Part shown: positions 1 through 64,000 of the stretch, piece after piece
Layout of the letters: the number at the start of each line of letters is the position of its first letter
Position numbering within the stretch: the first letter of the stretch is position 1
Source: Ruania alba
Lineage (GTDB): Bacteria > Actinomycetota > Actinomycetes > Actinomycetales > Beutenbergiaceae
DNA: 64,000 nt
NCBI RefSeq assembly: GCF_900105765.1
Contig: NZ_FNTX01000002.1
Location: 930,001-994,000, forward strand
Direction: 5' to 3'
Notes under the pieces: generated by a model
What the model saw: only the letters and a program-made list of their open reading frames with translations
What the model was told of the DNA's origin: nothing
Database searches by the model: none
Translations under genes and position numbers: made by a program

Positions 1-12
1 ACCTACCGCGGA

Positions 13-26
13 AGTGAACGCTCACA
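13..26. promoter_or_regulatory. LacI-type operator-like palindrome upstream of the arabinoside operon
   Basis: The sequence AGTGAACGCTCACA is an almost symmetric palindrome centred on CG (one mismatched pair in the GTGAAC/GCTCAC halves), the usual form of LacI-family operators. It lies 19 bp upstream of a -35 element for the first glycoside hydrolase gene. A matching regulator would have to lie outside this window. Function is inferred from symmetry only. Confidence 0.35.
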
Positions 27-44
27 TCCCATTCTGTCCTGCTG

Positions 45-74
45 TTGACAACGCTGAATGATGGCGCCTACTGT
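45..74 (+). promoter_or_regulatory. sigma70-type promoter of the arabinoside utilisation operon
   Basis: A perfect TTGACA (45-50) is followed after 18 nt by TACTGT (69-74), a fair actinobacterial -10. Transcription from here would give a leader of about 25 nt carrying the GAAGGAG ribosome binding site (95-101) before the GTG start at 107. Confidence 0.5.
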
Positions 75-106
75 CGTCCGCAGTTCACCCCCGCGAAGGA
101 GCAGAT

Positions 107-2017
107 GTGACCCAGCAGCAGGTGGCACCGACGCCCACCTCCCCCGCCTCCGGCCACGCGGTCGCGGTGGCGCCGGCCATCCCCCGGGCAGGCACCGCTC
201 GCCGCAGCCCGCTCGATATGCGGTCCGTCCGCCTCAGCCCCGAGGGCACCCTCGGCGCCTGGCAGCAGCGCAACGCCGGGGCCACCATCGGTCACTGCAT
301 CGCGAACCTGGAGAGCTCCGGGGTGCTGGACAACTTCCGCCGCGTGATCGGCGAGTCCGGCGCCGGCTACCGCGGCTTCGTCTTCGCCGACTCCGACCTC
401 TACAAGACCATCGAGGCCGTCGCCTGGGAGATCGCCCGCACCGGCACCACCGAGTGGGACGCCTGGCTCGACGACGTGATCGCCCTGGTCGCACGGGTGC
501 AGGAGCCCTCCGGGTACGTGATGAGCTGGATCCAAGGGCCGCACCCGGAGAAGAAGTTCGCCGAGCTCGAGTGGACGCACGAGATGTACGTGGCCGGGCA
601 CATGATCCAGGCCGCCGTCGCCCTCTCCCGCGCCGCCGGCCGCGACGATCTGCTCACCCTCGCCCGCCGCTTCGCCGACCTGCTCGACCGCCGGTTCGGC
701 CCCGGCCGCGAGGAGGGCATCTGCGGCCACCCGGAGATCGAGACCGCCCTGGTCGAGCTGTACCGGCACACCGGCGAGCGCCGCTACCTCACCCTCGCCG
801 AGCGGATGATCGACCTGCGCGGTACCGGGCTGCTCAAGGTCGGCGGCCTGGGCGCCACCTACTTCCAGGACCACGCCCCCGTCCGGGAGGCGAGGGACGC
901 CGTCGGGCATGCTGTGCGCCAGCTGTACCTGAACGCCGGGGCCACCGACGTGCACCTGGAGACCGGGGACGCCACCCTGCTCGAGGCGATGCACGCACAG
1001 TGGGCCAGCGTCCACCACCGCAAGATGTACCTCACCGGGGCGTTCGGTTCCCGGCACCGGGACGAGGCCTTCGGCGACGACTACGAGCTGCCCTCGGACC
1101 GCGCCTACGCCGAGACCTGCGCCACCATCGCCGATGTGCACTGGACCTGGCGGATGCTGCTCGCCGCCGAACGCCCGGTCGCCGCCTACGCCGAGACCAT
1201 CGAGCGCGAGCTGCACAACGCCCTCGCCGCCGCGGTGGACTCCACCTGCACCCGGTTCTTCTACGCCAACCCGCTGCAGCTGCGCCCGGACCGGTTCAGC
1301 GAGGAGAACGCCCCCCGGGACCGGCAGCCCTGGTACTCCTGCGCCTGCTGCCCGCCGAACCTGGCCCGCCTGGTGGCTCAGCTCGGGTCGTACGTGGCCT
1401 CGGCCACGGCTGAGGAGCTGGCGCTCCACCTGTTCGCCGATGCCGAGATCGATGTGCCGGCGCACCTGGGCGGGGGCACGCTGCGCGTGGCCACCCGCTA
1501 CCCCGACGACGGACAGGTCACCCTGGCCGTGTCGGGATCGGCTGGTCTTCGGATCGCCGTGCGGGTGCCGAGCTGGTCCTCGGGCACCACGCTCGACGGC
1601 GATCCGGTCACCCCGGACGAGGACGGCTACCTGCGCCTGGATCTCAGCGGAGAGGCCACCCTCGCCCTGGACCTGACCCCACGCTGGACCCGGGCGCACC
1701 ACCGCACGGACGCACTGCGCGGGGCCCGGGCGATCGAGGTGGGCCCCCGGGTGTACTGCGTGGAGCAGGTGGACCTGCCCGACGGCGTCGCGTTGGACGA
1801 CGTGCTCGTCGCCGATGGTGCCGTGCTGAGCAGGCAGGAGCAGGGCGGGCAGGTGCGGGTGGGGCTGCATGGCACCGTCCGGGCTGCCACTGACGAGTTG
1901 TACCCGGCCCCCGGGCAGTCCACGGAAACCACCGAGGTGGAGATCACCGCCGTTCCGTTCGCCTCATGGGGCAACCGGGGCAGCACGGCGATGCGGGTAT
2001 GGATCCCGGTCGTCTGA
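107..2017 (+). CDS. GH127 family beta-L-arabinofuranosidase (DUF1680)
   Basis: The 636-residue protein fits glycoside hydrolase family 127, zinc-dependent cysteine glycosidases that release beta-linked L-arabinofuranose. The family signatures are visible: E336-T-C338 followed by the C414-C415-P-P-N motif, matching the Glu/Cys/Cys/Cys zinc site and cysteine nucleophile described for Bifidobacterium HypBA1. There is no signal peptide, so it should act in the cytoplasm on imported oligosaccharides. The GTG start at 107 is chosen because GAAGGAG lies at 95-101. It heads an operon with an ABC importer and two more hydrolase-like genes, which supports a role in arabinoside breakdown. Exact linkage specificity is not visible. 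Confidence 0.88.
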   Translation: MTQQQVAPTPTSPASGHAVAVAPAIPRAGTARRSPLDMRSVRLSPEGTLGAWQQRNAGATIGHCIANLESSGVLDNFRRVIGESGAGYRGFVFADSDLYKTIEAVAWEIARTGTTEWDAWLDDVIALVARVQEPSGYVMSWIQGPHPEKKFAELEWTHEMYVAGHMIQAAVALSRAAGRDDLLTLARRFADLLDRRFGPGREEGICGHPEIETALVELYRHTGERRYLTLAERMIDLRGTGLLKVGGLGATYFQDHAPVREARDAVGHAVRQLYLNAGATDVHLETGDATLLEAMHAQWASVHHRKMYLTGAFGSRHRDEAFGDDYELPSDRAYAETCATIADVHWTWRMLLAAERPVAAYAETIERELHNALAAAVDSTCTRFFYANPLQLRPDRFSEENAPRDRQPWYSCACCPPNLARLVAQLGSYVASATAEELALHLFADAEIDVPAHLGGGTLRVATRYPDDGQVTLAVSGSAGLRIAVRVPSWSSGTTLDGDPVTPDEDGYLRLDLSGEATLALDLTPRWTRAHHRTDALRGARAIEVGPRVYCVEQVDLPDGVALDDVLVADGAVLSRQEQGGQVRVGLHGTVRAATDELYPAPGQSTETTEVEITAVPFASWGNRGSTAMRVWIPVV

Positions 2018-2069
2018 ACCTGAAGAACTGGCGCGGCCGCACGGTCGTGCACGGACTCGAGGAGGAGTC

Positions 2070-3695
2070 ATGAACCACATCACGAAGAGGTGGCGTTACG
2101 CACCCGCCGTGGCCGCAGCGACCGCCGGTGCGCTCGCGCTCACCGCCTGCTCCGGCGGCAGCGATGGGAACGAGGGCGGCGGCGGGGGAGGCACCCTCCA
2201 GGTGCTCGTGCTCAAGCACCCGCTCACCGGGTCGATGGCCGACATGGCCTGGGTCGGCGACCTGGAGGAGACAGCCGGGGTGACCATCGAATGGGAAGAG
2301 GTCTCCGCCGACTGGGACCAGAAGAAGTCCACGATGCTTGCCGCCGGGGACATCCCCGATCTCATCGTCGGCGTGAACTCGATCACGAACGCCGACCAGG
2401 CCACCTTCACCGGCCTGTTCGAGGACCTCAGCGACGACATGGACGCGCTGCCGAACGTGGCCGCCATGTTCGAGGCGCTGCCCGAGACCGAGCAGATGGC
2501 TACCAGCACCGACGGCGAGATCTACGGTCTGCCCAGCTATCGGCGGTTCTGGCCGGACACCGCCACCCGGCAGTTCATCAACCAGCAGTGGTTGGACACC
2601 CTCGGCCTGGAGGAGCCGACCACCTGGGATGAGCTGCACGAGGTGCTGCTGGCGTTTAAGGAGGAGGACGCGAACGGCAACGGCGACCCGAACGATGAGA
2701 TCCCGATGGACTGGGCCCCGGCCGGTGACACCGGCTTCGGCTTCTTCCAACCCACCGTGCTGCTCGGCAGCCTCGGCATGCCGATCTCCGACGGCGGCGG
2801 CCAGGGCTACTTTGTCGAGGACGGGCAGGTGGGCAACTTCCTGAACGACGAGCGGTACCGCGACCTGATCGCCTTCCTGCACGAGCTCTACGCCGACGGC
2901 CTGATCAGCCAGGACGTGATGACCCAGGACTACTCCGCGTACCAGTCCGTGGCGCGTGGCGACGGGGACGACGCCCGGGTGGGATTCACCTGGGGATGGA
3001 CCGGTTCGGACCGCGTGGGCGCCCAACTGGCCGACCAGTACAGCGCGATGTCACCGCTCATGGGCGACGCCTCGATGGACCCGAGCGAGCTGACGTGGTC
3101 CTATGACGCGTACGGCCTCAACTACGGGGTCAACTCGATCACCATGTCGGCTCAGAGCGACAACCGTGAGGCCGCCCTCGCTGTGATCAACGGCTTCTAC
3201 GACCAGGACATCTCCGTGCAGTCCTTGTGGGGCGATCTCGGGGAGAACGTCGAAAGCACCGGTGAGGGCAGCTACGAGGTGCTGCCGCCCGCCGACGGTG
3301 AGACCGACCCGTCCTCCTGGAAGTGGACCACCACGCTCGCCGACAACAGCCCCGGCTGGATCCGCGACGACATCGAGGTGACTCTCCCCTCGGACCTGCA
3401 GGAAGCGGTGGAGCAGTACGAGCCGCTCGCCGACGCCGTCGAGAACGTGGACCCCACCACCGACATCTTCCCCGGTGCGCTGATCCGGATGAGCGAAGAG
3501 GACCTGAACCAGCTCTCGCTCAACAACACCGCTGTGTTCGGGATCGCGATGCAGCGATGGGCCACCTGGATCACCGAGGGCGGCGTGGAGGACGAGTGGG
3601 ACGCCTACGTGGCCGAGGTGGAGGGCTCCGGCCTGACGCAGAACATCGAGATCCATCAGAGCTACTACGACGAGTTCGCCGCCTCGCAGGGGTGA
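2070..3695 (+). CDS. ABC transporter solute-binding lipoprotein, LplA/oligosaccharide type
   Basis: A 541-residue extracellular substrate-binding protein. It begins with a basic segment, a hydrophobic alanine-rich stretch and the lipobox L-T-A-C, then a Gly/Ser/Glu-rich linker, so it should be a membrane-anchored lipoprotein. Its length (about 540 residues) and the LplB/YtcP-type permeases behind it fit the large CUT1 subgroup that binds complex oligosaccharides. The ATG at 2070 has a strong GGAGGAG at 2061-2067. No ATPase gene is present in the operon, as is usual for these systems, which share an MsmK/UgpC-type ATPase encoded elsewhere. The substrate is probably an arabino-oligosaccharide, judged from the flanking GH127 genes. 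Confidence 0.88.
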   Translation: MNHITKRWRYAPAVAAATAGALALTACSGGSDGNEGGGGGGTLQVLVLKHPLTGSMADMAWVGDLEETAGVTIEWEEVSADWDQKKSTMLAAGDIPDLIVGVNSITNADQATFTGLFEDLSDDMDALPNVAAMFEALPETEQMATSTDGEIYGLPSYRRFWPDTATRQFINQQWLDTLGLEEPTTWDELHEVLLAFKEEDANGNGDPNDEIPMDWAPAGDTGFGFFQPTVLLGSLGMPISDGGGQGYFVEDGQVGNFLNDERYRDLIAFLHELYADGLISQDVMTQDYSAYQSVARGDGDDARVGFTWGWTGSDRVGAQLADQYSAMSPLMGDASMDPSELTWSYDAYGLNYGVNSITMSAQSDNREAALAVINGFYDQDISVQSLWGDLGENVESTGEGSYEVLPPADGETDPSSWKWTTTLADNSPGWIRDDIEVTLPSDLQEAVEQYEPLADAVENVDPTTDIFPGALIRMSEEDLNQLSLNNTAVFGIAMQRWATWITEGGVEDEWDAYVAEVEGSGLTQNIEIHQSYYDEFAASQG

Positions 3696-3719
3696 GCAAA
3701 CAGTCCAACGACGGGGTGT

Positions 3720-3758
3720 GGGCGGTGCGGGCCGATGAGCAGTCCGACCGCACCGCCC
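3720..3758 (+). terminator. intra-operon hairpin between binding protein and permeases
   Basis: GGGCGGTGCGG (3720-3730) and CCGCACCGCCC (3748-3758) form a perfect 11-bp stem with a 17-nt loop. It follows the binding-protein stop codon and precedes the permease ribosome binding site. There is no T-tract. Hairpins in this position commonly attenuate or protect the upstream mRNA so that the binding protein is made in excess. Confidence 0.55.
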
Positions 3759-3784
3759 GCCCCCGCTGATCGAAGGAGATCACC

Positions 3785-4771
3785 GTGACCGCGACGAGGA
3801 CGGGGCCCGTACGGGCGCCGGGCGTGGTGCCCTCGCGGGGCCCGACCCGCACGCCACCGAGAGGGATCGCGATGCTGCGCCGGCACATGCATCGCTATTG
3901 GCAACTGTGGGTGATGGCCCTTCCCGCCATCGGCTTTGTGGTCCTGTTCGCCTATGTGCCGATGTACGGGCTGCAGCTGGCGTTCCGGGAGTTCGACTTC
4001 GCTGCCGGGCTCACCGGTGGCGAGTGGGTCGGGCTGAAGTACTTCCACCAGTTCTTCGAGAGCCCGCAGTTCTGGATGCTGATCCGCAACACCGTGGTGA
4101 TCAGCGTGACCACCCTGGTGGTGGGCTTCGTGGCCCCGATCGCGCTGGCGCTGATGGTGAACCAGGTGATCGGACGCCGTCGGAAGAAGTTCCTGCAGAC
4201 GGCCACCTACCTGCCGCACTTCATCTCGATCGTGGTGATCGTCGGGATGCTGCAGGTGTTCCTCTCCCCGTCCTCGGGTCTGATCACCCGGGTGGCCGAG
4301 ATGATCGGCTTCAGCGGCACGAACTTCCTTGGTGACGCCGGAGCGTTCGTGCCGGTCTACGTGATCTCCGAGGTGTGGCAGCACGCCGGGTGGAACAGCA
4401 TCATCTATCTCGCGGCGCTGGCCAGCGTGGACACCCAACTGTACGAGGCCGCCCGGATCGACGGGGCGGGGCGGGTCACGATCATCCGCCACATCGACAT
4501 CCCCGCGCTGGTGCCCACGATGATCGTGCTGTTCATCCTGAACATGGGCACGGTACTGAGCACCGGCTTCGAGAAGATCTTCCTGATGCAGAACCCCTTG
4601 AACCTGGGGGTCTCAGAGGTGCTCGCCACCTACGTGTACAAGATCGGCATCCTGTCCAACCAGTTCAGCTACGGCACGGCGATCGGGTTGTTCAACACGC
4701 TGATCAACTTCACCTTCCTGGTGGTCACGAACCAGGTCGCCAAGCGCGTCTCCAACACGAGTCTGTGGTGA
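3785..4771 (+). CDS. ABC sugar transporter permease, LplB type
   Basis: A 328-residue inner-membrane permease with about six hydrophobic helices after a charged N-terminal extension of roughly 35 residues. The motif around VPMYGLQLAFREF and the cytoplasmic EAA loop (LYEAARIDGAGRVTIIRHIDIPAL) are typical of the LplB subgroup of binding-protein-dependent transporters. The GTG start at 3785 is preceded by AAGGAG (3773-3778). The next permease starts inside its stop codon (GTGA overlap), so the two halves of the channel are translationally coupled. Confidence 0.9.
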   Translation: MTATRTGPVRAPGVVPSRGPTRTPPRGIAMLRRHMHRYWQLWVMALPAIGFVVLFAYVPMYGLQLAFREFDFAAGLTGGEWVGLKYFHQFFESPQFWMLIRNTVVISVTTLVVGFVAPIALALMVNQVIGRRRKKFLQTATYLPHFISIVVIVGMLQVFLSPSSGLITRVAEMIGFSGTNFLGDAGAFVPVYVISEVWQHAGWNSIIYLAALASVDTQLYEAARIDGAGRVTIIRHIDIPALVPTMIVLFILNMGTVLSTGFEKIFLMQNPLNLGVSEVLATYVYKIGILSNQFSYGTAIGLFNTLINFTFLVVTNQVAKRVSNTSLW

Positions 4772-5685
4772 GCCTCATGCGACTTTCCGCCCTCAAGTAC
4801 CGCACCCCCGGCGACCTCGCGTTCACGGTCGGGTTGGTCCTCACGTGCGCGCTGGTGCTGTTCGTGACGTTGTACCCGATCTACTTCGTGGTGATCGCAT
4901 CCGTCTCGGATCCGACGATGGTGGCCACCGGGCGCGTGTGGTTCATCCCGCAGGGGATCTCCTGGTTCGGGTACGAACAGATCCTGGCCGACGAGCGAAT
5001 CTGGACCGGCTACCGGAACACGATCCTCTACACCGTGGTGGGCACGGCGGTGAACCTGCTGGTGACCCTGCCGGCCGCGTACGCCCTCTCCCGGCGCGAA
5101 TTCCGCCCGCGGAAGGTGCTGATGTTCTTCTTCGCCTTCACGATGTTCTTCAACGGCGGGCTGATCCCGATGTACCTGCTGCTGCGGGACCTGAACCTGC
5201 TGGACAACTGGCTGGTGTTCATCCTCCCGACCGCGGTGAACGTCTACAACCTGATCATCGCCCGGGCGTTCTTCGAGAACTCCCTGCCCGAGGAGCTTTA
5301 CGAGGCGGCCACGATCGACGGGTCGAACTACTTCCAGTTCTTCCTCAAGATGGCGCTGCCGCTGTCCATGGCGATCATCTCGGTGATCGGCCTGTACTAC
5401 CTCGTGCAGCACTGGAACGACTTCTTCACCGGTCTGGTGTTCGTGCGCGACTACGACAAGCAACCGTTGCAGATCGTGCTGCGCGACATCCTCATCTCCA
5501 ACCAGGCCTTCTCCGGCGGAGCCGGCGGATCGGGTGGTTCCGGCGGCGGCAGCTACGCCCAGCAGTACGCCGACCAGATCAAGTACGGCGTGATCGTGGT
5601 CTCCACGCTGCCGGTGATCGTGCTCTACCCCTTCCTGCAGCGGTACTTCGAGAAGGGCGTGATGATCGGGTCGGTGAAGGGCTGA
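4768..5685 (+). CDS. ABC sugar transporter permease, YtcP/AraQ type
   Basis: The partner permease of about 305 residues with six predicted membrane helices and the EAA loop (EELYEAATIDGSNYFQFF). The GTG at 4768 overlaps the upstream stop (GTGA); an ATG at 4777 is the alternative start. An unusual Gly/Ser-rich segment (GGAGGSGGSGGGS) sits just before the last helix, where related proteins usually have a short polar loop. The stop overlaps the ATG of the YesL-like gene (TGATG). Confidence 0.9.
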   Translation: MSLMRLSALKYRTPGDLAFTVGLVLTCALVLFVTLYPIYFVVIASVSDPTMVATGRVWFIPQGISWFGYEQILADERIWTGYRNTILYTVVGTAVNLLVTLPAAYALSRREFRPRKVLMFFFAFTMFFNGGLIPMYLLLRDLNLLDNWLVFILPTAVNVYNLIIARAFFENSLPEELYEAATIDGSNYFQFFLKMALPLSMAIISVIGLYYLVQHWNDFFTGLVFVRDYDKQPLQIVLRDILISNQAFSGGAGGSGGSGGGSYAQQYADQIKYGVIVVSTLPVIVLYPFLQRYFEKGVMIGSVKG

Positions 5686-6359
5686 TGCAGCGCCTGCTCG
5701 ACTGGCACCAGCGGATCGGCCGACTCGGGCTGCGGCTGCTGTGCCTGCACCTGCTCTGGGTGGTCTGGACGCTGCGCGGAGGGATCGTCCTCGGCCTGTT
5801 CCCCGCCACCTCCGCCGTGCACGGGGTCCTCCGCGACGACGCCCGCCACGCCCAGCAGCACCCCGATGACCCGCCCACGCTGGCCGGCCTGCGGTCCCGG
5901 TTCGCCGAGCTGTGGCGGGCCGAGTTCGGCTCCGCGAACCGGCTCGGCGCAGTGTTGAGCGTGATCTGGGCCGTGCTGCTGATCGACCGGGTCCTGGTCA
6001 CCCAGCTCGACCTGGGCGACCTGGGCCCCGCACTGGCCGGGGCACACACGGTGGCCGGGGTGGTTCTCGCTGTGCTCACCGTGACCGTCTGGCCGCTGCA
6101 GGCCCACTTCGACGACGGCGCTCGCGGCCTGCTGCGCCGCAGCCTTGTGCTGGTGGCCGGCCGCCCCGCCATCGGTGCGCTCACCGCCGCGGGTGCCGCG
6201 CTCGTGCTCTACGCCTACTACCTCGTCCCCGGACTGGTCCCCGTCTTCGGGGTGGCCGCGCCTGCTGCTATCGCTACTGCCTGCATGTGGCGGACCGGGG
6301 TGCTCGCCGCCCCGGCTTCCGCGCCTGCACCCGCATCACCCCTCATTCCCGCCCACTGA
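5685..6359 (+). CDS. YesL-like DUF624 membrane protein
   Basis: A 224-residue protein with four to five hydrophobic segments. The N-terminus (around LLWVVWTLRGGIVLGLFPATSAV) resembles DUF624/YesL proteins, which accompany LplABC-type importers and rhamnogalacturonan or arabinan genes in many Gram-positive bacteria. Its biochemical role is unknown; an accessory role for the transporter is inferred from the gene order. The ATG overlaps the permease stop codon. Confidence 0.75.
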   Translation: MQRLLDWHQRIGRLGLRLLCLHLLWVVWTLRGGIVLGLFPATSAVHGVLRDDARHAQQHPDDPPTLAGLRSRFAELWRAEFGSANRLGAVLSVIWAVLLIDRVLVTQLDLGDLGPALAGAHTVAGVVLAVLTVTVWPLQAHFDDGARGLLRRSLVLVAGRPAIGALTAAGAALVLYAYYLVPGLVPVFGVAAPAAIATACMWRTGVLAAPASAPAPASPLIPAH

Positions 6360-6372
6360 CGGAAAGGCTCCC

Positions 6373-8145
6373 ATGACCAGCGAGTCCCCGGTCGCTCCCC
6401 GGCTGCGGTCTCTCGGCTACACCGGCCAGGTCCAGCTGCACGGCGATCTCGGAGACCGGATCGCCGACGCCGCCGAGACCTACCTGGGGATGCCGCCGGA
6501 GGATGTGCTGCACGGTTTCCGGCAGCAGGCCGGGCTCCCGGCGCCCGGTGAGCCGATGACCGGGTGGTCCCGGGTGACCACGCAGCCCACCTTCGGTCAG
6601 TGGGTCTCCGGCCTGGCCCGGCTCGGGGCGACCGCGGGCATCCCGGAGGCGACCGAGCGGGCCGTGCAGCTGGTGGACGGTTTCGCGGAGACCGTCGGGG
6701 CGGACGGTGACACCCGGATGTCGCTCTACGGGTACGAGAAGCTGCTCTGCGGGCTCGTCGACACCGCGCTTTATGCCGGGCACCAGCCGGCTCTGGACCT
6801 GCTGGACCGCACCGTTCCATGGGCAGCCCGCACCCTGGAGCAGGACCGGCCCGCCGCCCACGCCGCGAACTTCGCCGGCGGGATCATCACGCCCACCTCG
6901 CACGCCCGCACCATCGAGTGGTACACCCTCGCGGAGAACCTGCACCGCGGGTACCTCGCCGGCGCCGACCCCGCTGCTGAGGAGTTCGCCCGGCTGTGGC
7001 ACTACGACTCCTACTGGGACCGCTTCGCCGAGGCACCCGAGCCCGGGCGCCCGTGGGACGTGCCCGTCTGGTTGCACGCCTACTCGCACGTGAACACCTT
7101 CGCCTCCGCGGCGGCCGCCTATGAGGTGACCGGGGAGCCGCACTATCTCGAGATCCTGCGCAACGCCCACGAGTACTTCACCACCACCCAGACCTACGCC
7201 ACCGGCGGGTACGGCCCGAGCGAGTTCACCCTGCCCGAGGACGGGGCGCTCGGCCGCAGCCTGGAGTGGCGTACCGATACCGCCGAGATCGTCTGCGGGA
7301 CCTGGGCGGCGTTCAAGCTGTGCACCGCGCTGCTGCGATTCACCGGGGAGGCCCGGTATGCCGACTGGGTCGAACAGCTCGTGTTCTCCGGGATCGGGGC
7401 CGTCACGCCGGTGCGCCCGGGTGGGCGCTCGCCCTACTACCAGGACTACCGGCTCGGCATCGCCACCAAGCTGCCGCACTGGGACGACTGGCCGTGCTGC
7501 TCGGGTACGTACCTGCAGTGCGTGGCGCACCTGCCGGAACTGGTCTACCACGCCCACGACGGCGGAGTGTCGGTGGCCCTGTACGTCCCCTCCACCCTCA
7601 CGTGGGAGCAGGACGGACGCGAGCTCACCCTGACCCAGCGCACCGACTTCCCGGCCGGGGACACCACGACCCTGACTGTGCGCAACCCGGGCGAGCCGTG
7701 CCGGTTCACCCTCAGGCTCCGGGTCCCGCCCTGGAGTGAGGACTTCCAGGTGAGGGTGAACGGGGAGGTGACCTCCGCCGTCGGGAATCACGGCTGGGTG
7801 GAGGTGGATCGCGACTGGACCGATGGGGATGAGGTGATCGTGCGCCTGGGCGCCCGGCTGCGGGTGCTGCCGGTGGACCGCTGGCACCCGCACCGGGTGG
7901 CGTTCGCGCACGGGCCGGTGGTGCTGGCGCAGAACGCCGACTGGACCATGCCGATCTCGCTGCCCACGCCGTGGCAGATGGTGGACCTGGAGGCCGCGTT
8001 CACCCGCGAGGACCCCCTGGTCTACCGGCCGGTCGGGGTGGGCACCGCGCGGCTGCCCCTGGGTCGGATGGCCCCGCTCTCCGAAGTGCCGGACCGCATC
8101 CCGTATCGCGTCTATCACGACCTCGACAACCCCCGGATCGTGTAG
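6373..8145 (+). CDS. GH127-related (DUF1680) glycoside hydrolase with a variant metal-site motif
   Basis: A 590-residue soluble protein related to the GH127/GH146 beta-L-arabinofuranosidase clan. It has an N-terminal all-alpha barrel region and a C-terminal beta region (around RFTLRLRVPPWSEDFQVRVNG) as expected. The W-P-C375-C376-S-G-T motif matches the catalytic and zinc Cys-Cys pair. The upstream E-x-C pair is changed: the sequence reads E305-I-V-C308, one residue longer than the E-T-C of the first gene, so the zinc-binding Glu may be displaced. It may be a divergent subfamily with another substrate. ATG 6373 follows GGAAAGG (6361-6367). Confidence 0.8.
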   Translation: MTSESPVAPRLRSLGYTGQVQLHGDLGDRIADAAETYLGMPPEDVLHGFRQQAGLPAPGEPMTGWSRVTTQPTFGQWVSGLARLGATAGIPEATERAVQLVDGFAETVGADGDTRMSLYGYEKLLCGLVDTALYAGHQPALDLLDRTVPWAARTLEQDRPAAHAANFAGGIITPTSHARTIEWYTLAENLHRGYLAGADPAAEEFARLWHYDSYWDRFAEAPEPGRPWDVPVWLHAYSHVNTFASAAAAYEVTGEPHYLEILRNAHEYFTTTQTYATGGYGPSEFTLPEDGALGRSLEWRTDTAEIVCGTWAAFKLCTALLRFTGEARYADWVEQLVFSGIGAVTPVRPGGRSPYYQDYRLGIATKLPHWDDWPCCSGTYLQCVAHLPELVYHAHDGGVSVALYVPSTLTWEQDGRELTLTQRTDFPAGDTTTLTVRNPGEPCRFTLRLRVPPWSEDFQVRVNGEVTSAVGNHGWVEVDRDWTDGDEVIVRLGARLRVLPVDRWHPHRVAFAHGPVVLAQNADWTMPISLPTPWQMVDLEAAFTREDPLVYRPVGVGTARLPLGRMAPLSEVPDRIPYRVYHDLDNPRIV

Positions 8146-8155
8146 AAGGAGACCT

Positions 8156-9277
8156 GTGCAACTCGAACCGCTCGCCACCACCACCGTCCACCGCGGCGCC
8201 GTCGGGGAGATGGGCTCCCTGTACACCCGCCTCCTGGTCACGGACCCCGACGGTCCGAACGCCGGGGCCATCTTCCTCACCTGGGAGCTGCGCCTCGGTG
8301 TGGCCGACGACGGCGGACCCTCCTTCCCGATCTGGCGCAGTCTGGACGGGGGGCACACCTGGGAGCACCTGGCCGACGTTCCCGACGTGCAGTACGGGTT
8401 CGGCCACCGGTACCAACCGATGCTGTACGAGGTGCCGGAGAGCGTCGGCCACCTGCATCGTGGGGGCCTGCTGCTCGCCGGGAACGCGATCCCGGCGGAC
8501 GGGTCCAGCACCAACCTGGTGCTCTACTCCTCCACGGACTCAGGTGCCACGTGGCAGTACGAATCGACGATAGATTCTGGCGGTCCGGCGATCTACTCCC
8601 CGCGCAGCGACGCGGACACGACCGCCGTCTGGGAACCCGACCTACACGTGATCGGCGGCGAACTGCACTGCTTCTTCGCCGACGAGCGGGAGAAGGAACG
8701 CGGGATGCTGCAGGTGATCGCCCGCCGCTCCAGCACCGACCTGCGCACGTGGTCGGAGAAGGACCTGGTCTCCGGTGTGGGGGACAGGTTCCATCGCCCT
8801 GGCATGTTCGTGGGCACAGGCCAGATGCCCGACGGCGTCCATCGCGCCGTGATCGAGGTGGTGGGACCACCCGAGGTACCGATCCATCTGCTCACCAGCA
8901 GCGACGGTCTCGACTGGGGCGATCCAGCCGCGATCGGCCTGCCGCTCGTGGCCACCGACGGCACCAGCATCTCCGGTACCCCGAACCTCGCCTGGCGGGA
9001 GGTGGGCGGTCAGGTGGAGCTGATCGCGACCGGGCGGCACAGCCTCCGCGACGGGGTGGCCGGCAACCGGGCGCTGCACAGTCTCGACCTGGGCGCCACG
9101 TGGACCTCGTTCGAGCTGCCCACCCCGGCCGAGCGTTCGCTCACCGGCGACGGGTCCGGCTACTCCCAGTCGGTGCGGTGGAACGCCGACGGCGACCTCG
9201 TGCACGCCACGACGGTGCGCTCAGCCACCGGCAGCCATGACGTGGTCGTGACCGTGGCGCGCCGGCACCAGCCGTAG
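8156..9277 (+). CDS. Asp-box (BNR) beta-propeller hydrolase, possibly GH93-like exo-arabinanase
   Basis: A 373-residue protein with three clear Asp-box motifs, S-L-D-G-G-H-T-W (62-69), S-S-T-D-S-G-A-T-W (125-133) and S-L-D-L-G-A-T-W (309-316), the mark of six-bladed sialidase-fold propellers. No signal peptide is seen. In an arabinoside operon the likely family is GH93 (exo-1,5-alpha-L-arabinanase) rather than sialidase, but the Arg triad of sialidases was not assigned either way. GTG 8156 has GAAGGAG at 8145-8151, overlapping the end of the preceding gene. Confidence 0.7.
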   Translation: MQLEPLATTTVHRGAVGEMGSLYTRLLVTDPDGPNAGAIFLTWELRLGVADDGGPSFPIWRSLDGGHTWEHLADVPDVQYGFGHRYQPMLYEVPESVGHLHRGGLLLAGNAIPADGSSTNLVLYSSTDSGATWQYESTIDSGGPAIYSPRSDADTTAVWEPDLHVIGGELHCFFADEREKERGMLQVIARRSSTDLRTWSEKDLVSGVGDRFHRPGMFVGTGQMPDGVHRAVIEVVGPPEVPIHLLTSSDGLDWGDPAAIGLPLVATDGTSISGTPNLAWREVGGQVELIATGRHSLRDGVAGNRALHSLDLGATWTSFELPTPAERSLTGDGSGYSQSVRWNADGDLVHATTVRSATGSHDVVVTVARRHQP

Positions 9278-9294
9278 GGTCATCCTGGTCGCTG

Positions 9295-10275
9295 CTACCC
9301 CAGCCGCGGGTCCTCGATCTCCGCACCCATGAGGGCCGGGAGCGCTCCGCCGTAGAGAGCCTGGTAGATGGCGTCCGGCTGTTCCGGGTCGACGAACTGG
9401 ACCTGCACCCAGTCGCCGGACTCGGTCACCTCCCCCTCACCGAGGATGTCCTGCCAGGGGCGCTGCGTGGACGGGTCGCTGCCGGAGGTGAGCTGGTCGG
9501 TGACCGTTTCCACCATCGTCTCCGGGTCGTCGACGCGCAAGCACAGTGTGGCGACCGGCTCCTCCGTACTGCCGCTGAAGCCGATGGCCAGTGATGTGGC
9601 CGGTGCTGGGTCATCGCCGGAATGCAGCTCGGCGGCGACCACATCGCCCAGGCAGTCGGTCACCCCGGAGTAGACCTCGGCGTCGGCGGCGGACTCGTCG
9701 GTGCCCTCGACCAGGTCGGCCACCATGGTTTGGTGGGTCGAGCCGACGAAGGTCCGCTCACCGAACCACACCGTGTTCATCTGGCTGAGCACCTGTGGTG
9801 GCAGCAGGTCGTCCTCGAGATCGACCTCGGCGTCACCGCGCCGCACCAGCAGCGTGCCGTCAGCCAGGTCGCTCGATTCCCCGTCGGCTTCGGCGAAGAA
9901 GCCGGCCACCGCCTCCCCATCGACCCCGTCGAACCGGAACGCCGTGTATGGCGGCTCACCCACCCACAGCGCCGTTGCGCCCTCGGACCCCCCGTCCGGC
10001 AGCAAAGCCGGGTCCAGCTGGCGGGTGAGCTGCCCGAGCGTGCCGTACCCCACCAGCCCCGCCGTGGCGAACGGGTGCGGGTACTCGTCATAGCCGCCGA
10101 GCTCGGTCACCGCCGACACATCCGTCCACGCGATCAGCCGGAGGTTGTCCTCGGTGGCGGGGACTGACTCCAGCGCCCCGCCCAAGCCGTCAGCGGGTGG
10201 CCCGGGATCGCAGGCAGCCAGTGCTCCCGCAGCGGCGATCGTGGTCCCGGCGGCGAGCAGACGAGAAGTGCGCAT
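9295..10275 (-). CDS. putative lipoprotein of unknown function
   Basis: A 326-residue protein with a short basic N-terminus, an alanine-rich hydrophobic stretch and the lipobox L-A-A-C, so it should be an exported lipoprotein. The rest is acidic and soluble, without a family I recognise. It converges with the arabinoside operon (17 bp between stops) and diverges from bioY. The start follows GGGATGATG on the minus strand. Confidence 0.75.
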   Translation of the reverse strand: MRTSRLLAAGTTIAAAGALAACDPGPPADGLGGALESVPATEDNLRLIAWTDVSAVTELGGYDEYPHPFATAGLVGYGTLGQLTRQLDPALLPDGGSEGATALWVGEPPYTAFRFDGVDGEAVAGFFAEADGESSDLADGTLLVRRGDAEVDLEDDLLPPQVLSQMNTVWFGERTFVGSTHQTMVADLVEGTDESAADAEVYSGVTDCLGDVVAAELHSGDDPAPATSLAIGFSGSTEEPVATLCLRVDDPETMVETVTDQLTSGSDPSTQRPWQDILGEGEVTESGDWVQVQFVDPEQPDAIYQALYGGALPALMGAEIEDPRLG

Positions 10276-10449
10276 CTGTTCATCATCCCGATGCTGTACG
10301 CGTCGTCAACAAGGACGTATGGGTCGCTCTGCCCATCGGGTCAACAGTGGGTCCGGCACCGGTTCGGTGGTCCAGCTTTGTCGAACTCCACAGCGCGTTG
10401 TGGCGCACGGCTCGCGACACTGGGGAGATAGCCGAGACCTGGAGGATGA

Positions 10450-11052
10450 ATGTCGATCGCTGCCGCCGCTCCACGTGATTATCTGCTGCGCCCCTGGACG
10501 GGCACCTGGGCGCGGGATGCGGCCCTGGTGAGCGGCGCCGTCGTGCTCACTGCCCTGCTCGCGCAGGTGTCCCTGCCGGTGCCGGGCTCTCCGGTGCCGG
10601 TCACCGGGCAGACGCTGGCCGTGCTGCTCGTGGGAACGACGATGGGGCTACGCCGAGGTGTGGTGGCGATGGGTGCCTACCTGCTGCTGGGTGCGGTGGG
10701 GATGCCGGTCTTCGCCGACGGCGGATCCGGCGCCGTCGCGCTGATCGGACCGACCGGCGGGTACCTGGCCGGGTTCCTGCTGGCCGCGGCCGTGATGGGG
10801 CGCCTCGCCGAACGCGGCTGGGACCGGAGCCCGCTGCGGATGCTCGGCCTCGGTCTGCTCGGTCAGGCGACCGTGTTCGCCGTCGGCGTGCCCTGGCTCG
10901 CGCTCTCGGCAGGCCTCGGTCCGGCCGAGGCGATCGCCGCCGGGTTCACTCCCTTCATCGTGGGAGGCCTGATCAAGGGTGCGCTCGCCGGGATGTTGCT
11001 CCCCTCGGCGTGGCGGCTGGTACGCCGCGAAACTCACGTGCCGAACCCGTAA
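10450..11052 (+). CDS. bioY: biotin transporter BioY
   Basis: A 200-residue membrane protein, the substrate-binding S component of the biotin ECF transporter. The segments V-P-V-T-G-Q-T-L-A near residue 55, the GLRRGVVAMGAYLLLGAVGMPVF stretch and the GPTGGYLAGF motif are characteristic of BioY. Five to six helices are visible. No bioMN genes follow, so it works alone or with a shared energising module. ATG 10450 has GGAGG at 10441-10445. Confidence 0.92.
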   Translation: MSIAAAAPRDYLLRPWTGTWARDAALVSGAVVLTALLAQVSLPVPGSPVPVTGQTLAVLLVGTTMGLRRGVVAMGAYLLLGAVGMPVFADGGSGAVALIGPTGGYLAGFLLAAAVMGRLAERGWDRSPLRMLGLGLLGQATVFAVGVPWLALSAGLGPAEAIAAGFTPFIVGGLIKGALAGMLLPSAWRLVRRETHVPNP

Positions 11053-11062
11053 CATTCTCCGT

Positions 11063-12724
11063 GTGACTGCGCGCCCCGGCCGAGGCCGCCGGCCGCGTCC
11101 AGGGCGAGGCCCTGGGGCTCGGCTGGCCCCGTCCGCGACGGCACCTGCTCCCACGACGTTGGAGCTCGACACCGAGACGCCAGAGGTGGATACCGACTCG
11201 GTCCCCGAGGCCGCCCCGGTACCACCGTTGCGACCTACAGTGCCGCGCAGCACGCGCCCCTCCCGTCCCGACGCTCCGGGGCGCCGGCTCTCCGGTCGGC
11301 CCTCGTTGCGAGACCAGGCGCGCCGCATGGTGGCCGACTCGGGTCCGCCCAGCGTCCCGCTGCTCGGCTCGAGGCACACCTCGGAGCTGTCGGCGGAGGA
11401 CGAACGGTCCGTCCTTGATCTCGTGCTCCGCGCCGGAGAGGCGATGATCTCGACGGGTGCTCCGGTGGCGGATGCCACCGCCGAGATGCTGCGGATCGCC
11501 GACGGCCTCGGGGTGAAGAACCTGACCGTGGACATCACGTTCATCTCGCTGACTGCCACGATCGACCGGGACGACGACCCGGTCACCAAGGTACGCGTGA
11601 TCCACACCCGCACCTCCGACTACAGCCGCCTGACCGACATCTCCCGCCTGGTCAGCCGGATCAACGGGGGAAAGGCCTCGCTGGCAGAAGCGCACACCCG
11701 GCTCACTCGGATCCTGACGGCCCCGCACCCGTACCGCAGGGCTGTCGTCACGCTCGCTCTCGGACTGATGGCGGCGGCGCTCGCGGTGCTGCTCGGCGGT
11801 GGTTGGGCGGCGGCGTTGGTTTCCGCTGCGACCACCATGGTGATCGACCGGACCCTGCGGTTCCTGCGTCACCGAGGCTTGCCGTACCTGTTCCAGCAGG
11901 TGGTCGGTGCCGGTATCGCGACCGTGGTGGGTGTGCTGCTGCTATGGGGGCAGAATCTCCTGGCATGGGATCGGGCGTTGCTGCCGCCGTCCCTGATCGT
12001 GGCCTCGGGGATCGTGGTGCTGCTCGCCGGGCTCTCCCTCGTGGGTGCCGCCGAGGACGCCATCTCCGGTTTCCCACTCACCGCGGCCGCGCGGTCCTTC
12101 GAAGTGGTGCTGGGAACGATGGGTCTCGTCGTCGGGATCGGTATCGTGCTCGAGGTGGGCCGCCGGTTCGGGGTGCCGTTGAGCATCGGGGACCTGAATG
12201 CGCAGGCCGACGTGCACGTGCTGACTCGTGTGCTCGCCAGCGCGGTGATCGCGGCCGCATGGTCAGTGGCCAGCTATACCCGGATCCGAACTGTCGCCCT
12301 GGTCGCCGGGATCTCCGCGGCTGCCGCTGCTGCCTACGAGCTGGGCACCTTGCTGGGCGATGCCGCGACCGAGGGCTCCGCCGGGGTTGCCGACGCCGCC
12401 GTGCCGGCCTTCGTGGCAGCCCTCGCCGTCGGTCTGCTCGCCGGTGCAGTGTGCGAGCGCGTCAGCGTGCCCACGATGGTGATCTCGGTCTGCGGTGTCA
12501 CACCGTTCCTGCCCGGGCTCTCCCTGTATGGCGCCATGTACAACATCGTCGACTCCGGAGGCTTCATCATCGAAGGGCTCGACCTGCTGGTCCGTGCCGC
12601 GTCGGTGGGCCTGGCGTTGGCTGCCGGGGTGACCTTGGGGGAGTTCCTCGCCACACCACTGACATCCGAGGCGGACAAGTGGCAGCGGCGAATGATTGCC
12701 CGGGCCCGCGGTTCGCGCATCTGA
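11063..12724 (+). CDS. thrE: threonine/serine exporter family protein (ThrE)
   Basis: A 553-residue protein with a Pro/Ala/Arg-rich tail of about 100 residues, a soluble ThrE domain (near residues 110-230, starting LVLRAGEAMISTGAPVADATAEM) and about ten membrane helices. This is the full-length actinobacterial ThrE layout, in which both halves are fused; it should export threonine and serine. The GTG at 11063 is chosen because TAACAT (11050-11055) lies 7 nt before it and there is no ribosome binding site, suggesting a leaderless transcript starting just behind bioY. Confidence 0.85.
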   Translation: MTARPGRGRRPRPGRGPGARLAPSATAPAPTTLELDTETPEVDTDSVPEAAPVPPLRPTVPRSTRPSRPDAPGRRLSGRPSLRDQARRMVADSGPPSVPLLGSRHTSELSAEDERSVLDLVLRAGEAMISTGAPVADATAEMLRIADGLGVKNLTVDITFISLTATIDRDDDPVTKVRVIHTRTSDYSRLTDISRLVSRINGGKASLAEAHTRLTRILTAPHPYRRAVVTLALGLMAAALAVLLGGGWAAALVSAATTMVIDRTLRFLRHRGLPYLFQQVVGAGIATVVGVLLLWGQNLLAWDRALLPPSLIVASGIVVLLAGLSLVGAAEDAISGFPLTAAARSFEVVLGTMGLVVGIGIVLEVGRRFGVPLSIGDLNAQADVHVLTRVLASAVIAAAWSVASYTRIRTVALVAGISAAAAAAYELGTLLGDAATEGSAGVADAAVPAFVAALAVGLLAGAVCERVSVPTMVISVCGVTPFLPGLSLYGAMYNIVDSGGFIIEGLDLLVRAASVGLALAAGVTLGEFLATPLTSEADKWQRRMIARARGSRI

Positions 12725-12899
12725 GTTCCCGTGCCCCGACCGACGCTGATGCGTAGAGCTGCGCAACATTTCGCACGACCTTGCGTATGACAGTCGATCG
12801 GGCCAACCTTCGACGACCGCAGGCGGCGTGGCGCCTTGGTTCATCGCCGCCAGCGGATCACCATGGGAGAGATCCGGCGAACGGCTGAGGAGGCCTGGC

Positions 12900-13661
12900 G
12901 TGCGCATCGTGGTGACAGGGGGATCAGGGCAGCTCGGTAGCCATGTGGTGCGCCGCGTCCGGGAGCTGGGGCACGTGGCGGTGCCGGCGAGCCGGAGGTG
13001 GGGCGTGAACGTCGCCACCGGCCAGGGCTTGGGTGCTGCACTCAGTGGTGCGGACGCCGTCGTGCACTGCGCGAGCAACCCGTGGCGGCCGCGTGGCACG
13101 GACATCAGCGGCACGGAACAGTTGCTGGCTGCGGTGGCCACGATGCCGCGCCCAGCCCACGTGGTGCACGTCTCCATCGTCGGGTGTGACGCGAACCCGT
13201 ACCCGTACTACCGGGCGAAGAGCAGAGCCGAAGAGCTGGTGCTGGCCGCCGAGGTACCCGCCACCGTGGTCCGGGCGACGCAGTTCCACCCCTTGGTGGC
13301 CACCATGGCACGGGCATCGATGGTGGGCCGGGCGCACCTGGCGCTGGACTTCGCCGCGCAACCGGTGGACGTGAGCTGGGTCGCGCGTGAGCTGGTCGAC
13401 CACGCGCTCGCCACGCCACCGTCCGGCCCGGTCCGGGCCCGCGATCTAGCCGGGCCCGAGGTCCTCACCGTCACCGATGCGGTCACCGCCGTGCGTGCGC
13501 ACGACGGACGGCCCCGCACCCGCGGCGTCCGAGTGCCCACCCTGGGGCGGACCTTGCGGGCGTTCGCGGAGCGATCCAACCTGCCCGGCGCCGACGTGCG
13601 GATCGGCGGACGCTCCTTCACGGACTGGTTGGCCGGACAGCCCGTGGCCGCCGGGCACTGA
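12900..13661 (+). CDS. NAD(P)-binding SDR-family epimerase/reductase-like protein
   Basis: A 253-residue atypical short-chain dehydrogenase with the Rossmann motif T-G-G-S-G-Q-L-G-S at the N-terminus and an NmrA/YwnB-like layout. The Y-x-x-x-K stretch appears as YYRAKSRAEE near residue 100. GTG 12900 is preceded by GAGGAGG (12887-12893). It converges with the cluster starting at 16441. Substrate unknown. Confidence 0.75.
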   Translation: MRIVVTGGSGQLGSHVVRRVRELGHVAVPASRRWGVNVATGQGLGAALSGADAVVHCASNPWRPRGTDISGTEQLLAAVATMPRPAHVVHVSIVGCDANPYPYYRAKSRAEELVLAAEVPATVVRATQFHPLVATMARASMVGRAHLALDFAAQPVDVSWVARELVDHALATPPSGPVRARDLAGPEVLTVTDAVTAVRAHDGRPRTRGVRVPTLGRTLRAFAERSNLPGADVRIGGRSFTDWLAGQPVAAGH

Positions 13662-13670
13662 CGGCGCCGA

Positions 13671-13994
13671 TCAGCCCGTGATGACGTCGCCGGGCTGAAC
13701 CTGGGACCGCTCCACCCCTCGCAGCAACAGTCCCACCTCCGCGCCGGTTTCGGCCACGTCGGTGGTGGCGCGGAACTGCTCCACCCCGTCGATCGTGGCT
13801 GCGACCACCATCTGGCCGTACCGGGTCACGGTCACGGGTTGGCCGGTGACCAGGCGGCCGTAGTCCACGATGCCGGTGGCCACGGTGCCGCGCCCGGTGA
13901 TGGCGAACACGCTCTTGACCGTGAGCGCTCCGCTGGTGAACTCGGGTCGGCCGTTGGCGAACGGGTCGGTCTTCCGCTTCTTGCGCCAGAACAT
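13671..13994 (-). CDS. stand-alone EF-Tu domain 2-like protein
   Basis: A 107-residue protein matching the beta-barrel domain 2 of elongation factor Tu/IF-2 GTPases (VFAITGRGTVATGIVDYGRLVTG, then a regulatory VEQF...AETGAEVGLLLRGVERSQVQPGDVI stretch), with no GTPase domain. Longer readings extend upstream but overlap the kinase-like gene. The ATG at 13994 is chosen because TACCGT (14007-14002) stands 7 nt before it. Small proteins of this type are common in actinobacteria; the role is unknown. Confidence 0.7.
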   Translation of the reverse strand: MFWRKKRKTDPFANGRPEFTSGALTVKSVFAITGRGTVATGIVDYGRLVTGQPVTVTRYGQMVVAATIDGVEQFRATTDVAETGAEVGLLLRGVERSQVQPGDVITG

Positions 13995-14019
13995 GACCGT
14001 GACGGTACCAAGCGCCGAC

Positions 14020-14946
14020 TCAGCGAGCGTCCGGGGCCTCCAGCAGCTGGGCGGTGGCGTGCTCAGCGATCGCTGCCATCTGTGGGTTGTTGTCGGCGTG
14101 GGCGGCGAATACCCCGGTGAGGCCGGCCGCCCAGGCGCGGGCGCGGGACCACAGGGCGTCATCGGTGCCGAAGCCTTCCGGCAGGCCTGCGCCGTCCCGG
14201 TTCGCTGTCGCGTAGGCGACCACGAGGTCGGCGCGACCACGGGCGGTGAAGGTGAGCCACGCCGTCGCCAGATCGGCGGCGGGGTCACCGGCGGTCACGT
14301 CTCCGAAGTCAAGCACGGTGACCAGCCGGTGCTTCAGCGTGAGCAGGTTCAGCGGGTGCGGGTCGCCGTGCAGCCACAGCGGGGCCCCGGTGTAGGCGGG
14401 CACGTGAGCGTGCCGTTCGAAGACCGAAGCCAGCTCGGCCCCCCGGGGGACCGCCGGGTCGGCGAGCCTGGCCCGGATCGCGTCGGCGCGATCGGCCAGC
14501 GGGATCCCGCGGACCGGGTTCGCGGGAGCGTCCGGATCGGCCGGCCGGTGCAGTGCGGCGAAGAACTTCCCCAACCGGGCAGCCCAGGCATCCCGGGCGG
14601 CCGGCGGGTCAAGGGCGGCTGCACGCCCGTCCACCCAGCGCACGATCGACCACGACCACGGGTAGTAGTCGGTGGGGCGGCCCACCCGGACGGGGACGGG
14701 CACCGGCACTGGCAGGCGCGGGGCGAGGCGGGGCAGCACGAGCTGCTCGTGCTCGATCAGTGGCGCTGCCGCCGCCCGCCGGGGCAGGCGGACCATCAGG
14801 TTCGCGCCCAGGCGAATCATCACGTTGTCCCAGCCGTTGGCCACGATGCGCAGCGGACGTTCGGCGAGCTCGGCATGCTGGTCGGCGAGGAGTCGGCGCA
14901 CCAGGTCCTCGTCGATCACGACCTCGGCGGGCGGGGTTCCGGCCAT
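14020..14946 (-). CDS. aminoglycoside phosphotransferase-family kinase-like protein
   Basis: A 308-residue APH/choline-kinase-fold protein. The catalytic loop H193-G-D195-P-H-P-L-N200 and the metal-binding D213-F-G-D216 are intact, so it is probably an active small-molecule kinase. The substrate cannot be read from sequence, and a resistance role should not be assumed. The ATG overlaps the stop of the upstream epimerase (TGATG), so the two are translationally coupled. Confidence 0.82.
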   Translation of the reverse strand: MAGTPPAEVVIDEDLVRRLLADQHAELAERPLRIVANGWDNVMIRLGANLMVRLPRRAAAAPLIEHEQLVLPRLAPRLPVPVPVPVRVGRPTDYYPWSWSIVRWVDGRAAALDPPAARDAWAARLGKFFAALHRPADPDAPANPVRGIPLADRADAIRARLADPAVPRGAELASVFERHAHVPAYTGAPLWLHGDPHPLNLLTLKHRLVTVLDFGDVTAGDPAADLATAWLTFTARGRADLVVAYATANRDGAGLPEGFGTDDALWSRARAWAAGLTGVFAAHADNNPQMAAIAEHATAQLLEAPDAR

Positions 14947-15890
14947 CAGAGCGTTGTCTCCTCGAGTGCCGCGATCGCGCCGTCCAGGTGCGGGTACCGG
15001 AAGGCGTCGTGGTCGAGCAGTTCCGAGGTGACGTGCCGGCCGGTCAGGGCAAGGGCCGGGTCCGTCCGTAGCACGACCGATCCGAGCCGCACCAGCGGCC
15101 CGGGTGTTCGCGGGGCCCAGTCCGGCCGGCCCACGTGCCGCCGCATCGCTGCCATGAGCTCGGCGTTCCGCACCGGGTGCGGAGCGGCCGCCACCAGCAC
15201 GCCGTCGGGAATCGTCACCTCGCTCAGCCCCAGGGCTGCGCAGGCGAGCTCCAACCAGTCGGTCAGATGAATCCAGGAGAACCACTGCTCTCCCGACCCG
15301 ACCGGTCCGCCGAGACCCATCCGGACCGGCAGCATCAGCCGTTGCAGCACCGGTGAGTCACCGCCCAGCACGATCGAGATGCGCATCACGTGCAGGTGCT
15401 CGGCCGGTGCGTCCGCGGCGGCGGCCTCCCACGGGACGGCCACCCCGGTCATCTGCGGCAGCCCGGGCGGAACCTCGGGCACGGGTGAGCTCTCCGTGAG
15501 GCGAGCCTGGCCGCCGTCGGACCAGATCGCCGTCGTGCTGGCCTGCAGCCAGTGCTGGATCGGTGCGCGTGCGGCTGTGGCAGCGCGGACCAGGGCGCGG
15601 GTGGCGTGCACCCGGGAGTCACGAAGTGCGGCGATCGCCGCCGCGGTGGGCCGGCAGTCCACGAGCTTGCCGGCGAGGTTAGCCACCCGCACGTCCGGGC
15701 CGTCCAGTTCGGCCGTCCAACCGCCCTGCCCGACGGCGTCCCACCGGATCTGCCGGTAGGGAAGGTCTGGTCGTGGGGTACGGGTGAGCAGCACCGCTTC
15801 CGCGCCCCGGCGGCTGACCTCGGCCGCCAGCGCCGTGCCGAGGAATCCGGTGCCGCCGGCGATCACCACCCGCGGCGTGTGCACCGGCAT
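14946..15890 (-). CDS. TIGR01777-type SDR-family epimerase-like protein
   Basis: A 314-residue protein with the N-terminal motif I-A-G-G-T-G-F-L-G-T-A-L and the C-terminal domain of the TIGR01777/YfcH family (SWIHLTDW, then a variable tail). These proteins bind NAD(P) but their reaction is unknown. The ATG at 15890 overlaps the upstream stop as TGATG, which sets this start against a longer possible one. Confidence 0.8.
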   Translation of the reverse strand: MPVHTPRVVIAGGTGFLGTALAAEVSRRGAEAVLLTRTPRPDLPYRQIRWDAVGQGGWTAELDGPDVRVANLAGKLVDCRPTAAAIAALRDSRVHATRALVRAATAARAPIQHWLQASTTAIWSDGGQARLTESSPVPEVPPGLPQMTGVAVPWEAAAADAPAEHLHVMRISIVLGGDSPVLQRLMLPVRMGLGGPVGSGEQWFSWIHLTDWLELACAALGLSEVTIPDGVLVAAAPHPVRNAELMAAMRRHVGRPDWAPRTPGPLVRLGSVVLRTDPALALTGRHVTSELLDHDAFRYPHLDGAIAALEETTL

Positions 15891-16441
15891 CAGGCCTCGG
15901 TGTTCGCGGTGGCGGTCACCGGTGGGAGCGAGGACCAGGGGAAGGCGATCCACCGGTCGGTGCTGCGCCAGGTGTAGTCCGGCTCGATCACCGACTGCGG
16001 CTTGGTGTAGAGCACGGCGCTGCGTGCTTCGGCGGGGAGGTGCTCGGGAGCGGGGGTCACGGTGTGCGGTCCGGCACCGGGGGTGGTTCCGGTGCGCAGC
16101 AGGCGCATCACCACCTCCAGGGTGCGTCCGGAGTCGGCCACGTCGTCGACCACGAGCACCTTCGCCCCGGCGAGGACTGAGGTGTCGAGCATGGGTGGCA
16201 GCACCTGCGGTTCGGGGAGGGTCTCCTCCACGTCGGTGTAGAACTCGACGTTCATCGTGCCCATCGCCTTCACCCCGAGGGCGTAGGCGATCGCGCCGGC
16301 CGGGATCAGCCCGCCGCGGGCCACGGCGATCACCAGATCGGGCATCCAGCCGCTGTCGACCACCACCTGGGCCAGCTCACGGCTGGCGTCTCCGAAACGG
16401 TTCCAGGGCAGGACTTCGCGCGGCGGCGGGGCAGACTTCAT
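15890..16441 (-). CDS. phosphoribosyltransferase family protein
   Basis: A 183-residue type I phosphoribosyltransferase. The PRPP-binding loop V-L-V-V-D-D-V-A-D-S-G-R-T-L is perfect, and the protein most resembles xanthine/hypoxanthine-type transferases of purine salvage. It leads the minus-strand cluster with the epimerase and kinase-like genes. The ATG at 16441 has no ribosome binding site, but TAAAGT (16454-16449 on the minus strand) lies 7 nt upstream, so a leaderless mRNA is likely. Confidence 0.82.
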   Translation of the reverse strand: MKSAPPPREVLPWNRFGDASRELAQVVVDSGWMPDLVIAVARGGLIPAGAIAYALGVKAMGTMNVEFYTDVEETLPEPQVLPPMLDTSVLAGAKVLVVDDVADSGRTLEVVMRLLRTGTTPGAGPHTVTPAPEHLPAEARSAVLYTKPQSVIEPDYTWRSTDRWIAFPWSSLPPVTATANTEA

Positions 16442-16562
16442 GGGCCCGACTTTATGGCATCCAGATGTCGGTCAGGCGCGGCGGGGCGGGCGATGGTGTG
16501 GATGACGGATGCGTTGGGCGCATGGGGGGACAGCACACCTGGGCAGCCGCTAGCGTGACCCC

Positions 16563-17408
16563 ATGGTGGACCAGAAGCGTCAGCGTGAGCGGATGGGCGA
16601 GACCGATCTCGATATCGAGGAGGAGCTTCTCAGCGAGGCCGCCACGACGGTCACTGAGGGGACCAAACGGCTCAATCGCACCTGGGTCGAGCTGATCGTC
16701 ACCGGCCTCTTCGGCGGCATCGATATCGGGCTCGGCATCCTCGCGATGATCCTGGTCAAGCAGGCCACGGATTCAGACATCCTGGCCGGGATGGCCTTCG
16801 GCGTCGGTCTGCTGGCACTCAAGCTCGCCCACTCCGAACTCTTCACCGAAGAGTTCCTCCTGCCCATCAATGCGATCGTGGCGGGCCAGGGCACGTGGTG
16901 GCAGCTGCTCCGGTTGTGGGCGGTCACGCTGGTGGGCAACCTCGGCGGCGGCATCGCCTTCGCCTGGTTGATGGTCATGGCCCTGCCGAACTATCACGAC
17001 ACGCTGATCCAGAGCGCCACCGGCTATCTCGAACCTGTCGCGGTGGGAACGATGATCGGCCTGTCCCTGCTCGCCGGTGCCACCATCACCCTGTCCACCC
17101 GGATGCAGCAGGGAACGTCCAACGATGTGGTGGTGGCTCTCATCTGCCTGTCCACCGGCCTGCTGGTTATCGGGCTGGGGATGCTGCACGGCGCGCTGAA
17201 CGCCATCGTGATCTTCGCGGCGATGTTCGCGGGAGCGCCGATCGCCCTGACGGAGTTCCTGGCCTGGTTCGCCGTGGTCATCCCGCTCAACATGCTCGGC
17301 GGGCTCCTCGTCATCACCCTGCCGCGGCTGGCCCGCACCCACCGGGTCCTGCGCGCGGTGCGGACGGGGGAGGTCTCGCTCGAGACCCTCGAGCACGAGG
17401 CCGGCTGA
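16563..17408 (+). CDS. formate/nitrite transporter (FNT) family protein
   Basis: A 281-residue membrane protein of the FNT channel family, closest in layout to YfdC-like members: a charged N-terminus of about 40 residues, then six helices with the L-A-H-S-E-L-F-T-E-E-F motif near residue 90 and TRMQQGTSNDV in the fourth/fifth helix region. It should pass small monovalent anions such as formate, nitrite or hydrosulfide; which one is not visible. TAGCGT (16551-16556) is 6 nt before the ATG. Confidence 0.85.
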   Translation: MVDQKRQRERMGETDLDIEEELLSEAATTVTEGTKRLNRTWVELIVTGLFGGIDIGLGILAMILVKQATDSDILAGMAFGVGLLALKLAHSELFTEEFLLPINAIVAGQGTWWQLLRLWAVTLVGNLGGGIAFAWLMVMALPNYHDTLIQSATGYLEPVAVGTMIGLSLLAGATITLSTRMQQGTSNDVVVALICLSTGLLVIGLGMLHGALNAIVIFAAMFAGAPIALTEFLAWFAVVIPLNMLGGLLVITLPRLARTHRVLRAVRTGEVSLETLEHEAG

Positions 17409-17458
17409 CCACCTGCGCTGGGACCACTCGCCCGTCTCGTCCGGATAGCGTGACCGTC

Positions 17459-18274
17459 ATGCCCGTACGCCTCATCGCCACCGATCTCGACGGCACCCTC
17501 CTGGACGCCGACCTCGCGGTGAGCGCCCGCACCCGCGCTGCGCTGGACGCCGCACGCGAGGCCGGGATCGAGGTGGTCCCGGTCACCGCACGGCAGCCGA
17601 TCGGCCTCGCACAGATCGCTGACATGGCCGGGTTCACCGGCTGGGCGCTCTGCGGCAACGGTGCCCGCGCCTACCACCTGAGCACCGGTGAGACCCTCTT
17701 CGAGGCCTACCTCTCCGTGGCGGCCCAGACCGCCCTCGCCGAGGCGCTGCTAGAGGTGGCACCGGGTTCGCTGTTCGTCTCGGTACGACGGGGCGGTGAG
17801 GACTTCGTGGCACAGGCCGGGTACGCCGACGTGGCCGAGTTCAACGATCACAAGCGTCACCCGTCGCAGATGGGCGAGGCGACCCTTGCCGACGTGCTCG
17901 CCGAGCCCAGCCTGAAGCTGGTGGTGCGTCACCCGGAGGTCGACAACGACGAGCTGGTCGGCACCATCCGCGGCCTCGGCCTGCCGGGTTTCGAGGTCAC
18001 CCACTCGGGTGCGCCCTTCGTCGAAGTGCTCGCCGAGGGGGTCAGCAAGGCGTGGGGGCTCGCCCGGCTGTGCACCCACCGCGGCATCGAGCCCGCCGAG
18101 GTGCTCGCCTTCGGCGACGCTCCCAACGATGCCGAGATGCTCGCCTGGGCGGGTCGTGGCGTGGCCGTGGCCAATGCCGCACCGGTCACCATGGCGGCTG
18201 CCGATGAGGTCACCGCAGCGAACACGGCCGACGGCGTCGCGTCCGTCATCGAGGACGTGCTCGCCCGCGTCTGA
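17459..18274 (+). CDS. Cof-type HAD-IIB hydrolase
   Basis: A 271-residue HAD phosphatase with motif I D-L-D-G-T-L-L at the N-terminus and motif IV GDAPNDAEMLAWAG near the C-terminus, including the C2B cap of the Cof/YbiV group. It probably dephosphorylates sugar phosphates or flavin/pyridoxal phosphates. ATG 17459 lies 7 nt after TAGCGT (17446-17451), so a leaderless transcript is likely; GTG 17450 is an in-frame alternative but falls inside the -10. Confidence 0.87.
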   Translation: MPVRLIATDLDGTLLDADLAVSARTRAALDAAREAGIEVVPVTARQPIGLAQIADMAGFTGWALCGNGARAYHLSTGETLFEAYLSVAAQTALAEALLEVAPGSLFVSVRRGGEDFVAQAGYADVAEFNDHKRHPSQMGEATLADVLAEPSLKLVVRHPEVDNDELVGTIRGLGLPGFEVTHSGAPFVEVLAEGVSKAWGLARLCTHRGIEPAEVLAFGDAPNDAEMLAWAGRGVAVANAAPVTMAAADEVTAANTADGVASVIEDVLARV

Positions 18275-18286
18275 TCGGTTCCTTGG

Positions 18287-18865
18287 TCAGGAGACCCGGC
18301 GGGTCCCGGTCTCCCGGGTGATGGCCAGCCGGATCCGACCGGCCGTGCGCTGGATGCCGAGCACGTCCCGTGCCTGTGCCGCCACGCGGTCCACGTGCGC
18401 GGCCACGACGGCCAGATCGGCCGAGGCGGCCACCGTCACCGTGCCTTCGAGCACCACCTGACGGCGACGCTTGTGGAAGCTCAGCCGTGCCTTGATCACG
18501 TCCGGGTCCGCCGAGCACGCCTGCTCCGCGGCCGAGGCCACCGCCGCAGGCTCGACGTCCACGTGCAGTCCCTGATCGCGAGTGACCGGGTGGGAGTCGG
18601 TCCGGAGCAGCCCGAACGGCCGGATCGCCGACCATACGACGAGGAGCGCCAGCAGGAGCGCCAGCGCCGCGGCGGTACCGGGCCCCCACGGCTGCTCCAG
18701 GACCTCGCGGAACGGATCGAGGGTCCAGGACTGCGCGGGGGCGGGCCAGCTGGCCGGCCACCACGGGGTGTGCACGCCGATCAGGAACAGCCCGGCCACA
18801 CCGATCACGATGGCGATGGCGAGGGCGACCAGACGGGCGACGACGGAGCCGGTGTGCCGCTTCAT
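18287..18865 (-). CDS. DUF6286/AmaP-like membrane protein of the Asp23 cluster
   Basis: A 192-residue protein with two N-terminal hydrophobic segments (about residues 10-32 and 62-82) and a soluble alpha/beta C-terminal domain. Proteins with this layout (DUF6286) sit beside Asp23/Gls24 genes in actinobacteria, comparable to the AmaP membrane anchor of Asp23 in Firmicutes. Its start overlaps the upstream stop as ATGA, and it ends the six-gene minus-strand cluster. Confidence 0.7.
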   Translation of the reverse strand: MKRHTGSVVARLVALAIAIVIGVAGLFLIGVHTPWWPASWPAPAQSWTLDPFREVLEQPWGPGTAAALALLLALLVVWSAIRPFGLLRTDSHPVTRDQGLHVDVEPAAVASAAEQACSADPDVIKARLSFHKRRRQVVLEGTVTVAASADLAVVAAHVDRVAAQARDVLGIQRTAGRIRLAITRETGTRRVS

Positions 18866-19539
18866 CGTGTCCCTCCGGTCGAGTCCGTGCTGCTGGTCGG
18901 TGCGGTCTCGTTCGTGGCCATGCCGACGGCCGAGGTGCTGTTCGGGGTGCGCACCTGTGCCTTCACGCGGAAGGCGCCGCCCACCAGGCTCAGCTGCTTC
19001 CGTGCGGCGAGCTCCACCTCCGAGGCGATCCCGTGCTGTCCCGTCGCGGTGACGTCCACCCGCAGGCGTCGTCCGGTCACGGTGGTGCGCGCGTCCAGCA
19101 CGCCGTCGACGGTCTGGGCCGCGGTGGAGCTGAGGCGGGCCACGTCATGACCGTTCAGATACAGCGCCGGTGTGGCACTCAGGCGATATCCCGTGCGCCG
19201 CCGAGGTGAGACGGCGATCAGGATCAGCAGCGCAGCGGCCACGCAGACGGCGCCGAAGGTGAGCTGGACGCCGCCGTCGGAGCCCTGTTCCTCGATCAGC
19301 TCCAGAACCCACAGCAGCCAGGACTGGCCGCCCACCAGGTTCCACGCCACCAGGGCGTGCTGGGCGAGCACGGTGGCCGCGGCCGCCAGCACCAGCGCAC
19401 CGACCGCCGTCACCACTCGCACCCCTGCGCGGGTTCGTGGCTGCCGGGCCGGCGGTAGTGGGCTGTACCCGCCCGTCGTGCTCGGCACGCCGGGCGCCGG
19501 AGTGCCGGAGCGGTCCGGGTTCAGGGTTGCGTCCGTCAT
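18862..19539 (-). CDS. second DUF6286-like membrane protein of the Asp23 cluster
   Basis: A 225-residue protein with a Pro-rich N-terminus, two hydrophobic helices (about residues 40-65 and 95-115) and a C-terminal soluble domain like that of its neighbour, ending in a Ser/Thr-rich tail. It probably anchors Asp23-type proteins at the membrane (inference from gene order). Both its ends overlap neighbours by ATGA. Confidence 0.68.
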   Translation of the reverse strand: MTDATLNPDRSGTPAPGVPSTTGGYSPLPPARQPRTRAGVRVVTAVGALVLAAAATVLAQHALVAWNLVGGQSWLLWVLELIEEQGSDGGVQLTFGAVCVAAALLILIAVSPRRRTGYRLSATPALYLNGHDVARLSSTAAQTVDGVLDARTTVTGRRLRVDVTATGQHGIASEVELAARKQLSLVGGAFRVKAQVRTPNSTSAVGMATNETAPTSSTDSTGGTR

Positions 19540-19862
19540 CGCACCGTCCGGGGTGTCGGCGGTCCGGGCATGAGGACGTCCACCACGGCCACGTTCACCT
19601 GGTCGGCCTGGACGCCGGCGAAGTCGGCGAGCTCCTGCCGCACCCGCGCCGCGATCCTCGCGCCGGCCGTGGCGGCCGGCTCCGGCCAGAACGCGGCTGT
19701 CTCCACCAGGACGCGCGCACGCCGACCCGCCACGTCCGCGCGGGCCTTTGCCCGGGGTCGTGGTTGGTTCTGCGGCTCGCGAGCGGCGTTGGCCGCCGCG
19801 CGAGCGGCGAGCCGCTCGATCACGCGCGTCTCGAGCGTGACCGTGCCTGGCACATCAGCCAC
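19536..19862 (-). CDS. Asp23/Gls24-related small protein
   Basis: A basic protein of about 108 residues whose C-terminus (VRQELADFAGVQADQVNVAVVDVLMP) resembles the last strand-helix-strand of Asp23/Gls24 proteins. The start is uncertain: GTG 19862 is chosen because it overlaps the end of the DUF2273 gene, as other junctions in the cluster do; ATG 19901 and GTG 19853 are alternatives. The stop overlaps the next ATG. Confidence 0.6.
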   Translation of the reverse strand: MADVPGTVTLETRVIERLAARAAANAAREPQNQPRPRAKARADVAGRRARVLVETAAFWPEPAATAGARIAARVRQELADFAGVQADQVNVAVVDVLMPGPPTPRTVR

Positions 19863-20368
19863 GCCGCTGTCCGAACACGGCGCGTACGTGGATGGTTCCA
19901 TCGAGCTGTGCGCCGAGCGCGAGCCCGAGGCCGCCGAGCACGACGGCGAGCAGGAGGCCGACCCAACCGCCGGTCACGATGGCGATCGCCAGCAGCAGGC
20001 CCGCGATCAGGCCGGTCGTCGTTGCTTTCATGGTGTGTGCTCCTCGTGGGCTGAATCGTCGTCTCTCGGGGGGCCAGGTCCGCCACATGGATCAGCACGG
20101 GCACCCCGGTGGCGGCGGTGACGGCGTCGTGCACCCTTCCTGTCACCTCGGGGATCTGTGCTCCGAACGGGAGCACCACGTGCACGTGCACGGCCCCGCT
20201 CACTAGACGGACCCCGGCGATAGTGGTGCCGGGGAGATAGGTCCGTACCTCGGAGAACCGACCGGTGTGCAGGTCGATGACCTCGGGGACGGCGAGGGCC
20301 GCCGCACGCGCACTCTGGGCCAGCTCGGCCGAGGTCGCGGGCGTGCGGCGGTCCTCATCGTGGTTCAT
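19820..20368 (-). CDS. Asp23/Gls24-like protein, reading frame probably shifted at a homopolymer
   Basis: As written the frame encodes 182 residues, but only the first 100 or so look like an Asp23/Gls24 domain (LAVPEVIDLHTGRFSEVRTYLPG, then VHVHVVLPFGAQIPEVTGRVHDAV). After ...HVADLAP the tail becomes Arg-rich and runs across the entire DUF2273 gene. A run of six G on the plus strand (20068-20073) lies exactly where the frame turns bad. With one more G the protein would continue PRDDDSAHEEHTP and stop at TGA 20030-20028, overlapping the DUF2273 ATG as ATGA, the junction used elsewhere in this cluster. I therefore read the true gene as 20028-20368, disrupted here by a deletion or a sequencing error. 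Confidence 0.6.
   Translation of the reverse strand: MNHDEDRRTPATSAELAQSARAAALAVPEVIDLHTGRFSEVRTYLPGTTIAGVRLVSGAVHVHVVLPFGAQIPEVTGRVHDAVTAATGVPVLIHVADLAPRETTIQPTRSTHHESNDDRPDRGPAAGDRHRDRRLGRPPARRRARRPRARARRTARWNHPRTRRVRTAAWLMCQARSRSRRA
19855..20031 (-). CDS. DUF2273 small membrane protein
   Basis: A 58-residue protein made almost entirely of two hydrophobic helices separated by a Gly-rich turn (G-G-W-V-G-L-L-L-A-V-V-L-G-G-L-G), the DUF2273 pattern regularly found inside Asp23/Gls24 operons. ATG 20031 is preceded by GAGGAG with 8-nt spacing. As written, the preceding Asp23-like reading frame runs right through this gene, which is probably the result of a frameshift. Confidence 0.75.
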   Translation of the reverse strand: MKATTTGLIAGLLLAIAIVTGGWVGLLLAVVLGGLGLALGAQLDGTIHVRAVFGQRRG

Positions 20369-20374
20369 CGGTGC

Positions 20375-20851
20375 TCACTTGACGCGCGGCTCGGCATGCT
20401 CCGGCTCCGGTGCGGGCTCGTTGTCGGACTCCTCGCCCTGGAGGTAGACGTCGGTGACGGCAACGTTCACCTCGACAACCTTCAGGCCGGTCATCCGCTG
20501 GATGGAGGAGGCGATGTTCTCGCGCACCGATTGTGCAACATCGGCGATCGCGACGCCGTACTCGGCCACGAACTCCACGTCCACGGCGCACTCGACGGTG
20601 CCGACCTCGACCCGCACGCCCTGGCTGTAGTTGGTGGAACCACCGGGAATTCGCTCGCGGATGGCGCTGAACGCACGGGCGGCGCCGCCACCGATGGCGT
20701 GCACGCCGGTGACCTCGCGCGCAGCGAGCCCGGCGATCTTGCTGACCACCTGATCGGCGATGGAGGTGGATCCCAGATCGGTGTCGAGCGGGCCCTTGGG
20801 CTTCTCGACAGCGGTGGACGGGGAGCTGGTCGTACCGGACTTCTCAGCCAT
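20375..20851 (-). CDS. Asp23/Gls24 family envelope stress protein
   Basis: A 158-residue protein with a full Asp23 domain: SIADQVVSKIAGLAAREVTGVHAIGG, a central VRVEVGTVECAVDVEFVAEYGVAI and the terminal IQRMTGLKVVEVNVAVTDVYLQ, followed by an acidic Glu/Pro tail. Asp23 proteins form membrane-bound assemblies linked to cell-envelope stress. ATG 20851 has GGAAAGG upstream at 8-nt spacing; a longer start exists but lacks support. It is the first gene of the cluster and diverges from the sigma factor. Confidence 0.88.
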   Translation of the reverse strand: MAEKSGTTSSPSTAVEKPKGPLDTDLGSTSIADQVVSKIAGLAAREVTGVHAIGGGAARAFSAIRERIPGGSTNYSQGVRVEVGTVECAVDVEFVAEYGVAIADVAQSVRENIASSIQRMTGLKVVEVNVAVTDVYLQGEESDNEPAPEPEHAEPRVK

Positions 20852-20938
20852 GGAAGTACCTTTCCGTATTGGGCAGACCGGTTGTGGTCGTTGTGGAGTA
20901 GGTGCCCCGGGTGCATTGATCCTCACGAAACCACACCT

Positions 20939-20961
20939 GTGATGTGCATCACTCGTATGCT
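20939..20961 (+). promoter_or_regulatory. palindrome and -10 element of the sigma factor gene
   Basis: GTGATG (20939-20944) and CATCAC (20947-20952) form an inverted repeat with a 2-nt gap, followed by TATGCT (20956-20961), which stands 6 nt before the GTG at 20968. This looks like a -10 for a leaderless sigma-factor mRNA with an operator directly upstream. Confidence 0.4.
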
Positions 20962-20967
20962 GGCACA

Positions 20968-21513
20968 GTGATGGACAGTCCGGATGCCGAACTGATGCGG
21001 CGCACCCGGAATGGGGACAAGCAGGCGTTCGAGGAGATCGTGCGTCGGCACGGGCCGGCGATGTACCGCTTCGGGCTGCGCATGCTGCGGGACGAGGATG
21101 TGGTTCGCGACTGCGTGCAGGATGCCTTCGTCGCGGCGTGGGAGGGTGCGGAACGCTTCCGTGGCGAGGCGGCGGTCAAGACCTGGTTGTTCTCCATCAT
21201 GGCGAACAAAGTGCGTCGGCAGTTGCGGGTGCGTGGGCGTGAGTTAACCATGGAGTTCGACGAGGCCGCCCTGCGCGAGCCTCCCCAGCATGGTCCGGAA
21301 CGACGCGCGATCGCGGGGACGATGATGGGGGAGCTGGAGCAGGCGTTGGACGAGTTGCCGCTGGCGCAGCGCGCATGCTGGATCCTGTACGAGGTGGAGG
21401 GCCTCTCCTACGACCGGATCGCACAGATCCAGGGCATGACGGTGGATGCGGTGCGGGGATCGATCTACCGCGGTAGACAAGCCCTGGAACGGAGGCTCGA
21501 GGCATGGAGATGA
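20968..21513 (+). CDS. ECF-type RNA polymerase sigma factor
   Basis: A 181-residue sigma70-family factor with region 2 (FEEIVRRHGPAMYRFGLRMLRDEDVVRDCVQDAFVAAWEGAERFRGEAAVKTWLFSI) and region 4 (LDELPLAQRACWILYEVEGLSYDRIAQIQGMTVDAVRGSIYRGRQAL), no region 3. GTG 20968 is preferred because of the -10 placed 6 nt upstream; ATG 20971 and GTG 20944 are alternatives. It probably controls the divergent Asp23 cluster and the overlapping downstream gene, since such factors usually sit beside their targets. Confidence 0.88.
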   Translation: MMDSPDAELMRRTRNGDKQAFEEIVRRHGPAMYRFGLRMLRDEDVVRDCVQDAFVAAWEGAERFRGEAAVKTWLFSIMANKVRRQLRVRGRELTMEFDEAALREPPQHGPERRAIAGTMMGELEQALDELPLAQRACWILYEVEGLSYDRIAQIQGMTVDAVRGSIYRGRQALERRLEAWR

Positions 21514-21974
21514 GGCCCGAGGAGTTGGAGCCGCCCTCAGACCTGCTCGCCCGAGCCGCCGGGGAGCTGCGCCAGCTCACCGACGACGGATGGGTACGCG
21601 CCGAGCGCGGGGTGCTCGACCGGGTGGCCCGCGCCCTGCGCGCGGCACCGCAGGTGCGCGGCCGGCACGACGGCGGGACGTTCCTGCTCGCCGGCACGGT
21701 GCTCAGTGCCCGCGTGGCCGCCGAGGTGGACCGAGTGCCGGGCGCGCGTGCCTTCTCCGTTCATGTCAGCACCGACGACGGCGACTGGCTGGACGGTGTG
21801 ACGGTCGCCTTGAGCGTGGCGTACGGGACGCAGATCAGCGCAGTCAGTGCTGAGGCGCGCCGCGTGGCTGCAGCGACTGCCACGGCCGCGCTCGGGGTGC
21901 GGGTGACCACTGACCAGGTGGTCGTGGACGTCGTCGTGGAGGACGTGCACCTGGAGGACGGGCCCGCAGAATGA
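21504..21974 (+). CDS. Asp23-like small protein downstream of the sigma factor
   Basis: A 156-residue soluble protein. Its second half (FSVHVSTDDGDWLDGVTVALSVAYGTQISAVSAEARRVAAATATAALGV, then VVVDVVVEDVHLED) follows the Asp23/Gls24 strand and helix order. No membrane segment and no zinc-type anti-sigma motif is visible, so an anti-sigma role is not supported by sequence. ATG 21504 has GGAGG at 21491-21495 and overlaps the sigma gene by 10 nt. Confidence 0.65.
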   Translation: MEMRPEELEPPSDLLARAAGELRQLTDDGWVRAERGVLDRVARALRAAPQVRGRHDGGTFLLAGTVLSARVAAEVDRVPGARAFSVHVSTDDGDWLDGVTVALSVAYGTQISAVSAEARRVAAATATAALGVRVTTDQVVVDVVVEDVHLEDGPAE

Positions 21975-22020
21975 GCCCACCTCTCGCGCCCGGCCGGAGC
22001 CGGCGGTAGCGTCTCTGAGC

Positions 22021-23040
22021 GTGCCCGACCCTGCCGTGGCTGCCCTGGAACGGGTGGCATTCCTGCTGGAGCGCCAGCTCGCCGACACGCATCGCGTGCA
22101 GGCGTTCCGCCGCGCCGCGCGTCGCCTCGCCGCCACCGATGCGGGTGAGCTGCACGCGCGCATCGCCGCCGGCACCCTGGCGCAGCTGCCGGACGTCGGC
22201 CCTCGGACGGCGCAGGTGGCCACTGCAGCAGCCCGTGGGGAGCCGAACCCCTACCTGGAGGAGTTGGAGCAGCAGGCCGGCCCGCTGGCAGCAGGTGGTG
22301 CGCAGGTCCGTGGGTGGTTGCGTGGGGACCTGCACACCCACTCCGACGCCTCCGACGGCGGGAGCCCGGTGGAGGAGATGGCGGCCGCGGCGATCTCGCT
22401 GGGCCACTCCTATATCGCTCTCACCGACCACTCACCCAGCCTCACCGTGGCGAACGGGCTGAGCCCGGAGCGTCTGCGCGCCCAGCTCGACCAGGTCGCC
22501 GCCCTGAACGCCGACCTGACGCCGCTGCGCATCCTCACCGGGGTGGAGGTGGATATCCTCCCGGACGGCAGCCTGGACGGCGAGGACGAGCTCCTCGACG
22601 AGCTCGACGTCGTCGTGGCGAGCGTGCACTCCAAATTACGGATGCCCGCCGAGGCGATGACCCGCAGGATGGTGCGGGCGATCTCGAACCCACGTGTGGA
22701 TGTGCTGGGCCACTGCACCGGACAGAAGGTGGCAGGGCCACGCACGCGTCCGCCGTCGGACTTCGACGCCGAGCTGGTGTTCGCGGCGTGCCACCGGTTC
22801 GACGTGGCGGTGGAGATCAACGCCCGGCCGGAGCGGCGGGACCCACCGGACGACCTGCTGCGGCTGGCGCTCGACGCCGGCTGCATGGTGACGATCGACT
22901 CCGACGCGCATGCCCCCGGCCAGCTGGACTTCCTGGACCACGGCTGTGCCCGGGCGGCGGAGCTGGGCATCCCCCGGGATCGGATCGTGAACGCCGGCAC
23001 TGCCGAGGACGTGCTCGCCTTCACACGAGCGCGTGCGTGA
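22021..23040 (+). CDS. PHP-domain protein with PolX-like N-terminal helices
   Basis: A 339-residue protein. Residues 1-95 resemble the helix-hairpin-helix part of family X polymerases (AQLPDVGPRTAQVA). A complete PHP metallo-phosphoesterase domain follows, with D-L-H-T-H-S-D-A-S, ALTDHS, ILTGVEVDIL, ASVHSK, DVLGHCTG and TIDSDAH. The polymerase domain itself is missing, so it is a PolX C-terminal-like hydrolase and not a polymerase. GTG 22021 follows TAGCGT (22007-22012) by 8 nt without a ribosome binding site. Confidence 0.83.
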   Translation: MPDPAVAALERVAFLLERQLADTHRVQAFRRAARRLAATDAGELHARIAAGTLAQLPDVGPRTAQVATAAARGEPNPYLEELEQQAGPLAAGGAQVRGWLRGDLHTHSDASDGGSPVEEMAAAAISLGHSYIALTDHSPSLTVANGLSPERLRAQLDQVAALNADLTPLRILTGVEVDILPDGSLDGEDELLDELDVVVASVHSKLRMPAEAMTRRMVRAISNPRVDVLGHCTGQKVAGPRTRPPSDFDAELVFAACHRFDVAVEINARPERRDPPDDLLRLALDAGCMVTIDSDAHAPGQLDFLDHGCARAAELGIPRDRIVNAGTAEDVLAFTRARA

Positions 23041-23097
23041 GCGGGCGCGTGGGCGGGTTAGATTAGATGCCCCGGATCGCACCGACGAAGGACATCC

Positions 23098-23364
23098 ATG
23101 GCTACTCGCACCGCGACGATCGCCTCCCCGGTGGGACTGCACGCGCGCCCCGCGGCCGTGTTCACCCGCGCCGTGGAGGATTCCGGCCTGGAGGTGCGGA
23201 TCTCCAAGGACGGATCCGTCCCGCAGGATGCCACGAGCATTCTCGGAGTGATGACCCTCGGCGTCGGGCACGGCGACGAGGTGACGCTGCACGCGGACGG
23301 TCCGGGCTCGGAGGAGGCGCTCGAGCAATTGGCGGACTTACTCTCCCGCGATCTCACGCAGTAA
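23098..23364 (+). CDS. ptsH: HPr phosphocarrier protein
   Basis: An 88-residue HPr of the sugar phosphotransferase system. The phosphorylated histidine H15 stands in G-L-H-A-R-P-A-A, and the regulatory serine S47 in D-A-T-S-I-L-G-V-M-T-L. It would pass phosphate from enzyme I to sugar-specific EIIA proteins in the cytoplasm. ATG 23098 has GAAGGA upstream, and TAGATT (23059-23064) is a good -10. No other PTS genes are nearby. Confidence 0.95.
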   Translation: MATRTATIASPVGLHARPAAVFTRAVEDSGLEVRISKDGSVPQDATSILGVMTLGVGHGDEVTLHADGPGSEEALEQLADLLSRDLTQ

Positions 23365-23389
23365 CGTCGCCACCCACTACCGTCGAAGG

Positions 23390-23950
23390 GTGATGGCACG
23401 AGGTGAGGAAGTGGATCGCAAGATCCACCAGGCTGCGATGGAGTTGCTCCGTGCGCACGGCCCGGCCGCGGTGACCGTGGAGGCGGTGGCGGCTGCCTCC
23501 GGGGTGGCTCGCACCACCATCTACCGCCGGCACCGGGATTCCGATGCTGTGCTGGAGTCGGCCCTGAAGGAGATCGCGGCGTCGAACCTGCTCCAGCCCA
23601 GCGACGACGTGTGGGCGGATATGCGCCAGGCGGTGCAGCTCCTCATCACCACCTTCCAGGAGAACCAGGGGGTGGGGGTCTTCCTCGGGTTGATCACCGG
23701 CGGTGACCCGGACCTGGTCGAACTGATTCGGGAGAAGCTGCTCCGGCCCCGGATGGAGCTGGGGATCGCGCGGATGCGGGCCGGCGTCGCGGCGGGCCAG
23801 ATCCGCGCGGACGCCGATGTGGAGACCGCGGCTGATCTCGTGCTCGGGGCGGTGGCTGCCCGGTTCGCACACTCGGGCAATTTCGACGAGGAGTGGATCG
23901 ATTCGATCGTGGCGCTCATGCGGCAGGCGCTCGAGGTGCGCGAGGACTGA
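23390..23950 (+). CDS. TetR-family regulator, probable regulator of the lipid operon
   Basis: A 186-residue TetR protein with the N-terminal helix-turn-helix (VTVEAVAAASGVARTTIYRRHRDSDAVL, residues about 28-55) and a ligand domain like the TetR_C group (QENQGVGVFLGLITGGDPDL). It lies directly upstream of the lipid operon in the same direction, with a perfect 25-bp palindrome in the gap, so autonomous repression of that operon by a lipid ligand is the likely role (inference). GTG 23390 stands 6 nt after TACCGT (23378-23383). Confidence 0.85.
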   Translation: MMARGEEVDRKIHQAAMELLRAHGPAAVTVEAVAAASGVARTTIYRRHRDSDAVLESALKEIAASNLLQPSDDVWADMRQAVQLLITTFQENQGVGVFLGLITGGDPDLVELIREKLLRPRMELGIARMRAGVAAGQIRADADVETAADLVLGAVAARFAHSGNFDEEWIDSIVALMRQALEVRED

Positions 23951-24032
23951 GGTCCGGCCATCCGATCGATGACGTGCTCCGAACCTGATGCGACAACTGG
24001 CCCAGTACCCGATCCGCGGCGTACGCTAGGCG

Positions 24033-24057
24033 TATCGCTACACACTGTGTAGCGATA
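24033..24057. promoter_or_regulatory. perfect 25-bp palindrome, candidate TetR operator of the lipid operon
   Basis: TATCGCTACACA (24033-24044), a central C and TGTGTAGCGATA (24046-24057) form a perfect 12-bp inverted repeat, a typical TetR-family operator size. It lies 83 bp after the TetR stop and 35 bp before the first lipid gene, where a bound dimer would block transcription. No other long palindrome occurs in this gap. Confidence 0.75.
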
Positions 24058-24092
24058 GCCCTCGGGCCCACTTCGTACCGGAACCAGGAACC

Positions 24093-24887
24093 ATGGCCTT
24101 CAACATCGATCGCTTCGCCCGCGACTCCGTGGCGGTGAACTGGGAGGACCTCGACCTCGAGGTCTTCTCCCACGACCCGCTGCCCGCCGAGTCCCTGCGC
24201 ACCCTCCGGTACATGTGCGATGTGGAGTACCACACGGTCTGCTACCTGCGGGACATGCTGGTGACGCCGTCGCGTGGCGAGGGTGAGGTGAACGCCTTCA
24301 TGACCATGTGGAACCGGGAGGAGTTCTGGCACGGTGAGGCGCTCGCCCACGTGCTCGAGCTGCACGGCATCACGGTCAGCTACGACGAGCTGAAGGCCAA
24401 GCGGGTCAAGCTCGGCTGGCGGGACCGGATCGCCCCGGTGAAGCAGGCGTTCCTCTCCAATGTGGTGGGCAAGGACTTCGTGGCCGTGCACATGATCTGG
24501 GGTGCGGTGAACGAGTGGACCGCGGCCGCTGCGTACAAGCGCTTGGCCGCCCTCGAGGGGCATCCGTCGCTCGCGGTGCTGCTCAAGCGGATCGCTGCTC
24601 AGGAGGCCCGGCACGTGGCGTTCTACGCCACCCAGGCGCGCACGCGCTTGGAGGGCAACCCGAAGGCGCAGAAGCTGGCCCGGCTGGCGCTCTCGACGGC
24701 GTGGCGGCCGGTGGGTTCGGGGATCGCCACCGACGAGGAGGTCACCCACGTGATGGGCCACCTGTTCGGCGGTGCCGAGGGGCGCAAGGAGATCCGCGCG
24801 ATCGACTCCCACATCGCGAAGCTGCCCGGGATGGATGGGCTGACGATCGTGGCGGACTCGCTGGACTCCCGTGGGATTGCAGCATGA
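24093..24887 (+). CDS. acyl-ACP desaturase-like ferritin-fold diiron protein
   Basis: A 264-residue soluble protein with the ligand pattern of ferritin-like diiron oxygenases: E45, E77-F-W-H80, E141 and E171-A-R-H174, i.e. two E-x-x-H pairs plus two single Glu in a four-helix bundle. It resembles actinobacterial acyl-ACP desaturase-like proteins, although shorter than plant stearoyl-ACP desaturases. All six metal ligands are present, so it is probably an active oxygenase or desaturase on acyl chains. It heads the ether-lipid-type operon. The ATG at 24093 follows AGGA. Confidence 0.75.
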   Translation: MAFNIDRFARDSVAVNWEDLDLEVFSHDPLPAESLRTLRYMCDVEYHTVCYLRDMLVTPSRGEGEVNAFMTMWNREEFWHGEALAHVLELHGITVSYDELKAKRVKLGWRDRIAPVKQAFLSNVVGKDFVAVHMIWGAVNEWTAAAAYKRLAALEGHPSLAVLLKRIAAQEARHVAFYATQARTRLEGNPKAQKLARLALSTAWRPVGSGIATDEEVTHVMGHLFGGAEGRKEIRAIDSHIAKLPGMDGLTIVADSLDSRGIAA

Positions 24888-25000
24888 GCGCGCGGAGCCC
24901 CCGCGGAGGGATGCCGAGGGACGAGGTATACCGGAGCGAGGCACCGCAGGGGGTCATGCACAAGGAGCGCAGCATGAGGTGCCGCGTGAGCACACGATGA
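24884..25000 (+). CDS. possible 38-residue coupled peptide within a 75-bp repeat copy
   Basis: ATG 24884 overlaps the preceding stop codon (ATGA), and the frame ends at TGA 24998-25000, overlapping the ATG of the next gene (ATGA). The peptide starts MSARSPRGG and contains RSEAPQ. A related peptide in the same coupled arrangement occurs later in the operon at 28894-29073. It may be a real small protein, or a repeat element that keeps the junction open and translated. No ribosome binding site of note precedes it. Confidence 0.35.
   Translation: MSARSPRGGMPRDEVYRSEAPQGVMHKERSMRCRVSTR
24885..24959. repeat. 75-bp operon-junction repeat, diverged copy
   Basis: This copy aligns without gaps to the two identical copies at 28895-28969 and 28982-29056. 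The shared blocks are GGAGCCCCCGCG near the 5' end and CGGAGCGAGGCACCGCAG near the 3' end, with a variable centre. It begins exactly at the TGA stop codon of the upstream gene. Confidence 0.8.
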
Positions 25001-25791
25001 CCAGCAGAACCTTCGACGTCCGTGCCTACGCCTCCGCCCCGGACGACCTGCGCCCCGCCGACCTCGACCTGACCGCCCTGGCAGACCTCCCCCGGCCGGT
25101 GCTGCACACGCTGGCACATGTGTGGTCGACCGAGCGGACCCTGCTGGACCTGATGCGCGACCTGCTCGTCACCCCCACGCACGCCGAGGCCCGGGTGACG
25201 GCGTTCCTCACCACGTGGGCCTACGAGCAGTACTGGATCGGGCAGTCCCTGCGCGCGGTCCTGGACGCCGGCGGGGCCGCACCGGAAGACCTCGCCGACC
25301 CACCGGACACCTCGTTCGGGCGGTTGCGCCGGGCGTGGGACGAACGCGCCCGCCCCACGGTGGACGCGATCGGGACCAACCTGCTCGGCACCGACGTGGT
25401 GGCCGCACACATGAGCGTCGGATGGCTCAGCACGGCCGTGATGGACCTCGCCTACCGGCGCCTCGGCCAGCTGGAACCGCGCCTGCAGGACCTGACGGCC
25501 GCCGTCGGGGTGGTGAAGGCCCGCCACCTGGAGTTCTACGCGGACGAGGCTCAGGCCAGGCTCGAGGCCTCCGCCGGAGCACGTCGGCGCGCCCTGCGTA
25601 CCGTGCGCCGCTGGACCTGGCCGGGGGTGCGTTATGCAGGCCCGACGGCGGTCCGCCCGGCCGTGGTGCATCTGCTCGCCGACCCGTCGGCACGCCAGGG
25701 TGTGCACGCCGTCGATCGGGGTGTCGCGAGCCTGCCCGGGCTCGCCGGGGCGGCCCCGTTGCGCTCGGCCTTGGGTCAATTCCTGCGCTGA
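24997..25791 (+). CDS. desaturase-like paralogue lacking the diiron ligands
   Basis: A protein of exactly the same length (264 residues) as the upstream gene and alignable along its whole length (for example LLDLMRDLLVTPTHAEARVTAF against VCYLRDMLVTPSRGEGEVNAF). Only the first ligand (E46) survives: E77 becomes Q78, H80 becomes I81, E141 becomes T146 and the E of E-A-R-H becomes K174. It should not bind a diiron centre, so it is probably a pseudoenzyme, perhaps the structural partner of its paralogue in a heterodimer (inference). ATG 24997 overlaps the end of the small peptide frame. Confidence 0.72.
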   Translation: MTSRTFDVRAYASAPDDLRPADLDLTALADLPRPVLHTLAHVWSTERTLLDLMRDLLVTPTHAEARVTAFLTTWAYEQYWIGQSLRAVLDAGGAAPEDLADPPDTSFGRLRRAWDERARPTVDAIGTNLLGTDVVAAHMSVGWLSTAVMDLAYRRLGQLEPRLQDLTAAVGVVKARHLEFYADEAQARLEASAGARRRALRTVRRWTWPGVRYAGPTAVRPAVVHLLADPSARQGVHAVDRGVASLPGLAGAAPLRSALGQFLR

Positions 25792-25829
25792 GGCCACAGG
25801 AAGCGCTCGGGCCGCGTACAGTATCCGAG

Positions 25830-28097
25830 GTGTCGGACCCTCTGAAGAACGCCCATGTCCTGGTGACGGGTGCCACTGGATTCGTTGGCCAGGCCGTGGT
25901 GGAGAAACTCCTCGCCGCCTACCCGACGACGCGGATCGCGCTGCTGGTGCGCCCGCGCGGTGCACTCACGGCACAGGACCGGGTGACCAAGCTGCTCAAG
26001 AAGCCCGTGTTCGGACCCTGGCGGGAGAGCCTGGGAGCTGAGGCCGCGGACGCCGAGGCGGCCCGCCGCATCACCGTGATCCCCGGTGACCTCGGCGATG
26101 TGCCCCCGCTGCCGAAGGACCTCACCCACGTGGTGCACTCCGCCTCCACGGTCTCCTTTGACCTGCCCATCGACGAGGCGTTCGCCGCCAACGTCGGTGG
26201 GCCGGTGAGCCTGTACGAGGCACTCGAGGCCACCGGCGCCGACCCGCACGTGGTGCACGTGTCCACCTGCTATGTGGCGGGGCTGCGCAAGGGGCTGGCC
26301 GAGGAACGCAGCCTGGACCACTCGGTGGACCGTGAAGTCGAGATGACCCGCGCGCTGCGCGCCCGCGAGTCCGCCGAGGCGGCCTCCCGCCGTCCGCAGG
26401 TGCTGGACAAGATCCTGGCTAAGGCGCGCGCCACGCACCGTCGCGCCGGTGCGCAGGCCGTGTCCCAGGCCGCTGAGGAAGCCCGCAAGGCATGGGTGAA
26501 CACTCAGCTGGTCAACGCCGGCCGCACTCGCGCCACCTCGGTGGGCTGGCCCGACGTGTACACCTTCACCAAGGCCCTCGGCGAACGGGTGGCTGAGGAC
26601 CTGTGGGCCGGTGGCGGGCACCGTCTGTCCATCGTGCGCCCCACCATCATCGAGAGCTCCTTGCAGCACCCGTTCCCGGGCTGGATCGACGGGTTCAAGG
26701 TGGCCGACCCGCTGATCGCCGCCTATGGGCGCGGCATGCTGCCGGAGTTCCCGGCGCTCGCGGACTCGGTCCTGGACGTCATCCCGGTGGACCACGTGGT
26801 GAACGCGATCCTCGCCGCGGCGGCGAGCCCGCCGGAGCCGAAGGACGCCGCCTACTACCAGGTGGCCTCCGGCAGCCGGAACCCGTTGCGGTTCGGCACC
26901 ATCCTGCGGCTGCTGCGCGGGTACTTCCAGGAGCACCCGCTCACTGACGACGACGGTTCCTTCGTGCAGGTGCCGAACTGGACGTTCCCGAACGGTCCCG
27001 CAGTGCAGCGGTCGCTGCGGCGACGTGAGGTGGCCGTGGACGTGGCCGACTCGCTGGTGGGCCGGCTCCCGGCGAACGACACCACCCGCGGCTGGATCTC
27101 CTCGGTGTACAAGGCGAAGCGGAACCTGGGCACGCTGCGCAAGTTCACCGACCTGTACCAGGCGTACACGCAGACCGAGGTGGTCTTCGACGACACCAAC
27201 ACGCACGCGTTGCACGAGGCGCTGCCTGCCGAGCGGCGTGACGAGCACGGGTTCGACGTCACCGCCATCGACTGGACGTACTACATGCAAGAAGTGCATG
27301 TACCGAAGGTGCCCGGGCTGATGCGTGCCCGTCGCCCGAAGTCCACGCCGAGCACCAGCGCGAAGTCGTTGCCGCAGCGCGAGGACGTGCTCGCCGTCTT
27401 CGACCTGCACGGCACGGTGGCCGCGGCCAGCCTGATCGAGCACTACGTCTGGGTGGAGCTGGCCGCCAAGGGTGTGGTGCCGGCGCTGAAGGGTCTTGGC
27501 GGGATGGTGGCCTCCTCGGGCACGTACCTGCAGGCCGAGTGGCGCGACCGTGGTGACTTCATCCGTTCCTTCATGCGCCGCTACGCCGGCGTGGACGAGG
27601 CGGAGCTGCGGGAGATCATCGCCACGAAGGTGACGCCGTCGCTGCGGGCCCGGCTGCTCGCCGAGGCCACCGAGCGGATCGCGCTGCACCGCGCCGCCGG
27701 GCACCGCACCGTGCTGGTGAGCGGTCAGATCGACGTCTTCGTGGAGCCGCTGGCGGACATGTTCGACGTGATCGTGGCCGGGGAGATGGAGAAGGACTCG
27801 GCCGGGAAGTGGACCGGTCACCTGGCTGCCTCCCCGCTGGTGGACGAGGCCCGCGCCTCGTGGCTGCGTCGGTACGCCCGCGAGGAGGGGATGGACCTCG
27901 CCGGCTCCTACGCCTACGGGGACACCTACGCCGATCGCCCGTGGCTGGAGGTGGTGGGTCAGGCGAACGTGGTGAACCCGGACGCCAGCCTGTACCGGTT
28001 CGCCCGGGAGAAGCGCTGGCCGGTGCACACGTGGACCACGACGGCGGAGGGTCGACTCTCCCCGGTGGTGCGGTCGGTCACGGGGGGCCGCCGATGA
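25830..28097 (+). CDS. fatty acyl-CoA reductase fused to a HAD-IB-like domain
   Basis: A 755-residue protein. Residues 1-330 form an extended SDR domain with T-G-A-T-G-F-V-G (13-20) and Y244-T-F-T-K248, followed by a FAR-C-like segment to about 500; together these match fatty acyl-CoA reductases, which make fatty alcohols with NADPH. Residues 515-740 form a HAD-IB domain with VLVSGQ and YGDTYADRPWL. Its motif I reads F-D525-L-H527-G-T, so the usual second Asp is His, and its phosphatase activity is doubtful. GTG 25830 follows TACAGT (25817-25822) by 7 nt, suggesting an internal leaderless promoter. The stop overlaps the SDR start (ATGA). Confidence 0.85.
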   Translation: MSDPLKNAHVLVTGATGFVGQAVVEKLLAAYPTTRIALLVRPRGALTAQDRVTKLLKKPVFGPWRESLGAEAADAEAARRITVIPGDLGDVPPLPKDLTHVVHSASTVSFDLPIDEAFAANVGGPVSLYEALEATGADPHVVHVSTCYVAGLRKGLAEERSLDHSVDREVEMTRALRARESAEAASRRPQVLDKILAKARATHRRAGAQAVSQAAEEARKAWVNTQLVNAGRTRATSVGWPDVYTFTKALGERVAEDLWAGGGHRLSIVRPTIIESSLQHPFPGWIDGFKVADPLIAAYGRGMLPEFPALADSVLDVIPVDHVVNAILAAAASPPEPKDAAYYQVASGSRNPLRFGTILRLLRGYFQEHPLTDDDGSFVQVPNWTFPNGPAVQRSLRRREVAVDVADSLVGRLPANDTTRGWISSVYKAKRNLGTLRKFTDLYQAYTQTEVVFDDTNTHALHEALPAERRDEHGFDVTAIDWTYYMQEVHVPKVPGLMRARRPKSTPSTSAKSLPQREDVLAVFDLHGTVAAASLIEHYVWVELAAKGVVPALKGLGGMVASSGTYLQAEWRDRGDFIRSFMRRYAGVDEAELREIIATKVTPSLRARLLAEATERIALHRAAGHRTVLVSGQIDVFVEPLADMFDVIVAGEMEKDSAGKWTGHLAASPLVDEARASWLRRYAREEGMDLAGSYAYGDTYADRPWLEVVGQANVVNPDASLYRFAREKRWPVHTWTTTAEGRLSPVVRSVTGGRR

Positions 28098-28897
28098 AGG
28101 GCAGCACCCACACCACCCCGGTCCCGATCACCGGGACCGCGCTGATCACCGGGGGTACTTCGGGGATCGGGCTCGCCTTCGCGCGGGCGCTCGCCGCCCG
28201 CGGGTGCGACCTGGTGCTGGTGGCCCGCAACCGGCAGCGCCTGGACGAACGCGCCGAGGAGTTGCGCGCCGCGCACGGGATCGCCGTGCACACGATCGTG
28301 GCGGACCTGTCCGTGCGGTCGGACGTGGACGTCGTCGCACGCCGGCTCGAGGACGAGTCGGCGCCGGTGGACATCTTCGTCAACAACGCCGGGAGCGGTC
28401 TGCACGCACCGCTGACCCTGCGGGACGTGACCGTGCACGAGCAGGCGATCGACGTGATGCTTCGGGCGGTCCTGGTGCTCGGCGGGGCGGCCGGGCGGGC
28501 GATGGAGGAGCGCGGCACCGGCATCATCGTCAACGTCGCCTCGGTGGCGAGCCAGGTGGCGATGGGCAACTACTCCGCGATCAAGGCATGGGTGGCGACC
28601 TGGTCGGAGAGCCTGAGCCTGGAGCTAGAGGGCACCGGGGTGCAGGTGCTCACTCTGATGCCGGGGTGGGTGCGGACCGAGTTCCACGAGCGGGCCAAGA
28701 TCAAGACCTCCGCGATCCCGGAGTTCCTGTGGCTGAACGCGGACCGGTTGGTGGCTGATTGCCTGGCCGACCTGGAGCGTGGCCGCACCTGGTCGGTACC
28801 ATCCAAACGGTTCAAGGTTCTCTCCTGGTGTGCCGACCACTTCCCGCGGGCCGTGGTGCGACGCGCGACAGCGGGGATCAGGAAGGGGCGCGGATGA
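28094..28897 (+). CDS. classical SDR, candidate acyl/alkyl-DHAP reductase
   Basis: A 267-residue short-chain dehydrogenase with T-G-G-T-S-G-I-G, NNAG and the catalytic S (NVASVAS) and Y-S-A-I-K. The C-terminal part resembles membrane-associated SDRs acting on lipids (VQVLTLMPGWVRTEFHERA). Placed between a fatty acyl reductase and an AGPS, the likely reaction is NADPH reduction of 1-acyl/alkyl-dihydroxyacetone phosphate, the role of DHRS7B/Ayr1 in eukaryotes (inference from context). ATG 28094 overlaps the upstream stop as ATGA. Confidence 0.78.
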   Translation: MKGSTHTTPVPITGTALITGGTSGIGLAFARALAARGCDLVLVARNRQRLDERAEELRAAHGIAVHTIVADLSVRSDVDVVARRLEDESAPVDIFVNNAGSGLHAPLTLRDVTVHEQAIDVMLRAVLVLGGAAGRAMEERGTGIIVNVASVASQVAMGNYSAIKAWVATWSESLSLELEGTGVQVLTLMPGWVRTEFHERAKIKTSAIPEFLWLNADRLVADCLADLERGRTWSVPSKRFKVLSWCADHFPRAVVRRATAGIRKGRG

Positions 28898-29073
28898 GTA
28901 CGAGGAGCCCCCGCGTAGCTGGCGCGAGGAACGAGTGGCGGCGGAGCGAGGCACCGCAGTGCTCAGACCGGGCGGAAGAGTTGAGTACGAGGAGCCCCCG
29001 CGTAGCTGGCGCGAGGAACGAGTGGCGGCGGAGCGAGGCACCGCAGTGCTCAGACCAGAGGGGGAACGGATGA
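28894..29073 (+). CDS. possible 59-residue coupled peptide made of two tandem repeats
   Basis: ATG 28894 overlaps the SDR stop (ATGA) and has GGAAGG at 28881-28886. The frame crosses both copies of the 75-bp repeat and ends at TGA 29071-29073, which overlaps the acyltransferase ATG (ATGA). The two 29-residue units read STRSPRVAGARNEWRRSEAPQCSD. It matches the smaller peptide at 24884-25000. Whether the peptide is functional, or only keeps ribosomes moving to the next gene, cannot be told. Confidence 0.38.
   Translation: MSTRSPRVAGARNEWRRSEAPQCSDRAEELSTRSPRVAGARNEWRRSEAPQCSDQRGNG
28895..28969. repeat. 75-bp operon-junction repeat, copy A
   Basis: Identical base for base to copy B at 28982-29056, with a period of 87 bp. 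It starts exactly with the TGA stop codon of the SDR gene, as the diverged copy at 24885 starts with the stop of the desaturase-like gene. Confidence 0.92.
28982..29056. repeat. 75-bp operon-junction repeat, copy B
   Basis: A tandem duplicate of copy A, without a base change, 13 nt upstream of the acyltransferase start. The perfect identity indicates a recent duplication or active homogenisation. Confidence 0.92.
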
Positions 29074-29825
29074 GCAAGACCTCCCGCTACCACTCGCCCC
29101 TGCACCGCTGGGCGCGGTACTTCGCGCAGCGGCTGATCCTGCGGTCGGTGATCTTCTCGAACGTGCGCGTCACCGTGGAGGGGGAGCGGCACGTGGCCGA
29201 CCTGGACGGTCCGTTCATCGTGGTGGCGAACCACTCCAGCCACCTGGACGCCCCGCTGTGCATCACTGCGTTGCCGTACTCGGTGACCAAGAACGTCGCC
29301 ACCGCGGTGGCGGCCGACTACTTCTACTCCTCCACGTGGCGCAGCATGCTGACGTCGCTGTTCTTCAACTCCTACCCGGTGGAGCGCGGCAAGTCGCGAG
29401 GCAAGTCGGCCGGCTTGTCGGTGACGCTGCTGCGGCAGGGGGTGCCGCTGCTGATCTTCCCGGAGGGCACACGTTCGCGGACCGGGGAGATGGCCGACTT
29501 CACCCCGGGCGCCGCCGCGCTGGGACGTGCGTTGCGGGTGCCGATCGTGCCGGTGGCGCTGGTGGGGGCGCACGATGCGATGCCGCCGGGGACGTTCTGG
29601 CCCAAGTCGGGGCGGATGCCGGTGAAGGTGCTGATCGGTAAGCCCGTGCGGGTGCGCCCGCGGGAGGCGCTGGCCGATCTGAACGCTCGCTTGACGGCGC
29701 GGGTACGTGCCATGCACACGATGCAGACGTCGTACGTGCTGGTGACCGAGGACGACCGCGCCGAGTCCGGAGAGACCGGCCGGGCGGAGAACGACATGCC
29801 GGATGCGCAGGAAGGGATCTCATGA
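29070..29825 (+). CDS. PlsC-type 1-acylglycerol/DHAP acyltransferase
   Basis: A 251-residue membrane-associated acyltransferase with the catalytic N-H-S-S-H-L-D (H-x4-D) motif, a VERG-like block (FNSYPVERG) and F-P-E-G-T-R-S. In this operon it is the candidate for acylating dihydroxyacetone phosphate (GNPAT role) or lyso-ether lipid. ATG 29070 has GAGGGGG upstream and overlaps the end of the small peptide frame. An acidic tail of about 30 residues follows the domain. Its stop overlaps the AGPS start (ATGA). Confidence 0.87.
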   Translation: MSKTSRYHSPLHRWARYFAQRLILRSVIFSNVRVTVEGERHVADLDGPFIVVANHSSHLDAPLCITALPYSVTKNVATAVAADYFYSSTWRSMLTSLFFNSYPVERGKSRGKSAGLSVTLLRQGVPLLIFPEGTRSRTGEMADFTPGAAALGRALRVPIVPVALVGAHDAMPPGTFWPKSGRMPVKVLIGKPVRVRPREALADLNARLTARVRAMHTMQTSYVLVTEDDRAESGETGRAENDMPDAQEGIS

Positions 29826-31504
29826 CCGACGTCGTGCACCAGAAGTGGTGGGGTTGGGGTGTCGAAGGGGTGGCCTTCAACCCTGACGACAAGCCTGGCT
29901 TTGCCCCGTTCGTGCACGATGTGCTCGGGATCGACGTGTCCGGACCGGCCGGGAGCCCGCCGGCGTTCGAGGAGCTAGACGTGCCCGCGTCCCGGCTGCC
30001 CGACGACCTCGGCGGCAGCCTGCGCCGGATCGTCGGTGACCACCACATCACCACCGACGACATGGACCGGGTGGTGCACACCTACGGCAAGGGCCTGCGG
30101 GACCTGGTGCGGGTCCGCGCCGGTGACCTGCCGCGGTTGCCGGACGTCGTGGTCTACCCGGCCAACGAGGCTGAGGTGCAGCAGATCGTCGATCAGGTGG
30201 TCGCAGCCGACGGTGTGCTGATCCCGTTCGGCGGCGGGTCCAACATCTCCGGCTCGCTGACCCCGCAGGCGGGGGAGGACCGCCCGGTCGTCTCGCTCGA
30301 CCTGGGCCGGCTGAACCGGGTACTCGAGATCGACTCCGATGCCGGTCTGGCGCGGGTGCAGGCCGGTGGCCTGGGCCCGGACCTGGAGGCCCAGCTCACC
30401 GAGCAGGGCTGGACCATGGGACACCAGCCGGACTCGTTCAAGCACTCCACCCTGGGCGGGTGGATCGCGACCCGCTCCTCGGGCATGCAGTCCGACAAGT
30501 ATGGAGATATCGCCGACATCACGCGCGGGATGCGGGTGGTGCTGCCGGGCAAGGTGGTCGAGCTGCGGCCGTTGCCGAGCACCTCCACCGGTCCGAGCGT
30601 GCGGGAGATGATCCTCGGCTCCGAGGGGCGCCTCGGCGTGATCACCGAGGCGTGGGTGCACGTGCACCGTTTGCCGGAGAACCGCGAGGTGATCGCCTAC
30701 CTGTTCCCGAACTGGGCGGCGGGGATCGCCGCCATGCAGGAGATCTCGGTCTCCGACGCCACGCCGAGCATCACGCGCGTCTCGGACGCGAACGAGACGG
30801 CGTTCTCCCTGGCCACCCGCAAGGAGTCCAAGGGCCTGTCGTCCAAGGTAGGCGAGGGGCTCTTCGAGCTGCTCCGCCGCCGGGGCTGGGACCTGAACAA
30901 GGTCTGCATCTCCTACATCGGCTACGAGGGCGGGTCCGCGAAGGTCCGGGCCGACAAGTCCGAGGTGGGCCGGATCGTGGGCCGTCACGGCGGCATCAAG
31001 CTGGGCAAGGGCCCGGGCTCGATGTACGACCAGAAGAAGTTCGACACCCCGTACCTGCGCGACTTCCTGCTCGACCGGGGGGCACTCGGGGACGTCTCCG
31101 AGACGGCGACCCCGTGGTCCCGCCTGGGCGAGGTATACGTGGCGACGGTGCGGGCCGCGCGGAAGGCGTTCGCCGAGCTGGACGTGCAGGGCTTCATCAT
31201 GTGCCACCTCTCGCACTCGTATCACTCGGGGGCGTGCCTGTACTTCACCTTCGCGTTCCCGCCGCGCGAGGACTCCCCGCAGCTGGAGCAGTACGACGTG
31301 GTCAAGTCCGCGATCCAGCAGTCCTTCATCGACCACGGCGGCACGCTCTCCCACCACCACGGCGTCGGTACCGACCACGCCCCGTGGATGGAGCAGGACA
31401 TCTCGCCGGCCGGTGTGGACCTGATGGTGGGGCTGCTGCAGTCCGCCGACCCGGGCCGGCACCTCAACCCGGGCACCCTGCTCCCGCCCGACCGGGAGTG
31501 GTAA
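29822..31504 (+). CDS. alkyldihydroxyacetonephosphate synthase (AGPS) homologue
   Basis: A 560-residue FAD-dependent protein of the VAO/FAD_binding_4 family. It shows the AGPS landmarks in order: N-terminal K-W-W-G-W-G, F-G-G-G-S-N-I-S-G, the T-M-G-H-Q-P-D-S-F-K-H-S-T-L-G-G-W block, GSEGRLGVITEA, the SYHSGACLYFTFAF block holding the catalytic Tyr region, and L-S-H-H-H-G-V-G with the active-site His triplet. AGPS swaps the acyl chain of acyl-DHAP for a fatty alcohol, forming the ether bond. The fatty alcohol would come from the reductase two genes upstream. No peroxisomal-type targeting is expected. It ends the operon. Confidence 0.88.
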   Translation: MTDVVHQKWWGWGVEGVAFNPDDKPGFAPFVHDVLGIDVSGPAGSPPAFEELDVPASRLPDDLGGSLRRIVGDHHITTDDMDRVVHTYGKGLRDLVRVRAGDLPRLPDVVVYPANEAEVQQIVDQVVAADGVLIPFGGGSNISGSLTPQAGEDRPVVSLDLGRLNRVLEIDSDAGLARVQAGGLGPDLEAQLTEQGWTMGHQPDSFKHSTLGGWIATRSSGMQSDKYGDIADITRGMRVVLPGKVVELRPLPSTSTGPSVREMILGSEGRLGVITEAWVHVHRLPENREVIAYLFPNWAAGIAAMQEISVSDATPSITRVSDANETAFSLATRKESKGLSSKVGEGLFELLRRRGWDLNKVCISYIGYEGGSAKVRADKSEVGRIVGRHGGIKLGKGPGSMYDQKKFDTPYLRDFLLDRGALGDVSETATPWSRLGEVYVATVRAARKAFAELDVQGFIMCHLSHSYHSGACLYFTFAFPPREDSPQLEQYDVVKSAIQQSFIDHGGTLSHHHGVGTDHAPWMEQDISPAGVDLMVGLLQSADPGRHLNPGTLLPPDREW

Positions 31505-31516
31505 CCCGACCCCCTC

Positions 31517-31575
31517 GCCGAACGCAACGTTCTGCGGTGTTCTTCGCGTAGACGCCGCACAACGTTGCGTTCGGC
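31517..31575. repeat. 59-bp hairpin repeat (family A), bidirectional terminator candidate
   Basis: GCCGAACGCAACGTT (31517-31531) and its exact complement at 31561-31575 enclose an inner TGCGG/CCGCA stem around TTCTTCGCGTAGACG. It separates the converging AGPS and response-regulator genes. The core and the GCAAC arms recur at 33855-33903. Confidence 0.72.
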
Positions 31576-31593
31576 AGCGCGTGTGGCGGAGGG

Positions 31594-32247
31594 TCAGTCG
31601 ACCAGGCCGGACTGGTAGGCGAACACCACGAGCTGCGCCCGGTCGCGGGCGGCGAGCTTGATCATTGCCCGGCTCACGTGGGTGCGCGCCGTGGCCGGGC
31701 TGAGCACGAGCTCCTCGGCGATCTCGGCGTTCGAGAGCCCGCGCCCGACCAGCGCCACCACCTCCCGCTCGCGGCTGGTGAGGTCGTCGATCCGCGGGTG
31801 CGGGGCGAGCGGCCGCGCCCGGGTGGAGAGCAGCTCGCGCACGACCCGCCGGGTCACCGACGGTGCGAGCAGGGCCTGCCCCTCGTGCACCAGCCGGATC
31901 GCGTGCAGGATCTCCTCGGCGCCCGCGTCCTTGAGCAGGAACCCGCCGGCCCCGGCGCGCAGCGCCTCGAGCACGTACTCGTCAGTCTCGAAGGTGGTCA
32001 GCACGATCACCCGGGTGGCGCTCAGCGTCGGGTCCGCGCCGATCCGCCGGGTCGCCTCCAGGCCGTCGACTCCGGGCATCCGGATGTCCATCAGCACCAC
32101 GTCCGGACGCGCTCGCCGCGCCACGGCCACGGCGTCCAGACCATCTGCAGCCTCGCCGGCGACCTCGAAGTCGTCCTCGTCCTCCAGCAGGGCGGTCAGG
32201 CCACGACGCACCAGGTCCTGGTCGTCGACGACGAGTACCGAGATCAT
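31594..32247 (-). CDS. NarL/LuxR-family response regulator
   Basis: A 217-residue regulator with a receiver domain (D8, D9, phospho-acceptor D54 in V-L-M-D-I-R-M-P) and a C-terminal LuxR helix-turn-helix (LTSREREVVALVGRGLSNAEIAEELVLSPATARTHV). It is the partner of the kinase whose stop overlaps its ATG (ATGA). Inverted repeats before the divergent SHOCT gene are candidate targets. Confidence 0.92.
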   Translation of the reverse strand: MISVLVVDDQDLVRRGLTALLEDEDDFEVAGEAADGLDAVAVARRARPDVVLMDIRMPGVDGLEATRRIGADPTLSATRVIVLTTFETDEYVLEALRAGAGGFLLKDAGAEEILHAIRLVHEGQALLAPSVTRRVVRELLSTRARPLAPHPRIDDLTSREREVVALVGRGLSNAEIAEELVLSPATARTHVSRAMIKLAARDRAQLVVFAYQSGLVD

Positions 32248-33368
32248 GGCGCCTCCGGGGTCGGGATCGTGGCGACGAGCCAGAATCTACCGTCGGCCAC
32301 GCTGGTCGTCAGTGTGCCGTCCACGGCTGCCAGCCGGTCCTGCATGCCCGGCAGGCCCATCCCGGTGCGCTCGGTCCCGTCGTCGGAGTCCGGCCCGACG
32401 GCGTTGCTCACCGTCAGCCGGACGGCACCCTCGGTCTGCGCGAGGGTCACATCCACCTCTCCGGTTCCGTGCCGCACGGCATTCGTGAGCGCCTCCTGCG
32501 CCACCCGGTAGGCGGCCAGGTCCGCTGCGCCGGGCAGAGCGGCCGGCGCCTTCTCCACGTGCAGGCGCACCGGCCGTGTCGGTGTACTGATCCGCTCCAC
32601 CAGGTCCGCGAGACCGTCCAGCCCAGGGGACGGCGCCAGGGACGTGCCAGGAGTCGTCGGCATCCCGGCCAGCACCGAGCGCAGCTCGTCGAGCGCGGCC
32701 GAGCTCGTCGTCTCGATCGCGCTCAGCGCTTCCTGGACCCGTGCGCGCCCGCGCTCGTCGTCCCGGCCAGCGGCTCGCAGCGCCACCGAGGCCTGCAGGT
32801 TGATGGCCGCCAGCCCGTGGCCGACCACGTCGTGCACGTCCCGGGAGAGGCGGAGGCGTTCGGTGTCCACCAGGGCCTGCACCTCGGCCGCCCGGTCCCG
32901 CTGCACGGCGCGCCCACGCTGGCGGACCGCCACGCCGATCGCCAGCCATAGGGCGGTCCACGCCCCGAGGAATCCGAGGCCGGAGAGTGAGGGCGTCACA
33001 CTGTCGCGCACCAGCGCGCTGCTCGCGAGCACCAGCAGCCCTCCCGCGGCGGCGATCGCCGCGATCCGCAGTCGGCAGTGCCGACCCACGGAGTAGATGC
33101 CCAGGAAGAACGCGGCCAGGATGGGTCCGATGTGATACCCGACCGCCAGGTAGCCGGCCACCGCGACGCTCGTGACCGCGAGGGTGAGGACCGGCCGGCG
33201 CCGACGCAGCAGCAGCACGGCGGCAGCGACGATGATCAGAGCGATGCCGCCGGCGTCGAGATCGCGGCTCCCGGGGGAGTAGCGCTGGGCCATCAGCGTC
33301 AGCGGACCGATCGCGCCCACGCCCAGGGCGGCCGGCACGATCTCGCGCGCACGCCACCGTTCTCGCAT
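32244..33368 (-). CDS. NarL-type sensor histidine kinase
   Basis: A 374-residue membrane kinase with about five hydrophobic helices in residues 8-150 and almost no extracellular domain, then a HisKA_3 dimerisation region with H179 in R-D-V-H-D-V-V-G-H-G, and an ATPase domain (EALTNAVRHG, GMGLPGMQDRL). Kinases of this type sense within the membrane, often envelope stress. ATG 33368 is chosen since the hydrophobic domain starts right after it. Confidence 0.9.
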   Translation of the reverse strand: MRERWRAREIVPAALGVGAIGPLTLMAQRYSPGSRDLDAGGIALIIVAAAVLLLRRRRPVLTLAVTSVAVAGYLAVGYHIGPILAAFFLGIYSVGRHCRLRIAAIAAAGGLLVLASSALVRDSVTPSLSGLGFLGAWTALWLAIGVAVRQRGRAVQRDRAAEVQALVDTERLRLSRDVHDVVGHGLAAINLQASVALRAAGRDDERGRARVQEALSAIETTSSAALDELRSVLAGMPTTPGTSLAPSPGLDGLADLVERISTPTRPVRLHVEKAPAALPGAADLAAYRVAQEALTNAVRHGTGEVDVTLAQTEGAVRLTVSNAVGPDSDDGTERTGMGLPGMQDRLAAVDGTLTTSVADGRFWLVATIPTPEAP

Positions 33369-33423
33369 GCGCCCATCCTCACCCCGATCACCGGCGCCTG
33401 CCTCCGCTCCCCGTCGCATCCTC

Positions 33424-33499
33424 GGCTACGTCCGGTGTCGTAGTCCGGGCGCCACCGAACGGGGTGGCCCACCGCTCGGCTACGCACGAGGGCGTAGCC
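33424..33499. promoter_or_regulatory. two related inverted repeats, candidate response-regulator sites
   Basis: GGCTACG (33424-33430)/CGTAGTCC (33439-33446) and GGCTACGC (33478-33485)/GCGTAGCC (33492-33499) are similar inverted repeats with 8-nt and 6-nt spacers, in the divergent gap between the kinase and the SHOCT gene. Repeated sites of this kind fit binding by the dimeric NarL-type regulator encoded next to them. No promoter hexamers were assigned. Confidence 0.4.
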
Positions 33500-33583
33500 A
33501 CAGTCACGTCCCGGAGCGGACGCCGTCGGCTCGCCGGCGGAGAAGCCTGGAGGACGTCCCACCACCGAACAAGGAGGCCCCTC

Positions 33584-33844
33584 ATGGAGCTCATCGGACA
33601 CGTCTTCGCAGACGGACCCTGGCACGGCGGCTACGGCCCGCCGTTCCCTTTCTTCCTCATTCCGCTGTTCTGGCTCGTCGTCATCGGCGGGATCGCGACC
33701 GCCGTCATCCTGAGCCGGCGCAAGCACATGCGCACCGCCGGCGCCCGCGCCGGCGAACGGGTACTCGCCGAGCGATTCGCCCAGGGCGAGATCGACGCCA
33801 CCGAGTACCGCCGGATGCTCGCCGAGCTGCGCGAGCGCACCTAA
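33584..33844 (+). CDS. small SHOCT-domain membrane protein
   Basis: An 86-residue protein with a Gly/Pro-rich N-terminus, one transmembrane helix (about residues 23-43) and a C-terminal SHOCT helix pair (AERFAQGEIDATEYRRMLAELRER). Such proteins are common next to envelope-stress two-component systems. ATG 33584 has a strong AAGGAGG (33571-33577). It diverges from the kinase gene and is a likely target of that system. Confidence 0.82.
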   Translation: MELIGHVFADGPWHGGYGPPFPFFLIPLFWLVVIGGIATAVILSRRKHMRTAGARAGERVLAERFAQGEIDATEYRRMLAELRERT

Positions 33845-33854
33845 CCCCGGCCGG

Positions 33855-33903
33855 GCGCAACCTTGTGCGGCGTTCTTCGCGTAGACGCCGCACCAGGTTG
33901 CGC
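33855..33903. repeat. 49-bp hairpin repeat (family A), second copy
   Basis: GCGCAACCT (33855-33863) pairs with AGGTTGCGC (33895-33903), around the core TGCGGCG...CGCCGCA with the same TTCTTCGCGTAGACG centre as the copy at 31517-31575. It follows the SHOCT stop codon by 10 nt, a terminator-like position, but has no T-tract. Confidence 0.7.
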
Positions 33904-33944
33904 TCGGCGAGCAGGAAGGCCTTGCCCACGACGGCGGATTGCCC

Positions 33945-35300
33945 TTGACTGCAGATGTGACCCACTCGGAGGTCCCGGCGACCCACACGACCGGTGCATC
34001 GGTGCGCCCCACTCCGCCGTGGCGCTATGCCATCGGCATGTTCGGCACCTCGATCCCGATCAACCTGATCAAGGGATCGATGATCCTGTACTACGTCGAC
34101 ATCCTCGGGATGGACGTACGTGCCTACGGGGCGGTGATGGTCGTCTACGCGATCATCGACGCCATCGACAACCCCGTCCTGGGTTTCCTCTCCGACCGCA
34201 CCCGCACCCGGTTCGGCCGCCGCCGGCCGTGGCTCCTGGTCGGCGGGCCGATGCTGGCCGCCTGCATGGTGGCGTTCTTCTCCGCACCGGACTCGCTGGA
34301 CGGCATCGGCGTAGTGCTGTGGTTCGCCGTCTTCGCGATCCTGTGTGAGGCGTTCGACTCACTCCTGAACGCCAACTACGGCGCCCTGCTCCCCGAGCTC
34401 TTCCCGGCCGAACGCCGTCGGGCGGTGGCCAACTCGCTGCGGCAGGGCTTCCAGCTCGTGGCTCTGGTGATCTCTCTCGCCGTGACGCCGTTGCTGACCA
34501 CGCAGGTGCTCGGCACCGAGACCACCACCGAGGGGTTCACCACCACCGCGATCATCTACGGCGGGATCGCGGTCGTGGTGATCGTCTTCATGGCCCTGTC
34601 GGTCCGGGAGAACCCGCGCTACTCCACCCGGGAGCGGCCGCGCTTCCTGCCCGCGATCGGCTCGGTGCTGCGCAACCCGCTGTTCTGGCAGGTCGGTCTG
34701 GTGGGAGCCTGCTACGGCATCGCGATGGCCCTCGTGCTCAGCGGTGTGCAGCTGTACGTGCGCTACAGCCTGGGTCTTCCGGTCGCCAACGCCCTCTACC
34801 TGCAGGGAGCCGTGATCGCCGTCACGGCCCTCGCCCTGCTGGGGTGGACCCGCCTGGTGGCCCGGTTCGGCGCCCCACGGATGTGGCGGATCGCGTTCCT
34901 GGTGCTGGCCGCAGGATTCGTCGCGCTGTTCTTCGCCACCGACCTGGTCACCGGCATCCTCGCCGGCGCCGTGCTCGGTCTCGGCTGGTCGGGCATGCTC
35001 GCCACCAACGACCTGATCGTCGCGCGGGTGCTCGACGGCGACGCGGCCACCCACGGGGAGCACCGCGAGGGCCTGTTCCTCTCCGCGTTCGGGTTCTTCG
35101 GGCGCCTCAACGGGGTGATCACCGGACTCGCGCTCACCTCGCTCGGAGTGTTCTTCGGCTACAACTCCGGTGACGACCCGGGCAGCAATCCGGGCCAGGC
35201 ATTCCGCATCTACCTCACCGTCTACCCGTTCGCCCTGACCGTGATCGGCGCCGTCGCCTCCCGCTTCATCAAGGTCCCCGAGGCAGGGACAGCGCAGTGA
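33945..35300 (+). CDS. GPH-family (MelB-like) sugar:cation symporter
   Basis: A twelve-helix transporter of about 451 residues. The motif L-G-F-L-S-D-R-T-R-T-R-F-G-R-R-R-P-W after helix 2/3 is diagnostic for the glycoside-pentoside-hexuronide symporters, which import sugars with H+ or Na+. The start is uncertain: TTG 33945 has GGCGGA 6 nt upstream, with TTG 33939 and GTG 33957 as alternatives. Its stop overlaps the GTG of a decayed deacetylase gene, and a CehA-type hydrolase follows farther on. Confidence 0.82.
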   Translation: MTADVTHSEVPATHTTGASVRPTPPWRYAIGMFGTSIPINLIKGSMILYYVDILGMDVRAYGAVMVVYAIIDAIDNPVLGFLSDRTRTRFGRRRPWLLVGGPMLAACMVAFFSAPDSLDGIGVVLWFAVFAILCEAFDSLLNANYGALLPELFPAERRRAVANSLRQGFQLVALVISLAVTPLLTTQVLGTETTTEGFTTTAIIYGGIAVVVIVFMALSVRENPRYSTRERPRFLPAIGSVLRNPLFWQVGLVGACYGIAMALVLSGVQLYVRYSLGLPVANALYLQGAVIAVTALALLGWTRLVARFGAPRMWRIAFLVLAAGFVALFFATDLVTGILAGAVLGLGWSGMLATNDLIVARVLDGDAATHGEHREGLFLSAFGFFGRLNGVITGLALTSLGVFFGYNSGDDPGSNPGQAFRIYLTVYPFALTVIGAVASRFIKVPEAGTAQ

Positions 35301-35406
35301 CCCGGTCTCTGGTCCTGACAGCCGACGACTTCGGGCGCGAGGCGGCCACCACCGAGGAGATCCTTCATTTGCCCGGGCCTCGCTCATCACGAGCGTGACT
35401 GCGTAG
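35297..35406 (+). pseudogene. truncated, frameshifted YdjC/ChbG-type carbohydrate deacetylase
   Basis: GTG 35297 overlaps the symporter stop (GTGA) and opens a frame reading TRSLVLTADDFGREAATTEEILHL, the N-terminal signature of YdjC/ChbG deacetylases (T-A-D-D-F-G). The frame then breaks; the next frame reads ARASLITSVTA before TAG (35404-35406), again matching the family. The rest is missing and the toxin gene begins 9 nt farther. The gene is therefore dead, with only about 35 of its usual 250-300 codons left. Confidence 0.75.
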
Positions 35407-35415
35407 TGACTCGCG

Positions 35416-35730
35416 TCAGTCAGTGTCGGTGCGCAGCAAGGTTTCGTAGTCGCGGCCGCCGTAATAGACGCCGAGGATTTCGACGGACTCCTCGGTCACA
35501 GCGAACGCGATGACCACGCGGCGGCGGAACCCGATCGTGCGTATGCCCGGCCTGAGGTCATCGCGGGCCACACCGACGAAGGGAAAGCTCGCAAGGCCGT
35601 CACAGTAGTCGACGATCGCAGAGACGTATCCTTCGGCACGGTCGGGGAACCCTGACGCCGCGGCAATCCAGCGGTAGAGGTCAGTGAGTTGCTGTCTGGC
35701 TCGCGGTGAGTAGACGATGCTGCGGGTCAC
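35416..35730 (-). CDS. ParE/RelE-family toxin
   Basis: A 104-residue protein with the RelE/ParE fold pattern (IVYSPRARQQLTDLYRWIAAASGFPDRAEGYVSAI, then a C-terminal RRRVVIAFAVTEESVEILGVYYGGRDYE). The paired ParD-like antitoxin overlaps it by GTGA. ParE toxins inhibit gyrase and RelE toxins cut mRNA; the ParD partner favours ParE. Loss of the adjoining deacetylase suggests the pair arrived by insertion. Confidence 0.88.
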   Translation of the reverse strand: MTRSIVYSPRARQQLTDLYRWIAAASGFPDRAEGYVSAIVDYCDGLASFPFVGVARDDLRPGIRTIGFRRRVVIAFAVTEESVEILGVYYGGRDYETLLRTDTD

Positions 35731-36011
35731 GTGTCACTTTCGGACAGCCGCTGAGCGTGGAGTTCTGCGAGGTGACTGCGCATCTGCTCGGAACTGATCG
35801 CCTGCGACGGGTCGGCCCGCAGCTCGTCGTAGGCAGCTGTGACCTCGGTGCGCAGCCACGTCTCGACGGCTTCGTCACGCGCGAAGAGGGCGCGTAGACC
35901 GTCGCGGACAACCTCGCTCTCACTGGCATACGCGCCGGAGGCGACGCGTTCGCGGAGAGCGTCGGCCATGGTGTTCGGAAGTGTGATGCTGAGTTGCTTC
36001 GTCGTGCGCAT
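35727..36011 (-). CDS. ParD-family ribbon-helix-helix antitoxin
   Basis: A 94-residue antitoxin with an N-terminal ribbon-helix-helix domain (KQLSITLPNTMADALRERVASGAYASESEVVRDGLRALFARDE) and an extended acidic C-terminus that would wrap the toxin. It comes first in the operon, as usual for ParDE, and would repress its own promoter. ATG 36011 has AAAGGG upstream with 7-nt spacing. Confidence 0.9.
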   Translation of the reverse strand: MRTTKQLSITLPNTMADALRERVASGAYASESEVVRDGLRALFARDEAVETWLRTEVTAAYDELRADPSQAISSEQMRSHLAELHAQRLSESDT

Positions 36012-36167
36012 AGTGCACCCTTTCGATATGACTAAATCCTACTCGTGCAGCGCAAGAGAGAAATGAGCCATAGCGGGGTTACCGGCTACGTGGCTCGTCA
36101 TCGCCAGACGGATGACCCTCGCACGGGATCGCGACCCGGACAGCCTGGGCCTCCTCGTGGCAGGGTG

Positions 36168-37403
36168 GTGAGCGTGCCTCGCACCGTCCATCGCCTCCGG
36201 CTCGGCCTGGCCGACCTGATCGCGACGCCCTATCCCACCGTTCCCTTCGACCTGCCTCCCGGGGCCGACACCGTCGAGGTGCGCCTGGCCTACGACACCG
36301 AGGCCGGCGTCATCGACCTGGGCTGCGAAGGCCCGGCAGGCTGGCGCGGCTGGTCCGGCGGGGCACGCGACCGGTTCGTCATCGGCCCGACCGTCGCCAC
36401 GCCGGGATATCTGCCCGGCGAGCTGGAACCGGGGGAGTGGTCCGTCCAGCTCGGCCTCTACCGGCTCCCCGCCGACCCGATCGAGGTCACGGTGACGGTG
36501 ATCAGTCCGGCGGAGTCGCCGATCGACCCTGAGCCCGCACCGATGCCGCCCAGCGAGGCGGCACCCTGGGGGAGTACCCGCCTGCTGCCTGCCGAGCCGG
36601 GCCTGACCTGGTACGCGGGCGATCTGCACGCCCACAGCACCCACTCCGACGGCGAGCAGTCCCTGGCCGAGCTGGCCGCGCTCGCCGTCACGGCCGGACT
36701 GGACTTCCTGGCCGTGACCGAGCACAACACGGTCTCGCACCACGGACTGCTCCCGGACCTGGGCGCCGCACTCGACCTCACGCTCCTGCCCGGGCAGGAG
36801 GTGACCACCGCGCGTGGGCATGCCAACGTCTTCGGCGACGTCGGATGGATCGATTTCCGCCGACCTGCCGACGAGTGGATCGCCGACGCGCAGGCCCGTG
36901 GCGGCCTGGTGAGCATCAACCACCCCCTCGAGGGTGAGTGGGCGTGGCAGCACCGGGTCCCCTCACTCCCGCAGGCCGTCGAACTGTGGCACATCACCTG
37001 GTTCCGGGACCTGCGCTCCACCGAACCCTGGGGGCTGTGGCCCACCTGGCGGCAGGACGCCGTGCTCCTGGGTGGCAGCGACTACCACAATCCCGATCAC
37101 GGCTACCTGCCGGGTACCCCCACCACCTGGGTCGCGGCAGAGTCGGCCGCGCCCGAGGCGATCCTGGCCGGGATGGCCGCCGGGCGCACCGCGATCTCCC
37201 ACCCTGGCCCGGACTCAGCGGTGCTGCTGCGCGTGGGCGAGGAACTGGTCGCCATCGGCGCCGAGGGCGCCGTGCTCACCGATATCGACGGCCGCCAGCA
37301 GCTGGTGACCGGCGACCTCGCCCGCATCCCGCGGGAGCGAGCAGGGCGCGGGCCCTTCCGACTCACGGCACCGGATCGTCGCCTCCTCGCGATCAGCCCG
37401 TGA
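36168..37403 (+). CDS. CehA/McbA-family PHP metallohydrolase
   Basis: A protein of about 411 residues with an N-terminal beta-sandwich-like region (to about 140) and a PHP domain: D-L-H-A-H-S-T-H-S-D-G, AVTEHNTVSHH, LPGQEVTTARGHANVFG and GGSDYHNPDH. It belongs to the CehA/McbA group of putative metal-dependent phosphoesterases/hydrolases. The start is uncertain among GTG 36165, 36168 and 36174. It may once have formed a sugar operon with the symporter and the deacetylase now separated by the toxin-antitoxin genes. Confidence 0.8.
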   Translation: MSVPRTVHRLRLGLADLIATPYPTVPFDLPPGADTVEVRLAYDTEAGVIDLGCEGPAGWRGWSGGARDRFVIGPTVATPGYLPGELEPGEWSVQLGLYRLPADPIEVTVTVISPAESPIDPEPAPMPPSEAAPWGSTRLLPAEPGLTWYAGDLHAHSTHSDGEQSLAELAALAVTAGLDFLAVTEHNTVSHHGLLPDLGAALDLTLLPGQEVTTARGHANVFGDVGWIDFRRPADEWIADAQARGGLVSINHPLEGEWAWQHRVPSLPQAVELWHITWFRDLRSTEPWGLWPTWRQDAVLLGGSDYHNPDHGYLPGTPTTWVAAESAAPEAILAGMAAGRTAISHPGPDSAVLLRVGEELVAIGAEGAVLTDIDGRQQLVTGDLARIPRERAGRGPFRLTAPDRRLLAISP

Positions 37404-37430
37404 CACGCCCGTTGCGAACCACGGTCGGCG

Positions 37431-37479
37431 GTCCGACACGCCGTGGCGGAAGAGTCAGACCGCCGAACCTGTGTCGGAC
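37431..37479 (+). terminator. hairpin after the CehA-type gene
   Basis: GTCCGACAC (37431-37439) pairs exactly with GTGTCGGAC (37471-37479), and GGCGG (37445-37449) with CCGCC (37460-37464) inside it. It begins 28 nt after the stop codon. No T-tract follows, so termination is inferred from position. Confidence 0.45.
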
Positions 37480-37519
37480 GAAGAGTCGGACAGGGGAGAG
37501 CGATACGAGGTGTGGCGGG

Positions 37520-37721
37520 TGTGGGTAACCCCACCCGGGTGTGCACAGACCAGGGGACTCGTCACCTCCCGGACACGTGCTCCGCCGTCGGGGGTGTGGA
37601 TGGGGAGGGGCTGTTCTGTGGACAACTCGGACCGGCCACCGATTACCCACAGGGTGACCCCCAGGTCGTACACAGATGGGGCCCAGAAGTCCACAGCAAC
37701 ACGCCGTCAGGCTGTGGATGA
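37520..37721. promoter_or_regulatory. cluster of DnaA boxes upstream of nrdH
   Basis: Four DnaA-box-like nonamers lie within 202 bp: TGTGGGTAA (37520-37528), TGTGGACAA (37617-37625, the exact complement of the actinobacterial box TTGTCCACA), TTACCCACA (37643-37651) and TGTGGATGA (37713-37721). Weaker matches lie at 37595 and 37687. DnaA control of nrd genes is known in Escherichia coli and Bacillus subtilis. The 520-bp gap 37404-37922 holds no gene; this cluster, the terminator and the NrdR boxes are what I see in it. Confidence 0.55.
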
Positions 37722-37744
37722 CACGCATGTGACCCGACACGCCA

Positions 37745-37792
37745 ACACAACCACTAGGGGTCTCACGGATCAGCCACCACAAGGTGTAGTGT
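37745..37792 (+). promoter_or_regulatory. tandem NrdR boxes of the nrdHIEF operon
   Basis: ACACAACCACTAGGGG (37745-37760) and CCACAAGGTGTAGTGT (37777-37792) both fit the 16-bp NrdR box pattern acaCwAnnnnTwGtgt. Their starts are 32 bp apart, about three helical turns, the spacing expected for cooperative NrdR binding. The operon start codon is 131 bp downstream. Confidence 0.75.
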
Positions 37793-37922
37793 CTCTCTAG
37801 TCGCACGACGTCGAGGCCGACGCAGCGGCTCCGACGAATGACACGGATGTAGTTACATGGCGGAAAGTCCAGGGGGACATCGCCGAGAACGAGCACAGAA
37901 ATGACGAGGAAGGACGCCGATC

Positions 37923-38180
37923 ATGACTATCACCGTCTTCAGCAAGCCGGCTTGTGTGCAGTGCGACGCCACGTACCGCGCGCTCAAGAAGCACGGTCTT
38001 GACTACGAGGTGGTGGACATCTCCACCGATGCCGAGGCCCTGGAGTCGGTGAAGGCGCTCGGTTACCAGCAGGCCCCCGTGGTGTTCGCCGGTGGGGACC
38101 ACTGGTCCGGCTTCCGTCCGGACAAGATCAAGGCGCTCGCGGCTGTGGGGGTCTCGCAGACCTCCTCCGCACTGGCCTGA
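37923..38180 (+). CDS. nrdH: NrdH glutaredoxin-like redoxin
   Basis: An 85-residue thiol redoxin with the redox pair C11-V-Q-C14 and the NrdH C-terminal motif W-S-G-F-R-P-D-K. It reduces the NrdEF ribonucleotide reductase in the cytoplasm using thioredoxin reductase. ATG 37923 has AGGAAGGA upstream. First gene of nrdHIEF. Confidence 0.96.
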
Positions 38181-38265
38181 TCCGACGATGGGGGCCGGGC
38201 AACGGCTCGGCCGCCATCACTGCATCGCCGAACCGCACGTATCACCCAGTGGGAGTGTCACAGCA

Positions 38266-38663
38266 GTGACGGGCATCGTGTACTTCTCCTCGACGTCGGA
38301 GAACACGCGCCGGTTCATCGACCGGCTCGATCTTCCGGCGCGGCGGATCCCGCTGCGCCCCGGGGAGGATGCGCTGCACGTGGACGAGCCGTACGTGCTG
38401 TTCACGCCCACCTACGGCAGTGGGAACGGCAGAGGAGCAGTACCCAAGCAGGTGATCCGGTTCCTCAACGACGAGAAGAACCGCTCACTGATCCGTGGGG
38501 TGGTGGCCGCAGGGAACACGAACTTCGGTTCGGGCTACTGCCTCGCGGGCAACATCGTGGCCCGCAAGTGTCAGGTGCCGCACCTCTACAACTTCGAACT
38601 ACTAGGAACCACTGAGGACGTCATGCGCGTCCGCGAGGGATTGGGACAGTTTTGGCTCAGGCA

Positions 38664-38667
<4 letters not shown>
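38266..38667 (+). CDS. nrdI: NrdI flavodoxin-like protein
   Basis: A 133-residue flavodoxin-like protein with the phosphate loop Y-F-S-S-T-S-E-N-T and the TPTYGSG motif. NrdI supplies the oxidant that assembles the dimanganese-tyrosyl radical cofactor of NrdF. GTG 38266 is the first in-frame start that keeps the complete domain; it follows an 85-bp gap after nrdH and a weak GGGAG. The stop overlaps the nrdE start. Confidence 0.93.
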
Positions 38668-41863
<3,196 letters not shown>

Positions 41864-41895
41864 TCCGGTGAGATCCCGGTGGTGTGCGCCGTCTG

Positions 41896-43221
41896 CTATC
41901 GCACGGAAGCCGTGACGGTGAACTTCGGATCCCGCACGATCTGCCGGGTAGCGCCGACGCTCGCCTCCAGCTGCGGCCGGTAGCGCAGGTGCGAGTTCCA
42001 CACGCACCACAGCTCGCCACCGGGTCGCAGCACGCGGGCCGCGTCGGCGAACAGGCGTGGCGCGATCCGAGCAGTCACCGCAGCGCCGGAGTGGAACGGC
42101 GGATTGAGCATGATCAGATCGGCCGACGCGTCGGACTGGGTGCCGAGTGCGTCGTCCCGGACCACGGTGACGCCAGGCGGCCCGCCGCGAACTGGATGCG
42201 GAGCCGATCCACTCCCAGCGGCGACTCCGTTCGCGATGGCCGTCGCGGTTGCCGACGCGACGGCAGCCGCGGACTGGTCGGTGGCGATCACCCGTGCATC
42301 GGGGTGCGCCCGTGCGTAGGACACCGCGAGGATGCCTGTGCCGCACCCCAGGTCGATCACCCGCGACGCGTCCGGCGCCTGGTCGAGCACGCTGAGCAGC
42401 AGACGCGTGCCGATGTCGACGCCCGCGCCGGCGAACGCGGCGCCGTGTGCGCAGATCGTCAGTCCTGTCGCCTCGTCGCGTTCTGTACGTGGCCAGGTCA
42501 GCGCGCCGGGGTGAGCGGGGCGTGCGCTCGGGCCCGGCCGTTCGGTGGCCGGTCGCACCCGGGTTCGTGGGGCCGATGCACGCAGCACCCGCGACTTGCC
42601 GACGCCTCTGTCGGCCGTGACGGTGTCGAAGTGCCTGGCCAGCACGCCATTCATCGCGGGTGCCATGTGCTTCACGCGACCGCCCGCAACGACGCGAACC
42701 GCCGGGTCGGCGTGGGCCGCAATCAGGCCTGCGATTTCGTCGAGCGCGCCGAGCGACCGCGGCAACTGCATCAGCACGAGAGTCGCACCCGCGAACAGGT
42801 CGCCGTCCAGTGGGTGCCAGCTCACCCCTGGCACCACGATGCTGGCGACGTCCGACGCCTGCACCAGCCCGACGGCAACGGCGTTCAGCCGCGCCGCCCG
42901 TTCTCCGGTGAGGGCGTCCTGATGCACGTGGACCCGGAAGTTCGCGGCAGCCAGCGGCAGCGTGAGCGCACCGTACCGATCCCCCACCACGACCACACGT
43001 GCCACGGGCGCAGTTGTCGTGGACGTCGCCGGAATGCGTCGCTCCGGAGGTCCGATGGCGGGAGTGGTCTCGCGGGCCGGCTCCGGATGATCGAGGCCGG
43101 CCGATTCCAGAATCAGCCGATCGCTTGCGTCGGCCGCCACCAGATCGTGCGCCTCGACATCCGGCCGCCGTCGCATGTGTGGGGCGAATGCGTCGAACGC
43201 TTCGCGGACCGTCGACGCCAT
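41896..43221 (-). CDS. RlmG/RsmC-type rRNA guanine-N2 methyltransferase
   Basis: A 441-residue protein with two tandem Rossmann-like halves. The C-terminal half carries the SAM motif V-I-D-L-G-C-G-T-G-I-L and the catalytic N-P-P-F-H motif of RsmC/RlmG enzymes, which methylate G1207 of 16S or G1835 of 23S rRNA. The N-terminal half is degenerate, as in the family. ATG 43221 is preferred, with TAGTGT 7 nt upstream (43234-43229) indicating a leaderless mRNA. Confidence 0.83.
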   Translation of the reverse strand: MASTVREAFDAFAPHMRRRPDVEAHDLVAADASDRLILESAGLDHPEPARETTPAIGPPERRIPATSTTTAPVARVVVVGDRYGALTLPLAAANFRVHVHQDALTGERAARLNAVAVGLVQASDVASIVVPGVSWHPLDGDLFAGATLVLMQLPRSLGALDEIAGLIAAHADPAVRVVAGGRVKHMAPAMNGVLARHFDTVTADRGVGKSRVLRASAPRTRVRPATERPGPSARPAHPGALTWPRTERDEATGLTICAHGAAFAGAGVDIGTRLLLSVLDQAPDASRVIDLGCGTGILAVSYARAHPDARVIATDQSAAAVASATATAIANGVAAGSGSAPHPVRGGPPGVTVVRDDALGTQSDASADLIMLNPPFHSGAAVTARIAPRLFADAARVLRPGGELWCVWNSHLRYRPQLEASVGATRQIVRDPKFTVTASVR

Positions 43222-43369
43222 GCTGTCCACACTAGGGCACCTCGGCCGTACGTCCGCTGGCTCAGCGCATCCGTGCGGCGAGCCCGATGGCTTGGGCCCT
43301 CTCACGAAGCTGGCGTTGCCGAGGTGCACGGACGACCGGGGCATGTTGCGGCGTCAAGCCAGCAAGCAC

Positions 43370-44149
43370 TCAGCCAACATCAGAGTTCAAGGACGGGAAG
43401 GTGTACGGCGCATCCACCGGGCCCCCTGGCTGGTCAAGATGCGCCGGACGCTCCTGATCGATGTCGAAGACGATCCGTTCACCCACGTAGCGGACGACGA
43501 CGAGCTGCACCGGGAGTTCCTGCTCGTCGACGAGCAGCAGCCGCTGCACCATGAGGGCTGTGCCGATCGCGACATCGAGGAGCTTGGCGTGCTGAGGAGT
43601 GGCAGGCTCGGCCGTCATGGTGCCCCGGGAGCGCACGGGACGGTGCCCGCACTCACCCAGTGCGGCGTGCAGGGAACGGGTCAGGTCGGCGTCGCGAACG
43701 GCTGCGCACCGTAGCGGCAGGACGGCGTCCTCCACAGCGAAGGGGACGCCGTCACCGTTGAGGACACGGCTGAGCGCGATGACCGAACCCTCACCCGGTT
43801 GCTCGAGGTCCGCGTTCTCCTCCCGGCTCCCGTCCCGTTCGGACATGCTCACCACGGCGGCCGAGGGGATACGCCCCTGCCGTCTCATGTGCTCGGTGAA
43901 CGAGAGCAACCGGCTCATCCGCCGGTGGACGGGCTGCTCGGCCACGTAGGTGCCACTGCCGCGCACCCGGTACACCCGGCCTTCGGTCACCAGCGCAGCC
44001 ACAGCTTGCCGCGCCGTCATGGGGCTCACCTGAAATCGCGCGGCGAGCTCGCGATCCCCCGGAAACTGGTCGCCCGGTGCGTAGTGGGTGAGCTCGTCCC
44101 GGAGCTTCTGGGCGATCGTCGCGTGGGCAGGTCGGGTGTCCGCCGTCAT
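43370..44149 (-). CDS. GntR-family (HutC/UTRA) regulator
   Basis: A 259-residue regulator with an N-terminal winged helix (LRDELTHYAPGDQFPGDRELAARFQVSPMTARQAVAALVTEGRVYRVRGSGTYV) and a C-terminal UTRA ligand domain. It is divergent from the sulfatase gene with a perfect operator-like palindrome between them, so it probably represses that gene and itself until a sugar or sugar-phosphate ligand binds. ATG 44149 has GGAGGG at 6-nt spacing. Confidence 0.9.
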   Translation of the reverse strand: MTADTRPAHATIAQKLRDELTHYAPGDQFPGDRELAARFQVSPMTARQAVAALVTEGRVYRVRGSGTYVAEQPVHRRMSRLLSFTEHMRRQGRIPSAAVVSMSERDGSREENADLEQPGEGSVIALSRVLNGDGVPFAVEDAVLPLRCAAVRDADLTRSLHAALGECGHRPVRSRGTMTAEPATPQHAKLLDVAIGTALMVQRLLLVDEQELPVQLVVVRYVGERIVFDIDQERPAHLDQPGGPVDAPYTFPSLNSDVG

Positions 44150-44190
44150 TGTTGCCCTCCAGAGCCGGACGTTGCGGTGAGTTATCTAGA

Positions 44191-44218
44191 GTACTAGATT
44201 CCAGAGATCTAGTACGCT
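44191..44218. promoter_or_regulatory. GntR operator overlapping the -10 of the sulfatase gene
   Basis: GTACTAGAT (44191-44199) and ATCTAGTAC (44207-44215) form a perfect 9-bp inverted repeat with a 7-nt spacer. Its right arm overlaps TACGCT (44213-44218), which stands 7 nt before the sulfatase ATG. A further half-site, ATCTAGAGTAC, adjoins on the left. Bound GntR protein would directly block the promoter. Confidence 0.7.
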
Positions 44219-44225
44219 GGACGGT

Positions 44226-45665
44226 ATGTCTGTGTCTCGTGAGTCTCGCCCCAATATCGTGCTGATCCTCACCGATGATCACGCAGCCCATGCGATCAGC
44301 TGCTACGGGAGCAAGGTCAACCACACCCCGCACATGGATCGGTTAGCAGCCAGGGGAGCCAGGCTCGACTCCTGCTTCTGCACGAACTCGATCTGTTCGC
44401 CGTCGCGCGCCTCGATCCTGTCCGGTACCTACGGGCACGTGAACGGCGTTACCAGCATCTACTCCCACATCGACTACCGCGTCCCGAACTTCCCGCAGGT
44501 GCTGCGCGAATCGGGCTACCGGACGGCGTTGTTCGGGAAATGGCACCTGGGTGAGACCGAGCCGCACCTGCCGCGCTCCGAGGACTTCGATGCCTGGCAG
44601 GTGTTCCCTGGCCAGGGCCAGTACAACGATCCCGTCATGATCAGCCCCGACGGCGAAACAACAGTTCCGGGGTACGCCACCGATATCGTCACTGACCTGA
44701 GCCTGGACTGGCTGGACGAGCAGTCCGGTTCGGACCCCTTCTGCCTGATGATCCACCACAAGGCGCCGCACCGGCCGTGGGTGCCGCACCCCAAGCATCG
44801 GGACCTGTACCCGGTCGGCAGCATCGCCGAGCCGGACACCCTCTTCGACGACTACGCGACCCGGAGCGATGCGGCCTCGGTCGCGAACATGCGGATCAGC
44901 GACGATCTTCCCGACCGTGACATCCGCGAGGAGATGCCCCCGGAACTCGCCGGCGAGGAGAACCGCGAGGCGCGCACGCGGTGGTTCTATCAGCGCTACC
45001 TGCGCGAGTACCTGCAGACCGTGCAGTCGGTGGACGACAACGTCGGTCGCGTGCTGGACCACCTCGACGAGCGTGGTCTCGCGGACAACACCATCGTCGT
45101 CTACACCTCCGACCAGGGCTTCTTCCTCGGCGACCACGGCTGGTACGACAAGCGCTTCATCTACGAGGAGTCCTTGCAGATGCCGCTCATGATCGCGTGG
45201 CCGGACCGGATCGCCCCGGGCACGGTGACGGACGAGATCGTGACCAATATCGACTTCGCGGCCACCTTCCTCGAGGCGTGCGGCATCGACCCAGGTGACG
45301 AGCTGCCGACCGGTCAGGGCCGCAGTTTCCTGCCCCTCCTCGAGGGGGAGACGCCCGAGGACTGGCCGGAGTCGATGTACTACCGCTACTGGGAGCACGA
45401 CGATCCGAACCACCACGTCTGGGCCCACTACGGCGTCCGGACCAAGACGCACAAGCTGGTCTACTTCTACGCCGACGGACTCGGTACAGACGGGTCATCC
45501 GACAAGACCTTCCCGCCGGCCTGGGAGATGTACGATCTCGTCGCCGACCCGAACGAGCTCACCAATATCGCCGACGATCCCGCCCATGCGGAGACGCGGG
45601 CCGAGCTGGAGCGTGAGCTGGCCCGCCTGCAGGAGCAGTACCAGGACGCGCCGTACGTCGGCTGA
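44226..45665 (+). CDS. type I sulfatase
   Basis: A 479-residue sulfatase with metal ligands D17-D18 (I-L-T-D-D) and the maturation motif C57-S-P-S-R, whose Cys becomes formylglycine and so needs the FGE-type enzyme. GKWHLGE, IHHKAPHRPW and YTSDQGFFLGDHGWYDKR are further family blocks. No signal peptide is seen, so it would act in the cytoplasm, probably on an imported sulfated sugar. A GntR repressor is encoded divergently. It converges with a small membrane-protein gene. Confidence 0.9.
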   Translation: MSVSRESRPNIVLILTDDHAAHAISCYGSKVNHTPHMDRLAARGARLDSCFCTNSICSPSRASILSGTYGHVNGVTSIYSHIDYRVPNFPQVLRESGYRTALFGKWHLGETEPHLPRSEDFDAWQVFPGQGQYNDPVMISPDGETTVPGYATDIVTDLSLDWLDEQSGSDPFCLMIHHKAPHRPWVPHPKHRDLYPVGSIAEPDTLFDDYATRSDAASVANMRISDDLPDRDIREEMPPELAGEENREARTRWFYQRYLREYLQTVQSVDDNVGRVLDHLDERGLADNTIVVYTSDQGFFLGDHGWYDKRFIYEESLQMPLMIAWPDRIAPGTVTDEIVTNIDFAATFLEACGIDPGDELPTGQGRSFLPLLEGETPEDWPESMYYRYWEHDDPNHHVWAHYGVRTKTHKLVYFYADGLGTDGSSDKTFPPAWEMYDLVADPNELTNIADDPAHAETRAELERELARLQEQYQDAPYVG

Positions 45666-45769
45666 TCGGGGACGCGGGCTGTGTCAGCTCCAGAGCCGTT
45701 CGACGGGCAGTGGGACGGTCCTCCGGCGGCCAACTCAGCCGACCACCGCAGCTCCAGTGCCGCGCGACA

Positions 45770-46234
45770 CTAGCTACGTTCTGGGCGCCGCATCCAGGCG
45801 GAAGCAGCCAGGGAAAACCCGAGTGTGGCTCCCGCACCCCAGAGGACGCTTGTCCCCAGCCGCTGCTGTCTGGCGCGGTCGCAGGTGGCAGCGACCCAGT
45901 CACCGACTCGGCTGAGCGACGGATCGTCCAGCCGCGACGCATCGTCTTCGGCGATGACCGGCAAACCATCGACCGTCTCGTTCGACGGCTCCGCGTCGTC
46001 GCGCGCCTGCCGATCGCTGGGATCGGTAGCAGGTCCGGACAGCACCGAACCGCAGCGAACGATCGCGTCCGGCTCGGTCCACTGTTGTCCTGAACCGTCG
46101 TCGCCGCCCGTCATCGCACCTACGTTGACGGTGCGAGTATCCGAATCGAGAAGGCCGACGATCAGCACCACCGCTGCGATGACGCCAGCGACGGCGAACA
46201 CCGCGCCCAGAACGTTCCGCTTCGTCGTGGACAT
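45770..46234 (-). CDS. membrane protein of unknown function
   Basis: A 154-residue protein with a hydrophobic helix at about residues 9-29, an acidic soluble centre containing two Cys (CGSVLSG and ATCDRAR), and a second short hydrophobic stretch near the C-terminus. No family is recognised. Support for a real gene is the TACCCT (46246-46241) standing 6 nt before the ATG, the same leaderless arrangement as elsewhere in the window. The 170-bp gap upstream holds nothing else that I can identify. Confidence 0.55.
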   Translation of the reverse strand: MSTTKRNVLGAVFAVAGVIAAVVLIVGLLDSDTRTVNVGAMTGGDDGSGQQWTEPDAIVRCGSVLSGPATDPSDRQARDDAEPSNETVDGLPVIAEDDASRLDDPSLSRVGDWVAATCDRARQQRLGTSVLWGAGATLGFSLAASAWMRRPERS

Positions 46235-46404
46235 GATGCGAGGGTAGCGTGCACGGCGGACAGTTCACTCTTTGAGCCGCGTGGTACCGCTGTTGGCGGT
46301 TCGTGAGGCGGACTGCATGGTGGATGGCCCGCACGCTCTGGTCGAGACCTGGTCTCGGGGCGCTCCCTAGACCGCCTCGACGTAGGCAGCGTCGATTTGT
46401 TCGC

Positions 46405-46851
46405 TCACAGATGGCCCCCGGTCTCCGGTGGCGGCATGCCCAGGTGGCGTTCGCGGAGCGAGTTCATCAACTCCTCCCAGAGCTGAGGACCGCCGTCGTC
46501 AAGTACCTGTGCGCGCACGCGTAGGGGTTCGCTCGTCGGGCAATGGCGCAATCCCCACCACCCGAGCTCGGCGAGGACGGGTACCAGCTGGATGGCCGCT
46601 TCGGTGAGGCTGTAGGCGGCGGCGCGGCGTCCGGCACCGGGACCCTCCCGCGTGAGCAGTCCTGCGGCGACGAGGTCACGCAGGCGACGGGCGAGGATGT
46701 TCGAGGCGATGCCTTCGTCGGACTCGCGCTGCGAGGTCCGAAAGTGCCGCCTGTCGCCGAACATGATGTCGTGCAGCACCACCAGGCTCCAGCGATCGCC
46801 GAGCGCTTCGACGGCGGCATTGGTGGGGCAGCCCGACCGCGGGGTCGTCAT
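46405..46851 (-). CDS. HxlR-family transcriptional regulator
   Basis: A 148-residue winged-helix protein with the HxlR layout: C9 near the N-terminus (SGCPTNAAVEALGDRWSLVVLHDIMFGDRRHF) followed by ILARRLRDLVAAGLLTRE. It diverges from a VOC gene that it probably controls. ATG 46851 has AAGGAGG upstream. The gap between them contains repeated TTGCA-type half-sites, of uncertain meaning. Confidence 0.9.
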   Translation of the reverse strand: MTTPRSGCPTNAAVEALGDRWSLVVLHDIMFGDRRHFRTSQRESDEGIASNILARRLRDLVAAGLLTREGPGAGRRAAAYSLTEAAIQLVPVLAELGWWGLRHCPTSEPLRVRAQVLDDGGPQLWEELMNSLRERHLGMPPPETGGHL

Positions 46852-46949
46852 CGTTCCTCCTTAGTCGAGCAGAACTGGTTGCAATCTACCACCACCTGTG
46901 ATTCGCTGCAGGTGCTTGCATATAACAACCACCTCAGGAGGGCGGCATC

Positions 46950-47282
46950 ATGATCCGCAGCGTGTATGCCCAATGCACCGTCACCGACCTCGGGCGCGCC
47001 GAAGACTGGTACACCCGACTGTTCGGTCGCGAGCCCGATGCTCGCCCCATGCCCGGCCTGATCGAGTGGCACCTCGGCGAGACGTTCGGGGTGCAGGTGT
47101 GGTCCGAACCCGACCGCTCCGGGAACTCGACCATGGTGCTGCACGAGACTGATCTCGACGCTGCCGCCGACCATGCCCTTCAGGCCGGCATCCACCACGA
47201 CGGTCCGCAACCCGGCGGCGGAGCACGCATCCTGCCGCTGACCGACCCCGACGGCAACCGCGTGGTTATCACCGGATCCTGA
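46950..47282 (+). CDS. VOC-family (glyoxalase-like) protein
   Basis: A 110-residue single-chain vicinal-oxygen-chelate protein: VYAQCTVTDLGRAEDWYTRLFG, then LTDPDGNRVVITG at the end. It would dimerise to form an active site; it could be a dioxygenase-, isomerase- or resistance-type member. Divergent from the HxlR regulator. ATG 46950 has AGGAGG upstream. Confidence 0.87.
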   Translation: MIRSVYAQCTVTDLGRAEDWYTRLFGREPDARPMPGLIEWHLGETFGVQVWSEPDRSGNSTMVLHETDLDAAADHALQAGIHHDGPQPGGGARILPLTDPDGNRVVITGS

Positions 47283-47307
47283 GGTCACTCCGCGGCCACA
47301 GTGCGAC

Positions 47308-47365
47308 GCGAGGGTGGCTCCAGTGTGGTCGACCACAAGGATCGCGACACTGGGGCCACCCTCGC
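47308..47365. terminator. long hairpin between converging VOC and permease genes
   Basis: A 19-nt arm (47308-47326, starting GCGAGGGTGGC) pairs with 47347-47365 (ending GCCACCCTCGC) with a single mismatch, around a 20-nt loop that itself contains GGTCGACC. It lies between two converging genes and probably terminates both, though there is no T-tract. Confidence 0.65.
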
Positions 47366-47382
47366 GCTGTGCGTGCGGGGGT

Positions 47383-48255
47383 CTACTTCCCGCCGGTGGT
47401 GGCGATGCCTTTGACGAGGAACTTCTGCCCGAACAGGAACGCGAGGAACATCGGTACGAGGGAGACGATGGACATCGCGAACATGGCACCCCAGTTGGAG
47501 CCGGAGGTGGCGTCCAGGAACGAACGCAGTGCCACCGGCACGGTGTACATGTCGGGGCTGGTCAGGTAGATCAGCGGGGTGAAGAAGTCTGACCAGTTCC
47601 AGATGAAGGTGAAGATCGCTGTGGTGGCCAGCGCCGGGATCATCAGCGGGATCAGTACTTGTCCGAAGATGCGTAGGTGACCTGCGCCGTCGATCGTGGC
47701 GGCCTCGTCCAGCTCACGGGGGACCCCGCGGATGAACTGGACCATGAGAAACACGAAGAACGCGTCGGTGGCCACGAACTTCGGCAGCACTAGCGGTAGG
47801 AACGTGTTCACCATGTCGAAGGCGTTGAACATGATGTATTGCGGGACCACGATGACGTGGATGGGCAGCATGATCGACATCAGCATGATCGCGAACCACA
47901 GCCCGCGCAGCCGGAACCTGAGCCGGGCGAAGGCGTAGGCGGCCAGTGAGCAGGAGATCAGGTTCCCGATGATCGCCCCGGTGACCACGATCGCGGAGTT
48001 GACCAGGTACCAGTCGAAGGCCTGGGACAGGGCGAACCATCCCTCGGAGTAGTTCTCCACGTACAGTTCGTTCAGCCACAGGCCCGGTGTGCGGAAGATG
48101 ACCTCGGTGGGTCGCAACGAGGAGACGATCATCCACAGCAGCGGGTAGATCATCAGCAGGCTGACCGCGATCAGCACCGCGTGCTTGAGCATGCTGCGTG
48201 CGTGGTCTTTCGCGGTGCGGGGGGCGGCGATCTCGCCGGCGATCGTCTCAGTCAT
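47383..48255 (-). CDS. CUT1 sugar ABC permease, MalG type
   Basis: A 290-residue permease with six helices and the EAA loop RGVPRELDEAATIDGAGHLRIFGQVLIPLMIP. The ending VKGIATTGGK is typical of MalG-like subunits. It overlaps the preceding permease gene by 8 nt and ends the three-gene importer operon, which has no ATPase gene of its own. Confidence 0.92.
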   Translation of the reverse strand: MTETIAGEIAAPRTAKDHARSMLKHAVLIAVSLLMIYPLLWMIVSSLRPTEVIFRTPGLWLNELYVENYSEGWFALSQAFDWYLVNSAIVVTGAIIGNLISCSLAAYAFARLRFRLRGLWFAIMLMSIMLPIHVIVVPQYIMFNAFDMVNTFLPLVLPKFVATDAFFVFLMVQFIRGVPRELDEAATIDGAGHLRIFGQVLIPLMIPALATTAIFTFIWNWSDFFTPLIYLTSPDMYTVPVALRSFLDATSGSNWGAMFAMSIVSLVPMFLAFLFGQKFLVKGIATTGGK

Positions 48256-49204
48256 CGTAGAACACCCAGTACTTCGCGAGGAGGAAGTTCACCGCCGTGA
48301 ACGTGGCGATGATCAGCAGCAGTAGCCAGGCCATCGCCGAGGCGTAGCCCATGTCGAACCGGGCGAAGCCCTGCTCGTACAGGTACAGCGTGTAGAACAA
48401 CGTCGAGTCCGACGGTCCCCCGGTGCCGTTGGAGACCACGAATGCCTGGGTGAAGGACTGGAACGCGTTGATGATCTGCAGCACCAGGTTGAAGAAGATG
48501 ATCGGTGACAGCAACGGCATCGTGACCCGGGCGAACTGCGAGAGCCGGCCCGCACCATCCAACGCCGCCGCCTCGTAGTACATCGACGGGATCTGGCGCA
48601 GCCCCGCCAGGAAGATCACCATCGGTGAACCGAAGGTCCACACGTTCAACAAGATCAACGTCCACAACGCATAATCCGGGTCCGAGACATACCCCGTCGT
48701 GGCATCGATGCCGAAGAACTGCAGCACCTGGTTCACCAGACCGGTCGTGCCGAAGATCTGACGCCACAACAACGCGATCGCGACCGACCCACCCAACATC
48801 GAGGGCAGATAGAACACCGACCGGTAGAACGCCAACCCGCGCATGCCCTTGTTCAGCAGTACCGCCACCGCCAATGCGAGCGCGAGCTGCATCGGCACAC
48901 CCACACCCACATAGATCAGGGTGACCTTCAGCGACTGATGCAACCGCCCATCAGTGAGCATCCGCTCGTAATTGTCCAACCCGAGGAAGTTCGGCGCCTG
49001 GATCAGGCTGTAATCGGTCATCGACAAATACAGCGACGCCAGGATCGGACCCAACGTGAACAGGAACAACCCCACCAGCCACGGCAACAAGAACAGATAC
49101 GCCGCCTTGTTGTCATGAGACTGCTCCTTACGCCGCGCAGCCCGCTGCTCCGGGGTCACCGGCCCCTTCTGCTTCAGATGGGACAGTTCGGATATCGCGG
49201 ACAT
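48248..49204 (-). CDS. CUT1 sugar ABC permease, MalF type
   Basis: A 318-residue permease with a charged N-terminus of about 35 residues, six helices (FLLPWLVGLFLFTLGPILASLYLSMTDYSLI at the start) and the EAA loop YYEAAALDGAGRLSQFARVTMPLLSPI. Its ATG overlaps the binding-protein stop (TGATG). Confidence 0.92.
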   Translation of the reverse strand: MSAISELSHLKQKGPVTPEQRAARRKEQSHDNKAAYLFLLPWLVGLFLFTLGPILASLYLSMTDYSLIQAPNFLGLDNYERMLTDGRLHQSLKVTLIYVGVGVPMQLALALAVAVLLNKGMRGLAFYRSVFYLPSMLGGSVAIALLWRQIFGTTGLVNQVLQFFGIDATTGYVSDPDYALWTLILLNVWTFGSPMVIFLAGLRQIPSMYYEAAALDGAGRLSQFARVTMPLLSPIIFFNLVLQIINAFQSFTQAFVVSNGTGGPSDSTLFYTLYLYEQGFARFDMGYASAMAWLLLLIIATFTAVNFLLAKYWVFYDD

Positions 49205-50502
49205 CAGCTGATAGCAGCGCTGAGCTCGTCGTAGAAGCCCTGGGCTGCCTCGTCGACGGTTGCGTCACCGAACAGCAGCTGCGTGGCGTGACGCTGCAGG
49301 AACACGTCCGTCTGACCTCCGGGCGCTGGCGCGACCGGGGTCTGTGCCAGCTCGGGCTCGATGTCCTCGATGAACTGGGAAACCCGCTGCTGGGGCTCCG
49401 ACAGCTGCTCCCGGATCGCGGCGGAGATCTCGCCGTTCGGTGGGATGCCTCGCTCGGCCAGCTCGATCTCGGCGGCTGTGGTGCTGTTCATCCACCAGTT
49501 GATCACGGCCACGGCGGCCTCCGGGTCCTCGGTCTCGGCCGAGATCGACCACAGCATGGACGCCTTGTACCACGCGGCGCGCTGCAGGGCATCGCCCTCG
49601 ATGCTCGGGAAGCGCAGGAGTCGGAACTCAGTTCCCGCCGACGTCTCGAGGGCCTGCAGCTGGTTCGACCAGTACTGCGCGATCGCCGTGTTACCCACCA
49701 CGAAGTCCGCCTGGTCCAACGGCTTGGTGAAGTCCTCGTTGATCGCCGAGGGGCTGGGCGTGGCACCGGCATCGGCAAACCGCATCCCGAGATCGAACCA
49801 CCCGCGCAGGTCATCGACCTCGAATCCGATCTCGCCGCCTTCAGCGAAGAGGCTCTTGCCCTGCTGGCGCAGCCACGCCTCGAAGAGCGCGTCGCTGGCG
49901 ATGATCGCCTGAGTGCCGGTGGCCGCGCCGCTGTCGGAGATGGCGGTGGCGATCTCCAGCCAGTCCTCCCAGGTCCAGGTCATGTCGTCCGGCAGGTCCA
50001 CCCCGGCGGCCTCGAAGACCTCCGGATTGGCGAACACCATCGGAGTGTTGATCCCGGCGTTCATGCCGTAGAGCGCGCCCTCGATCATTCCGGAATCTGC
50101 GGTGCCTTCGATGAAGTTGGACGTATCCACCCCGTGCTCGGCGAGATCGAGCAGGGCACCCCGTTGCCCGTACTCACTGATGTATCGCATATCCATCTGG
50201 ATGATGTCCGGGGCGTTGTTCCCGGCGGTCTGGGTGGCGAGGCGGTCCCAGTAGCTGGCCCACTCACCGGGTTGCGGCTCGATGGTGATGTCTGGGTTCT
50301 CCTCCATGTAGGCATCGAGCGCATCGGCGGTGTTCGCGTTGCGCACCTCGTTGCCCCACCAGGTGAACTGCAGTGTTCCGGTCCCTCCGGATTCGCCGGA
50401 TGTCCCGCCACCGCCGCCTCCGCGGCGGCAGCCGGCGAGAGCGGCGGCGCCCGTAGCGCCAAGGGCTCCCATGGCCAGAAGGTGTCGACGGCTGAGTTCC
50501 AT
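49204..50502 (-). CDS. sugar ABC transporter binding protein with twin-arginine lipoprotein signal
   Basis: A 432-residue CUT1 binding protein. The N-terminus reads M-E-L-S-R-R-H-L-L-A-M-G, a twin-arginine-type signal, followed by the lipobox L-A-G-C and a Gly-rich linker, so it is probably exported folded and lipid-anchored. The mature part shows the fold pattern of sugar-binding proteins (YGMNAGINTPMVFANPEVFEAAGVDLP). It diverges from a GH125 mannosidase gene, which suggests mannose-containing oligosaccharides as ligand. AAAGGA precedes the start. Confidence 0.9.
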   Translation of the reverse strand: MELSRRHLLAMGALGATGAAALAGCRRGGGGGGTSGESGGTGTLQFTWWGNEVRNANTADALDAYMEENPDITIEPQPGEWASYWDRLATQTAGNNAPDIIQMDMRYISEYGQRGALLDLAEHGVDTSNFIEGTADSGMIEGALYGMNAGINTPMVFANPEVFEAAGVDLPDDMTWTWEDWLEIATAISDSGAATGTQAIIASDALFEAWLRQQGKSLFAEGGEIGFEVDDLRGWFDLGMRFADAGATPSPSAINEDFTKPLDQADFVVGNTAIAQYWSNQLQALETSAGTEFRLLRFPSIEGDALQRAAWYKASMLWSISAETEDPEAAVAVINWWMNSTTAAEIELAERGIPPNGEISAAIREQLSEPQQRVSQFIEDIEPELAQTPVAPAPGGQTDVFLQRHATQLLFGDATVDEAAQGFYDELSAAIS

Positions 50503-50763
50503 TGCCGTGTCCTTTCGTCGTCGAAAGTGGCATGCCGTGTGGCACTCCTTGACGATAGTCGCCAGGGGTGCTGCGTGCGCGGGAAGTTGCCACCTATTGC
50601 CTTAAATGCCGAAGGTGCGCGTATGTCAGGTCGCGCTGGTCAGGTGGGGCCGACCGACGACGTGCGCCCATGCCAGGGGAGTCCTGCCTGCACCTTCTTG
50701 AGACGATGACCTCTGATCGATCCCTCTCGCGGATCACACACGGAAACAGGGAGCGGCACACGA
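50503..50763. other. divergent intergenic region between importer and GH125 gene
   Basis: A 261-bp gap that must contain both divergent promoters. I see repeated TGCCAC/GTGGCA-type half-sites around 50530-50560 and 50590-50610 but no perfect palindrome and no convincing -35/-10 pair. AGGGAG (50748-50753) serves the GH125 gene. Confidence 0.4.
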
Positions 50764-52095
50764 ATGACGAGACAGGTGAGAGGCGCCGTTGACTCGGCAC
50801 TGCTCGAGAGGCTGATCGCCGACGCCCACGCAGCATTCGGGGAGACAACTGCAACGATGTTCGGACATGCGATGCGCCGCACCCTCTCCGACGCGGTGGT
50901 ACCGGGCCCTGATGGGACGGCGTTCGTGCTCACCGGTGACATCCCCGCCATGTGGCTGCGCGATTCCGCTGCCCAGATGCGCCCGTACGTGGCCCTGGCC
51001 CACCTCGACGACGGCCTCGCCGATCTGATCGCCGCGATCGTCCGGCGCCAGTGCGCACAGATCACGCGGGACCCGTACGCGAACGCCTTCAACGATGGCC
51101 CCACCGGTGCCGGCCATCAGAGTGACCGGACTGCAATGACCCCGTGGACCTGGGAGCGCAAGTACGAGGTGGACTCGCTCGCGTTCCCGATCCAGCTCGC
51201 CCACCAGCTCTGGTTGGCCACCGGACGCACCGATCACCTCGACGGCGCCTTCGCCCGCGCGGGACGCGCGGCGATCGAGACGATCCGCACCGAGCAGGAT
51301 CACGCGGCCCGCTCGAACTACATCTTCGAACGGACCGAGGCCGATGCCGGCCCGCTGGACTCGCTCACTGGTGGTCAGGGCAGCCCGGTGGCCGTGACCG
51401 GGATGACCTGGAGCGCCTTCCGCCCCAGTGACGACGCCTGCACCTACCACTACAACGTCCCTGGCAACCTGTTCGCGGTCGCCTCACTCCGCGCGCTCGG
51501 CGAGCTCACCGATGCGGCTCTCAACGACGCCACCCTCGGCGATATCGACGAGACCCGCGCCGCCCTGGCCGCCGACGCCCGCGTCCTCGCCGACGAGATC
51601 GAGGCCGCCGTGGCCGAGCACGCCCGCGTTCCCACCAAGCACGGCACCGTGTGGGCCTACGAGGTGGACGGACTCGGGCATCACCTGCTCACCGATGACG
51701 CCAACATGCCCAGCCTGCTCTCGCTGCCGCTCACCGGCGGCATCGACCCGGCCGACCCCACCTACCTGTCCACCCGTGCCCTGGTGCTCAGCGAGACCAA
51801 CCCGACCTACGCCGTCGGGACCACCGGGGACGGGGTGGGCAGCCCGCACACACCGCCGCGCTATGTGTGGCCGATCGCCACCGCCGTGCGTGGTCTGACG
51901 GCGCAGGACTCTGACGAGGCGAGGCAGTGCCTGGAGCTGCTCGTCGCGACGCAAGGTCAGCGCGGCCGGATGAGCGAGTCCTACCACGTGGACCAGCCTG
52001 ATCGGTTCACCCGTGAGTGGTTCTCCTGGGCGGACTCGATGTTCTGCGAGCTGGTGCTGGCCCAGCTCGGGCACCACGTGCCGGACCGGGTGTAG
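50764..52095 (+). CDS. GH125 family exo-alpha-1,6-mannosidase
   Basis: A 443-residue protein of glycoside hydrolase family 125 (formerly DUF1237), metal-independent inverting exo-alpha-mannosidases. Family blocks are T-G-D-I-P-A-M-W-L-R-D-S-A-A-Q (57-71), WTWERKYEVDSLAFPI, FRPSDDACTYHYNVPGN, and the C-terminal MSESYHVDQPDRFTREWFSWADSMF holding the catalytic base region. No signal peptide, so it acts on imported mannosides. Divergent from the sugar importer it probably serves. ATG 50764. Confidence 0.92.
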   Translation: MTRQVRGAVDSALLERLIADAHAAFGETTATMFGHAMRRTLSDAVVPGPDGTAFVLTGDIPAMWLRDSAAQMRPYVALAHLDDGLADLIAAIVRRQCAQITRDPYANAFNDGPTGAGHQSDRTAMTPWTWERKYEVDSLAFPIQLAHQLWLATGRTDHLDGAFARAGRAAIETIRTEQDHAARSNYIFERTEADAGPLDSLTGGQGSPVAVTGMTWSAFRPSDDACTYHYNVPGNLFAVASLRALGELTDAALNDATLGDIDETRAALAADARVLADEIEAAVAEHARVPTKHGTVWAYEVDGLGHHLLTDDANMPSLLSLPLTGGIDPADPTYLSTRALVLSETNPTYAVGTTGDGVGSPHTPPRYVWPIATAVRGLTAQDSDEARQCLELLVATQGQRGRMSESYHVDQPDRFTREWFSWADSMFCELVLAQLGHHVPDRV

Positions 52096-52122
52096 GGCAG
52101 GTGCACCCCAGGCTCCCGGGAG

Positions 52123-53520
52123 CTACTCCTCCTCGAGCGCCTCACCGGTGCGGTCCGGCAGCAGCAGCGCCGCCGCACAGGCCAGCACGAAGGCCGCCCC
52201 GAGCATCGCGAACGCGAACGGCTGCCCGCTGAAGGCGACGAAGAACGGCACCGCGAGCGGGGCGAGGATGGAGGCGATCCGGCCGAACGCCGCCGCACTG
52301 CCGGCGCCTGTGCCGCGCAACGCCGTCGGGTAGAGCTCGGGCGTCACGGCGTACAGGGCGCCCCACGCGCCGAGGTTGAACGCCGAGAGCGCCATCCCGG
52401 TCGCGAGGATCGTACCCACCGACTCCGCCTGGCCGAACAGCAGCGCCGCGACCGCCGACCCGGCCAGGAAGGTGGCCAGGGTGGCGCGCCGCCCCCACTT
52501 CTCGATCAGGAACGCCGCTGCCGCGTACCCGGGCAGCTGGGCGAGGGTGATGATCAGGGTGTAGCCGAAGGAGCGGACCAGGTCGAAGCCGCGGTCCACC
52601 AGCAGCGAGGGGATCCAGATGAATGCCCCGTAGTAGGCGAAGTTCACGAAGAACCACACCACCCATAGCGCCAGGGTCCGACGGCGGAGCCTCGCCGTCC
52701 ACAGGTCGCGCCAGCGGGCCTTCGGCGGGGTGGGAGAGCCCTCGCCCGAGGTGACGGACGCGGCGTCGGAGGGGCCGCCGTCGGGTGCCTGCTCGGGGTG
52801 GTAGACCCGCTCCGGCACCGGGGCGGGGATGCCAGCCGAGGCTTCGTAACTGCGCACGGCCGACTCGGCTTCGGCGTGCCGGCCGGTGCGCTCCAGGAAG
52901 CGCACCGACTCGGGCAGCCGCCAGCGCACGTACAGTGCGTAGGCCGCCGGTGCCATCCCGATCAGGAACGCCCAGCGCCAGCCGTTCTCCAGTGGCACTA
53001 CGAAGTAGCCGATCAGCGCCGCCAGGATCCACCCGACGGCCCAGAATGCCTCGAGGATCACCACCACCCGGCCACGGATCTTCTTCGGCGCGAACTCGCT
53101 CACCAGGGTGGAGGCCACCGGCAGCTCAGCGCCCAGGCCGAGGCCCACCAGGAACCGCAGCGCGATCAGCGCCGCCACCCCGCCTGCGGCGGCCGAGGCG
53201 CCCGTGGCCAGCCCGTACACGAGCAAGGTGAGGGCGAACACCTGACGGCGGCCGATCCGGTCGGCGAGCAGGCCGCCGAGGCTCGCGCCGACTGCCATCC
53301 CGACGAAACCGACCGAGGCGATCCAGCCGCGCTCTTCGCCACTGAGGTTCCACTCGGTGGCGAGCGCGGCGAGGATGAAGGAGATCAGGCCGACGTCCAT
53401 CGCGTCCAGCGCCCAGCCGATGCCGGAGCCGCCGAGCAGTTTCGTGTGCGCGCGGGTGTAGGGCAGTCGGTCGAGCCGTTCGGTGCGGGTGAGGGAGGTG
53501 TTCGGCTCGGTGGCGGACAT
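52123..53520 (-). CDS. MFS transporter, sugar/metabolite:H+ symporter type
   Basis: A 465-residue, twelve-helix major facilitator. LADRIGRRQVFALTLLVYGLATG is the loop 2-3 signature and LRFLVGLGLGAELPVASTLVSEFAPKKIRGR the helix 4-5 block of the SHS/sialate-nicotinate and sugar-porter-like groups. A long hydrophilic central loop (about 60 residues) separates the halves. ATG 53520 has GGGAGAA upstream. The substrate is unknown. Confidence 0.87.
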   Translation of the reverse strand: MSATEPNTSLTRTERLDRLPYTRAHTKLLGGSGIGWALDAMDVGLISFILAALATEWNLSGEERGWIASVGFVGMAVGASLGGLLADRIGRRQVFALTLLVYGLATGASAAAGGVAALIALRFLVGLGLGAELPVASTLVSEFAPKKIRGRVVVILEAFWAVGWILAALIGYFVVPLENGWRWAFLIGMAPAAYALYVRWRLPESVRFLERTGRHAEAESAVRSYEASAGIPAPVPERVYHPEQAPDGGPSDAASVTSGEGSPTPPKARWRDLWTARLRRRTLALWVVWFFVNFAYYGAFIWIPSLLVDRGFDLVRSFGYTLIITLAQLPGYAAAAFLIEKWGRRATLATFLAGSAVAALLFGQAESVGTILATGMALSAFNLGAWGALYAVTPELYPTALRGTGAGSAAAFGRIASILAPLAVPFFVAFSGQPFAFAMLGAAFVLACAAALLLPDRTGEALEEE

Positions 53521-53555
53521 GGCCCGGATTCTCCCAGGTTCAGCACTCGAAGGCC

Positions 53556-53615
53556 CGCGAGTGCCCACAACTGCGGGTATATCTCAGCAAATGGTCGTGA
53601 TCGGCCGCACTCGCG
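53556..53615. repeat. 60-bp inverted repeat (family B), first copy
   Basis: CGCGAGTGC (53556-53564) and GCACTCGCG (53607-53615) bound a 60-bp element with an A/T-richer centre than its surroundings. An element of exactly the same length with the same ends lies at 59666-59725, so the two copies flank the LacI/importer/deaminase block. Confidence 0.65.
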
Positions 53616-53645
53616 GTGGGGTGAGGGCCAGGTCCGTGGGTGGGG

Positions 53646-54608
53646 TCAGGGCCAGGTGACCGGCACCGGGAGGCGTTCGGTCCGCGGTTCCGGGTGCGCC
53701 CCGCGTGGGGTCGGGGCCAGCAGGGTGAGGAGGTGCTCCATCGCCCGCCCGCCCAGGCCGGCGCCGTCGACGTCCACCATCGGGGCTTCCGGGCGGCCCA
53801 CCACGGCGACACCCTCCTCGTTCGGTTGGGGGGTGGTCGACCAGGAGGCGCGGCCGCGCTGGTGCAGCGTGAACAGGGCGCCCAGGCCGAGGTCGGTGGC
53901 GTAGGGGAGGGCCACTGAGGCGCCGGTCGCCAGCAGGTCGTCCACGCTGGCGGAGCCGGCGGCGAAGGTGGGCGGATAGGGGCCCAGTACCGCGAGGTCC
54001 ACCTGATGCTCGGCGGCCAGGGAGCGGAGCGCGTGGGTGCGCTGGCCGCTCTGCCAGGACCGGTCCGGTCCGCCGAGGAAGGCGACCTGGCGGTGCCCGG
54101 CCTCGGCCAGCGCGCGCAGCAGCTCCACGAACGCGGTCGCGGTGTCGGCCACCACCGAGTCGGTCCCCTCCAGCTCGCGGTCCACCAGCACCGTGGGCCG
54201 GACCGCTGCGGCGGAGCGCAACGTCTCGTCGGTGCACCGCGGGGCCACCACCACCACGCCGTCCACCTGCTGGGCGAGGCGCTGGTAGCGGAGCAGGTCC
54301 TCGGGGGTGGCGAGCTCGTTGACGGCGACCGTCACCTGCAGGTCGTCCTCGGACGCCCGGACCTGGGCGCCGCCGATGATCGGGGTGAAGAAGGTGTTGG
54401 TGAGTGTGGGCACCACGAGGGCGATCACCCCTGTGCGACCACGGGCGAGCTCCCGGGCCGCGCGGTTGGGCACGAACCCCAGCTCCATTGCCGCCGCGAG
54501 CACCCGGTCCACCGTGGCTGGTGCGACCAGCTGCGGGTGGCCCAACGCACGGGACGCGGTCGACTTGGACACGCCTGCCCGCGCGGCGACGTCGAGCAGT
54601 GTCGGCAC
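53646..54608 (-). CDS. LacI-family transcriptional regulator
   Basis: A 320-residue regulator with the LacI DNA-binding head (TLLDVAARAGVSKSTASRALGHPQLVAPATVDRVLAAAMELGFVPNRAARELARG) and a periplasmic-binding-protein-like ligand domain, a little short at its C-terminus. It is divergent from the importer operon and should control it through the palindromes in the gap. GTG 54608 is chosen for the AGGAGG 9 nt upstream; a longer frame upstream has no support. Confidence 0.88.
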   Translation of the reverse strand: MPTLLDVAARAGVSKSTASRALGHPQLVAPATVDRVLAAAMELGFVPNRAARELARGRTGVIALVVPTLTNTFFTPIIGGAQVRASEDDLQVTVAVNELATPEDLLRYQRLAQQVDGVVVVAPRCTDETLRSAAAVRPTVLVDRELEGTDSVVADTATAFVELLRALAEAGHRQVAFLGGPDRSWQSGQRTHALRSLAAEHQVDLAVLGPYPPTFAAGSASVDDLLATGASVALPYATDLGLGALFTLHQRGRASWSTTPQPNEEGVAVVGRPEAPMVDVDGAGLGGRAMEHLLTLLAPTPRGAHPEPRTERLPVPVTWP

Positions 54609-54687
54609 CGGCAACCCCCTCCTGTCACTTTCCGTTGAGAATCCGGCCTGTTCGCGGGCCGGGACTAGACGTACCCCGAGGTCGTCT

Positions 54688-54729
54688 GGTTCCATACCCT
54701 AGCGAATGGAACCGGTTGTGGGAACGGTT
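54688..54729. promoter_or_regulatory. candidate LacI operators of the importer operon
   Basis: GGTTCCAT (54688-54695) and ATGGAACC (54706-54713) form a perfect inverted repeat with a 10-nt spacer. AACCGGTT (54710-54717) is a perfect small palindrome overlapping it, and GAACGGTT (54722-54729) repeats its half. The cluster lies in the divergent gap between the LacI gene and the first permease gene. Confidence 0.55.
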
Positions 54730-54803
54730 GTGGTCTGACATAGGCCGCGGTCGGCTGCCTCCGATCCTCGCGACCATGACCCCCGAGAGCAGATGAGGCA
54801 GGA

Positions 54804-55625
54804 ATGCGCGGACGCGGCCTGACGGTGCTGCTGCTTCCCGGTCTGGTGCTGCTGCTCGCCGGGTTCCTGGTGCCGGCGGTGATCATGCTGCTGGCACCGC
54901 CGGACACCACCACCGGTGAGGTGCTGGCCCGGCTGGGGCAGATGCTGGTCGATCCCTACGACCTGACCATCATCGGGCGCACCCTCGGGCTCGGTCTGAT
55001 CGTGACCGTCACTTGCGTGGTGCTCGGGTTCCCGATCGCATACCTGCTGGCGCGCTCGCAGTCTCGCTGGGCCGGTGTGCTGCTCGCCGTGGCGATCTTC
55101 CCGCTGCTGCTGTCGAACGTGGTGCGCACCTTCGGGTGGCTGGTGGTGCTCGGGTCTCAGGGCGCCGTCGGGCAGACGCTCGTGGCGCTCGGGATCGTGG
55201 ACGAGGCACCCCAGTTGCTCTACACGCCGCTGGCGATCGTGCTCGGGCTGGTCCAGCTGTTCCTGCCGCTGGCGGTGGTGTCCAGCTACTCGGCGCTCGC
55301 CCAGGTGGATGCCAGCCTGGACGAGGCGGCCCGAGGTCTCGGTGCCGGCCGGGCGCGCACCTTCTGGACCATCGTGGTGCCGCTCTCCTGGCCCGGGGTG
55401 GTGGTGGCCGCCACGCTCGTGTTCGCCGGGTCGATCACCGCCTACACCACCCCGTACCTGCTCGGCGGCTCCCGCCAGCGGATGCTCTCCACCCAGCTGT
55501 TCCAGTACTCCAGCTCCACCATCGACTGGGCGGCGGCGAGCGCGACGGCGATGATCATGACCGTCCTGGTGTTCGGGGTGGCCGCGCTCTCCAGCCTGAT
55601 CGGACGACGGGCGAGGACCTCATGA
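54804..55625 (+). CDS. ABC permease, PotB type
   Basis: A 273-residue permease with six helices and the EAA loop SLDEAARGLGAGRARTFWTIVVPLSWPG, in the spermidine/putrescine-Fe3+ (CysTW/PotB) class. It is the first gene of a four-gene importer: PotB, PotC, ATPase and binding protein. ATG 54804 follows GGCAGG. Its stop overlaps the next ATG (ATGA). Confidence 0.9.
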   Translation: MRGRGLTVLLLPGLVLLLAGFLVPAVIMLLAPPDTTTGEVLARLGQMLVDPYDLTIIGRTLGLGLIVTVTCVVLGFPIAYLLARSQSRWAGVLLAVAIFPLLLSNVVRTFGWLVVLGSQGAVGQTLVALGIVDEAPQLLYTPLAIVLGLVQLFLPLAVVSSYSALAQVDASLDEAARGLGAGRARTFWTIVVPLSWPGVVVAATLVFAGSITAYTTPYLLGGSRQRMLSTQLFQYSSSTIDWAAASATAMIMTVLVFGVAALSSLIGRRARTS

Positions 55626-56419
55626 ACACACGCCACCCCGTAGCCGCTTCCCTGGCCGTGCTCGGGTACATCGTGATGATCGCGCCGCTGACCTTCGTGG
55701 TGATCACCGCCTTCACGGCCGGCTCCACCGTGCGCTTCCCACCCGACGGGCTCTCCCTGCGCTGGTTCGAGGCCGCCGTCACCTATGAGCCGTTCATGTC
55801 GGCGCTCTTCTCCAGCCTTCAGCTGGCCGTGTTCGCCGCGGTCGCTTCGCTGGCGTTGGGTGTGCCGGTGGCGCTGGCCATCCACCGCGGAAAGATCCCG
55901 GGCAAGGGGTTGCTGGAGGGGATGTTCCTCTCCCCGCTGATCGTGCCGGAGCTGGTGGTGGGCCTGGCGCTCTATCAGCAGTTCATGATCGGGCTGGGGA
56001 TGAACAACCTCACCACGCTCGCGATCGGGCACACCGTGCTGATGTTCCCCTACGCCGTGCGGGTCACCGGTGCCTCCCTGGCGCTGATCGACCCGGCCGT
56101 GGAGGATGCCGCGCGTGGGCTGGGTGCCTCCCCGCTGCGGACCTTTGTCACCATCACCCTGCCGTTGCTGCGCCCGGGGCTGTTCTCGGCCGCGTTGCTC
56201 GCGTTCGTCACCTCGTTCAACAACGTGCCCTTGTCCTTGCTGCTGCAGAGCCGTGAGTTCCGGACCTTGCCGGTCACGATGCTCGACTACGTGCAGCAGA
56301 ACTACGACCCGATCGTGGCCTCGACCTCGGTGCTCATCCTGGCCGGCACCGTGCTGGTGGCCGTGGTGGCCGAGCGCACGGTCGGGTTCGCCAAGATTTT
56401 CGGAGGGATCAACCGATGA
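55622..56419 (+). CDS. ABC permease, PotC type
   Basis: A 265-residue permease, the second half of the channel, with FPPDGLSLRWFEAAV after the first helix and the EAA loop AVEDAARGLGASPLRTFVTITLPLLRPG. Both features are standard for PotC-like subunits. Start and stop both overlap neighbours by ATGA. Confidence 0.9.
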   Translation: MNTRHPVAASLAVLGYIVMIAPLTFVVITAFTAGSTVRFPPDGLSLRWFEAAVTYEPFMSALFSSLQLAVFAAVASLALGVPVALAIHRGKIPGKGLLEGMFLSPLIVPELVVGLALYQQFMIGLGMNNLTTLAIGHTVLMFPYAVRVTGASLALIDPAVEDAARGLGASPLRTFVTITLPLLRPGLFSAALLAFVTSFNNVPLSLLLQSREFRTLPVTMLDYVQQNYDPIVASTSVLILAGTVLVAVVAERTVGFAKIFGGINR

Positions 56420-57414
56420 GTGCTGCCGAGTTTCGCGCTGTCTCCCAGGTGTTCGGCGACTTCACCGCGGTGGACGCGATCGACCTGACGATCCCCGAGG
56501 GCAAGCTCACTACGCTGCTCGGGCCGAGTGGCTGTGGGAAGACCACCAGCCTGCGGATGCTCGCCGGGTACCTGCGCCCCACCGGCGGCCAGATCCTCAT
56601 CCGCGGGGAGGACTTCACCACGGCCCCGCCGGAGAAGCGCAACCTGGGCATGGTGTTCCAGTCCTACGCGCTGTTCCCGCACATGAGCGTGGCGGACAAC
56701 GTGGGCTACGGGCTGAAGCTGCGCCGCGTCCCCGGGCCCGAGCGTACGAAGCGGATCACCGAGGCGTTGGAGATGGTGGGCCTGGCGCACCTGGCCGGCA
56801 GCCGCCCCAAGCAGCTCTCCGGCGGCCAGCAGCAGCGGGTGGCGATCGCCCGCGCCGTCGCGATCCAACCGAACCTGCTGCTCCTGGACGAACCGCTCTC
56901 CAACCTCGATGCGCGGCTGCGTCTGCAGATGCGCGCGGAGATCCGCCGCATCCAGTCCGAGACCGGGCTGAGCGTGGTGCTGGTGACGCACGACCAGGAC
57001 GAGGCGCTCGAGATGAGCGACCAGATGATCGTGATGAAGGACGGCCGGATCCAGCAGCAGGGCTCCCCGCAGGAGGTCTTCCCGGCCCCGGCGAACCGGT
57101 TCGTGGCCGAGTTCCTCGGGTACGAGAACTTCGTCCCCACTGCCGACGCGCAGCTGACGGTGCGGCCCGAGCACCTGCAGGTGAGCCTCGGCTCGGCCGA
57201 GACCTCCGACGGCCTCTCCCTTCCCGGCCGCGTCACCGACCTGGCCTACCGCGGAGTGGACGTGCTGGTCACCCTCTCCGCTGACGCCCCCGGCACCTCC
57301 GAGCCAGTGCGTCTGGTGGCCGACCTGCGTGCCACCACCGCACCCGATCTGCGGATCGGCGACGAGGTCACGGTCGCTGCCGGACCCGCTCACCTCGTGA
57401 CCCTCCCCGCCTGA
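56416..57414 (+). CDS. ABC ATPase, PotA type
   Basis: A 332-residue ATPase with Walker A G-P-S-G-C-G-K-T-T, Q-loop V-F-Q-S-Y-A-L-F, signature L-S-G-G-Q-Q-Q-R, Walker B L-L-L-L-D-E-P and the H-switch T-H-D. A TOBE-type domain of about 80 residues follows. It is the dedicated energy subunit of the importer, unlike the two sugar importers in this window that lack one. Confidence 0.95.
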   Translation: MSAAEFRAVSQVFGDFTAVDAIDLTIPEGKLTTLLGPSGCGKTTSLRMLAGYLRPTGGQILIRGEDFTTAPPEKRNLGMVFQSYALFPHMSVADNVGYGLKLRRVPGPERTKRITEALEMVGLAHLAGSRPKQLSGGQQQRVAIARAVAIQPNLLLLDEPLSNLDARLRLQMRAEIRRIQSETGLSVVLVTHDQDEALEMSDQMIVMKDGRIQQQGSPQEVFPAPANRFVAEFLGYENFVPTADAQLTVRPEHLQVSLGSAETSDGLSLPGRVTDLAYRGVDVLVTLSADAPGTSEPVRLVADLRATTAPDLRIGDEVTVAAGPAHLVTLPA

Positions 57415-57437
57415 CAATCCCCCTCGAAAGGACCCCC

Positions 57438-58517
57438 ATGTTCTCCTCCCGTAGGTCGCTGAGCGCCCTGGCCGCTGTGGCCGCCACCTCCCTGGCCGTC
57501 GCCGGCTGTTCGTCTTCCTCCGACGACGGAGGTTCCGGTGGCGAGTCCGCCGACACCATCGTGGTGAGCACCTTCCCGTTCGGGGTGGAGGAGTTCACCG
57601 AGGCGGTGGTGGACCCGTTCACCGCCGAGACCGGTATCGAGGTGGAGTTGGACACCGGTTCCAACGCCGACCGGCTCTCCCGGTTGCAGCTCGAGGGTGA
57701 GGACACTGGCATCGACGTGATGCTCATGTCCGACTCCTACGTGGCGATCGCCGAGCAGGAGGGCCTGTTCCAGCCGGTCACCGAGGAGAACGTGCCCACG
57801 CTGGCCGACATCGCCGACTTCGCTGTGGATGAGGCCTACTCCGGGCCCGCGTACAGCTACCAGCTGAACGGGATGCTCTACAACACCGACGAGCTCACCG
57901 CCGAGCAGGCCGCGGACTGGGAGCTCTACGCCGACTCCGCCTACGCCGGAGAGGTCGCCCTGCCGGACATCGCCGTGACGGCCGGTCAGCTGACCGTCTC
58001 GGGAGTGGGGGACGCCTACGGATCCGGACCGTACGACGTCGACACCGCCTTCGAGACGATGGCCGGCTGGGCGCCGAACGTGCTGCAGTTCTACAGCTCG
58101 ACCACCGAGTTCACGAACCTGCTCACCCAGGGTGAGATCGTGGGCGGGGTGGCCCTGAACGGCTTTGCCACCAACTTGATCGCCTCCGGTGAGCCGATCG
58201 GCTGGGTGCCGCCGGCCGAGGGGCGCTACATGGCGACCAACCGCGCGGTGGTTCCGACCGGTGCCCCGAATGCCGAGGGCGCGTTCGCGTTCATCGACTA
58301 CCTGCTCTCCGTGGAGGCGCAGCAGTCCTCCGCCGAGCTCGTCGGTGACCTGCCCGTGAACCTGGAGGTGGAGGTCCCCGAGGAGCTCACCGCCGTCGTC
58401 GGTGACATCGCGCAGGACCCGACTGCCGCCGGCTACGCCACCCTGGACCCGGCCGAGACCGTGGACCAGCGCGGCGAGTGGGTGGAGCGGTTCGCGCGCG
58501 AGGTCGTGGGCGGCTGA
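57438..58517 (+). CDS. ABC substrate-binding lipoprotein, PotD-like
   Basis: A 359-residue binding protein with a basic N-terminus, hydrophobic stretch and lipobox V-A-G-C, then a Ser/Gly linker. The mature part has the class F/D pattern of PotD or Fe/thiamine-type proteins (LNGMLYNTDELTAEQAADWELYAD, VVPTGAPNAEGAFAFIDYLLS). The ligand is unknown; the following deaminase-family gene suggests a nucleoside- or amino-purine-like compound instead of polyamine. GAAAGGA precedes ATG 57438. Confidence 0.87.
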   Translation: MFSSRRSLSALAAVAATSLAVAGCSSSSDDGGSGGESADTIVVSTFPFGVEEFTEAVVDPFTAETGIEVELDTGSNADRLSRLQLEGEDTGIDVMLMSDSYVAIAEQEGLFQPVTEENVPTLADIADFAVDEAYSGPAYSYQLNGMLYNTDELTAEQAADWELYADSAYAGEVALPDIAVTAGQLTVSGVGDAYGSGPYDVDTAFETMAGWAPNVLQFYSSTTEFTNLLTQGEIVGGVALNGFATNLIASGEPIGWVPPAEGRYMATNRAVVPTGAPNAEGAFAFIDYLLSVEAQQSSAELVGDLPVNLEVEVPEELTAVVGDIAQDPTAAGYATLDPAETVDQRGEWVERFAREVVGG

Positions 58518-59635
58518 TGACCGACCAGCTCACCACCGCGCCTGATCAGGCTCGGGTCCTCGACCTGGCCAGGCTCCCCAAGGCGGATCTGCACTGCCAC
58601 CTGCTCGGTACCGTCCGGGCGAGCACCTTCGGCGAGCTCGCCCGGCGGGAGGGGCTGGCGTTGCCGGAGGGGCCGGAGCAGATCTTCGCCTCGATCAACT
58701 CCCACCCACCGGACCCGGAGCTGTACCGGAACACCCGGATCCCGATGCCGCAGGGGCCGAGCGAGAACGAGCCGGAGCGCTCCTACTCGCTGTTCCAGGC
58801 CTCGGGCTGGGTGCGTGATCTGCTCCGCGACGCCGACGACCTCACCCGCATCACCTACGAGGCCTTCGAGGCGGCGCACCGGGCCGGTACGTGGCACCTC
58901 GAGGTGTCCTTCGACATGATCCCCGAGCACCTGCGCCACCTCGGCTATGCCGGGTGGGTGGAGGCGCACGCCGAGGGCATCCGGATGGCCGAGCGGGATT
59001 TCGGGATGACCGGGCGGCTGCTGGCGGCGATCGACCGCAGCGGCACCGGCGAGGAGGCGCTCGCCTGGGTGCGCACCGTCGTCGATCATCCGCACGAGTA
59101 CGTGGCCGGGATCGGGCTGGACAACTTGGAGACCGCCGGGCCGCCGGAGCGGTTCGCCGACGCCTACCGGCTGGCCGGCGAGGCGGGTCTGAAGCGCACG
59201 GCGCACACCTCCGAGCACGTCCCGGCTGCCGTGAACGCGGTGACCTGCCTGGACGTGCTGGGGTGCGACCGGCTCGACCACGGGTACTTCGTGCTCGAGG
59301 ACGACGCCGTGGTGGCGCGCATGGTGGCCGAGCAGGTGCCGTTCTCGGTCGCTTCGACCACCTCACGCCGGTCCTGGCGGCCGTGGCGGAAGGCCTCCAT
59401 CGCCGCGATGGTGGAGGCCGGGATGAACGTCTACCCGTGCTCAGACGACCCAGGCATGTTCCCCACCACCGTGTTGAACGAGTACGAGATCCTTGCCCGG
59501 GACGTGGGCGTCTCCGACGAGCGTCTGGTTCAGATGGCCAAGGCGAGCTTCGAGGCCTCGTGGCTGCCGGAGCAGCAGAAGGCGGACGTGCTGCGCCGCT
59601 TCGACGAGACCGTCGCCGCCCTCCTGCCCCGCTAA
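58517..59635 (+). CDS. adenosine/AMP deaminase-family metallohydrolase
   Basis: A 372-residue amidohydrolase. The zinc ligands H26-x-H28 (ADLHCHLLG), H230 with the following E233 (AHTSEH), the D254-H255-G256 block and D310-D311 (SDDP) match the adenosine deaminase family. The catalytic H-A-G-E motif reads A-H-T-S-E, so the substrate may differ from adenosine. The ATG overlaps the binding-protein stop (TGATG), so the enzyme is coupled to the importer and probably deaminates what it brings in. Confidence 0.85.
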   Translation: MTDQLTTAPDQARVLDLARLPKADLHCHLLGTVRASTFGELARREGLALPEGPEQIFASINSHPPDPELYRNTRIPMPQGPSENEPERSYSLFQASGWVRDLLRDADDLTRITYEAFEAAHRAGTWHLEVSFDMIPEHLRHLGYAGWVEAHAEGIRMAERDFGMTGRLLAAIDRSGTGEEALAWVRTVVDHPHEYVAGIGLDNLETAGPPERFADAYRLAGEAGLKRTAHTSEHVPAAVNAVTCLDVLGCDRLDHGYFVLEDDAVVARMVAEQVPFSVASTTSRRSWRPWRKASIAAMVEAGMNVYPCSDDPGMFPTTVLNEYEILARDVGVSDERLVQMAKASFEASWLPEQQKADVLRRFDETVAALLPR

Positions 59636-59665
59636 CCCACCCCACCCCACCGACCCCACCCCACC

Positions 59666-59725
59666 CGCGAGTGCGGCCTATTCCTCTCATTCTTCGAGAT
59701 TTGGCCGAGATTGGCCGCACTCGCG
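59666..59725. repeat. 60-bp inverted repeat (family B), second copy
   Basis: CGCGAGTGC (59666-59674) and GCACTCGCG (59717-59725), extendable inward as GGCC/GGCC, bound an A/T-rich centre. It has the same ends and exact length as the element at 53556-53615. It lies 31 bp after the deaminase stop, so it may also terminate that operon. Confidence 0.68.
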
Positions 59726-59737
59726 TACGAGGGTGGG

Positions 59738-59793
59738 GTGATGTCCGACGGCGCCCCCGACCAGCGCCGCGTCCGTCACCAGGTTCGTGGGGA
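59738..59793 (-). pseudogene. remnant of a luciferase-like oxidoreductase gene 3' part
   Basis: On the minus strand this stretch reads PTNLVTDAALVG, closely matching PTDLVTDVALVG inside the oxidoreductase gene at 61029-62057. At DNA level, 59738-59793 and 61128-61182 agree at all but a few positions with one single-base gap. It is a gene scrap lying on the other side of the XRE/nucleotidyltransferase pair from the intact gene. No functional frame remains. Confidence 0.7.
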
Positions 59794-59805
59794 GCCCACC
59801 TTGGG

Positions 59806-60366
59806 TCAGCGTGAGCGCGGCGGTGGTGTGGTGCTGCCGAGGAAATCCAACGCCAGATCCCGGGCTCGTGCCTCCGCCCGAGGTGCGTCCTGCAGTCGTT
59901 CCGCGATCACGTGGCGCTCGACGAGGCCGGCGGAAACGAGGGCGCCGACGAAGCGATGGTCTTTGGTCCGGCCTGCCAGCAACTTCGCGACGCAGAGATC
60001 GTGTGGTTCCAGGCATAGCCCGGTGCGGCCATTGGTATTGGCGTTGTCTACTCGTACCAAACGGTCACTCCACCCGGTTGGCAAGATGGCGGTCTGCCGA
60101 CCGACGCCCTGGACGTAGAAGCCGTGCAACTCATGGAATGGTGACCACTCCCCGGCGACGCCGTCCAACCGAGTTGCCAGCGAGTCGGCGTCGTCATCAT
60201 CCAATGGGCACACGTCGAACTCGATCGAGATGGTGGCATCCGGCGGAAGTTCGTCTTCGCCCCACGTGCCCAATATTGACTGGGACCCGATCACCAGGAC
60301 CGAACTCTGCTGGATGATCTCGGTCGCAGCACGGATTGCGTGCTCAAGCTGCGCTCGGGTTGCCAC
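59806..60366 (-). CDS. nucleotidyltransferase-fold protein (DUF6036-like) paired with an XRE regulator
   Basis: A 186-residue protein with the start of a nucleotidyltransferase fold: V-I-G-S27-Q-S (27-30), followed by I-E49-F-D51-V, the G-S...D-x-D/E-x-D pattern. The remainder (LEPHDLCVAKLLAGRTKDHRFVGALV) is typical of DUF6036-like proteins. Related HTH/nucleotidyltransferase pairs include toxin-antitoxin systems, so a toxin role is possible but not shown. GTG 60366 overlaps the XRE gene by 23 nt and has GAAGGG upstream. Confidence 0.7.
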   Translation of the reverse strand: MATRAQLEHAIRAATEIIQQSSVLVIGSQSILGTWGEDELPPDATISIEFDVCPLDDDDADSLATRLDGVAGEWSPFHELHGFYVQGVGRQTAILPTGWSDRLVRVDNANTNGRTGLCLEPHDLCVAKLLAGRTKDHRFVGALVSAGLVERHVIAERLQDAPRAEARARDLALDFLGSTTPPPRSR

Positions 60367-60952
60367 GGCTCGCCCTTCTGATTGCAGCACGACGCTGCGC
60401 CTGTGTGAGCACACCGAGGAAGGGGCCGACCTGACGCATGTCGATCCCGTGCTCGTCGGCCCTCATCATCGTGTCCACCAGGCTCGAAACTGGTCCGCGA
60501 AGCACGGACTCCCATTCATCGAGCCATTCCTGAGATTGGTCTCCTCGGACCTGGGAACGCATCTGCCCGATGTTGCTCAGGGCTCGCGCGATCACGGCAG
60601 CGAGATCTCGCTGCATGGAGCGAAGCACCTCGCGATGTAGCTCGAGCGCAACCCGGTCTTCGCGGCGCTCCAGATAGGTCACTCGTGAGAGTGCAGAAGC
60701 TATGGACTGGTGTGCGGCGTGTTCGTTGCTTGCAGGGCTTTCGATTGCATGCAAAGTGATGTCCAGGGCCCTCAGGAGACCGACTAGCTTTCCGATCTCG
60801 GCGCGCGGGTGTCCCGACTCGACGTCGACCACGAACCGGCGTCCGACCTGCGCCTCTTCGGCGAGGCGCGCTTGGGTCCACCCGCGAGCTCGGCGCGCAG
60901 ACCGCACCGCAGCCCCAAGGCCCTCCGATGAAGTGATCGCGGCCGCATCCAT
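60344..60952 (-). CDS. XRE-family (HipB-like) regulator, candidate antitoxin
   Basis: A 202-residue protein with an N-terminal XRE helix-turn-helix (VRSARRARGWTQARLAEEAQVGRRFVVDVESGHPRAEIGKLVGLLRALDI, residues about 16-66) of the HipB type, and a helical C-terminal domain of about 130 residues that I do not recognise. It precedes and overlaps the nucleotidyltransferase-like gene. A perfect 18-bp palindrome stands before it. ATG 60952 lies 6 nt after TAAACT, so the mRNA is probably leaderless. Confidence 0.78.
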   Translation of the reverse strand: MDAAAITSSEGLGAAVRSARRARGWTQARLAEEAQVGRRFVVDVESGHPRAEIGKLVGLLRALDITLHAIESPASNEHAAHQSIASALSRVTYLERREDRVALELHREVLRSMQRDLAAVIARALSNIGQMRSQVRGDQSQEWLDEWESVLRGPVSSLVDTMMRADEHGIDMRQVGPFLGVLTQAQRRAAIRRASRGNPSAA

Positions 60953-60958
60953 GCACTC

Positions 60959-60988
60959 AGTTTACAAGAATGTTCCCGTACGGGAACA
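60959..60988 (-). promoter_or_regulatory. operator palindrome and -10 of the XRE/nucleotidyltransferase operon
   Basis: TGTTCCCGT (60971-60979) and ACGGGAACA (60980-60988) form a perfect 18-bp palindrome. On the minus strand TAAACT (60964-60959) follows, 6 nt before the ATG. The palindrome would cover the spacer and -35 region, fitting autorepression by the XRE protein. Confidence 0.72.
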
Positions 60989-61028
60989 GACGTCCGCGTT
61001 CTGTCGCCGTCCCTCGCGCCGGGAGCGA

Positions 61029-62057
61029 TCAGTGGAGTGCCTGCACGAGGGAGGGGAGCATCCGCGGGTCTGTCTGCAGGATCAGCGTGGTCACGCAGCT
61101 CGCCTCCCAGCGGGCGAGCTGCGTGGTGATGTCCGACGGCGTCCCCACCAGCGCCACGTCCGTCACCAGGTCCGTGGGGATGGCTGCCGCCGCACCTGCT
61201 TTGTCGCCGGCCAGGTACTTCGCGGTCACCTCGTCGCAGACGTCGCGATAGCCGGCCCGGGCGATCGCCTCGCGGTGGAAGTTGGTGCTCTCCGAGCCCA
61301 TCCCGCCGATGTACAGGGCTAGGTGGGGCCGAACCTGGTCAGCGGCGGTCTCCAGATCATCGCCAATCACGGCCGGTACCGCGGCGCTGACCTCGAACTC
61401 GCCGCGGGGCGACCGGGCGGCATCCCGGCGCGCGAACCCGGTCTCGAGGTTCTCCCGGTACTCGGCGTCGAGCGCGGGGGAGACGAAGGCGGGCAGCCAG
61501 CCGTCGGCGATCTCGGCCGCGAGGGCGGTGTTCTTCGGTCCCTGGGCGGCGAGGTGGATCGGCAGGTCGGAGCGCACGGGATGCACGGTGGAGCGCAGTG
61601 CCTTGCCGAGGCGCGTGCCGCCGTCGTGGGGAAGCGTGAAGTGCCGACCCGAGAAGGTGACGGGCGCTTCGCGGGCGAGCACCTGCCGCACGATGTCCAC
61701 GTACTCGCGGGTGCGCTCCAGGGGGCGCGGGTAGGGTTGGCCGTACCAGCCTTCCACCACTTGCGGCCCGGACGCGCCGAGTCCGAGGATGAATCGTCCG
61801 CCCGAGAGGTGGTCCAGGGTGAGGGCGGCCATCGCGGTGGCCGTGGGGGTGCGGGCGGCCAGCTGCGCGATGCCGGTGCCCAGGCGAACCCGGTTGGTCT
61901 GCGACCCCCACCAGGCGAGCGGGGTGAAGGCGTCCGACCCGTACGACTCGGCTGTCCAGACCGAGTCCAGGCCGAGCTCATCGGCGGCTCGCACCGCCCC
62001 AGCGGCACCTGCCGGGGGACCGGCCGACCAATAACCCGTGTGGAATCCGAAGCGCAT
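61029..62057 (-). CDS. LLM-class F420-dependent oxidoreductase-like protein
   Basis: A 342-residue luciferase-like TIM-barrel protein. FGFHTGYWSAGPPAGAAGAVRAADELGLDSVWTAESYGSDAF and LGLGASGPQVVEGWYGQPYPRPLERTREYVDIVRQVL are typical of the F420-dependent group. It probably uses F420H2 or FMN on an unknown substrate. ATG 62057 has GAGGATGAAGG upstream. A 7-bp tandem repeat begins 15 bp before the start, in the leader or promoter. Confidence 0.87.
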   Translation of the reverse strand: MRFGFHTGYWSAGPPAGAAGAVRAADELGLDSVWTAESYGSDAFTPLAWWGSQTNRVRLGTGIAQLAARTPTATAMAALTLDHLSGGRFILGLGASGPQVVEGWYGQPYPRPLERTREYVDIVRQVLAREAPVTFSGRHFTLPHDGGTRLGKALRSTVHPVRSDLPIHLAAQGPKNTALAAEIADGWLPAFVSPALDAEYRENLETGFARRDAARSPRGEFEVSAAVPAVIGDDLETAADQVRPHLALYIGGMGSESTNFHREAIARAGYRDVCDEVTAKYLAGDKAGAAAAIPTDLVTDVALVGTPSDITTQLARWEASCVTTLILQTDPRMLPSLVQALH

Positions 62058-62071
62058 CCTTCATCCTCGCA

Positions 62072-62145
62072 CTCGGTGCTCGGTGCTCGGTGCTCGGTGC
62101 TCGGTGCTCGGTGCTCGGTGCTCGGTGCTCGGTGCTCGGTGCTCG
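62072..62145. repeat. 7-bp tandem repeat (CTCGGTG), about 10.5 units
   Basis: The unit CTCGGTG is repeated without interruption over 74 bp, 15 bp upstream of the oxidoreductase start codon (which reads leftward). Perfect arrays of this length mutate by slippage, so unit number may vary and shift promoter spacing or leader structure. Confidence 0.95.
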
Positions 62146-62311
62146 AGGTGGCAGCGCTCGGCAACCGGAGCGCGTCTGCCTCGTCCCGCGTACATCTCGT
62201 CACGGCGCACGCACCTCGGCTGTGTGGGGATGGCGTGTGCGCACCCCCACGTGCGAGTACGTCGGCCAATGCCGCTTCGCAGAGTTTGCTCGGCGGCGGC
62301 GCACTCCCCGT

Positions 62312-62390
62312 GTGCGGGTATGCCAGTCCTATGGGGCGTGCGGGTACGCCAATCCTGCTGGCGTGCTGGCGTGCTGGCGTGCTGGCGTGC
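62312..62390. repeat. repeat-rich intergenic segment: 19-bp direct repeat and 8-bp tandem array
   Basis: GTGCGGGTATGCCAGTCCT (62312-62330) recurs with two changes at 62338-62356, and TGCTGGCG is repeated four times at 62356-62387. The whole gap 62146-62488 is without a credible gene: the frames across it merely translate the short repeats. Confidence 0.8.
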
Positions 62391-62488
62391 GGATGTGCAG
62401 TGGCGCACGTCCGGTCGGCCTCGATGGTCGGGTAGCTGGCGTTCACCCGGCGTGCTCGTACTCAGCCCGGCTAGTCCTGTGGGGTGGC

Positions 62489-64000
62489 TTATTCCCGTGG
62501 GATGACTGGTGGTCCCGGTGGTGCTGGTTCCTCGGGTGGGAAGGCTGGTTGTTCGCAGGGTGGTGGGTGGTGGTAGTTGATGGGGTGGCCGCTGGGTGTG
62601 GTGAAGTGCCAGTGGTCGTGGTGTCGGGTGATGGTGATATCGCGCTGGTGGACCAGGCGATGGTGGAACCAACAGAGCAGGATGCCTTGGTGGGTGTTGG
62701 TGTGGCCGCCGCGGGACCACCAGATGCTGTGGTGGATCTCGCCCAACCCGGGTGGTGCGGTGCAGCCGGGGTGCTGGCAGTGCTGGTCGCGGGCCCAGAT
62801 CGCTTTGGTCTGGGCGGCGGTGTGTAGCCGTTGTGCCCGGCCGACATCCAGGGGTTGGCTGTCGGGGTTGAGGATGATGCGGGTGAACTCGGCATCACAG
62901 GTCAGGTGGGCGAGTTCGGTGGGGCTGATCGGGGTGCCATCAGCCAGGGTCGCGGGTTCTGCGCCGACCAGGTGTTCGTGGTCGATGGTTGAGCTGATCA
63001 CGGGTGCGGACGGGTCGCCCGGGCATCCGGGCGCATGCCCCGGGCCTTCGGCCGGGCCGGATGGCGTACCGAGTCCGGGCAGTGCGGGGGTGGTCCCGAG
63101 TGGGCTCCTGTTTGTGCAGGTGCAGCGGGGGCGCCGGTGATCACTGATGGGGGTGGGTGTGGTGGTCAGGCGGTGCAGGGTGTCGGCGGGGACGTGGACG
63201 AGCAGGTGGGGGCGGACCCGGGCTGTGGGTTGGAATTGGCCACTGTCGAGGACGTGCTGGGCGAGGGTGACCAGGGCGTGGGCGTTGCGCTGGGACGGGG
63301 TGCGTTCATCATCAGCAGCCGGCACCCCGGTGACGGCGGCGAAGGCTTGCTCCACGATGTGACCGTTGGTGTCATCGAGCCACCCGTCCACGCGGCGTCC
63401 TGCGGTGGTGGCCGAGACGAAGAGGTGCTCTTTGGCGGAGTCCTCACGCCAGTTCCGCTCCGCCGCCTCCGGGTCAGCCCGCACCGCCCAGGTTTTCACC
63501 AGTTTCGTGAAGGAGTCCGCATCCAACACCCGCGCCTGAGCCACGAGGAAGTCCTCACCCACGTCGGGGTGACTCAACCGTTCCCGCAGGATGGGTGTGG
63601 TGGTCGCGTGCCTAGCCAACGCAGCCGCATGGTCGCCACTGATCACCCCGGCACGAAGAGCCATGGTGGTGGCGGGCAGGTGGTCACGCAGGGTGCGGGA
63701 CAGGTGCACCTGGCCACGTGCCTTCCCACCATGAGTCCCAGTGGCGTTGGCCCACCAGGACGCCATCGTGCGTGCCCCCGACACAGCCCACGTCCCATCG
63801 GCTTCGACCGCACTGACGGTGGCGGTGGTCAACGCGTCCAACCGGCGTCGCGCCTGCTCCAACTCACCGACCATGTCGGGCAGCACCGCGGAGGGCAGGT
63901 CGTGCAGGTCCGTCTCGAGCACGTCATCGAGCAGGGCGGTGATCACGGCCAACTTCCCGGGCGCATCGGTCTCGGTCAGGTGTTCGCTCAGCAGGTCCCG
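62489..64000 (-). CDS. DUF222/HNH endonuclease-domain protein, 5' end beyond the window
   Basis: A protein of at least 503 residues read to the window edge. The first part is the DUF222 (13E12-type) helical domain, then a variable Pro/Gly-rich linker, then a complete HNH motif: Q-H-P-G-C...E-I-H-H...N...L-C-W-F-H-H-R-L-V-H. Such genes are multicopy repeats in actinobacteria, probably spread as selfish or intron-like elements; their function is unknown. The frame is open at position 64000, so the true start lies outside; TTG 63952 is the last possible start visible. Confidence 0.85.
   Translation of the reverse strand, partial: RDLLSEHLTETDAPGKLAVITALLDDVLETDLHDLPSAVLPDMVGELEQARRRLDALTTATVSAVEADGTWAVSGARTMASWWANATGTHGGKARGQVHLSRTLRDHLPATTMALRAGVISGDHAAALARHATTTPILRERLSHPDVGEDFLVAQARVLDADSFTKLVKTWAVRADPEAAERNWREDSAKEHLFVSATTAGRRVDGWLDDTNGHIVEQAFAAVTGVPAADDERTPSQRNAHALVTLAQHVLDSGQFQPTARVRPHLLVHVPADTLHRLTTTPTPISDHRRPRCTCTNRSPLGTTPALPGLGTPSGPAEGPGHAPGCPGDPSAPVISSTIDHEHLVGAEPATLADGTPISPTELAHLTCDAEFTRIILNPDSQPLDVGRAQRLHTAAQTKAIWARDQHCQHPGCTAPPGLGEIHHSIWWSRGGHTNTHQGILLCWFHHRLVHQRDITITRHHDHWHFTTPSGHPINYHHPPPCEQPAFPPEEPAPPGPPVIPRE

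Follow-up and report, generated by a model that had tools for sequence, protein, structure and literature searches.

The closest described systems are the FAR1-GNPAT-AGPS-DHRS7B set of animals and Dictyostelium and two operons of Myxococcus xanthus. The MXAN_1676-1674 operon, in the available part of its description (PMC9131029), encodes an alkyl-DHAP synthase (AGPS), a fusion of FAR1-like and GNPAT-like sequences, and an NAD-dependent epimerase/dehydratase protein. Disruption of the myxobacterial AGPS gene is reported in the same part to lower ether lipids only slightly (PMC9131029). The elb operon has FAR-like and acyltransferase domains, an HAD protein (ElbB) and NAD-dependent epimerase/dehydratase proteins; ACS and ACP parts occur within ElbD, a single multidomain protein, and this operon as described there is without AGPS (PMC9131029, available part).

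The window analyzed here is a 64,000-nt stretch of the Ruania alba genome (assembly GCF_900105765.1, contig NZ_FNTX01000002.1, positions 930,001–994,000 of the forward strand). Positions 24093–31504 (+ strand) display six genes without internal stop codons, in the order D1, D2, FAR-HAD, SDR, PlsC and AGPS, which is the row proposed earlier in a reading of the sequence alone. They likely form an operon, probably under TetR control, for aerobic, animal-type ether lipid synthesis, with predicted substrates and products and presumed co-transcription.

In the proposed pathway, FAR would make a fatty alcohol by reducing acyl-CoA (or acyl-ACP), and PlsC would acylate DHAP at sn-1. AGPS, by way of its FAD, would then exchange the acyl chain for the fatty alcohol to give 1-O-alkyl-DHAP, whose ketone would be reduced by SDR to form 1-O-alkyl-glycerol-3-phosphate. 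Housekeeping enzymes would convert the latter to alkyl-acyl phospholipids or glycolipids. D1 may be an O2-using diiron enzyme that modifies the chain, either ahead of the FAR step or once the alkyl product has formed, and D2 may assist it without being catalytic itself.

The Ruania operon and MXAN_1676-1674 have four predicted activities in common. In MXAN_1676-1674, however, FAR and acyltransferase are one protein, whereas the Ruania FAR carries an HAD fusion and PlsC there is a protein of its own; the HAD fusion, diiron pair and TetR gene are Ruania features without mention for MXAN_1676-1674 in the available part of PMC9131029. The sequence-only reading had stated that known loci are not arranged this way. 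This holds for the gene order, the splitting of genes and the extra diiron pair, but not for the activity set, and an arrangement unprecedented as to activities is ruled out by MXAN_1676-1674 (PMC9131029, available part). The elb operon is similar to that of Ruania in the domains listed above; an ElbD-like multidomain FAR-ACS-ACP-acyltransferase protein is not found among the six Ruania genes. The similarity to the animal and Dictyostelium set lies in an AGPS that groups with the eukaryotic enzyme, in retained catalytic residues, and in a FAR matched over both domains, whereas the Ruania acyltransferase is a short protein of PlsC/AGPAT type and differs from animal GNPAT. Among the matches listed in CC-licensed PMC literature, as far as these were accessible, no description of the operon was recognized and there were no lipid data for Ruania. 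A separate observation is that the small effect of the myxobacterial AGPS disruption, as given in the available part of its source, counts against an animal-type reading of the Ruania operon.

The AGPS open reading frame (29822..31504, +, 560 aa) displays FAD-oxidase_C (6e-37) and FAD_binding_4 (2e-32) domains. Its best PDB matches are Dictyostelium AGPS (5e-113) and guinea-pig AGPS (7e-90), and the best lactate dehydrogenase is at 5e-22. In a tree of called frames, 37 cluster-type AGPS sequences and two eukaryotic AGPS are monophyletic (FastTree 1.0; IQ-TREE UFBoot 100), with 13 other actinobacterial AGPS-like proteins and four glycolate-oxidase-like outgroup rows outside the clade. Two of these rows (OUT_L002 and OUT_L004) are one gene, and are open frames with a leader before the likely start; the one outgroup row that was family-scanned is nearest to glcD, with a score below the glcD cut-off. 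The gene caller was a home-made codon-usage heuristic, and the tree is without myxobacterial sequences and without loci L088 and L098 of the second actinobacterial group (clade b), which have no called frame of at least 420 aa. R352, R447 and Y508 of Dictyostelium AGPS are described as "important for catalysis" in the available part of PMC3509576. Their counterparts in the window protein are R319, R413 and Y474, and the trio is present in 37/37 cluster-type proteins, 13/13 of the second group and 0/3 distinct outgroup proteins. The window protein also has H511-H513 (HHH loop), which we count among the AGPS membership residues. By these sequence comparisons the protein is an AGPS of eukaryotic type, with predicted activity. 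Clade b, which we take to include M. tuberculosis Rv3107c (annotated "agpS"), has the superfamily and the Arg, Arg and Tyr residues in common with it, but shows 31%–40% identity, and Gln replaces Asp at guinea-pig position 303 in 13/13 sequences.

FAR-HAD (25830..28097, +, GTG start, 755 aa) has Pfam matches to NAD_binding_4 (PF07993, 2e-47), Sterile (PF03015, 4e-9; 37.0 against a cut-off of 35.4) and HAD (8e-30). Residues 7–495 align with the fatty acyl-CoA reductase 7eoz at 7e-47 with both domains covered, and the YxxxK motif is YTFTK; thus the Rossmann and Sterile domains and the motif of a FAR1-type protein are all present. HAD-IB phosphatases have a DxDxT motif with both Asp residues and a motif III Lys. 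The HAD part passes the family score (TIGR01490, 103.3 against a cut-off of 98.3) but departs from these motifs: it reads DLHGT, with the Asp nucleophile kept and Asp+2 replaced by His, Gln or Glu in 24 of 27 rows (His in the window), and an Arg is aligned to the SerB Lys. The altered Asp+2 position suggests that the fused domain may not be an ordinary phosphatase.

SDR (28094..28897, +, 267 aa) is a generic classical short-chain reductase (adh_short, 1e-38) with intact TGGTSGIG, NNAG and YSAIK motifs; its score for mycolate reductase NF040690 is 161.6 bits, below the curated cut-off of 380. Its context indicates that it is probably the alkyl(acyl)-DHAP reductase.

D1 (24093..24887, +, 264 aa) gives a sub-threshold match to FA_desaturase_2 (PF03405, 20.9 against 22.7 bits), and D2 (24997..25791, +, 264 aa), 33% identical to D1, gives no match at 0.01. 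The motifs (V/I)EYH, EEFWH, NEW and QExxH are found in 13/13 related D1 rows, the ExxH motifs of the window D1 being EEFWH and QEARH. An AF2 model of D1 (pLDDT 84.2, from 10 sequences) has Foldseek matches to R2lox and ACP desaturases, including M. tuberculosis DesA2 (1za0, TM 0.60/0.64). Based on the motifs and the model, D1 is a soluble, ferritin-like diiron protein of the R2lox/acyl-ACP-desaturase superfamily. It has the fold and four-helix diiron ligand pattern of DesA2, plant acyl-ACP desaturases and R2lox, but shows only about 12%–20% identity in the fold matches. In the earlier label "diiron desaturase-like", the word "desaturase" is a fold-level guess. D2 had been read as a ligand-less paralog, and this agrees with the alignment: the ExxH motifs of D1 are lost, and the helix-2 His and helix-4 Glu are replaced in 12/12 D2-type rows. 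D2 is perhaps a partner subunit of D1. Where D1 occurs away from the cluster, a scan of 10 neighbor proteins gave no common partner.

D1 could have a role in the same pathway as CarF/TMEM189 (PEDS1), the vinyl-ether desaturase, but D1 is a ferritin-like soluble protein, and the CarF/PEDS1 profile PF10520 has no match in the Ruania genome or in any of 14 control genomes. It is conceivable, though improbable, that D1/D2 is a heteromeric soluble diiron desaturase which, independently of CarF/TMEM189, desaturates the alkyl chain that AGPS has introduced and so makes vinyl-ether lipids (plasmalogens). If so, the pair together with the FAR-SDR-PlsC-AGPS core would give actinobacteria a complete operon for aerobic plasmalogen synthesis.

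A TetR-family gene (23390..23950, +; TetR_C_11 3e-16, TetR_N 2e-9), probably the local regulator, precedes D1, and is also immediately upstream of D1 in 9/9 further loci where the six genes follow in this order on one strand. Between the two genes is the palindrome CGCTACA-N5-TGTAGCG (24036..24054), which ends 38 bp before D1. The palindrome was spotted by eye and then searched for (the repeat finder reported no inverted repeat in the window stretch); with at most one mismatch it has a single match in the 64-kb window, where 0.01 is expected. In 9/9 TetR-bearing relatives the arms are exact, the spacers vary, and the palindrome starts 59–90 bp before D1, so that it lies between TetR and D1 in 10/10 loci with that order, the window included. 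It is absent within 250 bp of D1 in 4/4 loci with other arrangements (two mismatches allowed). This distribution suggests that the palindrome is probably the TetR operator. The palindrome is an addition to the sequence-only reading.

Linkage of the complete six-gene set is seen in 15 loci, which display two arrangements: a single order (the window and nine others), and D1-FAR-D2 divergent from SDR-PlsC-AGPS (five loci). The order persists down to AGPS identities of 51%–60%, and partner genes are found near 0/15 clade b AGPS loci, which argues that the linkage is beyond chance. AGPS of this type is present in 7/7 other genomes of the genus (84%–93% identity). By a hand tally over 394 genomes of the class, it is found in 37 and FAR-HAD in 75; FAR-HAD is in 33 of the 37 and within about 10 kb of AGPS in 22 of them, so that at 1e-90 four have none and 11 more have it beyond 10 kb. 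Loci L038 and L104 belong to one genome. Propionibacteriaceae-kind loci without an adjacent FAR have FAR-HAD (44%) elsewhere in the genome in 4/4 cases. There are also exceptions: L082 and L083 have none of the partner genes nearby, L035 has no PlsC adjoining AGPS, the L036 genome has no FAR-HAD at 1e-20 and a different NAD_binding_4 protein adjoins its AGPS, and D1/D2 are missing beside AGPS in many loci. Genomes G144 and G216 have FAR-HAD and D1 without an AGPS match at 1e-60; thus, from their occurrence, FAR-HAD and D1 also serve another purpose.

Relatives of the animal enzymes in one gene row, and the recurrence of this row in other actinobacterial families, point to an animal-like ether lipid pathway in these actinobacteria, probably with an alkyl-ether product. 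AGPS phylogeny, residues, linkage and the FAR alignment all agree with the set of FAR, DHAP acyltransferase, AGPS and keto-reductase as originally read. That the FAD protein is instead a glycolate/lactate-type oxidoreductase in an operon of general acyl metabolism has a negligible probability: the Pfam domains are common to both and NCBIfam glcD is matched weakly (131 bits; cut-off 568), but the PDB E-values (5e-113 for AGPS, 5e-22 for lactate dehydrogenase), the tree and the active-site residues place the protein with AGPS and rule out such an oxidase. Phylogeny had been set beforehand as the check between AGPS and the lactate/glycolate oxidases, and the protein falls with eukaryotic AGPS (UFBoot 100).

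PlsC (29070..29825, +, 251 aa) has Acyltransferase (PF01553, 5e-23) as its sole domain, with intact NHSSHLD and FPEGTR motifs. GNPAT is a long GPAT/GNPAT-type protein, and PlsC, by length and domain content, is outside that family. It may nevertheless act like GNPAT: PlsC and AGPS are fused in frame in 3/34 neighboring pairs (L036, L077 and L139), representing two distant lineages, and these fusions, with the gene context, suggest that the operon PlsC is the DHAP acyltransferase. The one solved relative found for it (8e-12), however, is a 1-acyl-G3P acyltransferase; most PlsC/AGPAT proteins acylate sn-2, and the genome has two further PF01553 proteins. It is possible, but rather doubtful, that PlsC is the sn-2 enzyme for alkyl-G3P (AGPAT role) and that acyl-DHAP comes from another cell enzyme; the fusions speak against this, as do clusters L078, L079, L139 and L140, which hold a second PlsC-like gene as a potential sn-2 enzyme. 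PlsY (PF02660) has no match in the genome, and 8/14 control genomes are positive, Corynebacterium glutamicum not among them. With AGPS chemistry kept, the product could also be a secreted, storage or specialized ether lipid (alkylglycerol, alkyl glycolipid) and not bulk membrane phospholipid. The TetR gene and conserved palindrome make a conditional product plausible, the spread is patchy (37/394 class genomes), the six genes are without a headgroup gene, and FAR-HAD and D1 occur also without AGPS. This product is nonetheless considered the less likely one, as the six genes are also without a glycosyltransferase, exporter or wax synthase, and SDR-PlsC-AGPS resembles a phospholipid precursor route.

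In the open-access literature examined, parts of which were available, the genetics of an AGPS-type route in aerobic bacteria are worked out only for a myxobacterium, where the AGPS effect is minor. The compact four-activity operon, with its probable operator and the PlsC-AGPS fusions, would offer a clean test system for the animal DHAP route in bacteria. The grouping of the window AGPS with the eukaryotic enzyme, and not with other actinobacterial AGPS-like proteins, bears on the origin of the eukaryotic pathway. Overlooked ether lipids are predicted in Ruaniaceae, Propionibacteriaceae and several more actinobacterial families.

The gene junctions had been described as mostly ATGA overlaps. 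Direct ATGA overlaps are present at two of the five junctions, FAR-HAD/SDR and PlsC/AGPS, but not at the other three. D2/FAR-HAD is a 38-nt gap, and small open reading frames, each overlapping both flanking genes by ATGA, lie at D1/D2 (24884..25000, +, 38 codons) and at SDR/PlsC (28894..29073, +, 59 codons, two tandem 87-bp units). In the nine same-order relatives, with starts assigned by script, 4-nt overlaps are present at FAR/SDR in 9/9, PlsC/AGPS in 9/9 and SDR/PlsC in 7/9, which suggests that ATGA coupling is probably the ancestral condition. The D1/D2 gap in these relatives is 2–31 nt in six loci and 68, 115 and 116 nt in the other three, and the 38-codon peptide is absent from all nine gaps. 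Downstream of AGPS, before a convergent response-regulator gene, an inverted repeat of perfect 15-bp arms around a 29-nt loop (31517..31575) was seen by eye and is a possible transcript end; a promoter/terminator scan, in which terminators must have a T-run, found nothing.

A 55-bp pattern of the SDR/PlsC repeat unit occurs twice in the genome, both times at this junction (three or fewer mismatches), and a 21-bp pattern has one additional place; these searches rule out a widely dispersed element. A similar tandem is present at the SDR/PlsC junction of R. albidiflava (L026).

The six-gene row at positions 24093–31504 of the window (+ strand), in a genome of 4.83 Mb, is read from the sequence as encoding a diiron protein (D1), its ligand-poor paralogue (D2), a fatty acyl reductase fused to a HAD domain (FAR-HAD), a putative alkyl(acyl)-DHAP reductase (SDR), an acyltransferase (PlsC) and an alkyl-DHAP synthase homologue (AGPS). 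The favoured starts are at 24093 (D1), 24997 (D2), 25830 (FAR-HAD, a GTG), 28094 (SDR), 29070 (PlsC) and 29822 (AGPS). ATGA overlaps had been claimed for most junctions in the sequence-only reading. The claim stands for FAR-HAD/SDR and PlsC/AGPS, which overlap directly, and needs amending elsewhere: D1/D2 and SDR/PlsC are joined through small open reading frames (24884–25000 and 28894–29073) that bridge the gaps with ATGA overlaps to both flanking genes, and a 38-nt gap separates D2 from FAR. Among relatives with the same gene order, a 4-nt overlap is found at FAR/SDR and PlsC/AGPS in 9/9 and at SDR/PlsC in 7/9.

The short open reading frames at these junctions represent an element with a peptide like x-x-R-S-P-R....R-S-E-A-P-Q. 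Each starts on the stop codon of the preceding gene and ends on the start of the next (ATGA or GTGA), and translational coupling is thus kept. The SDR/PlsC copy consists of two tandem 87-bp units; a similar tandem, differing in letters, is at the same junction in R. albidiflava. A third copy in the window's own genome (around 1456–1545 of locus L138, G000:C2 near 2520516) is at a putative gatC/gatA-like junction.

A TetR gene ends at 23950, ahead of the row. The palindrome CGCTACA-N5-TGTAGCG at 24036–24054, a putative TetR operator, is unique in the window when up to one mismatch is allowed (0.01 expected). Exact palindrome arms with varying spacers start 59–90 bp ahead of D1 in 9/9 TetR-bearing relatives; they are found in 0/4 D1-bearing loci of other arrangements. 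On the 3′ side of the row are response regulator and kinase genes in convergent orientation. A perfect inverted repeat with 15-bp arms (GCCGAACGCAACGTT/AACGTTGCGTTCGGC), separated by a 29-nt loop, lies at 31517–31575 between the convergent AGPS and response-regulator genes. The GC content is 0.65–0.67 over 36001–52000, compared with ~0.68–0.72 in the rest of the window.

The closest solved relatives of the FAD protein are Dictyostelium AGPS (2uuu, 5e-113) and guinea-pig AGPS (4bby, 7e-90), followed by D-lactate dehydrogenase (5e-22). An alignment of 56 rows comprises 37 cluster-type sequences including that of the window (clade a; L038 and L104 are from one genome), 13 of a second actinobacterial AGPS-like group (clade b), two eukaryotic AGPS segments and four rows of related FAD proteins as an outgroup (OUT_L002 and OUT_L004 represent the same gene; L034_25 has glcD as its closest family, with a score below the glcD cut-off). 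Clade a groups with eukaryotic AGPS (FastTree 1.0, IQ-TREE UFBoot 100) and the outgroup proteins fall outside, which upholds the earlier identification of the protein as AGPS. The split of clade a from the two eukaryotic sequences is weakly supported (0.75 and 42); clade b stands apart (0.89 and 96). Residues R352, R447 and Y508 of Dictyostelium AGPS (chain index offset 3), important for catalysis (PMC3509576), align with R319, R413 and Y474 of the window protein. This Arg/Arg/Tyr set is present in 37/37 clade a, 13/13 clade b and 0/3 distinct outgroup proteins. The position of guinea-pig D303 is Asp in 37/37 clade a and Gln in 13/13 clade b sequences.

Named loci were mapped by tblastn, and loci of further genomes were compared with them. 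The search for the six-gene order that had been proposed shows it on one strand in nine loci besides the window (L025, L026, L027, L032, L105–L109), from Ruania and Occultella so far as they are named; a clade-a AGPS is present in 7/7 other genomes of the genus (84–93% identity). Five loci (L077, L080, L081, L139, L140) have D1, FAR-HAD and D2-type genes divergent from SDR-PlsC-AGPS, and L078, L084 and L085 have FAR-HAD so placed. FAR/HAD-SDR-PlsC-AGPS is found without D1/D2 in Pseudactinotalea (L028, L038), JB111 (L029), L072–L075 and L103, and SDR-PlsC-AGPS without FAR in L076, L030, L031, L033 and L034. The last four are presumably Propionibacteriaceae (by title or genus), and all four genomes have a FAR-HAD (44%) elsewhere. 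L079 contains PlsC, AGPS, D1 and FAR-HAD; L086, PlsC-AGPS; L035, FAR-HAD, SDR and AGPS without PlsC; L082 and L083, AGPS alone. Overall, PlsC adjoins AGPS on the same strand in 34 of 39 clade-a loci (L025–L036, L038, L072–L087, L103–L109, L139–L141), the five exceptions being L035, L082 and L083 together with L087 and L141, which are at contig edges. Partner genes at 45 bits or more were found in 0/15 clade-b loci (L088–L101, L110; 7.7–15 kb each).

PlsC and AGPS are in one frame, stop-free between, in L036 (Microthrixaceae, 808 aa), L077 (801 aa) and L139. Both parts of the L077 protein are recognised by NCBIfam. L139 is of the same genus as L077, and in L140, also of that genus, the two are in different frames. 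PlsC belongs to the PlsC/AGPAT family, not GNPAT; from the fusions we infer a role as DHAP acyltransferase.

In 394 genomes of the class, counted by hand, clade-a AGPS (E ≤ 4.3e-189) is found in 37, FAR-HAD (1e-90) in 75 and D1 (1e-8) in 41. With kinship ignored, 33 of the 37 AGPS genomes have FAR-HAD (7 expected) and 22 have D1 (3.9 expected); FAR-HAD is within ~10 kb of AGPS in 22. D1 is also present in 24/25 genomes whose FAR-HAD identity is at least 50% (kinship ignored), and FAR-HAD and D1 are both present in G144 and G216, for which no AGPS match was obtained at 1e-60. By these counts D1 tracks FAR-HAD more closely than AGPS. In three genomes without FAR-HAD at 1e-90 (G043, G170, G413), D1 adjoins a second D1/D2-like gene. 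Such pairs lie distant from any AGPS cluster in L119, L120, L121 (and L122); the two diiron-type genes can thus form an independent unit.

D1 has the motifs (V/I)EYH, EEFWH, NEW and QExxH in 13/13 related rows. In D2-type proteins the helix-2 His and helix-4 Glu are substituted in 12/12 rows, two of which (L077, L081) retain the helix-3 Glu. An AlphaFold2 model of D1 (10 sequences; pLDDT 84.2, pTM 0.84) gave one Foldseek match at E < 0.001, R2lox (6f6f), followed by ACP desaturases and ribonucleotide-reductase R2 proteins (DesA2 1za0, TM 0.60/0.64). The predicted fold is fairly clear.

A myxobacterial AGPS operon encodes FAR-GNPAT-like and epimerase/dehydratase proteins, and an elb operon and CarF are also known (PMC9131029). 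Sponge symbionts have elbD-type clusters (PMC9426513). Agps homologues are reported in Black Sea Actinobacteria MAGs, with no operon described in the passages on them (PMC11868695), and a Paenarthrobacter figure legend names ether lipids and is silent on the six-gene operon (PMC11719660). A search of openly licensed PMC papers yielded no recognisable description of the six-gene cluster.

Residues 7–495 of FAR-HAD align to a fatty acyl-CoA reductase (7eoz), and the motifs TGATGFVG and YTFTK are intact. All 27 rows (26 genomes) retain the nucleophile Asp of the HAD part, and an Arg is opposite the SerB Lys in the alignment. At Asp+2, 14 rows have His, 5 Gln, 5 Glu and 3 Asp; the three Asp rows also adjoin AGPS. 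Of five FAR-HADs distant from AGPS, three (L143–L145) show DLDGT, and a motif pattern search gave no match in the other two (L146, L147). The altered motif is thus characteristic of a FAR-HAD clade more than of linkage as such.

In G144, PlsC, LarA-like and zinc ADH genes lie between D1 and FAR-HAD. In this cluster (L130, G144:C320:12000–26000), which also has an NAD_synthase-domain gene beside these genes, the same FAR-HAD and D1 perhaps serve another purpose. L132 has genes of similar sizes.
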